Source: Halichondria panicea (Eukaryota > Porifera > Demospongiae > Suberitida > Halichondriidae). From it: 64,000 nt of DNA. The translations under genes were made by a program, and so were the position numbers. Shown piece by piece: positions 1 to 64,000 of this stretch (within the stretch, counting starts at the first letter, position 1; every line of letters starts with the position of its first letter). The stretch lies in assembly GCF_963675165.1 (NCBI RefSeq), contig NC_087382.1, positions 6,496,315 to 6,560,314 on the forward strand, given 5' to 3'. Below the pieces are notes generated by a model. It saw only the letters and a list, made by a program, of their open reading frames with translations, did no database searches and was not told the DNA's origin.

Positions 1-30
1 ATGCATGTACATGTACAACTGTACATGTAC

Positions 31-3000
31 CTTGGAGCTTGTGCTCCATCTATCTCCATGGTAGTGGGGTAGATTTGGAGTTGGTTTTGAGCAGGGTTCA
101 AAGGTCTAGGTGCGACATTAGCCCCAAAGTCTTTCAGTTTGTCCTGGTCAACTACTGGGCGTGGTCTTTCCATCCAGGATGGCTTCACATACTCCATCAA
201 ACCCTGGGAGGCACAATTGATTGTTACGAGATTCGTCTCATAATCAGAATACACTGTAGCTACATGACATGTACATACAGACTGTAAACAGGAATCAGTG
301 GATCATGACTGCGATAATTCACTTTTTTGTACACACATAATAATTATTTGTACATGATACATGTAGGTGCATGTACTGTGTGCAGATGGCTACACTGTAC
401 ACTAGGAGGACACATAAAATTTAATCACACATTCTACTGCAAATGAGGCGTGGTGAATGTGCATGTACACATAATTCAATCATGCATGCACAGGACACAA
501 CACATTTACACATACATGTACACCTGTACACGAAACAATTATAAGCCCAGCATACACACACCAGTGCAAATGGGTGCTCTGCGTGTGCCACACAACTAAC
601 CTCCTTTCCCCCGTCTCTCCCATAGCCACTCTCCCTGTACCCTCCGAACCCGGCTGCAGCGTCAAACTGATTGTGACAGTTAATCCAGCACGCTCCCGCC
701 TTAAGACTGATGGCCACCTCCAAACCCAGAGAGACGTTCTCCGTCCAGACACTGGCTCCCAGACCAAAAACAGTGTTGTTGGCCAATGCTATGGCCTCTT
801 TGGCCGTGCGAAAGGTAAGCACAGTCAGCACAGGACCGAAGATCTGCACACAGTGAGGGGTTGGTGAATATAGAATAGCATGAGCGGAGCATGTGCACGA
901 AAATAAACAGGCCCTAGCTCTTCTCAGGGGCCTGGAATCGACGCTATATGCACATCGATCAAGTGCATGTAGCAACCAAAGACATGCACATTACGTAAAT
1001 TAACATACAGTTGCAAATACATATACAACTCATGTACAGATAACCACCATTCCTACCTCCTCCTGTACGCAGATAGAGACGGGCTGAACCTTGGTGATGA
1101 GGGTGGGTGGATAGAAGTTTCCCCCAGTTGGCATGCATGCACACGCCTGGTACACATCTGCACCCTCGGCCTTCGCTTGCTGGACGTATTTGTCAATGGA
1201 CTTGAGTTGACTTGGGTCCACGATCGGACCCATGTCTATGCTCTGTGTGTGAGTGTGTGTGGGGGAGGGGGGGGTTGAAGTTACACATAATAATTACGGT
1301 GCAATTGATTAATTAGTACTGGAGCCTTATCCAATGGAGTGAGGGAATAGCCTCCCACACCACTGAAAACTTTACATGTACACCTACAGCAACCTAGATA
1401 ATAACACACCATCGTCTTGTACATGTATGTATTCGACTTGACAGTATGTAGTAAAGAACCTTACATGTACCTTGTCTAGAGAGTCCCCCAACCGCAGTTT
1501 GGCCATCCTGTTCTTGATCTTGCTCACTAGTCGGTCAGCAATGTTCTCCTGCACTATCAGTCGACTGCCAGCACTGCACACCTGAATACAGGGAAGTGCT
1601 TTAAATGAGTTACCGTGATTTGGCAGGGTTGGTGACTACTAGAGTTCACAAGTTCACATGATGTTCTCTAGACAGATCGATTGTAAAGTACAAACATAAT
1701 TATTTATAGCCACCGTAATTACATGAACATGTTCAGTATCTGTTAAAGGCAAACCAATAGTGCATGGTTTAATCGAACCTAGGTTGGGATTTTAAACTGG
1801 GTGTACATAATGATAAAGGGTTCAAAATACTCTGCATGTATATGCATATAATCAGCATAACTTATAAATATACCTGTCCTTGATTGAAGTAAATGGCGTT
1901 AACCACACCCTCCACTGTGCTGTCCAGGTCGGCAGAGTCAAACACCACAAAGGGAGATTTCCCTCCCAGCTCTAGCGAGATCTTTTTACCTGTGCCAGCT
2001 GTTGCCTTGCGGAGGATCTGACCCACCTACATGTACATGTATAGGTGAAAGGCATGGTTAACACTGGGACAATTAAATGACTCTCAACCTGCACGAAGAT
2101 ACACAGGCACACATACATGTATAAATACATGTAGGCAACTGGTGACTATAAGCTTCTATTATTCAGGTAGGGTGCATACAAGACTAATGGTACTGAATGC
2201 ATACACAGTGTTCCCTCACCTGTGTGGAGCCGGTGAATCCAACCTTGTCCACTAGAGAGTGGGTGGCTAGAGATTGACCAAACGCTCCGTTGCCAGTCAC
2301 CACATTGAACACACCTGCAAAAAGAACACACAATAGTGTACAGTGTACAAAATCACCCCCTCTTTCAATTCTATAAGATGTACATGTACGTAACACTGTC
2401 TAATCTGAGTATCACATGACACTTACCAGGGGGTAGGCCTGCCTCTGCACATATTTCGGCGAACAGCAGGGCAGTGAGACGAGTGTATGAGGCTGGTTTG
2501 AGCACCACTGTGTTCCCCATGGCCAGGGCTGGACACACCTACAAGGAAGCAGAGAAGATTGCATACTGCTGAAAAATGTAAAATGTAAAATGGATTGCTA
2601 CCTGCAATCGTGCCTGTAGCAATGAAATATTGCGTATTCCTGCGTGCTACATGCAACGTAATGGGAAGTTTATTCTGACGGCTATTGCATGCAATACTAC
2701 ATGTACATGACGTAGAACAATAGTTAAAGGGGCAGTGGTATAAAATGAACGCGATCGGCCTCTAATTTTGGAACACAAATTTATGAAATTGCATAGAAAT
2801 TCTTTGGTGTACAACTACCCTGTATAACATTCCGATCTCAAACAATAGAGGACAATTAACCGAGGGAAAACTAGACACATGAGAATTTGATACAATTGTA
2901 CATATAAATGTACCTTCCATGAGAGGAGCATGAGTGGGAAGTTCCACGGAACAATGGCAGCCACCACACCCACAGGAGACCATCCCTTCATCTCGTCGGC

Positions 3001-4434
3001 CATGAGTTGAGCCCACCCCGAATGGTGGTAAAAGTGCCTGGCTACCAAAGGGATGTCGCAGTCACGACTCTCACGAATACTCTTGCCATTGTCCAAGCTC
3101 TCAAGCACAGATATCAATCTAGTGGGAGGTTGGATGAACTGAGCACGTATAATTACAATGTAGATCTCAGCATGATCAGACGTGAGCGTCCCCAAATATG
3201 GATATCACCGGCTATACAGCTATCATACAACACCGTACAAGCTAGCCATAGCTCAAGGAATTTAAATAAAAACTTTAAATTTGATTCAAAAAACTGCAAC
3301 ACTAATGATCGAGTAAGCGATTGATAATCCACTTTCTACAGTAACACAATCGTATACACATTGACCCTTAACAACCTGGCATGTTTTTGGATGTGTCTAG
3401 CGACAGAGTACAAATGCCTGGCCCTCACATGACCGGCTAGCTTGCTCCAGCTCTCGTAAGCCTTGCTGGCAGCACCCACGGCCACCTCCACGTCCTCCTG
3501 GGTGCCTGGAGGTTAAAATTCAAGTTATAGTCAGTGCATATCGATTAAACTTTGCACAAACAATAATGCAAATACACTAATAATAACATGCACCGCGGGT
3601 GCTATTGCCTCGGCGAAGGTGTCAAAGCTACATGTACTTAGCATAGCTTTTATACACACGTTATAATTGAATAAATTTTGCTGTACATGCAGCTACCAAT
3701 AGCTAGCGTTCTAGTGCAGAGCTAAGTAGAGTAGCAACACTCCATGGACAAGTTTTGCTACGCACTCTTCTGAAAAGGCTGCAATGGCATTCCAAGTAAG
3801 CAAAACTAGGCATAACTCGAGAACAAAGCATTATTTTGCAAATCTACGAATTAAAATCCAAGAAAACATGACTAGAAGCCTATAGAAACTCTTACTTGAA
3901 CTTTATTGATCCTTGAGCAGCTGTAGCAGTCTACACAGACAGACAGACAGACAGACAAACACACTACCGTATATCTCGCATGCGCATACGAAGCCTTCCA
4001 CGGGTTTTAATTTTCGTGTTCTGCAGCCACCCACGAAAAACGCAAAATTAAAACACCTCGAAATTTTCCACCTGTACGGTAGTTAAATTCCACTCTCACT
4101 GATACAAAAATCAAACAGAATTATAAGTTTCTCGGTGTGGTTTTGCTTGCCCTTGAAAGAGTATTATATGTAGCAACAGTCCTTTGCGACAAATCTCAGA
4201 ACAATGTTGATCACCAAATGTTTCAGGATACTTTGCTTTTCTTCTACGGAGAAAGTACCACACTGTGCTTGATAGCTCTCTAAGAATAATTAAGGCACCT
4301 AAATACTTCATGCCTCGAGGTACAAAATGTATGCATTAATTTGGTGGAAATGTATCAGCGTTATGGAAGAGGAGTGTCAATATCATACTAATTATGCCTC
4401 GAGGCGTAGCCGCACGAAGGATACGGTAAAGCTG

Positions 4435-4494
<60 letters not shown>

Positions 4495-5921
4495 TGTCTG
4501 TCTGTCTGTGTGTCTGTTCCAGCTGTAACTGCTCAACGGTTGAAATGCGACGAAAACTAACAGCTTCTATAGGCTTCTAGCCACGTTCTCTTGGATTTTG
4601 ATTCGTGGATTAGCAAACTAAAGCTTCTTTCTCGAGTTATGGTTAGTTTGACTCATATTGAAGGTTATTGCAGTCTCTTCAGAATCTTTCGTAGCATCAT
4701 ATGTTCGCACAAACTTTCTATTCAACTTATGAGTTAGCCTTGCACTAAAGCGCTAGCTTTTTGTTAGCTATGAGAGTCAGAAAGAGGCTGCTAAAGAAGC
4801 TACGTACATGTAATTAATTTTTGTGAACTTGCAGACACACCCCTTATTCCTGGATTTAATGCGCATGCGTGCTCAATACCACGTGTAAGAGAATCCATTT
4901 TGAACCCCAGATCCTGACAAAATCAATTCTTCTTTGTTGAGGTCCTTAGTAAGCCACAAACCAGATAACTCTTTTTAGACTGCTTGTTATAGATACTGCT
5001 TTCTGTGATTGAATTCTGTCTTTAATACTTATCTCACTGACAATGCCTTTGACAAAGGTTTGCTCCCACTGTTTGGCTACAGGTCATTTAAGACGACCAG
5101 TATGCACTATTAACTGTGGACAACACCCCTTTCTTGTGAAACAATCAAAGCACATTGCAAATTATTTACCTCTTCTATAACACTCTAATACTTTTGAGCG
5201 AAAGCAAAAACATGGTGAGAGGCATTAGCAAGCGCACGCTTGCAACACTCGTTTTGGTATTTTGACATTGTGCACTTCTGAATAACTAAAAAGGGGAGGA
5301 TCTGCAGAGAGGTTGAAGTTCATAATGGCTGACAGTGTACAGCAAGCTTTGCAGCTGTTTTTCACACTTGTAGCTTCTATAAAGTTGTGATACTTTTAGT
5401 GGGAGATGAATAGAACGTACGTTGTGCGAACAGATGATGCTATAATTTATTATAGGCCGCGAACATTTGGTGGGAGTATTTGAGTAAAAATTTGCAGTTC
5501 GCGAAAATACGCCCAGTCCTCTTTTATGCCTAAAGTTCGTGCAGAAACGGGTGGGCGTAATTTGGAGGGGGTACGGTGCAAACAACTCAATCAATTATAC
5601 CAGTTTTCACCTACCCTGAATAGTGCTAGCCAACTTCTCTCCATTAGCTGGGTTGACTGTGTCGTAGGTCTTCCTCCCTGCTGGTTTCACCCACTGGTTA
5701 TTAATGAAGTGACCAAAGTTACGACCGTGATCGTCCAACCAGGCATTAGCTACTGCAGGGGACTCGGGGGCGGGGCCATACTCTAGACTCTCGAACAGCT
5801 GGCTCACTGAGGGCTTAGCAACGGGAGTTGCTTGCGACACAGTTATCGAGGCATCTGTGTGTATGTGCAGCAACGACATGCTTGAGCTGCCAAATATTGT
5901 GCTGTAACGTATAATAGCCAT
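31..5921 (-). CDS. ALDH16A1: ALDH16A1-like aldehyde dehydrogenase (3' end outside window)
   Basis: Ten exons can be joined in frame on the minus strand: 5921-5615, 3505-3376, 3118-2914, 2538-2427, 2314-2220, 2026-1874, 1581-1471, 1242-1057, 843-601 and 203-31. All have GT-AG borders. They give about 571 residues, and the reading frame continues beyond base 31. The N-terminus (FESLEYGPAPES, then AWLDDHGRNFGHFINNQWVKP) is diagnostic of ALDH16A1, a two-domain aldehyde dehydrogenase of about 800 residues, so the second domain lies to the left of the window. NAD-dependent oxidation of aldehydes is the family activity. The first domain keeps PWNFP (Asn about residue 205), LELGGKSP (general-base Glu about 302) and NQGQVCSAGSR (nucleophile Cys about 336). 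Mammalian ALDH16A1 lacks this cysteine, so the sponge-type enzyme is probably active. Exon 1 starts at the only in-frame ATG near the conserved N-terminus. Intron 1 (3506-5614) is filled with repeats. Confidence 0.93.
3625..3960. repeat. Dispersed repeat family R1, copy 1
   Basis: This stretch (including AGCGTTCTAGTGCAGAGCTA and AACATGACTAGAAGCCTATA, ending in an ACAG tetranucleotide run at 3937-3956) recurs with small differences at about 9005-9425 and 39370-39785. It has no open frame of note. It is probably a non-autonomous transposon that ends in a microsatellite. Confidence 0.6.
3965..4081. mobile_element. Short TACCGTATA-type MITE in ALDH16A1 intron 1
   Basis: The ends TACCGTATA and TACGGTA are inverted. 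The inner arms (ACGGGTTTTAATTTTCGTG and CGCAAAATTAAAACACCTCG) are also complementary. It belongs to the same family as elements at 9851, 27197 and 52388. No coding capacity. Confidence 0.6.
4389..4775 (+). repeat. Dispersed repeat family R2, copy 1
   Basis: This begins with GCCTCGAGGCGTAGCCGCAC, runs through a (TG)n tract and continues to about 4775. A nearly identical copy lies in the opposite orientation at about 40915-41255, and shorter relatives lie at 22204-22330 and 46790-46930. Both long copies keep the microsatellite at the same internal place, so the microsatellite is part of the element. R2 shares its layout with R1. Confidence 0.65.
4437..4512 (+). repeat. (TG)n microsatellite followed by (TCTG)n
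   Basis: About 28 TG dinucleotides run directly into several TCTG units. The open frames across it on both strands are caused by the repeat and are not genes. Confidence 0.95.
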
Positions 5922-6261
5922 TTCAAGTTGAAGCTATCTGCATAGCCTAATTACATGTACATAGTACTTACTTAATTAATACATACATACATACATCTAA
6001 TAAGGTGTACACATGTACCACAGTTGAAGTAATTACAGTGGTGCTGTAACGAAACACGAGATATTTCACCCATAATAAGTTCATTGGTTTTTGTACAGCC
6101 TCACACATTTCAAATTTGTTGGTGTTGTAATTACTTCATGCAGCTACGTACATGCACGTGCTTGTGTACAGCATGTGTACAGCATGTGTACATTTACATG
6201 CTTTGTGCAGACAACAGTGTTTGTTTGCACATTAGCACCACACCATTTACTTTTCCCCCTT

Positions 6262-6521
6262 TTCTTGCTTCCTGTAGATTCAGCCTCGTTGGTATCTGCA
6301 TTGGCCAGTTTAGCTTTCTTGGGCGTGTTCACATCGTAGTTGGATGCAGCCGTTCGCTTGCTCCTGCCGCTCATAGCTCCCACAACAGAATCAAAGTCTC
6401 CAGAATCGTTAACGTTCAAGCTGCTCTCATTCGAGGTCATTGTGAACCCAGAGGTGAACCCAACCATGTGGCCATCAGCCACTCCCCCAAAATAATTATG
6501 GTTTCTTCTGCGCCTGCGCAT
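6262..6521 (-). CDS. Possible exon of an unrecognised nuclear protein
   Basis: The open frame has coding-like codon use and a Ser/Lys-rich, disordered product with basic patches (SGRSKRTAAS, TPKKAKLAN, GSKKRGKSK), as in many nuclear proteins. A possible start is the internal Met before TSNESSLNVN (about 6441), and a weak donor (A|GTAAAT) lies near 6261. I found no matching downstream exon before ALDH16A1 starts at 5921, and no family is recognised. It could be an orphan exon, a gene fragment or chance. Confidence 0.3.
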
Positions 6522-7593
6522 GAAATATATTGTGCATCAAATCATAGGTACTGTACGCTTCAACTGTGGGTCCTTGTTCATACTGCTCCAACCCTAGCTA
6601 TCAAGATCAGTTAGATAAAGCTGCTGGATTGTATAGATGACACCAGTCATGTGGGCATTGTAGCTGGAATTTCGTTGACTCGCGCAAGCCAGCAGCAGTG
6701 ACGGCTTGCAAGTCTACATGTATAGGCTTTTAGAGTATGTAGTACTAGATTATTGGTTTTCTTCTGAGCATATACAATATTGTGTATTATTTCGAAGATG
6801 GTGCAATGAGCTCAACTGTGGAGTGTCGCATATAATTGGTATGACATAAGCTTACATTAAGGGCCATAGGCTTGCGTTTAAATCTCCAGATATCCGACAT
6901 GTGCCTAACGCCGGTGTTCAGAAGCCAGTCGACTAGTCGGGTCAGTCAAAAATACGAAACGAACATAATGATAGGAAAATGTGTCTGCTGCTATGCCAAG
7001 ACGTATAGTTACTATGGCTGAAAAGCTATAATAGTGGTGCCAATCTCGGGATTTCCGGAAGAACTTGCGATGGTGATGCTAACGAGCTGTTCATTGTGAC
7101 GCCTTGAAAAAGTTGCGGAATAATAATATCAAGAGTATAATTATGATAGAGAATGATAGATTACATCACCCACACTTGGATTGGTCAGTGTGCAAATTCC
7201 AAGCTTGTGACAGATACAGGAAGTCACGTTACTCTTCGCATACATCTGATACAGTATGCCTACGTATATACTCTTAATAATATGTAGTTTGCAGAAACAT
7301 CAGGTTTTTAGGAGTTTAATACGTGTACCAGAGAACTGGGAGTACATACATGTAGGTGCGAGTCATGTGCTCCAAAAGCTGTTTGCCATGGATTGCAGCT
7401 GCTGCTGTATCTCAGAGTTTAAGCAAAGGTGGAAGACTATTTGAAGGTGGCAGGTTCTATCACACATCTTCATTCGACTATGTTAGCGAGCTTGGATTAC
7501 GATTTCACACCAGATTTTGGAAACGTACAAACCGTTGTTATACCACAAACTTACCACAAACTATATGCATGTCAAGAGATGAGTATACATATA

Positions 7594-7892
7594 CAGTAGA
7601 ACCTCGATTATCCGGCCCTCGATTATCCGGAACCTCGATTATCCGGCTTGGCAGTTTTCTTGTTATCAGATCAGAAAATGGGCGTGTCCCTCAAACGCGC
7701 ATGCGCGTTGCAGCTGTTACCATGGAGACATGCCTGCTTATCTTCTGCGCATGCGCAGACAACCATGCGGCACTGCTGTTTATCAATAAAGTGGGTGGAT
7801 CAAGGCGTGGTTTATCTATTCGATTATCCGGCATATTCACTTATCCAGCCTGCTTCTGGAACCAAGGTGTCCGGATAATCGAGGTTCTACTG
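7594..7892. mobile_element. Pogo/Tigger-like MITE
   Basis: The terminal inverted repeats are CAGTAGAACCTCGATTATCC and its complement ending in TCGAGGTTCTACTG. They are flanked by TA on both sides (7592-7593 and 7893-7894). The sub-repeat CTCGATTATCCGG occurs three times at the left end. The CAGT..CTCGATTATCCG terminus and TA duplication are typical of Tc1/mariner-pogo elements. There is no transposase, so it is non-autonomous. Confidence 0.85.
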
Positions 7893-8632
7893 TACATCGT
7901 TAATCCGGTCACCCTTGGGACCATGCAGCTTGGCTGTAGCTCAGGAAATAGCCGCGGCTTAAAAACAACCGTATTACCTCGAATCTAATGACTACTTTTG
8001 CGGTTCTTGTCTCGAGGATAATGAATCATTTTGTTCTCTAATTCAATTTTATTTGCTAAACCACACCCAAAACGTCATATCCGGCCGTAATACACGTATA
8101 AAATTACATTGAAAACCTTGTTTGGGACAGCCAGCACTGGCCGGTAACCGGAATAGCGAGTGGTGTACTTCAGGGTGAGTTTTGTGCAGTAAACATATAG
8201 CTAGCATTCCGTGCCAAGCCAAATGGCCGGTATATCGAGGTGGCCGTACTTCAGGGAGCCGGAATAGCGAGTCTATAAATTACTGGGCTATTTATAGTAC
8301 AGTGATTTAGTACAGTGATTCAAGGCAGTTACATGCATGTATTTTTGTGCCCAAAATAACTTCATTACATGCACAATCAGTGAATACTTAATATTCATGC
8401 ACTAGCTCCGGACACAACTTGAGTACAGCTGTAGTATGAACTGGTGTGGTGGTTGACTTAGTTGGGCGGAGTCCAACCAACACGAGTGCGTAGATGCGAC
8501 TATAATTCAATACTGACTGTGGTTCTCTTCTGCTACGTAACTCAACTTTTAATTGACATTGTTGTATATTATTATAGTATAGAAATCACATGACAAATAT
8601 AAAGGAATTTGCAGACAATTAATACTGATCAG

Positions 8633-11600
8633 TTAGTCCTCATCATCAAATTTAATGCTGTAAACTTGTGTGTCAATTGCTCCCCCTTTGTATGACCCTC
8701 TTTTCTTTTTTGTTTTCTCATGACGGAATGAGCGCCCTGGAGAAAGCGAGTGAGAGCAAGTCAGAGAGCATAAGCATGTCAGTACATGGAAAAAACTTTC
8801 GAGCCAATAGATCATTAGTAGGCAATAATGTATGATTATACACGCAGATCAAAGTAGTACAGCATTTGTACGAGTAACACTCCTATAGCTGTATCTATAG
8901 CTGTATCAAATAAGGCCTCACACACTCCAGTACGAAGGTCAATAGTTTAGTACTGACATTTGGAATTAAGCTATTAGAAATTTACAGCATTGCCTCAAAA
9001 ATGAAAACACCGCGGGTGCGGATGCCTCGGTGGATGTGCCAACCTACATAACATAAAGCTACTAGCTATTGCTAATACACAAACATTTTTGCATTAATTT
9101 TGCTGCATGCAGGCAGACTCCAAGAGTGGGAAATGATTGACCATGAAAAAAGGATGCCAAAAATCTAAAATTAATGGCTGCTGCATTTGCAGCTCTCTTC
9201 TCACTCTTGCAGCTACAGCTAGCGTTCTAGTGCAGAGCTAACTACTAAGTAGAGTAGCAACACTCCATGGACAAGTTTTTCTACAATGGCATTCCACGAG
9301 AACCAACCATTATGTTGGAAATCCACTAATCCAGGAAAACATGACTAGAAGCCTATAGAAACTCTTAATTGCACTTCATTGATCCTGGAGCAGCTACATG
9401 CATAGCATGCAGTCTACACAGACACACACACTACTGTATACCTCGTTTGCGCATGCTCATTGGGACAGTTTATCAAACCTTTGGTGAACTTGAGGTCCCT
9501 GTTGGCCTTCTCCCCCCAGGAGCCTCTTGACCCACTCTTAGCCTCAAAGGAATTGTCCTGCAGTCGAGGGTCCACCGGTACTTCCTCACCCACCCGTCGA
9601 AACGGTGTCACTGCTGCTCCAGATAGCTGATTGCCCTGTGGTAATAATCATGTATACACACACTGCACAACTTTCAAAGGATGATATAAGGACAGAACAA
9701 TATAAACGAAAAACAGAAGTTCACCCGCATAGATCTTTATACAGACTGTCAAAAGAAATACGCCTAAAAGGATATAATATAACACACCATTTTCAATAGT
9801 TTAGGGAGAAGAGTATCTACTCATGTAGGTTAAGGACTGGGACCAGCAATTACCGTATAGCGCGAAATTTTCGAGGGGCTTAATTTTCGCGGATTTCGTG
9901 GGTTGGAATTCTACACGAAAATTAAGTCCACGAAAAGTGTTCGTTAATAAGAATTACCTGCTATCATGCAAATATTTAAAGGCGTGGCTTCCGGTAAGCA
10001 GTCATTCCGCGAACATTGTGCAACGAAATGGCTTTTAGAGGCCAATCCACGAAATATAAGTGCCTCGAAAATTTCGCGCTATACGGTATTGCTGAATCAG
10101 CTAAAACGCAGCCACGCCCACGATTTTTAATATGTTTTGTGTGTAAAAAATCAGTTTAGCTAGTTATCTTTTTTAGTTCTAAAGGCGGTGGTCTAAACCT
10201 TCCTTTCAGCTCTAAATTGTTAGTGTAGTAGGTAGTTCAAGGGTTCATGCAGACATTCTCGTCGGGAGGGAGCATTGTACTCTATGCAAGGCAAGTTATT
10301 AGCTTTTACATGTAAAATTAACAGCTAGAAAACTATGTTTTTTGCAAAATCTCACCTTTGGCTGAATGAACAGCTCTCTCCCGATTGAAATGTCTGCATG
10401 AACCCTTGAACTACCTACTACACTAACAATTTGGAGCTGAAAGGAAGGTTTAGACCACCGCCTTTAGAACTAAAAAAGATAAGTAGCTAAACTGATTTTT
10501 TACACACAAAACATATTAAAGATCGTGGGCGTGGCTGCGTTTTAGCTGATTCAGCAATAATTGCTGGTCCCAGTCCTTAACCTACACGAGTACTCTTGCT
10601 AGAGAACAATAGCGACAGTATAATTATTGTAAAGTAGTAAGGAATGATATATTTTAGGTAGGTATAGCGGTACCTTAGACTTTTTCTTGCTAATAGGGAA
10701 CGTGGCAGGTGTCTTTGGTTGTGGGTCAGATCCTGCAGTGAGACATAACATTAATTGAAAGTGTTAGTACTTACACCTACACGCGGGCTCTTCCTTTCAT
10801 TTTACAATAGTCAGTTCAACAAATACTGGTGGAAAAGAAATAATTTATACGAAAAAGTAGAGCCTGCATCGGGATTAAGTCACGTGAGAAGGTAGAAGGG
10901 CGTGCATGCAAATTCTTATACTGCTATAGTATGAACAACAGAAAGAAACATTAATAGGAATGCTGGGTATAATGTCTGTACATTATGTAATGTACCTTTA
11001 GGAGTGGCCGACGTGTTCTTCACTCTTTTATTATCGTCCTCGCTAATGGAACTATCACTGTCCTTGTTAGCAGCAACTGCCACCTTTGTCTGACTACCAA
11101 CACCCTCCTCCTCTGAGCTGTCACTGTCAGAATCGTCACCGTGCTTAATCACTGGTTTGAATGGCGTTCTTACCTTTGTTTGAGTTGCAGATTTATCTGG
11201 TATAGACTTTTTGGTTTTGTTTTCATCATCGCTACTCTCAAACGATGAACTTGAGCTGGATTCGTCCGTTTCCTTAGTCAGTTTAGCACAAGTCGATATC
11301 ATGTCTTTCTTTTGAACCCGTTTCTTTTTCGTAGCAGTGACACTAGTAGCGTTAGTCGCTTGTTCTTCCACAGCTTTGGCAACCACAGGTTTAATAGCAT
11401 CTTCAGAGTCGGAAGATTCACTCGAGACATCACTGGGGGGCTGTTTGGAGGGAGTGGATTTTTTAGTGACTAGCTTCCCGTGGGGGTTTGTTTTCGTTTC
11501 AGAATCACAAGAAGAATCACTGTCACTTGAAGATTGCTCCACTTTCTTACTCTCATGGACAATTTTTACTGAAGGCTTTGATTTAGCCTTGTAGATAGAT

Positions 11601-13992
11601 TTTGTCGATGATTTATTTTCTTTCTTCACTTCAGATTCCGAGTCACTGGACTCGCCTTTGGATTTCTTTGTGCCAGTAGTTGGTTTAGAGAGCGGGTGCT
11701 TTCGCTTCAAACTCTCCGACTTCTTCACAGGAGGGGAGGGCTCGGACTCACTGGAAGAGTTATCCTTCTTGGAAGGTGCTGCTACTGGTTTGGAATGAGC
11801 TGGCTTGGTAGCCCGTGGTGTTTTGGTAGCAGGTTTCGTTGGTAACGATGGCTTAGCAGACTGTCTTTGTGTATCCATTTCACTATCTGAGGTGCTTTCA
11901 TCATCTGTAGTGTCTGGCGGAGGGGGAGGTGCTTTAACATTCTTTTTCTTAGTCAATTTCTTTATTGAATCCTTTTTTGCTTCTTTGGACTTCTTTGTAA
12001 CATCTTTTTTTGATGTTTCTGGTTTTTGCTTTTTTCCCTTGATCTTTTCCTTCAAATTTTGTGTAGATAAGTGTTTAATTGTTTCCTTTTCATCTACTTC
12101 CATTTCATCATCTGACTGGGAATCCGAATGATTAGCGGTTTTTCCCGATTCCGTGACTGTAGAATTGGCTATTTTACGCTTTTTCTTCGGAGGAAGAGCT
12201 ACATCTTCAGACAAGGTCACTGTCCTCTTTCCAAGTTGACTATAGGGTAATGCAATTTGAGATAATTATGAGAACATAATGTACATTGAAGTCCATGCAA
12301 GTGTCACTCATTTTGGGGTTGCAATTAATTGAGCAGTGGCGGATCCAGTGGGGAGCTTTGGGGGCTTGAGCACCCCCCTGGCCTTGATGACAAGCCTCAA
12401 ATATAGAATCTAGAGCTAGCTATTATTAACTCACGGATAGCACGTAGCTTACGGTTACATTGCCACACCAATTTATTACTGAGCATGAACAATTCTTGAT
12501 GAGTCATGCATCGTAATTTGCTGCAGAATAACTAGGCTTGAAAACAGACGACCTTTTTTTTAGTAAATATTTTGGTGACTTTTTAGCTCCCCCCTATCAA
12601 CATTCCTGGATCCGCCCCTGTTGGGGGTCAGCTGGGGTAGCTCTACTATTCTCCATGCCTACCGTCAATGTCTTTTTAAGCGGCCTGAAATCAAGGGTAG
12701 ATGGTTGCATTTGACATTTAGGATGCGACATCATGTGCATGTCCAAGCGGCTGCTTTAGAGGTCAGAAAGTTTCCTAAGCTTGCCATTGCATAGCCTCGA
12801 TTCCAGGCCGCTTGAACAAGGCGGCCTGGTATACCTTGTATGCGCATGCGCGAAATAATTAACAACAATTTCATCATACAAATTGTAAAAAAACCGACAA
12901 AGTTACAAAAAGGAATAATACGTATGACAATTTGACCACAATGGCAGCTTTCAGAGACACTAATCAAAGTAGAATAATTATGCTGCAGCAGTGTTGCTTC
13001 TTCTAGCTCTGTTTATCAAAGAGACAGTTTAAGAAAGCCTCCCAGACAGCTAGAGCTGCCAGCTAGGAAGAGTGGTGGACTCTTTAATACATCAGTAGAT
13101 CTTGAGTGAACAACTTCCTGAGTGTCGAGTTAAAGCTTATTAAAAGCTTTCAGGAGTAATCATTAGCTTCTTTATCTTCAGCAATGACTTCTTGTCGAAC
13201 ATAAAGGCAAGATTTAGTAGCAGAACACTTGCCTGGTCCATATTACCACAGCCTCATCAGGGGACCCACAGGAACACATCATGCCTTTCTTATAACATCT
13301 GTAGCCTTACAGTGTAGGGTGTCGTTAAGTAAAGACTTGGCTTGATACAATAAAGGGCGTAAGAACTCAGTCATCTTTGCACAATACTTCTATGTAACGG
13401 ACTCTAAAATCAGAATACAAATAGTATACGGTTTATTTTACTGACAGTATCCACAAATACACGGATTACCCCCTTTTTGGGGTAATGTACACGCATGCGC
13501 ATACAAGGTATACCAGGCCGCCTGGAATCGAGGCTAGCCATTGCATATAATTATAATCACTTTTTTGGGGGTACTCTTCAATAATTGACGTTTTACGGTA
13601 AAATAATGTTGCTCTGATACCTTTTCATGTATTGTTGATAGAACTCGACCAGTCCAGGGCCACTTGGTACTTGCACTACCTGTACATGTAGGTAAAACGC
13701 AAAATAAAATCATTGTCATACTAAAAAAAAAGGCCACAATGTTTTATTTAGTTCGCCATAAACGACGAGTTAAAACAGAAGATTGGCCACCTGGCCAGGT
13801 TATTAGCACTGGAACACTAACTATATTAATTTTATTGCACTATAATTATTACATAGATCTGATCTAGTAGCAGGTTTACTTTCATCTCACCACTTTGGAT
13901 TCTTTCTTGAGTGCCTTTGCAGCCTTTTGCAAGTTCAGACCCACTAAGAACGAGTAAACATAAGGAACCAGGTCAGAAGGAAGCTCAGCCAT
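8633..13992 (-). CDS. NOLC1: NOLC1 / Nopp140 nucleolar phosphoprotein
   Basis: Six exons splice in frame to 574 residues: 13992-13891, 13679-13621, 12239-10996, 10732-10674, 9635-9479 and 8736-8633. Residues 1-54 form a LisH-type N-terminus (ELPSDLVPYVYSFLVGLNLQ). Next comes an SV40-like nuclear localisation signal, PPKKKRK (residues 70-76). The long exon 3 encodes alternating acidic serine tracts (SSSESEPSP, QSSSDSDSS) and Lys/Pro/Ala-rich linkers, which are the CK2-phosphorylated repeats of Nopp140. The last two exons hold the SRP40/NOLC1 C-terminal domain (VDPRLQDNSFEAK, GSWGEKANRDLKFTKG, RSFRHEKTKKKRGSYKGG). NOLC1 chaperones box C/D and H/ACA snoRNPs between nucleolus and Cajal bodies. 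Human NOLC1 is about 700 residues, so this one is shorter in the middle. The exon 5 acceptor was set at 9635 because later AGs give a stop. Confidence 0.94.
9005..9425. repeat. Dispersed repeat family R1, copy 2
   Basis: It matches 3600-3960 and 39370-39785, including ACCGCGGGTGC, the TCTAGTGCAGAGCTA block and the terminal ACACAGACACAC run. It lies in the last NOLC1 intron. Confidence 0.6.
9811..10600. mobile_element. Foldback element with long inverted arms in a NOLC1 intron
   Basis: The left arm (from GTAGGTTAAGGACTGGGACC at about 9826) is complementary to the right arm, which ends in GGTCCCAGTCCTTAACCTAC (about 10566-10585). The complementarity continues for about 250 bp towards a centre near 10300. 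The left arm is interrupted by the 9851-10088 element. Outer ends AGAGTA/TACTCT remain partly complementary. No coding capacity. Confidence 0.8.
9851..10088. mobile_element. TACCGTATA MITE nested in the foldback arm
   Basis: The ends TACCGTATAGCGCGAAATTT and AAATTTCGCGCTATACGGTA are perfectly inverted. The intact arm on the other side of the foldback reads CCAGCAAT-TA-TTGCTG, while this arm reads CCAGCAAT-TA-element-TA-TTGCTG. This proves insertion at TA with a TA duplication. Confidence 0.9.
12334..12620. mobile_element. hAT-like MITE (CAGTGGCGGATCCAG ends)
   Basis: The left end CAGTGGCGGATCCAG and right end CTGGATCCGCCCCTG are inverted. The inner sequence has C-rich/G-rich complementary tracts (GAGCACCCCCCTGG against the right part). 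Such termini are common in hAT-type MITEs. It lies in NOLC1 intron 2, and I saw no clear target duplication. Confidence 0.65.
12792..13536. mobile_element. TAGCCTCGA-ended element with 9-bp target duplication
   Basis: The ends TAGCCTCGATTCCAGGCCGC and CGCCTGGAATCGAGGCTA are inverted. The subterminal GGTATACCTTGTATGCGCAT is also mirrored near 13495. The 9-bp direct repeat GCCATTGCA flanks it (12783-12791 and 13537-13545), as expected for Mutator-like elements. The interior has no transposase. Relatives lie at 24060-24646, 26097-26183 and 53720-53765. Confidence 0.85.
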
Positions 13993-14541
13993 TGATATGA
14001 TATGCACCCTCGATCTACACAATGTACTCTATTCCACGTGGGTACGGAGGTGTGTGAGTGCGCATGCGCATTAGCTAGTATCGGGGTCTCATTGACGATC
14101 ATGGCCATTATAAAGTTTGTGAGAATTATGGTACTTTTGTGACGTCAATGATATCGTCTATAAATATTGTTATTATAATGTCGTGCTTGTGATTTACACG
14201 TACTGAGGAGTGCATGAGAAATAATGCAAGAATAATATATACAGTATATGTAGTATATAGGTAATTGGCTGTTACGTAAAGAAAGAACAATAAGTAATTT
14301 AAAGTACAGTACAATAGTCTTATATTATCAAGGGCTTATAAAAAGAAAGGCGGCGATACGCCCTTGACATATACAGTGCAAGATGTTCATTCATTAAGGT
14401 GTCAGTGTTTAACTTTCTTGAGTGACAGCAGAGCTCTTTCTCTCAGGGCTTCCTCTCTAACAGCTCCCTCACTACCCGAGTCAAGCTGCACAGGAAGGGA
14501 GAAAAATAATAGTTCACATATCACTTATCGTCATGCAGTAC

Positions 14542-15000
14542 TAGTCTCATGAATCAGCCGCCGTTCCTTTGGAACACAGTCTGAGCACTCTTGTCACGAA
14601 GTCAATTCAAAATGGAATGTTGATTGCTCACAAAACCAATGGAATGTAATTAAATTCGTGATCTTACGCCCACACGTATTTAGTACAAATCTTTAAGCGA
14701 AGGCATCTCTCTCTATTTGTGTTTTGCATGCGGTGCTAAATCTTGCCCAAGGACCCCTGCTTGGCTTGCTTATGCTTCGCAGCAGCTTCTATGTACGAAG
14801 TGTTTACCATGCGTAATGCATGCGTAATGATTATCCAAATGCGTTGAGCAAAGTGCAGTTCTTTGCTGCCTCCAAGTTCATCACCTGACTGGACTTCTGC
14901 AATCTGATTGGTCAAGACGGAATTCTGTCTTGGCACATAAAACGATGACAAGAGTGCTCAGACGGTGTTCCAAAGGAACGGCGGCTGATTCATGAGACTA
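14542..15000. mobile_element. MITE with 37-bp terminal inverted repeats
   Basis: The left end TAGTCTCATGAATCAGCCGC continues into CGTTCCTTTGGAACAC and GTCTGAGCACTCTTGTCA. The right end is its complement and finishes in CATGAGACTA. GCAGTAC flanks both sides (14535-14541 and 15001-15007), giving a 7-9 bp target duplication depending on where the element is cut. The open frame inside (14736-14951, minus) matches nothing I recognise. Confidence 0.85.
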
Positions 15001-15130
15001 GCAGTACTATACTGTATTCAGGCATTGGAATAGTTGCCTACATGCACGGGCGACCAAGCAATTAACGACGAGAGAAGTGGTTGCAGGCAATTCATAAGCG
15101 AAAGAATGTGCTGAGCTGGTAATTACCTTG

Positions 15131-15785
15131 TGACGCCACAGCTGGATGCCCTCGTGGGCATTTACATGTAGATCTATGCACAAGTCATTGTAAAATCATG
15201 AACTGAGACTTCACATGTGCACTGTGCGCATGCTATTCAGTGTGAACAATTTCTGCTGAAGCAGTCAAAAGAGTGTACAGTTCTAGAGATATAGAAGAAA
15301 ATGGCAATATGACTGGACATAAATACATGTTCCAAGAGAAACATAACAACTATCTCCTTTCATAGACTTCCTAGAGACCCGAGCAAGAGAGCTGAATGGC
15401 TAGAGCTACTCCAGCTAGCTCCAGGAAGATTTTTTCAAGCCAGGTTCACAAGTATTCTCCAGACACTTTTCTTCTCCAGCTAGAGAAGCTCTAGCCATTC
15501 AGCTCTCTTGTTTGGGTCTCTAGGAAGTCTACGAAAGAAGATAGTTGTGTTTTGTCTTTGTGTTCTCACAAAACATGCATTAGTCTTTTGTCTATATCTC
15601 TAAAACTGAACACTTTTTTGACTTGCAACAATGACTAACTTGCACGTAGAGAACTGCAGATTCAGCAGAAATTGTTTCTACTGGAGAGCATGCACAGTGC
15701 ACATGTAAAGTCTCAATTATGAATTTTACAATGACTTGTGCATAGATCTAACACCCACAACGGCATCCAGCCGTGACATCACAGC
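15131..15785. mobile_element. Diverged long palindrome (foldback element)
   Basis: The left arm contains GATCTATGCACAAGTCATTG, and the right arm its complement CAATGACTTGTGCATAGATC. Pairing continues inwards through GACTTCCTAGAGACCC and its mirror to a centre near 15455. Arm identity looks around 80-85% by eye, so this is an old insertion. No coding capacity. Confidence 0.75.
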
Positions 15786-16448
15786 GATTAAAGCTGATTT
15801 AAATTCTTCAGCTCTTACATGCAACTGGTCTATTTGTTTGGTCTGTTAAGAGTGAAAAGATCAGGACTATAGCACGAGGAATATGTATTTACTCTTTACC
15901 ATGAAAAACTTTCTCTCAGGCCGATTTTCTCAAATAAAACTATTAACCTTAGGTCGAAAACAGGCCTGGGTCAAACACAAAGGGCAACGTTTCGCTACAT
16001 AGCTAGACGTTTGTTACACGTATTTTTTTTCGGGAATTCGGTAACAATTACAGAGTAGGTAACCCTACGTAGTACACCGTTACGAAACCACGACAAGGGA
16101 CTACACGACTAATTCTGCTTCCCAAATCGACAGGTAGATCTATTGAGCCTTTCTACGTACTACCTCGAACATCTGGATGAGGATCTGACGATAAAAGTAG
16201 AATACTCTTTTTTTCACACGTACATGTAAATGGTTCACCAATACATACGGCAATGAAGTTGCTAATTCTGCTGTGTCAAGGATTCTCATGTTATAATTTT
16301 TTTTATATCACCCGAAAAAATGCAAATAATACCTTGAGGCTACGCGACCGTGTAATAAAAGAATATAACATGGAAGGGACAGTAGACTTTTATTACACCC
16401 TTGTAACCTTGAAATTTGCACCAATGAAAATTTTCCGCTATACCCGTA

Positions 16449-19400
16449 TTATGTACTGACCTTCGATTTCTTTTTTGACTTTTTTGAGTGCTTCTTGTGC
16501 TTCTTTCGGTGCTTCTTTTTGTGTTTCCTCGGAGATGGGGACTCCCCCTCAACAGAATGCTTTCTCTTGTGATGCTTCTTACGTTTCTGCATAGAGGAGA
16601 TAGGGAATAACTCAACACAAACTCGTAACCTGATGCACAGAGTACAATGTACCTTGTCGGGAGGTGGCAATGGAGATCTCTCCATGGACGCACTGTCACT
16701 GTCAGCTGATGAGCTTCGACTGATGTCCCTTCTCTTACGTCCCCTCATCCTACGTGGAGGTGATGAGGGGGAGGGGCTTGATGATCGTGAGAATGACCTT
16801 CGTTTATGGCCTCTTCGTTTGCGTACCAGAGTTGGGGATCTAGAACGTGAATGCTCTGAAGACTGAGACATAGAATGTTCCGATACGGAGGAAGACATAT
16901 CATTACGTGGCGACCTGCCACGTTTATGACGTCTTACTTCAGGAGAGGGCGAAGGCCTACGTTTACTACTTCTTGTTTTGCCAGATTGTTTTCGAAATAC
17001 CTCAGCTTCTGAGCTGCTTGATCTAGAATGGGATCCCACAGAGGACTGCGAGTCAGAACGTGAGTATTCAGAGGAGTGGTGTCTTAGTGGAGGAGAGCGA
17101 GTCCTGTAAGTATTCACGAAAAGGCATTGCACATAAATACACATAACATAATTATAAGTAATAATTATTACAGGAAGTGCTAATTAGAGATGTGTTAATT
17201 TTCTGTACACGGAATAAAAAGTCAAGATGTAGCAAGACTCTCACCTGCGGCGTTGGTTCTTTTCTCTTCTATCCTCTCTGCTGCCACGCCTCCTAACACG
17301 TGACCTGTCAAGGGGTTCGTGATCCGAGAGATCGACACTGAACCCACTAGTGGAAGTGGACCCAGGACTCGCAACACCTTCAGGCTCACTAAATTGTGCA
17401 CAGAACATTACAGGCGTAATCATTGACACTGTGCAGTGCACACGAGTCACCTAGCTACACAACACAATGTACAGTAGGTATCTATAAGGCATAATAATAC
17501 CTCGGGTGCACATTGCAGCAAGGTATACGGTCGTGTGTAGATTGCTACTGTAACAGTTGCTCAATGATAAATGAAGTGCAATCAAGACTTTCTACAGGCT
17601 TATAGTGACAGTTTCTTGGATAGCAATTTGTTGATTCATTTTCTTCATTTTCTTGAGCTACACCTCGAGGCATACTAATAATTATTATTGCGATACCTAC
17701 TGGCTGGTAACTTCGAGAAAGTTGATCGTGCAATTGGATATAACACTGTCCGAAGTTGTGATAATTAAATACAATACAATATTGATCACAGAATGTCATG
17801 ACCCCTCCCCCTATACACACACACACACCACCACTTGCAGTGAACAGTATACAAAGCTTTTGTTAGATCTTACCTGTCACTGGTGGGAATATTGTACTCT
17901 GCTCTCTTGTGTGGAGGGGTACGGCTAAACGAGCGTTTTCTGATACGTGAGGGCGCTCCTCTTCCGCTCCTTAGAGAGTGGGCTCGATGCCTTGGGGGCG
18001 GAGACCGCTGACTTCTCACAGGAGACCTGTATGTATGACAAAGGGCCTTCGATCACAATCTATACTTGGTAAGTACTACATGTACATGTACATGCAAACA
18101 CTACACTGAATACTGGGTTTCGAATGCAAGACTCTTCTGAGTGCGAACTACGAGTTTTTGCAATTAACCGCATTTGAAACCCAGTATACACAATCCATGT
18201 AACGCCATGACGATATAATTATAGGTGTACTTATAATAATATGACCCTTCTTCAAGAAGTGACCCACAGTATACACAAAGTGCCACCCAAGGGTCCGCGG
18301 TCCACCCAGTTACAGTAGAGGTTTCAGATTTATGTACTTACATGCATGTACATTAAGGCCTTGATTACATGTCATGCACTCCTGGTGATATACATATACA
18401 TGATAACAGCTTGGCTAACCTTCTCCTAAATCCTGGAGACTGTCTCCTGCGTGGAGATCTGGAATGGGACCTTCGCCTTGGAACTGGTGATCTGGAATAG
18501 GACCGACGACGTTGCACTGGTGACCTTGACCTCCGAGGGTACTTGCGTCGCACATTTGAAAAGGGGCTGAGATTGTATATTGAATAAATATTTCAGAACT
18601 AAGCTACAAGTACTGTGGTGTACACTAGACCAGTGCACACTCACATGCACTTGCTTACCTCCTTCGCCGAGGTGACCTGGAGAAACTGCGACCATGTTTT
18701 GGTGGGGACCTGCAAGATTTTATAAAGGTATAAATGAACTCGTTAAAGCAGACAGTGCTACAGACTACACTACAGTTTTGTGTCGAAATTAAGATACTTC
18801 GAGTGCGACCAGTGCATGTGTATAATTATACGCACATACATGTAGATGTAAACAGGTCCACACACACAAAGGAGCGTACGTGTTCTACTAACCTGTTATC
18901 ACGCCTCCTGGGAATGGGTGATGATCTATTTTGTTGTCTCTTCAGATCAGGTGATCTTTTTTTCGGGTCAGGTGACTTTCTCTTAATATCTGGTGACTTG
19001 CTGCCATGTATCCTCTGATCAGGTGACCTCCTTCTCCTCCCAATTGGTGACCTACTGCCAAACCTTCTCTGGTCAGGTGACCTCCTCCTCCTGTCTGGTG
19101 ACCTGCTGCTACGCTTTCTCTGGTCAGGTGATCTCCTCCTAGCCTCTGGTGACCTGCTGCCGCGATTTCTTTGGTCAGGTGGCCTCCTTTTAGCGCCTGG
19201 TGACCTGCTGCCACGATTTCTCTGGTCAGGTGACCTCCTCCTAATGTCTGGTGACCTGCTGTCGTGCTTTCTCTGGTCAGGTGACCTCCTTCTAGCGCCT
19301 GGTGACCTACTGCTGCGCTTTCTCTGGTCAGGTGACCTACTGCCACGCTTTCTTTGATCAGGTGACCTCTTCCTAGCGCCTGGTGATTTGCTGCCACGTT

Positions 19401-22400
19401 TTCTTTGGTCAGGTGACCTTCTTCTCCTTGTGTCTGGTGACCTGCTGCCACGTTTTTGCTGATCCGGTGATTTTCTCCTTGTGACAGTTGCTTCTCTTCC
19501 AGGTGATGGGCTGTGTCTATCATGTGACAGGGTTGGACTGGATGGCTTCTGTACTTTAGGAGATGGTGACTTTGGTTTCTCCACATCGTCACTCTTGTTT
19601 CCATTTGTATCGTTAGTTGGCTCGTTGTCAGGGTGATTCATTCCTGGCTCAGTCCCAGGAGTGGGCAGGAGACCTCTCCTAGGGAGTATTTAGATTGACA
19701 ACGTATGGCTTATCAAGGTATTATTTCTTCCTTTATGGTCAAAAACTAATGAACATGTACTATTATTACAGTTGCATGATTAATGCTAAAAAAAAACCAA
19801 ATTTTGTTTTGTTTTGTATACTTATCTACTCTGAGCCTTGGTATTTTCAACAATACAGTACATGTATAGTGCCAAGGGCGTATAAAGAGAAGAGGAAATG
19901 CAACTCGCGCTATTTTTAGAACTCCCCACAAAAATAACATCAAAGGCAGAGGCAACAGCGCCAAGAATATGAAACCTGCTTACAAGAAAGACCTGTGTCC
20001 ACAGTAGATCTACTCTGAGCCTTTGGTATTTTCAACAATACGCCCAGCGCTTAACGTCACATTGTCTTGGGCCTGGTCACGATGCTTCTCTGTACTAGCT
20101 AGGATAGGCAGCTCTGATGTACATGCCCATAACTCCGTAAATAACACCGTCCACGTCCGTATACTGTTATACCTTATTGTACTTTTATAAACGGGTACTA
20201 ATTTTAGCGAATTTGTAATTAACGCAAAATTAAGTACACGCTAATAATAAAACGCAATTAAAAAAAGTATGAATCTCATAAAAAAAAATGTTTTTTTTTC
20301 TGATGTACTTTTTGTATAATGTAATGGCTTTTGAGAGTATGCTAAGCAAGCTAGCCCTTTTTTCATCTGTAACTGACTCTAAACTTTCCATTCAACCTTA
20401 AAACTCATACTTGTATATCTTTTGATATATATTGTGGTAATGAATTTGCTACAAATCCGCCAAAATTGCTGAGTACGTACGATGCATGGCGAGTGCATGC
20501 CCTCTTTGCTTTATACACCCTTGGTAGTGCTTAACGTCAAATTATGTCTAATTCATACTCGCTATACGGTAAATAGAATCCGGTATTATATACGCATGTA
20601 ATCATGGGTTTACACGTTCATATACTAAATGAACATTGCAAAGTACTTTCCCAGATTAAAATTCCACAACACACAGTCATAACCGGTGTGACCCTGCCCA
20701 CTCACGGGGTGTCTCTTCTACGCTGAGCCTCCTTCTCCTCAAACTCTCGCTGCCTCCTCTCCAACACCTCACGCTCTGCCTCAGTGTGGGACTGGAGACT
20801 GCTTGAGATACGCTCCTGCTCAAGCTGGGTGTGTGTGCAGGGAAAGGATGTGTGTGTGAGAGGACGTATTACATGTGGCGGTATAATTATGATTAATTTA
20901 TGTACTGTATGTATGACACAAGCTCGATCATGAACTACATGTATACTCTACATAGTTGGTAAGCTTTTAACATCAACTTTGAGAAACTAGTCACATGTAC
21001 AAATGAAATTCAGGCTCCAGATGTAATCAGGCATGCAATTGTACTACTTGATACTTGTCTCCAAGGCAACAGTCATTCTGTTGGTGGAGATAATAAGAAA
21101 CAGTCATTAAAACACATAATTTATCGCATTCTACAGTAGCCACGTACACTACATTAATATAATTATGTTTAAAGTATACCCAGAAGAAAAAGAAAATCAC
21201 ACAAAATAATATTATACATGTAGGTGCTATAAATTGTAGGAAGGCTACATGTACATGTATACAACCATGTACAGCACGTACATACACAATTCTGAGTCTA
21301 GTGGCAATCAAAGTACAGCGTCAGTAATTCTCAGCTACATGTGCGCAGCAAACTTGTTCTGTCTAATGATGCTGACCCTTACCTAATGCACTAGTCCAAG
21401 GATAGAGTGTGCCTGGCTGTTACGTATTTCCATTCTGACGTATACCTCTTGAAAAGTACACATTACACATGAGCAAACAGTTTATATCTCAACAATTTGC
21501 TCCCACTTAAATTAAGAAGCATATAGCTTAATTAGTTCTGTACACAATTGCCTGTACATGTCACCCGAGCAACATGTCTGGGCATCAGTGCTTCAGGACC
21601 AACTGTTTTTACGTATAGTACATGAACTCCGTACCCCATGCATGCAAAAAATGCTAAGTTTGGACAAAAAGCTAGATCAGTATAATTATGTTACATATAC
21701 ACATGCATGTACCTTCTTGATTCTGATTTCCTCTTTCTTTTGGTCAAGGAACTTTGAGGGGATTCCCCCAACATTCTCCTGTGCACTTATGAACAAGTCC
21801 CACAGCTCGTGCAAGAATACCCGTGCATTCTTGCCGTTGAGGAACCCCGTCAGGTTCAGCTGGAGGTCCTGAGGGTCTGGGTACTGTGTGCGTGGGTGTT
21901 ATGTGCCTGTGGATGTGAGAGGCTAGATAGTCTAGGATTATACTGACACTCTCTCCTTATAGGCATGATAACTCCCAAAACCCTAAAGATTATGTACTAG
22001 TATAGGATCAGGTGGCATATACGGCACCGGATGTGAACCGGATGTGGACACGCCCTAATTTTTGTTATTTTCCCTAAGCTAACCCGAACCCCTCCCCCTT
22101 CAAAATTACATCCGGTGCCGTATGTGCCACCTGACCCCTAGTATACATGTTTAGTAATCGAAAACAATAAACTAATAACCTACAGCATGAGCGTGCATAT
22201 ATGTATTTATTACGCCTCGGGGCATAGCCGCAAAGGTATATACGGTAAAGCCCGCTGTATGCATGTGTATATATTCCAGCTGTAACTGCTAACAGCTTCT
22301 GTATTCTAGCTACGTTTTCGAGTTCAAATAACTAAAGGCTGTTGCTATGCCCCTTGGGACGAGTTAAAATAGCTATGCAGTCTCTAAACAGAATTGTGAG

Positions 22401-25306
22401 TAGTATATTCGCCAGCCTCGCAAGCAACAGAGGTTGGCACATTCTTTACTTTTAGCTGATTCTGAATAATAAAGCTTTCATTATCCAACCTGATCCCCAG
22501 CGATCGCCTCCATTCTATCGAGTGCATATAATTGTAAAGAGTGTTTATTGCCAGTAAGTACAGTTCAAGCTAGATGTATACAACACCATTGATCTATACA
22601 CTGCACTATAGCCGAACTAATCCTTGGTCCAACCAAACAACAGACACAGCTATAGACAGGTGATCGAGGTACGTGTTATAAGCCCAGAGGTAGCCATAAC
22701 TCCTTGGTATAGCCAGGGGCGGATCCAAGAATTGTGAAAAGGGGGGGCTGAAAAGGGGGGGCAGTTTGAAGAAAATTTTTACTAAAAAAAGTTTTTTAAA
22801 GCCCAATCAGTGTAGCTTTTCTGATCATGAATTGATTGATGACAGTATGACATACATAGTAGCAGGAGATAGCAGAAATGGATGAAATCATCTTGCTCTT
22901 CAGCTTCAAAAGTCTACTATTCTGCATGCTGCAATAATTGATTGCTGCTCCTGGCTGCTCTAAGCCACACCCACTTTCGTGAGCTAGTTTTATTCAAGCT
23001 GGTCAGAAAGGGGGGCACATGCCCCTTGTGCCCTGCACTGGATCCGCCACTGATTGATGAGCGTTAGTTTTAGTACCTAGAAGAGCGAGAAAAAAACTGA
23101 TGCAAAGCTGCACTGCAGGAGCCATTATGATCTTTGATCTCCACCTTCTTTTTTTTACTTACATATTGGCGGGAAATAAATGCACAGTCATAATTATAGT
23201 TGAGCCTAACACCTGATGTCTGGCCGAAATATTTGGACACCAGAATAAGAACTACATAATTATTATTATATTCATGCAGTTGCCATCTTCAGTGGATACT
23301 ATAAATTATACTAGGCTATACTGAAGGGTTTAGCTGCTTCTGCTATCAGCAACGCCAATAGTTTTCAACTATGTGGGAACTTTAATGTCTATGTGCGGAT
23401 AGGTGTTTGCTATGGTATAATTATCATTAAAAGTTGCCAAATATTTTAATCGAGGTTCTGATAACGAAGTTCAACTGTACTATGTACACTTCCGTATCAA
23501 GACTATTTTTTGCTGGATAACTCGCTCGAGTTGTGTTTCCTCGAGACATCATCTCCTTCAGCAACAACAAAACACTGTATGTACCATGTACACAATGGTT
23601 TTCTCTCAAGCTCGATCCTCTTCTATAACTCAATCTCGAACATGACCCATCCGAGGCATTAAGCATTCGTTAACTATAGTACTTATTGATCTAAATGTAG
23701 ATCCCTAATAACCTGATGGTTCTCCAGCATGTTGAAGACAAAGTCAATGACAACATCATCCTCAAACCCGAGCAGCTCAGTAACCCTTGTGGTGATCCAT
23801 GGCTTAATCACATCCAGGTTCACCTTCTCCATGTCAATCTAACACAAGGAGAGGGGGGGGGAGAGCTTTTACACGGTAAATGTTAACATTAGGTACGTAG
23901 TACATGTATGAAATTAATGTAATAATTATAACTCGAATAGGAATTGGGGATATCCATGTACAATTGGGGGTATCCATGTACATGTAGATACCACAAGGAC
24001 GGATTTAGCACAATGATCGACACAAAGAGCTGCTTATCTTGTCACCAGGCTAGGGGCAACCTAGCGATTCCAGGCCGCACTGAAGATGGGCCTGGTATCG
24101 ACTGTTTGCGCATGTGCCACCTATTACCCAGACTGGGTAATTTGGATAACATCGTATATATGCTCAGTAAAACAATGACGTCACAACGAACTGAAGTGGA
24201 TTGAAGAAAGTAGGTAGAAGTTCGATTGTGAAGGTTTCTAGCCAATCTGATAGCATTCTAATAGCTACCCTTAGCCTGCTATGTTAACAAAAGACTCACA
24301 GCCTGCAACAGTGTGGATAACAATCGTCTGAACGGAGTGAAGGCTGACAAATAGCCTATATGGACAGGCCACACCCATCTGATACTAACCTTGGTGAAAG
24401 TCTACATGTAGACTCTATCAGAAAAAAATAGCTGCTGCAACCAAACGTACAGCGCTGTCTCTAGCTAGCTAACTATATAGCTCTGTGCATGACTTTAATT
24501 TGTACTCTTTGTCTGTATATTTTATTCAGGATATATTTTCAAGAACATTTCTGTTTAATGGGAAACTTTACGGAGAAATTGTCCAATAATTTGGCGTATG
24601 CGCAAGCAGTCAGTAGCAGGCCTCCTTGTTGAGGCCTTATGAAGAAGGCTAGGGGCAACCGAGATTCTACATGTACATGACAGGTCAGAAGTAAATGGCT
24701 AAGGACGACAGGCATTAAGTACTGAGTACACGCACCTTGACTCCAATGTTGGGAGGGTACTTGAGAGACTTCTTGAGTTTCTTCTCTTTGTTGTAGAACC
24801 GAGCATCTTGCTCACTGCTAGTGCCCTGCACATGAATACAGTTACTACAATCACGCGATGTGACGTGACGACAGACAAAAGGTTTACATAGAACATGGTA
24901 AACAACACTGCCGGTCTATATATGTGTGTGTGTGTGTGTTGCACACTGTATTTACATGACAAAACATGTTGTACAAGAACATTGCCACTCCAAATGGTAG
25001 GACCACCTTTTTAACAGTCACAGACATAGAGTACGTACAGGTGCATGTGCCCACAACTTGTACTCGTGAAATAATAATACTGAGCCGTTGAAAGAATACT
25101 TGTTGAAAAGATACCCATTGGTATGTGCAAATTTAAACGATTCGCACGTACCACACTAGCTGTGATGTGGTGCCTACAAGAATTTCCTCAACAAAAATGG
25201 GCTGTACTATTAAACATTGAAGCTTGGAAACTTGCATAGTTTTATCACAATTATGTACACACAGTGCATGAATCCAACTTACCCTGAAGAAACCAGCATC
25301 TGTCAT
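16449..25306 (-). CDS. SRRM1: SRRM1 (SRm160) splicing coactivator with PWI domain
   Basis: Twelve exons splice in frame to 799 residues: 25306-25283, 24825-24736, 23838-23713, 21883-21713, 20824-20706, 19678-18893, 18709-18659, 18566-18420, 18026-17874, 17388-17245, 17103-16653 and 16586-16449. The start MTDAGFFRGTSSEQDARF, then KVNLDVIKPWITTRV, LLGFEDDVV and LNLTGFLNGKNARVF, form the nucleic-acid-binding PWI domain (about residues 25-135), nearly colinear with human SRRM1. A charged coiled-coil-like stretch follows (QERISSSLQSHTEAEREVLE), then a very long RS/SP-rich tail and a Lys/His-rich C-terminus (RKHKKKHRKKHKKHSKK). SRRM1 is a nuclear-speckle, exon-junction-associated coactivator of pre-mRNA splicing. 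Exon 6 (262 codons) is a tandem array of about ten 17-residue RSPDQRKRGSRSPxxRR units. The gene is a little shorter than human (about 900). Confidence 0.95.
18920..19470 (-). repeat. Coding minisatellite in SRRM1 exon 6
   Basis: About ten imperfect units of roughly 51 bp encode R-S-P-D-Q-R-K-R-G-S-R-S-P-x-x-R-R. Because the period is a multiple of three, an alternative frame is also open (about 220 codons of GHLTRES-like repeats), but this is a shadow. Unit number is likely polymorphic. Confidence 0.85.
21996..22144. mobile_element. Short palindromic MITE in SRRM1 intron 3
   Basis: The arms GGATCAGGTGGCATATACGG and CCGTATGTGCCACCTGACCC are complementary, as are CACCGGATGT and ACATCCGGTG. The spacer is about 60 bp. 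No coding capacity. Confidence 0.75.
22714..23052. mobile_element. hAT-like MITE (CAGGGGCGGATCCA ends)
   Basis: The left end is CAGGGGCGGATCCA and the right end TGGATCCGCCACTG. G-runs (GGGGGGGCTG, GGGGGGCAC) sit inside both ends. It is related to 12334-12620. A further end of the same type is visible at 28868-28882. Confidence 0.65.
24060..24646. mobile_element. Diverged element of the TAGCCTCGA family in SRRM1 intron 2
   Basis: The start TAGCGATTCCAGGCCGC, then GGGCCTGGTATCGACTGTTTGCGCATG, parallels 12792-12850. The right end has the mirrored TATGCGCAAGCAGTC and AGGCCTCCTTGTTGAGGCC. The direct repeat GGCTAGGGGCAACC flanks both ends (about 24048 and 24647), consistent with target duplication. 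Confidence 0.6.
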
Positions 25307-26096
25307 GATCTGATGAGAACGACCCACGTACTGTGTATTGCAGAACTCAACGAGGGTAAGACGATTACAATGTGTCTCTCTTCCAGTTGACAGTCATCTG
25401 GTATAGGTGGTTACATGTACCACGCCACGTGGTCATGACCACCGTCGCTTCGAATCCAGGCCTCTCTTCCTCAGAGGGCCAGAGGAACGCCAGGGTCAAT
25501 AGGGTCACGAAGGGATTAAACATTCTTGTTCTGGGTTCTTGACCTTTGCTGCATATAGCAGCTTAGCGCTTCTGTTCTTTATTTGCCTGCTTGGAAAGCT
25601 TACTATACCTAGATCTATCCAGTGCAGCAAGCCAGTACATCAAAATTTATACCCTAGCCACGGAAGGCTAATTTCCATATCTTGTTTGTGGTTTTGAAGA
25701 ATGCAATAAAAGGTCAAAGGTTGCAATTAAATCCTGGATCTTCTCTCTCTCTCAAGCTGATTCCTCTGGGGCGCGATAGCTCAACCGATTTCTGTTGTGA
25801 TTATAAAGAGGATCAAGCTATTGATGGTGTATAAACTCAGGGGCGCGAGGGTAAACTCAGTTTTACATGTAAAACATAGGGCCACGTGGTGTTTTAATTA
25901 GTGACCTTTAAGCTTTTGACACTGGCATTCCTCCTCTGTCTCTTCCTCATGGGGGGAGGAAGCCCCTTAAATATTTATGCGTTAGGATCAGCCGGACCCT
26001 TCTTAAGAGGGGGGCTGATCCATGAGACTAGTGAAGCGTTAGAGATCGATGTCTTCCTGGTGTTTTTGTTCGTATACATGTACTGTATAGCGCGAC

Positions 26097-26183
26097 TAGC
26101 CTCGATTCCAGGCCGAGTTGTTTCTACTAGCCTGCTAGGTCAACTTCGTTCTATTAAAAAAAATCGGCCTGGGACCGAGGCTA
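26097..26183. mobile_element. Minimal TAGCCTCGA element
   Basis: The ends TAGCCTCGATTCCAGGCCG and CGGCCTGGGACCGAGGCTA are inverted with a spacer of about 50 bp. It is the same terminus as 12792-13536, reduced to 87 bp. Confidence 0.7.
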
Positions 26184-27196
26184 GCTAGGTCTATGCAGTA
26201 TGTCTTAACTTCTATTATTATCCTTTCGATATATATGTATATACAATCAGGGCAATGCCCCCCCCCTAACTTGTATAAATTCAGTTTGATCAAATATAAA
26301 TTCGGACAGGTCTTGACCTGGCCAAATGGAACCTTTAGTTCAGAACAAGCGGTTTAACACCTAAAGTCCCACAAAAACATTTGCAATGCGAAATTTCTAG
26401 GAGACTGAATTAACTGGGGAAAGCACCATTAAAACAAGCGACTGGGGAGAGCGATACTGGCCCGTACGTCCATCATTTATCACAAGGTAATTCACGGGTC
26501 TATTATCTATAATGATTATGTAGTACTGATACAATTAAAGTTGTTGTTGTTAATTGGAAGTGAAACTAATTTTAAATGGTACATGTCATTTCATTGACAC
26601 GCACATTTTGCAATTTGTATATGTACACATTGAATTTGTACACTTCAATACACTACATGATAAGAGTACAAATTTGTACACCGTTAATTTGTAAGTTCAG
26701 AGTAAAATTTGTATATACATGTATACACATGCATCTACACTTTCGATTTGTAGAACGTTATGAAAAGTTAGATTAGGCATAGGACATGGTATGCATGTGA
26801 GATTGTTCTGTGACTGCATGCGTGCACTAGCCGCTGCAGGTAAATGTGGTAAATGATTGCTTCATTTGTAGGTAAAACATTCGTGCTGAGCTCAGGGATT
26901 TAAATGAAAACCCCAAAATATTTGCCCCCCGAAAATCACCCGCTACACAATACATATAATTATTGCTATAGAACTGTATACAAAATTGTGTATCCACTGC
27001 ATGCACTTATTAATATAATAATTATAATAATTATTATTATAGTTGTCATAATTATACATAATTATTATGATGCCTAGCTGATGAATTCAATGGCTTCGAT
27101 TCAGGACTGTAATCGCATTATTATTATAAGTTAATGTTAATGGCCCACAATAAGTTATGTGCTTCAGTTACTGGATACCTCACTTGCGGTCTCACA

Positions 27197-27417
27197 TACC
27201 GTATAGCTATAAATTTCTGCGGCCCAAAAATTCTGCAAATTCTGCGAATGAATGAGTAAACGCAGAAATAATATTCGCAAATGCTTATTAACCGCGCCTA
27301 GTTTAACAGTTGAAAGTTTAATTCACAGAAATAATTATTACTCGCAGAAGGTCTTTTTACAGCTATTCGCAGAATTTTTGGGCCGCAGAAATTTCTAGCT
27401 ATAATTTATATACGGTA
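27197..27417. mobile_element. TACCGTATA MITE
   Basis: The left end TACCGTATAGCTATAAATTT, then CTGCGGCCCAAAAATTCTGC, is mirrored on the right by GCAGAATTTTTGGGCCGCAG and ends in TATACGGTA. A TA is present at both termini. Confidence 0.85.
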
Positions 27418-27625
27418 GTTACTATTTCACATTACTTAACAGCAAAATACTGCACAAAGGAGACTGCATGGTACTACTATTAGACAAGTATACATACAGT
27501 ATGACATCACAATAATCGTATACTCACTACACAGGCAAAAAATTAAATTAATGTGGTAAACAGACAAAAAACTGAATTTGTTAATGTACAGTGTATGTAC
27601 TATATCAATGTATGTCTCGACTAAA

Positions 27626-30600
27626 TCATTGCATTGGCAATCTTTCTTGTTCACGAATGAATTGGTCTTGCACTGATTTGAGCTGATCTGGAGCCAATCT
27701 AAGTAAAAGGTATAGACTGTTATTGTTATTGAATTAAAGGTTTCATAGGTACAGTACCACACTACTAAAACAGTCTCACGAAAGTGATCAATTAAATATA
27801 CAAGTGCAAACAAATGAATTATGGCTAGCTAGCTCGTACAGTGCATGGTATCAGCTACCATGCACTGTACGAGCTAGCCATAGTTTGACATAATAATTAT
27901 AATTATGGCAATGTTCGTACATAGCAGGATGATACAGAATCTGCGTAGTAAGTTCCTGCTCCTGGTTCTATTAATTAATTATTGTAAAATGCATGACACT
28001 ATAACTAATAGCCTCATTCCCAACCCGACCTCACTCTATTATATATATGTATATCTCATACGGGCGTAGAAGTATTTAAGTAAGTTATGTACTTGTATTT
28101 AGAGTAGGAGCCAACAGATATTTATAGTAATCCATAGAAAGGAGTTGCAATTTAGTTTCCTGATAGAAACTTACCTACGACTGGGGAAAGGCATTGAGAA
28201 GGCATTGATTGCACTGCGTTGTGTTTAATAAAAAGGCGTGGATCTACAAAAATTAATGTTGGAGTACATAATGAATGGCTGCTGGTGTTTTGCAGCTCTT
28301 TTCTAGCTAACAATTAAAAAAAAATTGATGAATATCATTATAACCACAAACGGCGTCACAAGACACCACAAAAAGTCACTTTAGCAAAACATTACAACAT
28401 TTTGCTAGATCACGTGGCTATTCTGACTTCTGACCTGGACTACTAATTGGTTTATTTTTTTGGGCATTCTGCAAAAATATGACCCGGAAAATCCGTGAAA
28501 CAATTTGGTGTGGCCTTAGTAAGTTGATCTCTAGAAAAATTAATGTTGGAGTACATAATGAATGGCTGCTGGTGTTTTGCAGCTCTTTTCTAGCTAACAA
28601 TTAAAAAAAAATTGATGAATATCATTATAACCACAAACGGCGTCACAAGACACCACAAAAAGTCACTTTAGCAAAACATTACAACATTTTGCTAGATCAC
28701 GTGGCTATTCTGACTTCTGACCTGGACTACTAATTGGTTTATTTTTTTGGGCATTCTGCAAAAATATGACCCGGAAAATCCGTGAAACAATTTGGTGTGG
28801 CCTTAGTAAGTTGATCTCTAGTGTGTTCTTGTGTGAAAGGGGGGTTCATGGAGCCCATGGAACCTGTCTGGATCCGCCACTGCCTCAAGTTGTATTATAT
28901 CCCCCTTGCATGAGTAATATACATAATTATACGTACGTAGAGGGTTACACTACATTGAACATGAGTTCCTCAACCGTTTAGCTAGTGGCATGTATACTAT
29001 ACGGTGCAGGTATTGAGTCAGGTCAGTAATCTACACTAATTGAACACTATTTTGCATAGACCCAACAAGTTATATATTTCGTTTCGCTTACCTCTTAACA
29101 ACGTTGAGGATACTGTTCGTCGCTGCCTTCAATACAGGATTGCAGGCCTCTTGATAGGCAACAGCAACTCGGTTAACTTCCAAATCTAAAGAAATTAATT
29201 ATTTGATCATGATTGGGAGTAGCTTACCTTGAGAAACAGATCTTCGGTAATAATCACGTGGACCCAATGTGGATCTTCGTTTATAATATGGAGCCAATGT
29301 AGGTGGTGGTGGTATAATTATTCGGTCAGTAGGCTTCTTTGTCAATCCCAAAAAGCTCACATCATCATCTATGTCATCTACAATAAAGAAAATTGAACTA
29401 TACTGGGAATGAACGTAATCAACACATCACCATCAAACTCCACAGGAGGCCAAACAGAAGGAGCGTGTTTTTCTGCAGCTTTGAGGCCATTTCTAATTAG
29501 AGGGTCAAGCAACATATCCAAAACTTTCTTCTCAGATGATGTTAGCTTTAGAGTAGGTGCCTGCGAAATGGAGATTAAATTACGATTCTCATACTGCCTT
29601 TAACTTTTACAGATGGTGTGGTGTTTTCCAAAGGCTTGAGCTTTGCTGTGTCTTCTGATTGTAGTACTTCAATATAGCTGGAGCAAAAACACAGAACATT
29701 ACACACTAATGACAAAACGACACAGCCGACAAAGAAACCAACACCACAGTACTCAGCCTTCCGTTTCAGTCATGCAGTGATCTAGAATAGTTACATATGC
29801 AATTTACAATTACCTGCTTTCAGCAATCTTGTTCAATCGAGAAGATTTAGCAAACAACTATAATAGGAACATAATTAATTGTGCAATTACAAATTTCAGC
29901 TATGCTATAATTATTAACTCACATCATTTGGTTGGACATGGGTGCAAGAACCTGCAAGTAAGAATAATAAAGTCCAGTACAGAATAATTGTATGATGTGC
30001 TATTAGTGACTGGAGAGTGTGTACAGCAATTAATCCCATATCACATCCGGTCCAGTAATTGCACGTCGTCATTGACAGCGGTGCAATTACTTGTCAATGA
30101 CAACGTATTGTTTTCGAATAACGGCCATGGCTGAAAATGTTAATCATACGATTAGTATGGTTACTCGTGGAATAAGATTAATAGCATTCATATCAAGCAC
30201 TGGAAGGTTAATAGCACTCGGCAGTAGCCTTGTCATTGCTTGTTACTCGTGCTAATAATCCCAATTGCACTAGTATTAACCAGTATACCGAATTAACCGT
30301 ACATCAAGTTTTGAATGTGACGTTCTTTCGATTGCGAGATGAAAAAATAGCATAAGATAATTCACCATCGAAAGAACTGCAAAGAGTGAGAATGTGCATG
30401 CAATTTCCCTCATGCTTCGCATACAATTCGCATTAGAAACACAATCAGGCTTGTACAGTGTCAACGGTACCAAAATCATACCAGAATTAGATTCGGGTCT
30501 CCTGTTAATAGATGTTCGCTGGCTGGAAGGAGGATCCATATTGAAACAGATAACTGATGCCGAAAATCCAAGAAAATTTACTCTCTTACTTGTTCTTAGT

Positions 30601-31688
30601 CTAGCTTTGAAACTACCTGCAGTTATAATTATTATATGAAATTTATATGAAATTAACTACATGTACAAGAAAAACTCACCAGTTGCAAAAAACATGTCTC
30701 CTTTATCATTGCCACAGAATTCTCTTTTGCCTCCGTTTCCACTTTTCACTTCAATATAGTCCTGACATCTGTAAATCAGATAAGGTCACTGGTGCAACAT
30801 ACCACTCCTGTCTATACGTATAGCCAACTCTAATCACTTCGTTTTTACGATTCATGGATTGGCCACACTCAACTAAGTCACTACTGCATGTCTGAACCAC
30901 ATAATTTCTTACTGATCCCTTTCAGAAATATGACAGTTTCGTGGCTCTAGATCCAACTCATTGATAGAAAGATATGCACTTTTCCCTGGCCCACAATCAA
31001 TGTTGTATTCAACAATCATTTCATTCAAGTAACTGCACAACAAAAGAGAATAATTATAATGTAAGCAACTACTCAACGCCTATAGCTACAGAACACAATT
31101 ACTTTTTTTTAGGTTGAAGCTGGAATCCTGGTGAGAATAACAACATTATATCAGCTGTCGCTATGGTGTCGATATCTTGAATAAAGTGACCACTTTTGCG
31201 CAGTACACAGTATTCACTGCCTACATTGCCTCTGATTCGAGTTGAGTACACTCCATATTGACTGAAAGTATAAAAAGCTAGTATAGCTAATAATTATTAT
31301 AGAATGGTATGGATTTTGTATAATTATGCATACATTTATTTGCCTCATACAGGCTCCGTACGTACAAATACACAGTACTGACGATTTAGACTACAATTAT
31401 TTATAATGATTATCGCCAATTAACATAATTATTGCGACAATCACGAATATCTGTCCTGAAAATCTTCAAGTAAACTTGTACACTACGAGTACACACTTGC
31501 GATTTGGCATAGGAACAATCACATCTGGATTGCATGGATACAGGTCTAGTCGGCTGCGAGAGCAATGTCTTAAGCTGCTGAGGATTTAAAATAATCGAAC
31601 ACAGGAAATATCTAACTTTATACCTTAGAACGAGTATCGGAGTGGCTAGAAAAAGTAGTGTGACGATTGTAGGAACAGCTAGCCGCAT
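27626..31688 (-). CDS. Secreted CUB-domain protein, family not recognised
   Basis: Twelve small exons splice in frame to 366 residues: 31688-31624, 31577-31497, 31261-31103, 31032-30913, 30768-30680, 29951-29923, 29857-29814, 29677-29611, 29560-29431, 29377-29228, 29185-29092 and 27698-27626. The N-terminus is a signal peptide (MRLAVPTIVTLLFLATPILVL). Residues of about 100-175 look like a CUB domain: EYNIDCGPGKSAYLSINELD, LEPRNC, then CQDYIEVKSGNGG and REFCGN. The C-terminal half is not a known domain to me; it has KVLDMLLDPLIRNGLKAAEK, an acidic DDIDDDV, a proline run, and two YYxRRS motifs that look like dibasic processing sites. No membrane anchor is seen after the signal peptide. The last intron (27699-29091) holds the 287-bp tandem duplication and a perfect palindrome. 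An extracellular role is inferred; the function is unknown. Confidence 0.8.
27828..27880. repeat. Near-perfect palindrome in the CUB-gene last intron
   Basis: The arms ATGGCTAGCTAGCTCGTACA.. and ..TGTACGAGCTAGCCAT, with inner GTGCATGGTA / TACCATGCAC, flank a 5-base TCAGC loop. It would form a hairpin with a stem of about 24 bp. It may be a minimal MITE. Confidence 0.8.
28248..28821 (+). repeat. Exact tandem duplication, 2 x 287 bp
   Basis: Bases 28248-28534 are repeated directly at 28535-28821, with no difference that I can find by eye. The unit begins AAAAATTAATGTTGGAGTAC and ends AGTAAGTTGATCTCTAG. It is intronic and non-coding. The identity implies a very recent duplication or an assembly artefact. 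Confidence 0.9.
30001..30260. repeat. Dispersed repeat R3, copy 1
   Basis: The block with GTACAGCAATTAATCCC, AATTGCACGTCGTC, AATAACGGCC and TAATAGCACTCGG recurs at about 53281-53545 in the same order. Here it sits in CUB-gene intron 5; the other copy is in receptor B intron 1. Confidence 0.65.
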
Positions 31689-32282
31689 GTTGATTCTTGT
31701 AGATGAGTATAGCGGTAGATCTATAGTTGGTTGCTAGAATCTAGACCTCCACATTATATTGATAGTGACTTTTATATACAGAGTCCCAGTCTATATAATT
31801 ATTAGTGCGCATGTTAGGTTTCTGTTGTGGCCATCTGCAAAGCAAGAGGGATCTCTTTGAAGTGTCAACACTCAAAAGAAGATGGTTTGGCCACTGCAAG
31901 GCAAAGTAATTCCCTACACACCACCATACATGCAAACATAAAAGATAGAATAGAGTTCACAATCCTTTGAAAAGTATGACGTGGGTTGACTGCTATATAA
32001 GGCAATAATAGTGATTGTGCCCAAACAGTCCCTACATGTTTTAATAGTATGGCTTTTAGGATCACTACTAACAAACAGCATGAATATATTTATGGAGGCA
32101 GACAAACTCATGCATGTAGCCAGCTAGCAGGTACACTAGTTATGGGCAGCAAAATAAGACGTTAATGTACGTATGTTTTTAGTAAATAAAATTAATGATA
32201 ACAGCAGCACTAGCATCTGAGTACATTATAGCTAAAATATAATTGTTACTACATGTTTAGTTGAGTTATTTAATTTGGTGTT
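31689..32282. other. Spacer between the CUB gene start and receptor A stop
   Basis: About 600 bp, AT-rich. The small minus-strand open frames here have no recognisable features. It should contain the CUB-gene promoter and the receptor A 3' UTR, but I can assign no motif. Confidence 0.5.
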
Positions 32283-35200
32283 TCACATGAAGACCTCTGG
32301 TTTTGAATCGATGGTGTCTTCAGAGCTACAAGTGAAATAGTTCTCTATAATTATACATTTGACTGTGATACAAGCAAATTCGTATACCTTGGCTCCATGT
32401 CAGCAAAGGGGAGTCTATCCTCTTCTTTTGCAGTATTCTCATTCTTAAATCTTACCATTCCCAAAACTCCGCTACGAGATAAGAAATGTACATGGAACGA
32501 TCAATAATGATAATGACATACCTGGTCTCACTTAGTTTACGCTTTCTGATGAGCAGTACACTCAACAAAACAACAATCCCAACAAGGATAATGATAACAA
32601 ACAGGCCAATAACAACAGTCACAATCTCAGTTGGTGATGTAAGCGGTTCAGTAACAACAGTCACAATCTCAGTCGGGGATGTAGTTACTTGACCTATCTC
32701 ACAGTCAGGAGAGCGCAGGGTATCCAAGGAAGTGATACAGCTTGCATCAACATTAAATCGGAAAAATCCAGCAATTATCATTGCATCATCACTATTAACC
32801 CATGCTTGAATTAGAGACACAAGATCTTGGGCATTGTAACTGTCGCTCCCTATAATCCGAGCACGATACACAACTTGGTCAACCAAACCATCAGCACAAC
32901 TGAATACACTATTTTGAAGATGGTCAGCAGTTACATCACATGAGCAGAGCTCATTGATTTCGTTAATAATTGCATCCTTTATTGTTTTCAAACGTTGCTC
33001 TGTATCTCCAACCTTCAAATAAATACACAATGACACACACATACATGTAGGACTGTAACATACTTGAAAGCTTGAGCACTTGTCAACAGGTCCAAACTTT
33101 AACTGAACGAATGCCACTCTCCCTAAATAAAAATAAATGTATGTCTGTGGCAAACTATAATTGAGGTACTCACCTCGATCAGCCACCCCACCAGTTGTAC
33201 TGCCAGTAACCGATGTTTCTTGTCCTAATTCGTCTTCCGTGCTTGCAACGACGTTGAAAGTGTATGTTGTTCCAGGAGTAAGTGGGCTAATGCGTACAGT
33301 GCTTACAGAAGGTTGAACAGTTACCCTGCCAGACTCAGAGAATTCAACATCTTCACCAAGTGGACTCTCCCAGTTGACAAGAGAGCTGTAAGTCACCTAA
33401 TGGCATTATACACAGTATTAAAGATCTCTATTACTAAGAATGTGGCTTACGATGAACTCATCAATAGGAAGAAATGGTGGCTGAGGAAGCTCCCACTGGA
33501 TGGTCATAGAAGAATTCGTTGCCTTAATCACCCGAAAGCTTTGAAGAATGGGTAGAACTGGAAAGGAATATATAACAATCACAAACAAGGCTAGTATGTT
33601 AAAATACCAGGTGTTGGAACATCCACTAACGAGAGGTTCGATATTCTTCCTTCATTTAAGCTATCACCTACTGGAATTGACGCTGTTACTTGAACACCGT
33701 ACATCGCATCTGTTGAAGGCACAGTAACATTTCCTGATGTGGCTGATCCTGAAAATACCTGCAAGTGGTAAAATAATGGTAGTATGTAGAAACTATATTC
33801 GTAGCTATAGATCAACGCTACTGATTCATGCAAATAATTTATACGTATGTTGACTACTAACAGCAGTGATAACAATTGGAGTTTGCACAGCCTGTCTCCT
33901 CTTATTTCCTGTTCCACCATCATCAGACACACCAAATAGTGTGATGTAAATAGTGTATCTAATTATCACTCCGTTTGCAACAACAGGAGGCCTCCAGCTG
34001 ATTTCAATGGTCTTGATACCAACTATCCTCACTCCGATATCCCTCGGAGGTGAAGGTGCTGAAGGATTAAAAGGATGAATGACAACCAACTAAAAGTTAT
34101 CTTTCCATACAGCCGAATTTACCTGGTGGAAGTGTCCTAATTGTACGCGTCGGTGAAAATGATGATACACGTAGGTCCGTCCGGACAGCTTGCACTTGAA
34201 AAACATAGGATCTGCTTGGATTTAGATCATTCACAGTGTAGGTATAGTTTGTTTCTTCAGCAATGATGTGACGAATTGATATTACAACACGGGAGAAAAA
34301 CGATGTCACAAATTCATAGTAGTTGAGATTGTACTCCAAGATACGGTGCCCGCCATCACATGAAGGTCTCTCCCAGCCTATCTTTATCGAATTGCTTGTC
34401 ACAGTAAGCGGAAAAACGCGATTGGGTCTTACAGGTGTTGCTGCATATCATAAAAGTAGACATAAACAAGGCTTAAAAAAACAATTTTGTGAACTTACAA
34501 CTAATGATTAGAGTGAAAGTTTTTCGTTGATTAGTCTGTGTGCTCAAGTCATTTGCAACACATGTATAAACTCCTCCATCGCAGGTGTTTAAACGTCGAA
34601 ATGCAGCAATTTGCAGAACTGCACTCCCGTTGCTATATCGTCCAACTCTTAAGTTTCTGTCATCTATTTCCACTTTTCTACCACTAGGACTGAACCAATC
34701 AATTTTCACATTTTGTCTTGTGCTGCCACAATGAATGTTCAAGTTCCTATTGAAAGTGAAGCGGATCACTCTATCGATACCGTCTCCATTAAGGCCAAAG
34801 CTGCTGATTATGGGTTCGGCTCCTGCATAGGGGATACATAACGATATAAAGCAGAGCTTTTTTCGGACTTTTAAATAATCTTACCCACAGCAAAAGTCTG
34901 CCCGGTGAGAGAGATAGACCGTGGTCCTCGCCCTCCAGCATTTACTGCAAGTATACTGAAGGTGTACATGGTGGAGGGAATTAGACCACCAACAATTCTT
35001 GCTACATCAAAGTCGGTGCTGCTTGTGAGGTACTCTATTTGACGTTCACCACCACCCTGAGGAGAAACAAAAACTATATAGGAAGTGATGTCACCATTCT
35101 GATGGTTGCGTAAAGGATCTTCCCATTGAATTTCGATTGCTGAGCTGTTGAGGACGATAATATGGAAGTCAGTTGGTGGTCCAGTTGGAGCTATACAAAT

Positions 35201-38200
35201 AGAGTTGGTAAAATATGTTAATGCTTAATGAATGCAATATACTCACGTAAAGCAAAAGTTGTGAAGTTCACAGCGACTGATTCTGGCCCAGATATTGAAC
35301 GAAAGAAGCAAGCATCAAATCTTACTACTGGACTGACAGTCACCATGTACGTGTCCCCCACAATCAAACTGGTGACCTCAATTTCAGTGCGGGGGTGGGA
35401 GACGGTCCGACTTGATCGAAACGTGGTGCTGCTAGACCAATAGAAAACTCGGTATGAGAATGACGCAACGATGTTTGGGAAATCGAATGCCTGCAAATTG
35501 AAAGGTATAACTATTACTTTCATGCGTGTAGTTTGTGTTTTATGAAAGAGTCATTTAAGCTACATCTCAGCAAAAAACAATACATGTATGTTACGCCCAA
35601 GGGCTGAGTGCAATAATTATATGCCAGATCCCGAGTGCACGTACGTGTTATAACTAGTTTATATCCCGAGGGCATAGCTCAGGGGAACACCCTCGAGAGG
35701 CCCAGCAGCCTATTGTGTTACCCTTTCCTTTTGGATAAATATCAATTCAACACTGTCTTAGCAACACAATAAATAGAACTGCACAAAATGACAGAGACAA
35801 CCCTAGACACAGCTCTATCTCCTTTCTCTTCTAAACTATATTATTGTGCCAGTATGTGCATTAAGGAACAATGAATGGCTTGACAAAAACCAGTTCCAAC
35901 GCACTACTGCAAAATAGCCCCACCCCACTTCTGCTGGCTGCAAATCAGCCCCTCCCTACGGTCTACGTCTCAACCAAGTCACCTCTACTGTAACACTGCT
36001 GCAAAACAGCTCGAGCTTCCAGCAAAAACAGAGCCGCTTCTAGATACTTAGTGCTATGGTGAAGCAGCCATGCATCACTAGGAACATAGTTTTATAATCT
36101 TCCACAAATATGAACTGGACGTTTGTGTTTAACATTATGTCATTTTATTATGTCAGTCCAGGAGTACATTAAGATGTAGATTTTAATGTACTCCTGGTCA
36201 GTCTTAATGCCAGAGGGATGCATTACAGGGGCCAATGTAGCCAGGATTTTGAGGAAGGGGGTGCTATCACGACGAAAGAGGGAGCAAAGTCCCTAATTTT
36301 TAGCCGCGCAGCGCCGAAATTTGGTTGACCGAAAGCCACACCTCTTATTAATGACGTAATAATTAATAGTTTGGCGTGGCCCAATCTTCTAATTGCATAG
36401 AGAAGCCTATTTTGCTACGAAAGAGAACTAGTCTATAGATCTAAGCCAGAATAGCTCACAGTTTAAAGACCAATCGTTTTGCTTGCCTACTAGCTAGCCA
36501 ACTGCAGCAAGATCTGGAAGAGAAGGGGGTGCTCAGCTAGACAATCAAATACACTTTGTGTACAATCTCAGATAGAAAGGGGTGCTTGAGCACCACGAGC
36601 CCCCCCCTGGCTACGCCCCTGCATTATGACTTCGCGGTTAGTGCATTTTGCAATCAGCAACAATGTAGCAACGGGTACTACATAAAATATTATACCTAAA
36701 TGATTTTTGTGACCTTACCTCCCATTGAATTGTAGCAGTAACAGGTTGCACGTCGGTGACAACCACATTGGATACAGTTCCAAGAAAATCTTCACCTATA
36801 GAAGGACTTGAAACATTTTAAGAAAACAAACTCTCTAATGACATACCTGGATTACACACCACTGACACATCGTCTCTATGCCTACAGTTATGCACACCCC
36901 AACCACGATGAGTGCAATCTTCTAGTACCTCAGCACTAGAGGGGCAATTGAGATCGTCTAACCAGATAGGACCTAGGAAAAATACATAAAACCTGAAAGC
37001 AATACAGAAACTATATTCACAGCATTAAATTGCAACCCGAATTTTTTATCATGCTAAGAATTGATTTTCCACTCAAGCACTCACCTGCTCCAGGAGAAAA
37101 TCGACGAAAAGGAACACAAAGAGCACCGCTGAAATTTAAGGCTCGGCATATGACATTTGCGTCACTTGTGCCAAACGAGTCATCACAAACAGTTCCCCAA
37201 GTATTGTTGTACATTACTTCCACTCGACCACTGAAGCTCGAGCCAGATAGTAGAGAACCAAGCCGAATCTGGATACTTGTTGGTTTTACTAGAGATGATT
37301 AGAACATGCAGTTGTCAACAGTTAATTAATTGTATGCAAGCAGCTGCATACTTACTAGTAGCATTTGTCCGAAAGAGTAATGGCTGCGAGAGAGAACCTA
37401 TGATGTAGGAGAAGCATATTGTTCGAGAATATCGAAAATCAACACCCATTTGAAGTGAGTATTCCGTGTCACGTTTTAGATTGGTTAAGACCATAATTGT
37501 TTCATCATCCCTTTCCCCTATAGAGTCTGGGAAGAAGTACGAATTTCTTTGGAATACATCCTCAACACCACTTTCTGCATAACTTATACGATAACGTATG
37601 GTGTTTGCCCCTTCAGGTAGTTGTGACCTTTTAACATTCTGTTGGAGGCAGTAAGGTAACAACAATCAAACACAACGTACTTACCTTGAATCTGACAGCA
37701 AGAGTGGTAGTGGTAGCATTGACGAGATGCAAGACAGGTGGGGGATTTACATCATTCTGATCTGCACAAAGACAAGATGTTGTCACAATGATGTCAGGGT
37801 GAGGTCCCTGACAAAGACTCGTGACTCTATTATGTAATAGAAGTAGTAGACACTCAGTCAGCGGATGTCAGCTATAATTATAAGTATGGGTGTGTGCATG
37901 CGGCAGCCAAAATATGCTCAACTAATTTGTCATTACATTCACTATCATAAATAACTTGCACAAAAATTTACCTGACAAGCAAACAACTCCAGCATCTTCA
38001 CGATGGGTACAGAATGTTGGAGGATCACCTAGACCAATGAAGCTGCAGTCATCAAGACAATCCTCATTCCCGCGACAGCGCACATCATCCAACAAAATTG
38101 GTGATGATATGGGGCCCTGACCAAATCCAGCACGGCTCACAGCACAACCTCCACCTCTTTCAAATCCCATCATTCTGATTGGGACAAATACACCTAGAGT

Positions 38201-38532
38201 TTAATAATTACTATAGCGCTGTACCTGCACACAACATTTACATCAGCCAGAGACCAAAAGTCATCGCAGACTGTACCCCAAGTCCCATTGAATTTGATTT
38301 CAACTCTTCCCATGAAGTCCCCATATGTACCATCCACTAAACGTATATCTTGTATGGCATCCTCCTTCAAACAAGTTGTATTTTGCCCTGCATAATAATA
38401 GACAGTCACAGTTATTACTATTTTACAGTCATGTAACTTACCAAAACTATTCTTTATTGCAGCCAGTATGACAACCAAGAATGCAACCTTAATGTTGGCC
38501 ATTGCCATTGCGTGTACTTTTGTAAAAAGCAT
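32283..38532 (-). CDS. Receptor A: SRCR/FN3/Ig type I membrane protein
   Basis: Twenty exons splice in frame to about 1256 residues: 38532-38442, 38387-38225, 38174-37972, 37761-37685, 37638-37356, 37288-37085, 36972-36847, 36795-36719, 35490-35247, 35190-34885, 34822-34499, 34440-34123, 34058-33862, 33758-33608, 33557-33451, 33396-33174, 33122-33064, 33012-32522, 32471-32388 and 32325-32283. Order: signal peptide ([15 protein letters not shown]; the second or third Met may be the true start), SRCR1 ([11 protein letters not shown].. AGFGQGP), FN3, SRCR2 ([12 protein letters not shown]), two FN3, Ig ([18 protein letters not shown]), three FN3, a cysteine-containing juxtamembrane module, a TM helix ([20 protein letters not shown]), a basic stop-transfer (RKRK) and a tail of about 50 residues. 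It is probably a cell-surface recognition or adhesion receptor. It is paralogous to receptor B downstream, with which it shares exon number, phases and several exact exon lengths. The ligand is unknown. Confidence 0.9.
35491..36718. other. Long intron 8 of receptor A with mobile DNA
   Basis: This contains a hAT-like MITE (36226-36621), a short palindrome near 36150-36200 (CAGTCCAGGAGTACATTAA with its mirror TTAATGTACTCCTGGTCAG) and otherwise no coding sequence. The homologous intron of receptor B (48814/49849 region equivalents) is much shorter. Confidence 0.5.
36226..36621. mobile_element. hAT-like MITE (CAGGGG.. / ..CCCCTG)
   Basis: The left end CAGGGGCCAATGTAGCCAGG and right end CCCCTGGCTACGCCCCTG are inverted. 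CATTA directly abuts both ends, and G/C-rich tracts GAAGGGGGTGCT occur inside. It lies in a receptor A intron. Confidence 0.7.
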
Positions 38533-39369
38533 GCAGTATATTTAATACAGTAGGAGCATCCTTATATACAGCTAGCAAGCAAGCAGCAGGTAGGGCTTCC
38601 CAAACAGGAACTTTAACAAAGAGTGTTTTGTAGGTGGGTGTTAATTTGTGCATGATCACATTCGTACTGAGTGCAGCGCTAGACAACCCACTGCCTCACA
38701 TGTTGTAAATTTTGTCTACATAATTATAGTTGTTGCTAAATTCACATGACTGCGTGCATAGATCATGCACTATGCAATAGTCAGTCATGTCCACGCAAAC
38801 ATACATGGACTATATATATACCACGGGAATAAAAAGTGGCTAACAAAATATATAGACATCACATTAATTTAACGTATAACGTAGACACCAGTTAGCTACA
38901 TAGGAAAGTGCCTCAGAGGAGGCCTAGGTACATGTAGGCAAGAGGTGTGCGAGCACAGCAGTGTTAGACACTGTTTTGTTGGTGTCCACATGATTTAGAA
39001 ACCGATAAGGCACATTAGTACCCTCACAACGCTCGGGATACTAAAGCATGTAGCCTTTGTACTTCTAAATCCTATACACCTCCAAAACAGTGTCTAACTA
39101 TTACGTAAAATTACTACAACCTATAATGATCGTGCATAACAAAATAATAGCCAAACGAACGCATGCATGACTGTAACGTGCTTGCAGATTGAATGGTGAC
39201 AATGACAACGCAGTTAAGGGAGCATGGCATGCATCTGTAATACTGAATACTGTATTCAACTACGACGCTAGAATGGGCCATAGAAACATGAATGTAAGCA
39301 ACATTGCATGTCCGTAAAGATTGTTGATCCCATTGTCAGCCAATTAAGCATTAAACTCAGTAACAATGA

Positions 39370-39785
39370 CAGCACCCGTTGGTGCTGATACCTCAGTGGA
39401 TGTGTCAAACGTAACGTAACTAATACACACACGATTATCATGAAGAACAATTTTTGCAGTAAATTTTGCTGCATGCAGGCAGAATCATAGAGAAACTCAA
39501 AGAGTTGGAAATAATCGGCCCATAAAAAGAATGCCAAAAGTCTAAAATTAATGGCCTGCTGTGCACCAGTAGAGCCTAATTGCAACAGCTAGCGTTCTAG
39601 TGCAGAGCTTACTAAGTAGAGTAGCAACACTCCATGGTAAGTTTTGCTGTAGTATGTATGTACTCTTCTGAAAAGCTGCAACGGCATTCGAAAACATGAC
39701 TTGAAGCCTATAGAAACTCTGATTTGCACTTCATCGATCCTTGAGCAGCTTTAGCAGTCTACACAGACACACAGATAGACAAACC
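39370..39785. repeat. Dispersed repeat family R1, copy 3
   Basis: It shares CAGCTAGCGTTCTAGTGCAG, GTAGAGTAGCAACACTCCAT and the closing ACACAGACACACAGATAGAC with the copies at 3625 and 9005. Confidence 0.6.
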
Positions 39786-40914
39786 TTATACCTCCCACTC
39801 ACATGCACTGAGGCATAATAACCACAATCATGCAACCCTGAAGTGGTAATACCCTGTACAAAAAACATCGAGGGACTGTAATTTACAAGTAAAGGAAGTA
39901 ATAAGATTACATATTTATACTTATTTTACAAATACAAAATTATATTTTGTGAAGGAGGATACATGTCAAGAGTATACGTATGATAAGAAATCTAGCAATG
40001 ATCCACTTAACGGCAGGGGCAGCTAGGTACTTCAAAGGGACATAGCTATAGCAAGTTTCCCAAACATTAAATGACGGTCAACAAAGCTTTGCTGTCAATC
40101 TGCTCTAAAATACGTTCAGGCTGCTACCAATAATTACATTCTATAGCTTAGACTATGTAGGAGCAAGCATGTTGCAGCATCCGTTCATTACCACAAGATA
40201 AGTACCAGGAAATCCCAAGAGAGTTTGTGGGCTTTGCACTTAACAGTGGTCACAGGACATGAGAAGCCAGCCTAATAATTAATGCAGCCAACAAGGCACC
40301 ACCAGTTTACTCTATGTCTGCCTCTGATCTGGTGCACTGAGCATCAGTGTGGCCTCTCATTGTTAATGGTCAGCACATAATGTACCCATTGTAGTCATAG
40401 TAGAACTAGTGTTCAAGCTGGCGCTGTGCTAATGCCTCTCGCCATGTTTTTGCTTTCGCTCAAAAGTATTAGAGTGTTATCTATAATGAATTTTATATTA
40501 AAGTTAGCTTATCTATATAAAGTCACTGAGAAGAAAAGACTTATTTACATGCATCTATTGTAAGTTATTATTTTTTGTATTATGTGGCTTACCAGGACAT
40601 CAAGAAAGAAGAAAATTGATTCTTCCAGGATCTGTAGTTCAGTGTATATAATATCTAAGAAGAAAAGACCTGTGTACATGCATATTGTTATCTATATTGT
40701 TATATGGTAGTGTTTTGTGGCTTACCAGGCCCTCAAGACAAAGATGATTCTGCCAGGAGGATCTGGATCTGGATCTTGGATATTATTTTCTCACACATGG
40801 GGAATGAGCGCGCATGCGCATTACATCCACAGGAATAATTAAAGGGTGTGTCCAAAGAGATCAATTTTACAAATGGCTACTGTACTGCTAGCTAGCTGTT
40901 TTAACAGATATTTT

Positions 40915-41255
40915 CTGAGTATTGTAGCTAACAAAAAGCTAGCGCTTTAGTGCAAGGCTAACTCATATGTTGAATAGAAAGTTTGTGCGGACAGATGATG
41001 CTATGAAAGATTCTGAAGAGACTGCAACAGCCTTCAATGTGAGTCAAACTAGCCATAACTCGAGAAAGAAGCTTTAGTTTGCTAATCCACGAATCAAAAT
41101 CCAAGAGAACGTGGCTAGAAGCCTATAAAAGCTGTTAGTTTTCGTCGCATTGTAACCGTTGAGCAGTTATAGCTGGAATACACACACACACACACAGACA
41201 GACACACACACAGTCAGCTTTACCGTATCCCTCGTGCGGCTACGCCTCGAGGCAT
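40915..41255 (-). repeat. Dispersed repeat family R2, copy 2
   Basis: Inverted, near-identical copy of 4389-4775. The block AGAAAGTTTGTGCGGACAGA to ACGCCTCGAGGCATAA is the complement of the first copy, with an (AC)n tract at the matching place. Confidence 0.7.
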
Positions 41256-41403
41256 AACAATCACCCTAAATAAATAAAACCCTACTCACCCACAAAGATC
41301 ATCAGATATATTTTGGGCTAAGTATTCTGAAGGCACAAATAATAACAATAGTAGCTAGTATAGTCAATGCATAATTATACACATGTAAATAGAGCAAACA
41401 TTT

Positions 41404-44400
41404 CTAGTTGTCCTTAGGTTTTGAGTCTGAATCATAGACAGGGTTATCAAGACAAATCCTGCAGAAGTAAGACATTTTATCATAGAGACTCCACCCATTC
41501 CTTCCTGACAATAATGCAGCTGGGATACTCAGGGCGTATCGACCCCCTAAGGGGTGAGGGCATGCAACTGATTAGATTAGGAAAAATTCTTAACGTAAAT
41601 AGTTTGTCTGAGACATTCGGTCCAGCCATGCGTAACATTAATGTTGATTGCTGTGTTTTTTCCTCATTGGATCCGTTAAAAAGTGCTTCTATCTGTTTGC
41701 TGTATGTCTTAGAGGTGATAAACTCCCACCAGCTAAAAGTTATTTTCGGTGTAGAAGTCATAGAGTACACGCCCTTTTTTCCTTGCTAATACCATAGACG
41801 ATATAGTACTGATGTGGAGGGAAGTCTTAGAAGCTATCGTCGTTACACGCAGGTGTATGTCAGAAACCTTGTAAACGTTTTGTTTATATAACAACCAGAG
41901 TGTAGTAAACAGTGTGCAAATCAGTGAAAGTGACCTGCACACATCGGTACTTATACAGTGGGCTTGCAGGTAAGAGTTTAAACACTAGTTTTCCTAAGAG
42001 AATATCATAATTATTGTAGCACGTAGCTACATGTATCTATTAATTATCTTGTAAAATACTTTGTGTGAGATTTCAGAAAATATTTACAATGTAGGTTACT
42101 AATAATACTTCAATGTACATTGTAATCTACTTAGGAGCACACAACGGTGCATGCTGTACAAAGCCTAAAGCATGAGCTGGTTGCACTGGTTGTGTGAGAT
42201 TATTCTAAGCCTGCTGAGCCTACTAGTTTGCATCTCTGCTGATAAAAACCTTCATGATACAGTAGTAGTAGCTAGGCATATATAGTCAAGCTAGTGAAAA
42301 ATACAGCTTCAGAAATATAGTAGGCACTGTACTTTGCAAGTTGCTTGTCACTGCACAGTAAATGGGCGTTGTCCAGAGGAGGTTCGACATGCGTGTACAA
42401 ATCACTACAAGTTCAGTGCATTGTGGCCTGGATGTTATCACTTGACCCAATGACATCAATGCACTGAACTTGTACATGTAGTGATTCGTGACCCAATGAC
42501 ATCAATGCATTGAACTTGTAGTGATTCGTGCACGCATGTCGGACCTCCTCTGGGCACTCCTCTGGGCATTGTCTGTGTACTACTGTGGTTACTAGGATGT
42601 GTTGACTCGTAACTTTCTTTGTGTCCTCTAATCTTTACGTGTGCTCTTTTAGTGCAAGTAGCACTTACAATTATAACTAAAAAAGTGCCATATACTGGCT
42701 CTCCAGCGCATATCAACAGCTGTATAGCAAGTCAACAGAGTGCTGCATGTGCATACAGCTAACTAAGTTAGCAAATTTAAAATGTCAATTTTTAGCTCAT
42801 TCACTGTTTACTACAGACTCAGTAGTACTATAGACAACGCCCATTAAGTGTGCACAATGCCACACCACTGCAAAGTACAGTATCTGCTATATTACAGTTG
42901 CCAACCATTCCCTGGGACAAAGACCATTCATATTTCACAAAATTCCTTTCTTTGAAATAATAGCGCTAGCATTGCAAAATGCAGAGGCTGCAAAACGCAT
43001 TGATTTTACTTCGGTTAGTCAACTAGCAAAATGCTACTAACTATACCGGAAGTAATTAGGGAGCGTTCAAAGAGCAATTAACATTCCAGGCACTAGGTGT
43101 ACTGTACATGTGTATTTACATCACATACAAATTCTACGATTTTGATTGAAATCAACCTTTGGAATTTTGAAGTCTTGAAATAATGAACGTGCACGTACAT
43201 TGGGTATGACAATCTGTTTTTGCATACCTACAAAATGAGAATGAGTGTGAAACTTACGTGCTCACTGTCAGACCCGGAACATCCTCCTCCACCAGCCTCT
43301 TATCCCTGCACGGATGAATTACATGAACATAAATTGAAGCAATGGATCAGTTCACATACACTATGATCTAAAAGAAAAAAATTGACTGTGCAACTATCGA
43401 TCTCACCTAAAGCCACTTGTGAAGTACCGAACCAAGACGATCACCAACAGCACAATGAAAACTGACAGTAGGATAGCGATAATACATCCGATAATTAAAC
43501 CACCAATTTCTCCCCCTGTTAATAAATCTGTCTGGGGTGTAGGTCTGGCAGAGGTGATAGTTTCAACAGGTATGGAAGTCACTGTGAATGTAATTTCTCC
43601 CCCTGTTAATACATCTGTCAGGGGCGTAGGCCTGGCAGATGTGGTAGTTTCAACAGGTATGGAAGTCACTGTTTCCACAATAAAACAGTCTGGTGCCAAT
43701 AAGCTATCCAGTGCGGTAGCACAACGAGGATCAACATGGAATCTCAACGAATCTACCAAAATCGAGGCTTTCCTGGTCTGAACCCAATCACTAACAAGGG
43801 CAACTAAGTGACTTGCACTGTATTTCTCAGTCCCAACAATCCTTGCTCTGTAAATGATTTGCTGGTCATTTGGAACTCCCCTGCAGCTTATTTCCTCATT
43901 TCGAATATTATTATCACTTAGAGTACAGGAAGGGCATACAATGTTATTCAAAACACTCAAAATTGAAACGTGCAGTGATTGCAAGTGACGAGAAGCATCA
44001 ACCTAAAAGCATACATGTACATGAATGAACACGACCATGGCAAGCTGTATAATGTGTTTTTCACAAACCTGCCATCCAGTGCAACTGTTGACTGGCCCCA
44101 ACATGAGTTGAAAGAATGCCAGCCGCTCTGTAAAACAATAACACTAAACATGTACAGCTTTTAATTTAGTAGCAATACGGCATCTGAACAACAGTGTACA
44201 TTTTTAGAGTCACTCAACGAGTACTCAAGCACTGCAGTGCTACATTACTAGAGGCATAATTATGTTATCATTATTGTTACACTGTACATGTGGGCAGCCA
44301 CGGGTATAGTAGTTGTTTGGTTTGTTCGTTTATTTGAGTCTGCTTATAACTAAAGTAGAAAGCTATAATTGTAAATGGTTTGTTGGTCTTGGGAGGCTTC

Positions 44401-47400
44401 TTTGCTGACTCTGGATCCTAGCATCAGGACTCATACTTCTTTAAGACTCCAGGCTTCTTTGCTGTGATCCTAGACCACAGTGCATGTCTCATGCACCGCT
44501 GTTCTCAAATGTTTCAGCATGCCTCCAGTCTGGTTTAGTTTTATTGCTCCTGAGTTGCTGTGCTACACAGCTCAGTCATACATACTACATGCACTGGCTG
44601 CATTACATCACCATAATCATGTCACCAGCCAAGGGTGTGCACTTTAGTGCTCTAGTATTTATGGTTGCAATAGTAATTAGGATTGTCTATACAGAATGTG
44701 TTCCCCGTCCATTTACGAGTACAACATACCCATTGTTGTACATATGATAACTTCGACACAACTCTCTCTCGCTTGGTTGTTCCCACGCTTTTTGCAATGT
44801 GTTTTTAAAGGTTAAACATGCACTGACACATTTTTGTCCATTGCAAAGTGTGTGTCGAAATAGCGTAGTTATACAGTTGTAATTGCAGTAAAAGTATACT
44901 CACCCTCTGTAGTTGGTAATGTATCTGCAATGATTGCTACAACAGTTCCAGCTCCTCTACTCGTCAACACCGATACTCCAATTATGTAGTGTGTGAAAGG
45001 GGTCAGAGCAGTCAGCTTAGCCACATTGTATGCAAACACTTGCTTCATTGACTCCACTGTTCGAACCAAATACCCTTCTTTACTCAGCCATTCAATAGAT
45101 GCGTGGTATGTCACCTGAAAGGTGTATTTCATACGTGTATTAAATAATCACGGTTTGTTGCAATGAAATTAAAATGGTTGTGAATGAAGGAAAATATTGC
45201 AAAAGCTCACCTGAAATCCCAGAATCGGCTCATCAGTAGAAGTGGGATAGTCCCATGACAGTGTGATTGAGGAGTTGGTGGAGCTCCTTACCAACAAATT
45301 CCTAATGATTGGTATTGCTGTAAGAACACAAAATCATTGTATAACACGGAGCAAAATTAATACATTAATGATGAGAGCAGCTGAAAAGTGCTCAAAACAC
45401 ACAAATCACACCTGGATCAGGAACATAGATGAGTTTTCCTTCTGACGACTCCCCTTCAATTTCATCCCCACCATTGAGCACAGTAGCAGTGACTGTCACC
45501 ACATAGTATACAGAGGCTAAAGGTACTGTGATGTTGGCAGCACCAGTACTCCCGGAAAATATCTGGATATTATATTTTCTCCGAGTGATTGATTCCCATT
45601 TTAGAGAATGGAGGACAACATTCGATATTAGATAGACAGACATAAAACCATCAATTTACTACTGAAGAATCAAAAATAATAAAGTGATTGGTTATTATAA
45701 CGTTGAGGTAACGATGCAACAGATAGGTATAATTATATGCATGTGCAATGGAATGAACCTCCTACATGTATAACGGATTCTCCCATCAGAGGACAAACTA
45801 TAATAATAAGATCTGCATGGAAAGTACATGGGAAAAGTGCCTCGGAGGAGTTATACACCATGGGCCTTAATACCTACATGTATAGTACACCATTGTTATT
45901 GTAGTCAAGCCTCAAGGGCAAGGTTTGCGCATGCGCACTAAGTATCTGTTATTTAGCTATGGCACAGATTGAAATCTCTATATAAGAACAAAAAACCAAC
46001 TTCACACAGCCAAACCTTCGTGATCTATGACAGCAGATGACCTACATTCTCCCGGCTACTATTGCGTTCTGGAAAAGATCCTGTTTACCAAACAAAAACA
46101 CTAATGACCAGGCCAGGTTTGACGATGCTGTAAATGCACCACTTTGGCATCTAGGTGAGCAGACTCACAATCACCACAAACACACAGATAGACCAACCAC
46201 TATCGTCGGGTTAGGAAAAATAATCATGCACTGAGTGGTTATTATTGTAAGGCTTGACTAACCTTGACAATGGGGTCCACGTGCTCAGTGAGGGGACCCT
46301 CATCGAGGATGATATCTGGTTGTTGAACAGCATAAACAGTGTAAGAGATGATGATTCCATTCGGCTCAGCCGGCTCAGTCCACCGAACCTCCACAATGTT
46401 TGGAGCCGGATTCACGACCTCCAGAAACCGAGGGGGAGATGGTCCTTCAGGTATAAAATCAGGGTTGATAAAGGGTTCTGATAAATGTACAATAGGTATA
46501 TATGCAGCTCTTTATATTAAAGCACCGGTGTATAATGCCTTGGTGCAGTTCATACACATGGGTGTAGCAAGGACATATCTGCTGAATTGCGCTTAGAGAC
46601 AAAAATTTATCAATGCGAATGAGAAAAGATATGGATCTGAAAAGAGGTCAAAATCACAATGGCTCCAAGTGTAGCAGCTCTTTCCTCCACTGTATGGTCT
46701 TAACTACATTTGTACCATAATTATAGCAACATATCCAGTGTTAATAATAAAATTTCTACGAACAGATTTGATAAGCATAATTCTGGAGAGACGCAACTCA
46801 ATGTTAGTAAAGCAGCTACATTTGTATACCTTGAAAATAAGCTTTAATCTAGCTACTATGGTGCTCGCATTGCAACCATTGAGCAGGTACAGCTAGAATA
46901 CACAGACAGACAAACACAAGATCAGCTTTTATGTATTCCTTTGTTGCTAAGCTCGAGGTATAACAGCTACTGTTACTATACACACATTGGTAATTAATTC
47001 ACTTATAATTACACATAAGGTTTAGCTACGCTACCACATGTACATGTACAAGTACAACTGTATCATGCAGTTGTTGCCAAAGTGATTGCCGACACTAAGC
47101 TTACCTTCAGCAGTAGTCGTAATGATGTTTTCAAGGGAGAATTCGGAGGGGAGATATTCATCACTAATGGCTTGAACGCTGAAGTTGTACGATGTGTAAG
47201 GCTCCAGTCCCACCACTGTATAGTTCCTCAACGAAGGGTTCACATTGTACACATACATATTTGTAGTTGTAAGGTACTCCTGATAAGTATTTCTGTATCG
47301 AATTGTAAAGCCAGATATTCTGTGTCCACCGTCGCAAGGATGTTCGTCCCATGCAAGCACTACTGCAGACTTTGTAACTCGAAGGGCAGTTGGACTGCCT

Positions 47401-50400
47401 GGGCGAGGAGGCACATCTGCATTATTGGGAGAAATATACGGGTGAGAATTGAATGTTGTGAAGCATAATTATATACAAGCATAATTATTATTATACGTGT
47501 ACTAGAATTAATCAGTACATGTAGCTGAGAAGCAAACTAACACACCAGTAAACAGTAGAGTGAAAGTCCTCCTCTGTGTCTGCCCTTGTCTGTTTTGTAC
47601 CTCACAGGAGAACACTCCTGCGTCACAATAAGACACCAACCGGTTACTGGCTATCTGCAATACATTGGTGCCGTCATCATCATGCGAGACTTGTCTAAGA
47701 TTCTGGTCCATGGTGCCCACTGGAGCCCCATCACTTTTATACCAGGTCACAACTGCATTGACGCCATGAGTGTCACAGTGGACACGAATGTCAGAATTAT
47801 TTGGCCACACAGTGGCTCTGTCAAAGCCATCTCCATTGAGGCCAAACCCAGTTATTATGGGGACGAAATCTGATTAGTTCAAAAGTGTATAATTATACAT
47901 TCCTACCTCATGAAAACATACAACTGTACCTTCTCGAGGTGTAATGACTGTGAGATACACACTCCTGGGTCCATTGTCATTGGTGAATGCCAACACACTG
48001 CAGGTATACCCTGTGCTAGGAGTGAGCCCAACAAATATGTACTCTGTTGTGACATTAGAATCAACAATGACTTGTATTTCCTCATTGTCAGCAGGTCTTA
48101 GGAATAACTTGTAGCCTTTGATCACGCCATTTCTGTATTCTAAAAGTGGAAATCCCCATTGAAACTCGAGCGCTGTGCTATTTAGAGCAAGCACATGGAA
48201 AGCAGTAGGGGGAGCAGTCGGTGCTGGGAGAAGAGAAGGAAACATTTTGGTTGGCACTACACACCAAATGCATGCATTCTAAACAACGTTTCTATAAAAA
48301 GCAGTTTTATGATTGCAATTATAGCCAGGTAAACTCATTTGGAGACATAATTATGCAAATGAATTCAAAAAACTTTAGCGGTGCATGGAGATACCTGTTT
48401 CAACGGTAGTAGCTCTTACAGCTAAAGAAATCTTCCCAATAACTTTGTTCGTGCAATATTGATATTTGTACTCCGCTCGGACCTGGATACGATATGTGCT
48501 GTCAAAGAGGAGTTGAGTTGCAGTTGCCATGGTTTCAGTACCAGGAACAGTCACTCGAGTACTATGTCCTCTTGTAGAGAAAAAAACTGTGAACTCGGGC
48601 TCTACTACGTCCGGAGGGAATGGATACATCTGCAAGGATAGAATTTAGTTGTTGAAGGGGCACTAACACCGACAAAATTACCAACAAGATCTACATGTCT
48701 GGGGAAACATCAGCGATCTATATTCACCAATCACCAGTGAATTAATTAAACCATGGGCATCTCCTAGACAACTGTACAGTACGGAAGTAGGATATATTAT
48801 ATATAAACTCACTTTCCAGCTGACTGTGATAGATGTTGCACCAATTTGATCCACAGACAGTCTTGTAACCGGGGCTTTGTTTTCCTCTACGAAAGCAAAA
48901 GTATGAAATTGTACCCTTACACTGGATTGTACATGTATAACAATGCGGACCTTTCAAACAGATCACTCCAATATCCGCATCATGTTGACAATTGTGAACA
49001 CCCCATCCATTGAAGTCACAATCTTCGAGAATTTCATGGCCATGAGAGCAATCAACATTGTCCATCCAAATTGGACCTAAAGTAACATGTGTTTGCATTA
49101 ATTAACAGTACAATTTCTATGCAACTCACAAAAAACAGACAATAATTATATGCATGTGCGACTGTATCTCACCAGACCCTTGACCAAATCCAGCTTCGCG
49201 CACATGACACAGTGCTGAAGAAAAATTCAGAGATTGGCATATCACATTAGCCTCTGGAGAACCGAACGCATCATCGCAAACAGTACCCCATGAATTATTG
49301 TAGAACACCTCCACTCTCCCCATGAAGTCAATTCGTGGTGCTGGCGGAATAAGCCTGAGAGGCAATTTTGGAGTTTTTCCTATAGAATTGGACACACGCG
49401 TGTGTTAATAATTATACATGTACAAACACAGAACTGAATAATGTAAGAATCATTATAATCATTATTAATTTGTAAACAAATTGGCCCTATAGGGAAGTGG
49501 ACAAACTTACTCTCTTCAGCAGTTTTGACTTGAACCAAGGACCGCCTTCCGACTAGAAATCCACTGTTTCCACGCAGATGTACACACAGACCTTTCACTT
49601 CAGTTCTGATTTGAATTTTGTATGTAGTGTTTTTGACCAAGGAATGGATCACCACACTAAATTTACGATCCAGATTCACGGAGTACCTGACCTGTCTTGT
49701 AACAAATTGCTTCATAAATGTATTTGCAGTTTGTTCGAAGACATACACTCTGTGACGAATAAAACGGGTGTCTATCGGGATTTCTGGCACCTGGTAGTGG
49801 AGAACAAAATAAATGCAGGTGATACATGTATTTTTAATGTAAATATACCATCCACTCGACTGTGACAGTTGTAGAAGATGCATCAATTTGGCTAATGTTC
49901 ACTGGTCTCTGCACAGCGGAGACTGCAAAGAGAGTTTACACTCTGACGTTCGTACAGTACAATAATTAATGTACACCCTTACAGAAATGCAATGAGTGTG
50001 ACACGTGTGTGGCACATATCAGTTGCACGCATATACTCTCATAGCACACACTTCTGACATATATGCCACACGTGTGCTACACTTCAGAATTTCGCACTCA
50101 AGCGTGGTACAAGTGCAGGAGGAGAGTAACATAAAAGCTGTACTAAGAGTGCCCCATGAATGTACTGTGAATGCAGTCTGCACACGTGCTGCTCTTATTG
50201 TATGCACGCGTACTGCACCTATGTATTGCTTGTGTGTGGCATACGTGTATGGTATGCATGCCACACACATGTCACACGTGTGCATAACGTGTGTGATGCT
50301 TTTGTCTCACACCTATGCTTCCAGATTCAGCACACGTGCTACATACATGTAGCACGTGTGCTGCTTGCTTTATGCATGTATGATGCCCTTGCCATTGTTA

Positions 50401-53400
50401 CCATGGAAACTCAAGATATCGTCTATCCAATATAAAACTGCAGCATACAGTAGATCACATTATATACACGACTTGTGCTATATATATTTGTTCTTTTCCT
50501 AGTTCTCCAACCTCTGTTGCATAAGAAGTATATAGGCGTTTTCTTTTAGCTTTGCTTGCAGCTTGAAAATGTTCTTTTTACCTACATTAGAAAATAATGT
50601 GAAAACTACACTTCCTTGTACCAGGAGTGTATAAGGACTCCTGCTTGTACATATACTAATGTACCCACTACAGAAATAGAACCAACAGACTACTTACGTA
50701 GTATGTAAACAACTCACCAATCTCTAAAACAGTTTTCTCTGGGATTTTCTCCTTTGAACTTGTTGCCTGTAGCATTGCTTGTCACTGGTTGGTAAGACAC
50801 ATTAGCATTCTCTTCAGTCTTCAGCCAACTTTAAAAAAGAGCTATAAGTCCTTATTAACTAGAGCAGAATTTGACAAAGATTTGAAGTAAACTTTCGACA
50901 GCTGCTAGTAATACAGTGTGTGTGGAACGAGTGCAGTTGGCATGCGTGCAAGTACACGTGTGTGGCTTGTATGCAGTTTGCTCGCATACCAACTGGATGT
51001 GTGTGAAACGAGTGCAGTTGGCATGCGTGCAAGTACACGTGTGTGGCTTGTATGCGGTTCGCTCGCATACCAACTGGATGTGTGTGAAACGAGTGCAGTT
51101 GGCATGCGTGCAAGTACACGTGTGTGGCTTGTATGCGGTTCGCTCGCATACCAACTGGATGTGTGTGGAACGAGTGCAGTTGGCATGCGTGCAAGCACAC
51201 GTGTGTGGCTTGTATGCAGTTTGCTCATATACCAACTAGATGCGTGTGGAAGGCGTGCAACAGACACATGTGCAGGCTACATGCGTGTGGCATATATGTA
51301 CGATAGCCGTAAAGCTCGGTTCTCATGACACGCTTGTCCTGCACATAAATATCCATTGCACACGTGCAGCACTCATTGTTGCATGTGTGCAGCATACGTG
51401 CTGCACTTATACATTTCTGTAAGGGCAATCATTCAAAGAGTATACCTTACATGTAAGGCAGAGCAATTGTACAACAGTACCTTTTAATGACTAAATGAGT
51501 ATATTTATATAGTATTGCAAATCTACGAAACAAATGTAACACAAATGATGATCTAGATAAAAATTAATAATATCTCACATGATTGACAAACAACTTGGAT
51601 GGGGCTCCCTGTACAGATTTTGCCCCCGTATCCATCGAAGGAGCACATGTCCAGGCTTGTTTCATCACCAGCACAATTCACATTATTTATCCACACCGTT
51701 GCATTGTCAGGTCTACGTCCTAACACGAAGGGTTGTGTATAGGGAACAGCACAGACTGCCCATGGAAACCCCAAGTTTCTGAAGCAAGATACAGTGACTT
51801 GATCTAGACACTACACGTATACTGTATATCTAGTGATTGAGGACATGGAAATATTCAGGCAGAATTAAGCTCACCGACACACTGCTTTTGCAGTTTGAGA
51901 TGGTAACTGACTTCCACATACTGCACCCCATGTGTCATTGTACTGCACTTCAGCCCTTCCAGTGTGATTATAGCTGCTACCTACCAGTCTCAATCCCTCC
52001 AGGGCTAATTGGAACACATGCATGCACATGATTGTGATTGAATATCTATACACAATATCAGGAGTACATTCATATACTCCACTCCTGACAATATCTATAC
52101 ACACTATAGTAATACTAGAATGTTTTACGAACATCAAACATAATTATGCCACTTCGATTCGCAAAGGTATTTCACTGGCAAAACATTCTAGTAATACGAT
52201 ACACTGAAAGCCACTCCCTTTTTGCCTTTGGAAAGGGATTGGTAAGCTACTTATCTACTTATCAAAGAGTTGTTCCGTGCGTGAAGAATCTTCCACACGA
52301 AATAACCTTTGCAGACGTCACAAATACCGTATAGCGTGTATATTTCGAAGGTATAAATGTTCGCGACTTTCGCTGATCAAGCATGTATACCGTATAGCGG
52401 GTAAATTTTCGGGGGACAAAATATTCGTGGTTCAGCAATATTGAGACATTTCGTGGGTAATATTTTCGTGGTTGCTTAGCTTGCACTGCAGGTAAAGGTA
52501 GGCAAGGTCGCTTCATTCGTGGGTAAAATATTCGTGGTCATCTCCAACCACGAAAATTTTACCCCACGAAAATTACCCGCTATACGGTACAATGTATATC
52601 GTGAACATACTGAATACCCACGAATATAATATCGCATGCATGCATGCTGCAGAAAGGCTGCTCTTCCACGAACATTTATACTCGAAATATTCCCGCGATG
52701 CCATACTCAGGTGCCACCGCCCACACACTTTTACTGCACAATAAGCCTAAGTACATGTAGAAACGGCGGCTAAAAGTTCATTGTTCTACGCTGGGACACC
52801 TCTAGCTTTATACCAGACCCTTTTGGAATGCATAAGGTAAAAACAACAAGTGCTGTAATTGATGTAGTTACAGCACCACCATAATTTAAGCGCCACGTTA
52901 GTATCAGCATTATTTTTGAGGCCCTAAAAGAAGCGCTTGCCGTTGCTATATTTATTTTTTCTGGTGCTTCTTTTAGACATCAAGACGATCATCCTGCATC
53001 TTTGACTTCCTTCACACCTCTGAACAGTTGTTACAGTCAATGAATGTAGTTCACGAGTCAGTATCAACGTAAGGTGCAGCTAGCTAGCAAGTGAAACTGA
53101 GCTAGACCACGCCCATTTTCTCTAAATGTCTATACTAGCTGCAGAACATAAGCGCCATCATAAATTTAGACGCCAGCTGAACTGAACGCATTTTCGGTGT
53201 TCCAAAATATGCACCACTCAAAAGGGGAATTAATTGTTTCTGGTGCTGTAATTACATCAATCATAAATCATGGCACTAATCGTATGATATGCTATTTGTG
53301 ACTTGAGTTTGTACAGCAATTAATCCCGTATCAGTAACTGCACGTCGTCAAGCAAGTAATTGCAAGGGGGTTTGTTTTTAAATAATGGCCGCGTCTGCAA

Positions 53401-53671
53401 TGTTACTGTAAAACCTCTAATTCAGGCGACACTTTTTAAAAATAATTACGAAACCAGGATCAGCAAGGCTAATAGCACTCGGTTACGCCTTGTGCAATTA
53501 GTAGCATAAATAGCCTTGCCATTTCTTTACTCGTGCTAAGATTTATGATTGGCCACATAGCATCTTCTATTGATGATTTATTGATGGTAAGACTAGCGAG
53601 ACACCATCATCTTCACCTTGACATGAGCACACAACTGGAAGCACGAGGGCAATGATAAAAAGTCCAACCAT
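41404..53671 (-). CDS. Receptor B: SRCR/FN3/Ig type I membrane protein
   Basis: Twenty exons splice in frame to about 1250 residues: 53671-53617, 52004-51875, 51778-51579, 49922-49849, 49790-49511, 49379-49173, 49076-48951, 48886-48813, 48629-48395, 48223-47930, 47869-47546, 47416-47105, 46477-46263, 45562-45412, 45317-45211, 45114-44904, 44127-44069, 44002-43407, 43305-43258 and 41458-41404. Order: signal peptide ([17 protein letters not shown]), diverged SRCR1 (DTWGAVCGS), FN3, SRCR2 ([12 protein letters not shown].. AGFGQGS), two FN3, Ig ([17 protein letters not shown]), three FN3, juxtamembrane module, TM helix ([20 protein letters not shown]) and a tail ending [15 protein letters not shown]. 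Exon 19 could instead end at a stop (43254-43256), but a strong donor GTAAGTT precedes it, and the exon at 41458 continues in phase with an NPxY motif. It is a paralogue of receptor A. A surface recognition or adhesion role is inferred. Confidence 0.88.
41530..41770 (-). pseudogene. Possible retrotransposon Gag-like remnant
   Basis: A minus-strand open frame encodes [20 protein letters not shown] followed by [20 protein letters not shown] and KLFTLRIF. This loosely resembles the W..F..Y..(E)EKT..L.L..AG pattern of Ty3-type Gag. No protease, reverse transcriptase or LTR is nearby. It lies in the last intron of receptor B. The similarity is weak and could be chance. Confidence 0.25.
42361..42585. 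repeat. Inverted repeat with internal direct duplications
   Basis: GGCGTTGTCCAGAGGAGGTTCGACATGCGTG on the left (given in parts: CCAGAGGAGG, TCGACATGCGTG) is mirrored by CACGCATGTCGGACCTCCTCTGG on the right. Inside, GACCCAATGACATCAATGCA is present twice and CACTACAAGTTCA / TGAACTTGTAGTG pair. It is probably a rearranged MITE in the last intron of receptor B. Confidence 0.6.
43505..43678 (-). repeat. 87-bp coding duplication in receptor B stalk
   Basis: Two tandem copies encode [20 protein letters not shown] and LLTGGEI-like sequence directly before the TM helix. The period is 87 bp (29 codons), so the frame is kept. The Thr/Ser/Pro content suggests an O-glycosylated stalk. Confidence 0.85.
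49977..51426. mobile_element. 1.45-kb terminal-inverted-repeat element with tandem array
   Basis: The left end CCCTTACAGAAATGCAATGA is mirrored by the right end TACATTTCTGTAAGGG. The subterminal regions are both rich in CACGTGTG-type motifs. The interior holds an 81-bp array (50921-51244). It lies in intron 3 of receptor B. I see no transposase and no clear target duplication, so it is likely non-autonomous. Confidence 0.7.
50921..51244 (+). repeat. 81-bp tandem repeat, four copies
   Basis: Units start at 50921, 51002, 51083 and 51164, with a degenerate fifth start near 51242. Each contains ACGAGTGCAGTTGGCATGCG, CAAGTACACGTGTGTGGCTT and CATACCAACTGGAT. The period is 27 codons, so several frames on both strands are open across the whole array; these are not genes. 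Confidence 0.92.
52326..52697. mobile_element. Outer TACCGTATA-like element carrying a second one
   Basis: The left end TACCGTATAGCGTGTATATT, then AAGGTATAAATGTTCG, is partly mirrored on the right by CGAACATTTATACTCGAAAT. The 52388-52589 element sits inside it, so this looks like one MITE inserted in another. Confidence 0.5.
52388..52589. mobile_element. TACCGTATAGCGGGTAA MITE
   Basis: TACCGTATAGCGGGTAAATT is mirrored by AATTACCCGCTATACGGTA at the right end. Inner arms with ATTCGTGG / CCACGAA also pair. A fragment of about 80 bp of the same element recurs at 59705-59787 almost unchanged. Confidence 0.85.
52845..53265. repeat. Dispersed repeat R4, copy 1 (receptor B intron 1)
   Basis: Shares GCGCCACGT, TCAGCATTATTTTTGAG, CTAAAAGAAGC and CATCATCCTGCATCTTTG, in order, with 54125-54500. 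Only non-coding sequence is visible. Confidence 0.7.
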
Positions 53672-53930
53672 TCTTGATCTTCACATCACACGCAGATACA
53701 TGTGCAGCTGCTGATCTAGTAGCCTCGAATCCACGCTGATTAAAATCGGCGTGGATTCGAGGCTACTGACTACAAACCACATGTGCATTCACATCATCTT
53801 GGCGAAACGATCCTTGCATGGTTGTTTATTTGCAAAGTTTGTACCCTGCCTATTTACCTATTATATATCTGTTATTATATCTCTGATCTCTAGCTAGCTA
53901 TACTTCTCGATTTGATCTGCTGACTTAGTG
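53672..53930. promoter_or_regulatory. Short divergent promoter region, receptor B / AMPK beta
   Basis: Only 259 bp separate the two start codons, which point away from each other, so the two genes must share or closely pack their promoters. The interval contains the perfect hairpin at 53718-53767. I see no clear TATA box. Regulation cannot be read from the sequence. Confidence 0.5.
53718..53767. mobile_element. Perfect TAGCCTCGA hairpin in a divergent promoter
   Basis: AGTAGCCTCGAATCCACGC and GCGTGGATTCGAGGCTACT are perfectly inverted around a 12-base loop (TGATTAAAATCG). The terminus is that of the TAGCCTCGA element family, here reduced to its two ends. Confidence 0.85.
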
Positions 53931-55912
53931 ATGGGTCAGTACCAGGCTCGACCTTCCAAGAGTGAAACTGATCTTGAGGCTCGGGAAGGTGAGTTTGACA
54001 TTCGAATCTCAGACCGCACTACCGGGGATGCTGATGTGGATGAGCAGCCAATCAAGGATGACCCTGTGTTCGGATCTCCTATTGATAGTAAGATTAAAAC
54101 ACCTGTTTTCTTGAACCATGTATCGTAATTACATCAATTACAGCGCCACGTCAACATCAGCGTAATTTTTGAGCCTCTAAAAGAAGCACCTACCGTTGCT
54201 GTAATAATTTTTTCTGACGCTTATAAAAAGGCTTGTTTGAGTCATCAAGACCATCATCCTGCATCTTTGCCTTCACACATCTGAACAGTTGTCTAACCCA
54301 TAGCTATAGCCAACAGTCAATGAAGGTTGTTCACAGTCACTCAGTCAATTGTGCAGCTAGCAAGTGACTGAGTAGACCACGTCCATTTTCTCTCAAATGT
54401 CTCTACTACAGTACCAGTAGAATCCTTAATTTAGGCGCCAGCTGGGCTAAACGCAATTTTGGGATTCTAAAAAATGCGTCACTCAGAGGTGGAATTAATT
54501 TACGGTATTTTAGCCTATGGTTTGGTTTGCCCCTCGTATTCAAACATGGTGGCCTGCACATTATTATACACGTGCCTCCCTATAATTTGGGGTTTCAGAA
54601 TTTTCCCACCTGATGTATATCACACAATAAATCACCCTATGACAGGTATATAGCGTAATGTTGTAAATAGGGCTGTGGGAGTGGGGACATAGATGCATTT
54701 GTGTCCCGGCCTGCATGCTCTTTTGATAACTTTCTCAATCTGACCTTGACGTGATACATAAGTTTTTCAGCTTGTCAATGCTTTAATTATGAATATGTTT
54801 TTTGCAGCTGGGAGTTACTTGGCTACGTTGGGAAGCTCATCTTCTACCACTCCAGAGGTGTCTCCACAAAAGTATACTGAGCCACAGTCAATAGCCAGGA
54901 CAGAGCGTATAACGCTGAAACCAAAAGGTAAACAATGTTGTAGCCATTAGTTAGTCGATCAGCCAATAACTATAAATCTTGATTTGTGTTCACATGCAGA
55001 AAGAATGATCCCGTTTGTTTTTCGTTGGGACAACGGCGGTGAGGAGGTGTATTTGTGTGGAAGTTTTAACAACTGGGAGACAAAAATACCCCTGAATCAC
55101 AGGTATGTTTTAAATGCTTTAATTCTCAATTCTTATTTTCCCATTTCTTTCAGCCAAGGTGATTTGACAGCCATTGTTGAACTGCCTCTAGGCCATTATG
55201 AGTACAAGTTTGTTGCAGATGGTCAGTGGGTACATGATCCTAATGAGGTGAAAACATAATAGGCATCTTAGGATTTTTGCTGGTAGGATATTACATCGTT
55301 ACAAGTTATGTGTCGATACAGATTTCTGTGGACAATGGTTTGGGAAGTCGTAACAATGTAGTGACTGTGGACCAGAAGCACTTCGATGCTTACTATGAAA
55401 CATGGGATTTGCTGGAAAAGGGTAACAGAATTGGTAGCTAAAGACTATGTCGCATATCATGTGTTTTTCTTATTAATGCAGGAGAATCCAGTCCTCCAGG
55501 TTCCTACTCTCAAAGCATGCCATCTCGCAGTGTTGCATCTGGCCTACCCCCACTACTTCCTCCCCTGCTTCAACAGACCATTCTCAACCAGGAGCAGCCT
55601 ATTGGGGTACGGCACAATGCTAGGACCTGTTGATTATCATTATCATTATCATGTTTGCCAATACGTACATGAGTGTGCGTGTTGTCTTAATAATTATGCA
55701 GGAAGACTCCATAATTTTGTCCGAGCCCAACCACGTCATTCTTAATCATCTTTATGCCTTATCCATTAAGGTGGGTAGCATACAGTGATGCATAATATTA
55801 TGTTGTATTTATTCTATGTATACTACAGGACAATGTACTCGTACTAGCCGCCACTCATCGCTACAAAGAAAAGTTTGTAACAACACTCACATATAAACCG
55901 GTGTTAGCTTAG
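53931..55912 (+). CDS. PRKAB: AMP-activated protein kinase beta subunit
   Basis: Eight exons splice in frame to 283 residues: 53931-54087, 54808-54927, 55000-55102, 55154-55247, 55322-55421, 55482-55606, 55702-55770 and 55829-55912. AMPK beta is the scaffold that joins catalytic alpha and AMP-sensing gamma subunits and tethers the complex to glycogen. The glycogen-binding (CBM48) domain is in exons 3-5: VFRWDNGGEEVYLCGSFNNW, LGHYEYKFVADGQWVHDP, GSRNNVVTV, with the carbohydrate-stacking tryptophans kept. The C-terminal ASC domain is in exons 6-8: LPPLLPPLLQQTILN, SEPNHVILNHLYALSIK, VLAATHRYKEKFVTTLTYKP. The start MGQ would allow N-myristoylation, as in vertebrate beta subunits. Length is close to human PRKAB1 (270). 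Intron 1 carries repeat R4. The two vertebrate paralogues cannot be told apart here. Confidence 0.95.
54125..54500. repeat. Dispersed repeat R4, copy 2 (AMPK beta intron 1)
   Basis: Matches 52845-53265: CAGCGCCACGTCAACATCAG, AGCCTCTAAAAGAAGCACC, ATCCTGCATCTTTGCC. The two copies bracket the divergent promoter in the same orientation. Confidence 0.7.
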
Positions 55913-56067
55913 TATTATTAGTGTTGTCTGAACTGTCAACTAATAATTATATACATTGTTAATTGTCTATACATTTACTGTCTGTATATACACGTGTACA
56001 TGTACTAACAGTAAAGAGTACAAGCAAAAGTACACATTAGTCAATCCATTTGGAACACATTATAATT

Positions 56068-56073
56068 AATAAA
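56068..56073 (+). terminator. Candidate poly(A) signal of AMPK beta
   Basis: AATAAA lies 156 bp after the stop codon and just before the convergent membrane-protein gene. It is the only plus-strand AATAAA I noticed in this spacer. Confidence 0.4.
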
Positions 56074-56129
56074 AACACATACATGTATAGACACAGCATA
56101 AATTATTATAGCATGTTATATAGCATGTT

Positions 56130-57862
56130 TCAATTTTGGAGCAAGGGCCTGTATTCTCCGCTAGAATTGTTCATTACTTGATTTTCAAGTCGGCCATTGC
56201 TTGTGGTTTGAAGTTCTCCTCCCTGGCCCTGAGTTGAGCCATAATCGGAAGGATTTGGTTCCAGGGGGACTTGAACAAGGCCAGCTTTACCTTCCTTATG
56301 TTTATTTTTATGATCATGAGTGGCTCCCTTTTCGAGATCAGAAACTATTTCTTCAGCTGCGTCCGTAGTATGAAGTCCTTCAGGGAACAAATGACCACGG
56401 CTAGCCCATGCTACAAAGAGCAGGAAAACCGAAGGTAGAAGTGTTAAAATACTCTTCAAAGTATTGTTGTCGCTAGTTTCAGCAAAAATGATACCACCTA
56501 TCACAAACGCGATGTATACCAATATAGGCATAAAGGTAATCACTGTTAGTAGAGAAAATATTACAACACAGTTGTGTTTGACTGTATCAAGTGTGCATTT
56601 GAACTTGAATTTACTCAGGGAAAACACAAGCGAGAAGATGAGTACAGTACAAACAACGATACCCTTTGCGAATACAGCCCTAACAAGTGTGGCAGCTGGA
56701 TACAAGTAGAAAGTTACAGTGATGGCGGTTAAGTAATAGACAAGGAAAGTGAACGTGACCAAAATACTCCATATAGCTATGACCTGAACAAAATGAGAAA
56801 TAAAGCATCGACGACATGTAAGCACAATACGTTCCCAGAAGAAATGATAACCAGAACGATGAACCAAACAGCCATTCTGACTCATTCCTGGGATTGGGAA
56901 ATTAGACTTCTTCTTAAGAAAAAATGCAACAAGAAATTGTAAAGGGATCATGACTACAAGGGAATATGTAACACGATCCGAGTTGCGTACCAACACCAGC
57001 CAAGAGGGACCAACATTCCAACACAGTGTGAACACAACAAGACCCCAGAAAATAGGATAGCCAGGATTCTTCTTGTGTTTAACATTACGAAAGAGATTAT
57101 CATATGTATATGTAGTCATTGATATAGACAAGAAAAACACGAAAATATTGATGAAAATAAACTCAACTGTGAGGAGAAGGTTAGGCATATCAAAAGCTTT
57201 CACTTTGTCTTCAGCATTCCACTGGACAGCAAACCCATTGTTGCTTGTGTCTCCAACTTTTAGTGTGCTTTGGCTTGCAGCATACTTCTTGAGCTGCAAA
57301 ATGAAGATCAACGTATAAAATAGCACCTGAAAACATGAATAATATGACTCACTTGTGACGTTAACTTTACAAGTGATGACAGAACAACGTCTTGGGTGTT
57401 GTACGTAAGATTCAAATTTAAGTACAAGCTAGCCGAACTTTCAAATGAGCACGATTCCTCCCAACTGTTAAATCCTAATAACTCAATACCATCCAAGGCA
57501 TAAGATAGTAAAACAATTCCAATTCCTGAGGTAACATCATAACCTGTCCACAAGCAGTTGGTCACATATTCAGAATCGGTACAGTTTATGCAGTCAACGC
57601 TTGTACAAATGGGATTATTTTCACAGTGAATGTGGTATTCGACAGGAACACAGATCGGCTCTGCACCTTGAAGTGGAAAGAAAGTGTTTGCTAGGACATA
57701 TAAATTTGGAACAGATACATTGTTAGAAGAGTGTAGCAGGGCATACTGCAGCTCTTGCTCGGTAACATAATCTTCTTTACTGAGCAGTGTACTTCCTATC
57801 GGTGACAATAGAGTTAGGATACACACAAATACAAATGAAAACGTTTGAGTTCCTTGGACCAT
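56130..57862 (-). CDS. Unrecognised multipass membrane protein with Cys-rich ectodomain
   Basis: Two exons, 57862-57353 and 57293-56130, give 557 residues. An alternative acceptor at 57326 would add 11 hydrophobic residues in frame; 57293 has the better pyrimidine tract. Residues 1-25 look like a signal peptide (FSFVFVCILTLLSPIGS). The ectodomain of about 170 residues has a cysteine cluster (PICTSVDCINCTDSEYVTNC) and N-glycosylation sites (NVS, NLT). About seven or eight hydrophobic helices follow (for example LLLTVEFIFINIFVFFLSIS, VVFTLCWNVGPSWLVLV, LLTVITFMPILVYIAFVIGG). The cytosolic tail of about 85 residues is charged and ends GEYRPLLQN. The layout (large ectodomain, TM bundle, tail) could be that of a receptor or transporter, but I recognise no family. 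Confidence 0.8.
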
Positions 57863-60101
57863 GGTGGTTCACCTCTATCCACACCTAACGAACGATAAAA
57901 CCAAGACTTCTTACCCTACGGAATCCCTTTCTCTTGATACTTTAACATGCACTCTTGATATCATATCACGAGTCACCTTTTCTGTGCTGAGTAAGCAATG
58001 TGAAAGCAGATCACCAGAGGAACCACTTGACCTTAGCTAAATTAATTGGCAATAAGCAAAAGTCTTGCTTTTACTAGCCTCGATATCACGAGCGGCTTGT
58101 TCTCGAGGTAACCGCATAGCTGGCTTTTTGTATCTCTGCCATAGGGGTTGTGATAAGAGGAAATGAGAAATAAGAAATGAGGAAATAAGAAATAGGAAAT
58201 GAGGAAATGAAGAAATAATGATCATCACCATGGCATTAATTTTCATCACAATAATTATGACATTGTTATAATAATATAGATGCACAAAAGTAATGACTGA
58301 TATCGGCCAAGAAGCTAGTAGGTGACTAAGTATTTAGTTATCAAATATATATAGTGGCACCTCCACACAGTACAGGTTGTCAGACACATTGTAAGAATTA
58401 AATTTTACCATCGCTTCAGATGGCACAGTGAGCTTTCTTCATTAATTAAAGGTAGCATCAGCTTTCACTAGGCATTGCTTGTGAGAATGGTAATGGGAAT
58501 TGCTTCCTTCACCCTGCAGCGAGATTGGATATGATACCAGTACAGTGTACTAATGTCATTACTTCCTGCAGCTTTACGACAGGACTGGCAGATTAGAATT
58601 TGCTTGGTTTGACAAACAGTTTTGGAATTTTCTTTGCTGTTACTTACATGTAGATGTTGACATTGAGTCCAGTCCATTGACTATCACTTGCCCACCGGAT
58701 TGTGAAATCGGTGAATGTATTGCCAGTATAGCCACGCATAGGTAAATTGTTTGAGACTGTGGGACTGTAGGACAGTACATGTACATGTAAGTACCGTTAC
58801 GTAGGTAGATCTGATGTCTGAACCATCCAGTCGTACATGGCACACAAGTAGATAGAGGTAGAGAGTGCAGTGTCACACCGTGTACCAGAGGAACATAAGT
58901 TCTGTATGGTGGCAGAGCACCATGTACCAGGAGACTTGTCACCAGGAGGTACGTACCTGTAGCTCAGTAGATGTTAGCTTCGTCTTCAGACTTGCTCTGC
59001 CCATATGACAACGACTATGATGGGCTCTGACTACAAGTACACACAATCTAGCAGTCTCGACTATGATCACCTGTCGATCCTAATCGTCTTGATGCTATTT
59101 CTTAGATATGCTCTGCCTAACAGCTCATTTCTCGTTCTCATTTCCTCATTTCCTATTTCTTACTCATTTCCTCGTTTCTCATTCCCTGTTTTATCACAAC
59201 CCTTCCAACCTCCTCTGGATTGAGCTATCTACAGATCACATGCAGGGAGGAGTCTGCTTGACCTTCCTGCCTTTTTTCATAGGTCTACTGAATTGAGTCG
59301 TTTACAGGACCACATGCAGTGATACAGACATACACACTGTAGCAGTGTAGATTATATAATTGGGGCGAGTGAAGCGTAAGACTAAGGATTGGATGCGTCA
59401 CTTGCGTCACCCTAGTTATACCTACTGATGATGTACATATACAAGACAACTTTAGTTATAATTAACCCTTGTACACTGTAGCTAGTGTACAGAGCCTATA
59501 TGTTTATTTCGCCGCCTGGCTGACCAAATACACTGAAATTATACGTATAACCCACCCACTACACGGTCACCACCTCTACTGTGAATCTCACAGGACAGCG
59601 GCAATGTCCCATCCGAGTGGAAAAATAATCACAACATCGATCTTCCCTATTCGGAAATCTTCTCCATAATTATGGAAACTATACCCTCCAACTTCCTTGC
59701 TGTAGTGGGTAATTTTCGGGGGACAAAATACTCGTGGTTCAGCAATATTGAGACATTTCGTGGGTAATATTTTCGTGGTTGCTGCTTGCAAGGACACAAT
59801 TAACCCTAGCTAATTAATTATAAGGTCATGCCAGTAGCCTATGAATGGTATAAATTTCGTCATAACTCAAATGTCTATTTCAAGTAGAGGCCAGAAGATA
59901 CCCCTAGCTAGCTATTGTCATGTACGTGCTAGATGATTGTAAGGAGATTTTATGCATGTATCAACACGTGGTTGCAATTAAGGACTGTAATCATGTGACG
60001 ATAAAAACAATTCATAGCAGAATGTAATGCTGAGTGTAGGGTCAAAAGTTAATTTTCATGAGTAGTCTGATCTTCTCTGATTGAGTCAAGATTTGGTAAT
60101 T
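57863..60101. other. Intergenic region with inverted purine/pyrimidine repeat
   Basis: No supported gene. A run of GAAATGAG/GAAATAAG units at about 58155-58215 is mirrored by CTCATTTC units at about 59115-59200, and GGGGTTGTGATAAGAGGAAA pairs with the TTTTATCACAACCC side. A fragment of the 52388 MITE lies at 59705-59787. Confidence 0.55.
59705..59787. mobile_element. Fragment of the TACCGTATA MITE family
   Basis: Almost identical to 52400-52487 (GGGTAATTTTCGGGGGACAA and TTCAGCAATATTGAGACATT), but it lacks both termini here. Confidence 0.75.
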
Positions 60102-61290
60102 TCATGAACGTAAATATCTCTCAAGCGCAAATATATTATGCTTATCATATGCTCTTAAAAAGTGAGCTGCTTTTAAAATAATTTTATTCACTTTGTTTTT
60201 CTGCTTGACAGTGTAATGTTCAAATTGATCACCGTGACTACGTTGGAATGTTTGGAAGTCCCTCCTAAGTGTTATTGAAATTGCATCGTGATTAAAATCA
60301 TAGTGCAAGAATGTTAGCATTTTTTCTAATTCTGAAATCTTGTCATGTTTGACGTCTTCATAGTGCACTACCAGAATTGGTATTTCGTTTGAGATGCCAG
60401 AAGAGAACCAACGAGTGTACAGATTATACCAACGTATACATATCGAGAGCAAAAACTGGTTCCATTCATGGTTAGAACCTGTGGCAAATGCATCATGTTA
60501 ACTAATAATGATAGCAAACTAGAAGTACATAAAGTATAAACATAATTCACTCACCAAACATTTCTTTTCCCAGCGAATAAGTATGACTTTCATCAGTTAC
60601 ACCTCTAGCAGACACATTCTTTTTGGACTTCTGGACTGTAACAAATCGATTCCATTCGGACACAAAAGCATCGAAAGGATTTCGCACAAGAAGAATGGCG
60701 GATGCATAGTATCCATCATTGTGATGTGGATCTGCTCTCCTGTCGGGGTGAGCTACCCCTTCCCACTGATAGTCAGGAGTGTGAGTCTTGACCACTAATA
60801 CACTGGGGCCAACAACAAACTCGCCTACCATTCCACTGTTTCTGAGGGCAGGATCACAGTAAATTGCACCAGTACATATTCCAGTAACACGTTCCAAAAG
60901 CCCTCTAACCCACGTATTACCGGATCCTGTTTCACTTACTAATGCGACAACCTTTCGACTTCTTCCATCCATAAATTTGCAGGAAGGTTTAATAAGTGCA
61001 GCATCAACGTTAGTCATGTTTTGTACCAGACTTTTACATACTGTAAAAGATACCATCTCATCTGCAGAAAGTGCTGCACTACATACACTATCAGTGCATT
61101 TAGATGTAATGTCAGAAGGAATGGGTATTGTTTTTGATCCAACGGCATTGTTCACAAGTCGAACTGATTCAACCAAGGATGGTAGTTCCTTCTTTATTCC
61201 GTATAAAGGTGTTTCATAAAAAGTTAGGTACAATCCTACAAACCCCATTGTAGCCACAGCAACTGCAAACACTTTCTTCCAGTATTTCAT
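60102..61290 (-). CDS. WSCD-like Golgi sulfotransferase
   Basis: Two exons, 61290-60555 and 60478-60102, give 370 residues. The start was placed at the ATG of MKYWKKVFAVAVATMGFVGL because an in-frame stop lies shortly upstream and this gives a classic type II signal anchor (TM about 7-25). The catalytic domain shows the PAPS 5'-phosphosulfate loop (ETGSGNTWVRGLLE, about 120-133) and the 3'-phosphate motif (LLVRNPFDAFVSEWNR, about 200-215). The further KTHTPDYQW and PILVVHYEDVKHD match the sulfotransferase fold of WSCD1/2-type proteins. No WSC domain precedes it, unlike vertebrate WSCD proteins. It probably transfers sulfate to a glycan in the Golgi lumen; the acceptor is unknown. The gene lies head-to-head with ASPM. 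Confidence 0.85.
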
Positions 61291-61681
61291 AATTTTGTCT
61301 TGATAGGTACTAGGTTTCTGGAACCCACTGTCGGATCCCCACACTCGGTACGGTCCTAGATAAGGTCCAAGTCAGCAGTCGACCTTTAAACCAGAGAGGG
61401 CGGCGTATTCGTGAGACTAGGGATGTCGTAATACTTATAAACTGTGCCAACCAATCAGATTCCTTGATTCAAATACATGACTTGCAGTCGTCTTGAAATT
61501 TTATTGTCTGTCTTTGAGCTTCAGATTCAACTGGGTGGGACGTCAATACAGCTAGCTAGCTGGAGCTGAGGTAAGTAAGGCAACATTGTTTTACAACAAC
61601 AGAATTTCATATATAGTAGATGTGATCTATAATGTGTGATGTACCCATGATTTACTCATGTCCAGTCCATAGGTTAACATT
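61291..61681. promoter_or_regulatory. Divergent promoter region, sulfotransferase / ASPM
   Basis: 391 bp separate the two start codons. It contains CCAATCAG (61452-61459), a good CCAAT-box candidate of the kind often found in cell-cycle promoters. No TATA is evident. Confidence 0.45.
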
Positions 61682-63995
61682 ATGGAAGACAAAGAAAATT
61701 GTCTTCCTATTCAAAAGTCAGATGGCATTAATGCAAGAAAAAAGACACACGGACTAAGTCTCACCGAGAGACATATAAGAAAACAGCATAATGTGAAATC
61801 AATGAAGAAAGGTGCTTTGTCGTCAGTGTTTTAATACTAGATTGTATATAGAAGTGAGAGGGATTGGAACCCCACGTATTTGAAGCTTATTTAAACACAA
61901 ATCTTACTACACTGGCACCATAATTACATCAATTACGGTACCTATGGGAAAAAGTGCTCTGTGTACCTAGCTACGTCACAACAATCAGGATTGTATTTTT
62001 TGTATGTTAAAGGATTGATACTCACCATCAGGGAGCATACAAATCAGTATTGGGGGTCTCTGAGTTGTATATGTATGCATTGGACACAACAAGTTCCCTG
62101 GGTTTTCGTGGTTTAGAAGCTGAATTAACACGGATGGAATTGGTACCACTAGAGCACCCTCGTAGACTTCAATAGTAAACTGCTTTCAATGCAAGTTGTG
62201 AGCAAATTCGCGCTGCAGGTACTGTGCTGTTAGATTCAAAGTCTGATCACCAAGGAAGTTTCTCAAAACCTAGAACTGCCCCGAAAAAGTTGAAACTTCA
62301 CAGTGCCTCTAAGACAGCTACTTTTTGTTGTGAGTCTGTGCAACGTCTCCCTTATGCTACAAAAAAAAACCTCTATGATGAGCACTGGGCAGCTAAACAG
62401 GAGAGAGGTACAATAGTCATGTACATGCATATAAATAATTATAGTTATAATACGTCGATTGTCTTGTACTTGTTAGCACTTGGTAAACTGTTTATAAGCT
62501 AAGTTTTTGTATAATACGGGCCAACAAGTAATGAAGTCAACAATATCGGGACACAAAGAAACAGCATTGTAGCCATTCTTGAAAAAATACCTGGTGTGAA
62601 CGGGGCTGTATTAGACAGTTTATTCTTTCTACAGCTTTTGTGCGATGGCTGAACTTTCTCCTTGCTCCCCAAGATGACTGTGGTCATGTGTTACCGGTTA
62701 AAAGCCAACAAGGTAGTTATAATTTCCGTACATTATCTTTAACACTGTACATGTACATACGTAGCCATCAAAAGCCATGTTGAGTTTGACGTTCTCACAT
62801 CTACTAACCCAATGACGACTAAACGGAGCTCTTGTGATCACCAACCTCCTAAATGTACTCAGCAACTTCCGATCAGCGGTCATCGCACACTGTCTCGAGT
62901 GAGAAGAGCTGCTAGCCTTTTGTACCAATCGCAGCCTTTGTCACTGGTTATTGGTAGGCTTGAAGTGAGTCCTAGAAATTGTTCTACATGTAACTTGTGA
63001 TGCCATTGTTAACATTTGTCACATTCATTTTCAATGCTTTTGTTAGGTTGAAATCGAGTGCCAAAGACTGTGTTTCCATAAGGATAGAAATCCTATCAAT
63101 GATGTTGGTGTGAAACAGGATTTAGTGCACACACTCCTGCGCACGTACAATCCAGTTTGGCTAAAGATTGGCCTAGAGGTACGTACATCGTCATGTACAT
63201 GTTACAATGTACGTTTTTCTAGGGATGCTTCTACATGTATATACCTGCAGTAGGAAAGGCAATGAATAACATAATTATAATAGTAAAAAAATTAGTGAGT
63301 GTATTTTCGTGAGGTACATGTAACCTGTTTTTACATGTTTGTTGTAAAATTTGTTGCTGTTTTTTCTCTAACTTTGTTCTAACCATAAAATAGGTGTTCA
63401 CCCTAATTCTCCATAATAAATATTATCTTGCTTAGTATACTGTACTTTTTCCCTTTCTGCAGACGGTGTTTGGAGAGGTACTCCCTATGTCATCTTGCAC
63501 AGGCATTGAGGAGTTTCAGGAGGCCTTAGGACAGTTCATTGTGCACCGGTTGTTGTATAACAAGCAAATTGCCCACCACTATGCAACTGGGAAGGGTTTT
63601 AAAGAAGGTTTGTACAACAAAATCATTGTTTAATTATAATTATTTCCCTTCAGGATTCAACCATGCCATGTCACAGTTCATACTAAAAAAGTTTCTGTTA
63701 CTGGTGTTGCTGTTAGATCATGCCAAACTTACCCGCCTTATTGACTATGATCCCTGTCTTTTCCAGAAAGATTCTGTTATCAAGGTACATGTACATGTAT
63801 ACAACTTGAATCCGTTGTGTATAATATATACATGCATGTAGTACATGCATGTATAAACTGCAATACTAAACTGTGAATTCTTGGTTTTAGTCAAGCCGTG
63901 AGCTCCTACAGTCTTTTTCTCGCAAGCATTTGGCTGGGGAAGGCGACTTTGTCAGGCACTTAGCCCTAATGGGCTATACAGCTACACACATTCAA
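61682..63995 (+). CDS. ASPM: ASPM / abnormal spindle, 5' part (continues to the right)
   Basis: Eight exons are in frame: 61682-61811, 62219-62407, 62635-62712, 62765-62964, 63047-63178, 63463-63607, 63654-63784 and 63891-63995 (donor GTAAG at the window edge). They give about 336 residues. The region after YDEHWAAKQERAFVRWLNFL, RVRRAASLLYQSQ, TYNPVWLKIGLETVFGE, NHAMSQFILKKFLLLVLLLD, KLTRLIDYDPCLFQKDS and SFSRKHLAGEGDFVRHL matches ASPM just before and at the start of its calponin-homology region. ASPM binds microtubule minus ends at spindle poles. The CH repeats and IQ motifs would be to the right. The N-terminus is short: MEDKENC carries a KEN box, and the ASH domain of vertebrate ASPM is not seen. 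The first exon joins exon 2 in correct phase, but an earlier exon cannot be excluded. Confidence 0.9.
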
Positions 63996-64000
63996 GTAAG

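Follow-up and report, generated by a model that had tools for sequence, protein, structure and literature searches.

Microbe recognition is the presumed role of the hundreds of SRCR genes in sponges, in which SRCR domains have been reported together with FN3 and Ig domains (PMC4772301, PMC6208332, PMC8242945). The domains in these reports are those of the two genes described here, given there as a co-occurrence and not in the order found in this pair. According to PMC10855680, tandem arrays hold 158 of 296 sponge SRCR genes, and an SRCR type with seven cysteines, 'Group C', occurs mainly in sponge; 765 Group C genes are placed 'predominantly' there, a figure that the relevant passages do not reconcile with the 296. 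The seven cysteines of this type are conserved, the extra one standing outside the internal bonds, and for that extra cysteine the paper suggested only polymer formation.

The genes analysed here, A and B, are adjacent in a stretch of 64,000 nucleotides from Halichondria panicea (contig NC_087382.1; hereafter the window, to which all coordinates refer). SRCR-FN3-Ig combinations and tandem SRCR duplicates in sponges are already published, and the basic finding is ordinary; what we consider new is a pattern of cysteines that A and B have both retained. The pair resembles the sponge genes of PMC10855680 in its tandem arrangement, in its equal exon lengths (six of seven exons in a published duplicate pair, five of 20 here) and in its seven core cysteines per SRCR, a likeness to Group C at the level of cysteine count, and one that points indirectly to a sponge. 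Each SRCR is encoded by two coding exons, versus the three reported there. The genes of the Amphimedon six-gene subcluster carry two to six SRCR domains each, whereas A and B alternate SRCR with FN3 and add an Ig; the single-cysteine FN3 behind each domain with an odd cysteine number is likewise a feature of A and B, unlike the subcluster as described (PMC10855680).

Gene models and layout

Both genes are carried by the minus strand, head to tail, B at 53671-41404 and A at 38508-32283. Splice sites were picked by hand for GT-AG, which fits all 38 introns, and each model comprises 20 exons whose spliced products, 1248 (A) and 1250 (B) aa long, contain no internal stops.

Gene A (minus strand throughout)
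38442..38508, minus, exon 1: ATG and hydrophobic leader
38225..38387, minus, exon 2: SRCR1, part 1 (gene model and Pfam)
37972..38174, minus, exon 3: SRCR1, part 2 (gene model and Pfam)
37685..37761, minus, exon 4: FN3-1, part 1 (gene model and Pfam)
37356..37638, minus, exon 5: FN3-1, part 2, with the sole Cys of the domain, C245
37085..37288, minus, exon 6: SRCR2, part 1 (gene model and Pfam)
36847..36972, minus, exon 7: SRCR2, part 2, 126 bp (gene model and Pfam)
36719..36795, minus, exon 8: FN3-2, part 1
35247..35490, minus, exon 9: FN3-2, part 2, with the sole Cys of the domain, C461
34885..35190, minus, exon 10: FN3-3 (gene model and Pfam)
34499..34822, minus, exon 11: Ig, 324 bp, three Cys, extra Cys C664
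34123..34440, minus, exon 12: FN3-4, sole Cys C719
33862..34058, minus, exon 13: FN3-5, part 1
33608..33758, minus, exon 14: FN3-5, part 2, 151 bp
33451..33557, minus, exon 15: FN3-6, part 1, 107 bp
33174..33396, minus, exon 16: FN3-6, part 2
33064..33122, minus, exon 17: start of six-Cys membrane-proximal module, 59 bp
32522..33012, minus, exon 18: rest of module, stalk and transmembrane segment
32388..32471, minus, exon 19: cytoplasmic tail
32283..32325, minus, exon 20: tail end and stop

Gene B (minus strand throughout)
53617..53671, minus, exon 1: ATG and hydrophobic leader
51875..52004, minus, exon 2: SRCR1, part 1 (gene model and Pfam)
51579..51778, minus, exon 3: SRCR1, part 2 (gene model and Pfam)
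49849..49922, minus, exon 4: FN3-1, part 1 (gene model and Pfam)
49511..49790, minus, exon 5: FN3-1, part 2, with the sole Cys of the domain, C222
49173..49379, minus, exon 6: SRCR2, part 1 (gene model and Pfam)
48951..49076, minus, exon 7: SRCR2, part 2, 126 bp (gene model and Pfam)
48813..48886, minus, exon 8: FN3-2, part 1
48395..48629, minus, exon 9: FN3-2, part 2, with the sole Cys of the domain, C441
47930..48223, minus, exon 10: FN3-3 (gene model and Pfam)
47546..47869, minus, exon 11: Ig, 324 bp, three Cys, extra Cys C640 (E-F turn in model)
47105..47416, minus, exon 12: FN3-4, sole Cys C694 (B-C loop in model)
46263..46477, minus, exon 13: FN3-5, part 1; an in-frame alternative acceptor gives start 46444
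45412..45562, minus, exon 14: FN3-5, part 2, 151 bp
45211..45317, minus, exon 15: FN3-6, part 1, 107 bp
44904..45114, minus, exon 16: FN3-6, part 2
44069..44127, minus, exon 17: start of six-Cys membrane-proximal module, 59 bp
43407..44002, minus, exon 18: rest of module, duplicated Thr/Pro stalk repeat and transmembrane segment
43258..43305, minus, exon 19: cytoplasmic tail
41404..41458, minus, exon 20: tail end (NPVY, then DSKP common to A) and stop; placed by phase and short similarity to A, the least certain exon

The end points that the first-pass annotation gave for the pair are exact, 53671 being the ATG of B and 32283 the final base of the stop codon of A. Its claims of a shared exon number and of identical intron phases (19 of 19) also hold, and the equal exon lengths it listed (324, 126, 107, 151 and 59 bp) are exactly the five pairs recovered. 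Exon lengths modulo 3 agree in all 20 pairs, and in the protein alignment 12 of the 19 introns fall in the same column, the remaining seven being offset by 1-21 columns. Shuffling the exon order 200,000 times never gave five equal lengths; because some splice sites were chosen with knowledge of the other copy, the exon and intron statistics are not independent of homology. When the ORFs of the A region were compared with those of the whole window, no third copy emerged. The other low-E matches of that comparison were short or repeat-like.

Domain composition

The order in both proteins is leader, SRCR1-FN3-1, SRCR2-FN3-2, FN3-3, Ig-FN3-4, FN3-5, FN3-6, six-Cys module, transmembrane segment and short tail, as had been proposed from the unspliced DNA; the spliced models and Pfam bear it out, except that the Ig of A stays below the curated cut-off. 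The profile search of the spliced proteins recovered SRCR and FN3 in both and the Ig in B (Ig_2, 28.9 versus 27 bits), while that of A fell short (ig, 15.9 versus 21.8 bits). Matches to Pfam SRCR (PF00530; two stretches per protein) had E-values of 8.7e-52 (A) and 6.7e-45 (B) and scores of 174 and 151.9 bits (cut-off 26.1), which places both proteins in the SRCR superfamily, and fn3 matched six stretches per protein (E 3.4e-49 in A, 6.5e-53 in B). All four SRCR domains contain the Group A set (six cysteines in three disulfides) but exceed it by one cysteine or more, and so fall outside that group. Nor do they fit Group B (eight cysteines, C1 and C4 among them): the C4 place of CD163 repeats is Phe in all four, the added cysteine lying further on. 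The SRCR2-FN3-2 stretch of A matches 26 distinct solved sequences via its SRCR part, nine of them M130/CD163, and its Ig-FN3-4 stretch matches 15, including titin, ROBO2 and NCAM2. SRCR1 of B has VCGS in place of the VCDD of the other three SRCR domains and is the lowest-scoring against them.

Hydrophobicity analysis gave the leader and one further strong segment in each protein; a laxer threshold added two small patches in the FN3 region of B. A leader, an Ig and FN3 ectodomain and one transmembrane segment, the features of type I Ig/FN3 adhesion receptors, are found in both copies, with the Ig of A below the curated cut-off.

The module with six cysteines in front of the membrane is conserved between A and B. 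Pfam returned no family for A and one unrelated sub-threshold match for B (Cnd3, E 0.06), with no SEA match in either; NCBIfam gave no match, PDB sequences nothing better than E 1.5, and the viral and genome contig collections no relatives. An AlphaFold model of the module, made from input with a retained 17-residue intron, had a mean pLDDT of 35.9 and is unusable for fold. This predicted membrane-proximal domain is so far unnamed.

Pfam detected no signalling domain in the tail of A or B. The predicted tail of B contains NPVY, presumably an NPXY-type endocytosis or adaptor signal, and that of A has no tyrosine, so the copies would couple differently; the NPVY tail is itself uncertain because exon 20 of B rests on phase and short similarity.

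Age of the duplication and domain pairing

The two proteins are 37% identical (429 of 1161 aligned residues), and identity at four-fold sites is 64 of 212, against the 28% that saturation would give; dN is 0.69 (NG86) and dS is not estimable. Since the proteins have diverged this far and the four-fold sites are near saturation, the duplication is old, a point absent from the first-pass annotation, and A and B are evidently, from these comparisons, old tandem paralogues. The same values rule out a haplotype or assembly duplicate, and A and B cannot be haplotypes. That the pair reflects such an artefact, or that one copy is decaying, is very improbable: the VCGS motif and low score of B SRCR1 could be read as decay, but the reading frames of both genes are intact across 20 exons.

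The proposal that an already complete gene was duplicated in tandem stands for most of its length. When all 12 FN3 domains were placed in one FastTree tree, FN3-2, -3, -4, -5 and -6 each joined A with B, and the SRCR2 domains are reciprocal best matches by score, so that these pair one to one. The proposal is weaker at the outer end, where SRCR1 and FN3-1 are not mutual best matches (A SRCR1 scores 228 against B SRCR2 and 154 against B SRCR1) and are linked by shared intron phases and places only.

Cysteine pattern and candidate interdomain disulfides

Seven core cysteines are present in each of the four SRCR domains, with two more in SRCR1 of A, and three in the Ig of either copy. Every domain with an odd number (SRCR1, SRCR2, Ig) directly precedes, in A and B alike, an FN3 with exactly one cysteine; in A, FN3 domains without an odd non-FN3 domain in front have none, the exception in B being one further cysteine in FN3-3. 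Of 28 aligned cysteines of A, 26 are kept in B. The chance that three single-cysteine FN3 domains of six sit exactly behind the three odd domains is 1 in 20, for one gene pair whose copies are not independent.

This arrangement suggests interdomain disulfides, by which each ligand-type domain may be locked to the FN3 behind it. We tentatively propose, as possible rather than probable, that the seventh SRCR cysteine (C87 and C322 in A, C71 and C304 in B) would bond the FG-loop cysteine of the next FN3 (C245 and C461, C222 and C441, respectively) and that the extra cysteine of the Ig, C664 in A and C640 in B, would bond the one in the B-C loop of FN3-4, C719 and C694 respectively. The loop positions in the Ig-FN3-4 pair come from an AlphaFold model of B Ig-FN3-4 of modest quality (mean pLDDT 63.1), with the extra Ig cysteine in the E-F turn and that of FN3-4 in the B-C loop. 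A literature search for interdomain disulfides in FN3 proteins found nothing, and neither did one for seven-cysteine sponge SRCR domains; this is weak evidence of absence, since differing wording hid even the Group C paper from the latter. SRCR relatives were found in one giant-virus-like contig (one domain) and one bacterial MAG contig (three domains); counted by eye on translations, each domain has six cysteines, and no FN3 was seen directly behind any of them, which offers a weak contrast and no test of the stapling proposal.

The odd cysteines might instead bond other chains, giving receptor oligomers or covalent capture of a partner. The Group C paper proposes polymers via external disulfides (PMC10855680), and in AIM/CD5L an unpaired SRCR2 cysteine, C191, located between C4 and C5, forms a bond with C414 of IgM (PMC11525585). 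The extra SRCR cysteine of A and B also falls between C3 and C5, a likeness to AIM at the level of the interval; AIM is a soluble Group B protein of three SRCR domains, with FN3 and Ig unmentioned in the account concerned (PMC11525585), whereas A and B are predicted membrane proteins with both. Outward bonding would have to extend to the third cysteine of the Ig and to the single ones of FN3-1, FN3-2 and FN3-4, or else offer no explanation for them. Also against it stands the lack of cysteine in every FN3 of A without an odd non-FN3 domain in front; we regard outward bonding as rather unlikely.

The FN3 next to each SRCR offers a candidate partner that is conserved, which makes the role of the extra cysteine testable. 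If true, disulfide-stapled units would be a general answer to the function of the seventh cysteine in sponge SRCR domains.

Proposed function

Judged by their sequences, A and B probably encode type I receptors of the cell surface that span the membrane once and belong with the sponge SRCR proteins. Ligand binding, be it of microbial or damaged-self surface molecules or of another cell, would fall to the Ig and to the two SRCR domains of the outer end. An interdomain disulfide would fix each of the three rigidly to the FN3 that follows it; the other FN3 domains and the six-Cys module would serve as spacer, and binding would be read out by adaptors on the short tail. The function may be immune, with self/non-self or microbe recognition as candidates. 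Differing in tail motifs and in SRCR1, the copies form a natural pair to test how old duplicate receptors divide work.

SRCR domains at the outer tip of a protein are often ligand-binding scavenger modules. This speaks against the alternative that A and B work in adhesion, between cells or between cell and matrix and perhaps for self-recognition, and not as microbe receptors, as does the response of some sponge SRCR genes to microbes (PMC6208332), neither point being decisive for A and B. Adhesion, which we hold to be the less plausible role, would fit the strings of Ig and FN3 domains, the Pfam result, which showed no domain for immune signalling, and the PDB neighbours of Ig-FN3-4, which include NCAM, ROBO, contactin and receptor phosphatases. 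NCAM2 and NCAM are the top structural matches of the Ig-FN3-4 model (TM-score <=0.40 over the whole model) and share with A and B the succession of Ig and FN3; unlike the NCAM type, A and B have a single Ig placed between FN3 domains and SRCR at the outer end.

Gene models and domain content

The tandem receptor genes A and B are two complete gene models on the minus strand, each open across all 20 exons with hand-chosen GT-AG splice junctions, and represent a real and well-read pair. Their main features are the following:

53671 down to 41404, minus strand: exons of B (protein of 1250 aa)
38508 down to 32283, minus strand: exons of A (protein of 1248 aa)
41458-41404, minus strand: exon 20 of B, with a good acceptor before it, phase 2 continued and the end DSDSKPKDN (end of A, [10 protein letters not shown])
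50917-51259: within intron 3 of B, an 81-bp unit in tandem (95% matches over 4.2 copies), with several frames open
43505-43672, minus strand: 87-bp unit (1.9 copies, 92% matches), a duplication of the Thr/Pro-rich stalk encoded by B exon 18

Exon 20 of B is the least certain exon because it was picked for its similarity to the end of A among 160 AG sites that give at least 10 residues in the stretch scanned. For B exon 13, a second acceptor 33 bp further downstream would also keep the frame, and the 87-bp stalk repeat explains much of the extra length of B exon 18 over that of A.

The first-pass annotation had assigned SRCR, FN3 and Ig domains to both receptors. Pfam searches with the spliced proteins recovered SRCR twice and fn3 six times per protein, while the Ig domain rose above the curated cut-off only in B. 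Other hits above cut-off are taken as the same FN3/SRCR stretches detected via related models: both proteins match Pur_ac_phosph_N, best around FN3-6, A also matches Interfer-bind and SRCR_2, and B also matches FN3_DSCAM-DSCAML_C; no kinase, death or TIR domains were listed in the Pfam scan of A and B. Among PDB sequences, the SRCR2-FN3-2 stretch of A matched SRCR proteins (26 distinct sequences, with M130/CD163 accounting for 9) and its Ig-FN3-4 stretch matched 15 distinct sequences including titin, ROBO2, LAR, EphB2, myomesin and NCAM2; in structural comparison, the model of B Ig-FN3-4 came closest to NCAM2 and NCAM. N-glycosylation sequons number 13 in A and 14 in B.

Age of the duplication and domain pairing

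Intron phase is identical between A and B in 19/19 introns, 12 of which fall on an identical column of the protein alignment, and exon length is equal in 5/20 pairs and equal modulo 3 in all 20. The duplication is judged to be old and an assembly duplicate is ruled out, because protein identity is low (37.0%, 429/1161 aligned residues), four-fold sites are near saturation (only 64/212 in agreement, with a saturation expectation of ~28%) and nucleotide comparison of the two regions gave a single match, of 59 bases, from A SRCR1 to B SRCR2.

FastTree analysis of all 12 FN3 domains placed FN3-2, 3, 4, 5 and 6 of A each with its B counterpart (support 0.83-0.97) but left the two FN3-1 domains unpaired. 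The SRCR2 domains form a reciprocal pair (score 329). By score the SRCR1 domains are not reciprocal best partners, since A SRCR1 is nearest to B SRCR2 (228) and reaches only 154 against B SRCR1; they are tied together by an intron placed alike in both (behind the VCR motif, in phase 2), whereas the SRCR2 intron is in phase 1. The outermost unit may diverge fastest, because identity is lower in SRCR1 (41/107) than in SRCR2 (58/110; Fisher p 0.04) and in exons 2-5 (65/209) than in exons 6-18 (351/906; p 0.04), comparisons that are post hoc and carry a marginal signal.

Cysteine arrangement

Cysteines are far better conserved than other positions: 26 of the 28 A cysteines aligned with a B residue (93%) are cysteine in B, against 37% for all residues.

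Cysteines per domain (A, B)
SRCR1: 9, 7
FN3-1: 1, 1
SRCR2: 7, 7
FN3-2: 1, 1
FN3-3: 0, 1
Ig: 3, 3
FN3-4: 1, 1
FN3-5: 0, 0
FN3-6: 0, 0
Module exons: 6, 7

The seventh cysteine of the B module exons lies within the transmembrane segment. The two additional cysteines of A SRCR1, C28 (aligned with a cysteine at the end of the B leader) and C116 (serine in B), possibly form an extra pair.

Odd cysteines outside the cell usually need a partner. In A and B alike, a single-cysteine FN3 stands directly behind exactly the three odd non-FN3 domains, with the exception of one further cysteine in FN3-3 of B. Given three single-cysteine FN3 among six, the chance of this placement is 1/20, and A and B are not independent copies, so the arrangement by itself is only suggestive of bonds between each odd domain and the next FN3.

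B Ig-FN3-4 as modelled by AlphaFold (sequence read through an unspliced intron; pTM 0.44, mean pLDDT 63.1) has the extra Ig cysteine (model residue 81) in a short turn that links strands 68-72 and 84-91, and the FN3-4 cysteine (residue 178) in a loop that links strands 168-172 and 184-194. These are the E-F turn of the Ig and the B-C loop of the FN3, which lie opposite each other where an Ig is joined to an FN3. By alignment, the cysteines of FN3-1 and FN3-2 fall in the F-G stretch (strand names by eye), which is likewise on the side turned towards the domain in front.

The VCDD motif, which we take to represent the calcium site 1 aspartates, would by that reading be kept in three of the four SRCR domains and lost in B SRCR1, because the latter has VCGS. 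In AIM/CD5L, a soluble SRCR protein, ligand binding needs two calcium site 1 aspartates and an unpaired SRCR cysteine is bonded to IgM (PMC11525585). Seven-cysteine Group C SRCR domains occur mainly in sponge, and in the models of that study the extra cysteine is outside any internal bond, for which the authors suggested polymer formation (PMC10855680).

Membrane-proximal module and tails

The module encoded by exons 17-18 comprises about 128-130 residues with six cysteines in each protein and 39% identity between A and B. It had no NCBIfam match, just one unrelated sub-threshold Pfam match, nothing better than E 1.5 among PDB sequences and no relatives in two contig collections, both non-eukaryotic. 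Similar modules may precede the membrane in other sponge proteins.

The predicted B tail ends ...[15 protein letters not shown] and contains NPVY, an NPXY-type motif that is presumably an endocytosis or adaptor motif. The A tail has no tyrosine, and the two receptors may couple differently via their tails.

Related SRCR proteins and neighbouring features

A and B are of a published kind; their cysteine arrangement is new, and so is the unnamed module. In sponge, 158/296 SRCR genes lie in tandem arrays, and one duplicate pair is described whose exon lengths match (PMC10855680); SRCR together with FN3 or Ig domains is also reported in sponges (PMC4772301, PMC6208332, PMC8242945), and passages of PMC12723187 add nothing on architecture.

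SRCR matches were also found in two contigs outside the window. A very large open frame (L002, 4507-12294, plus strand, 3' end beyond the locus) in a Gammaproteobacteria MAG contig (isolate SB0662_bin_58) holds three six-cysteine SRCR domains amid apparent FN3, cadherin-like and leucine-rich stretches; with domains named by eye, the product resembles an animal recognition protein, and the bacterium that encodes it may be a sponge symbiont. An IMG/VR contig (L001, 5545-8046, plus strand), giant-virus-like by eye, codes for a protein of 833 aa in which a single SRCR domain (six cysteines by our count) precedes a proline-rich stretch and hydrophobic segments.

Other features of the window are:

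54951-55256, plus strand: AMPK beta subunit glycogen-binding domain (PF16561, E 5.4e-21), past the 5' end of B on the opposite strand
424-3204, minus strand: two ORFs matching aldehyde dehydrogenase (PF00171, E 4.2e-26 and 4.6e-12)
60105-60497, minus strand: Sulfotransferase domain ORF (PF00685, E 1.8e-5)
60550-61371: ORF with no Pfam match, which may be an upstream exon of the Sulfotransferase ORF
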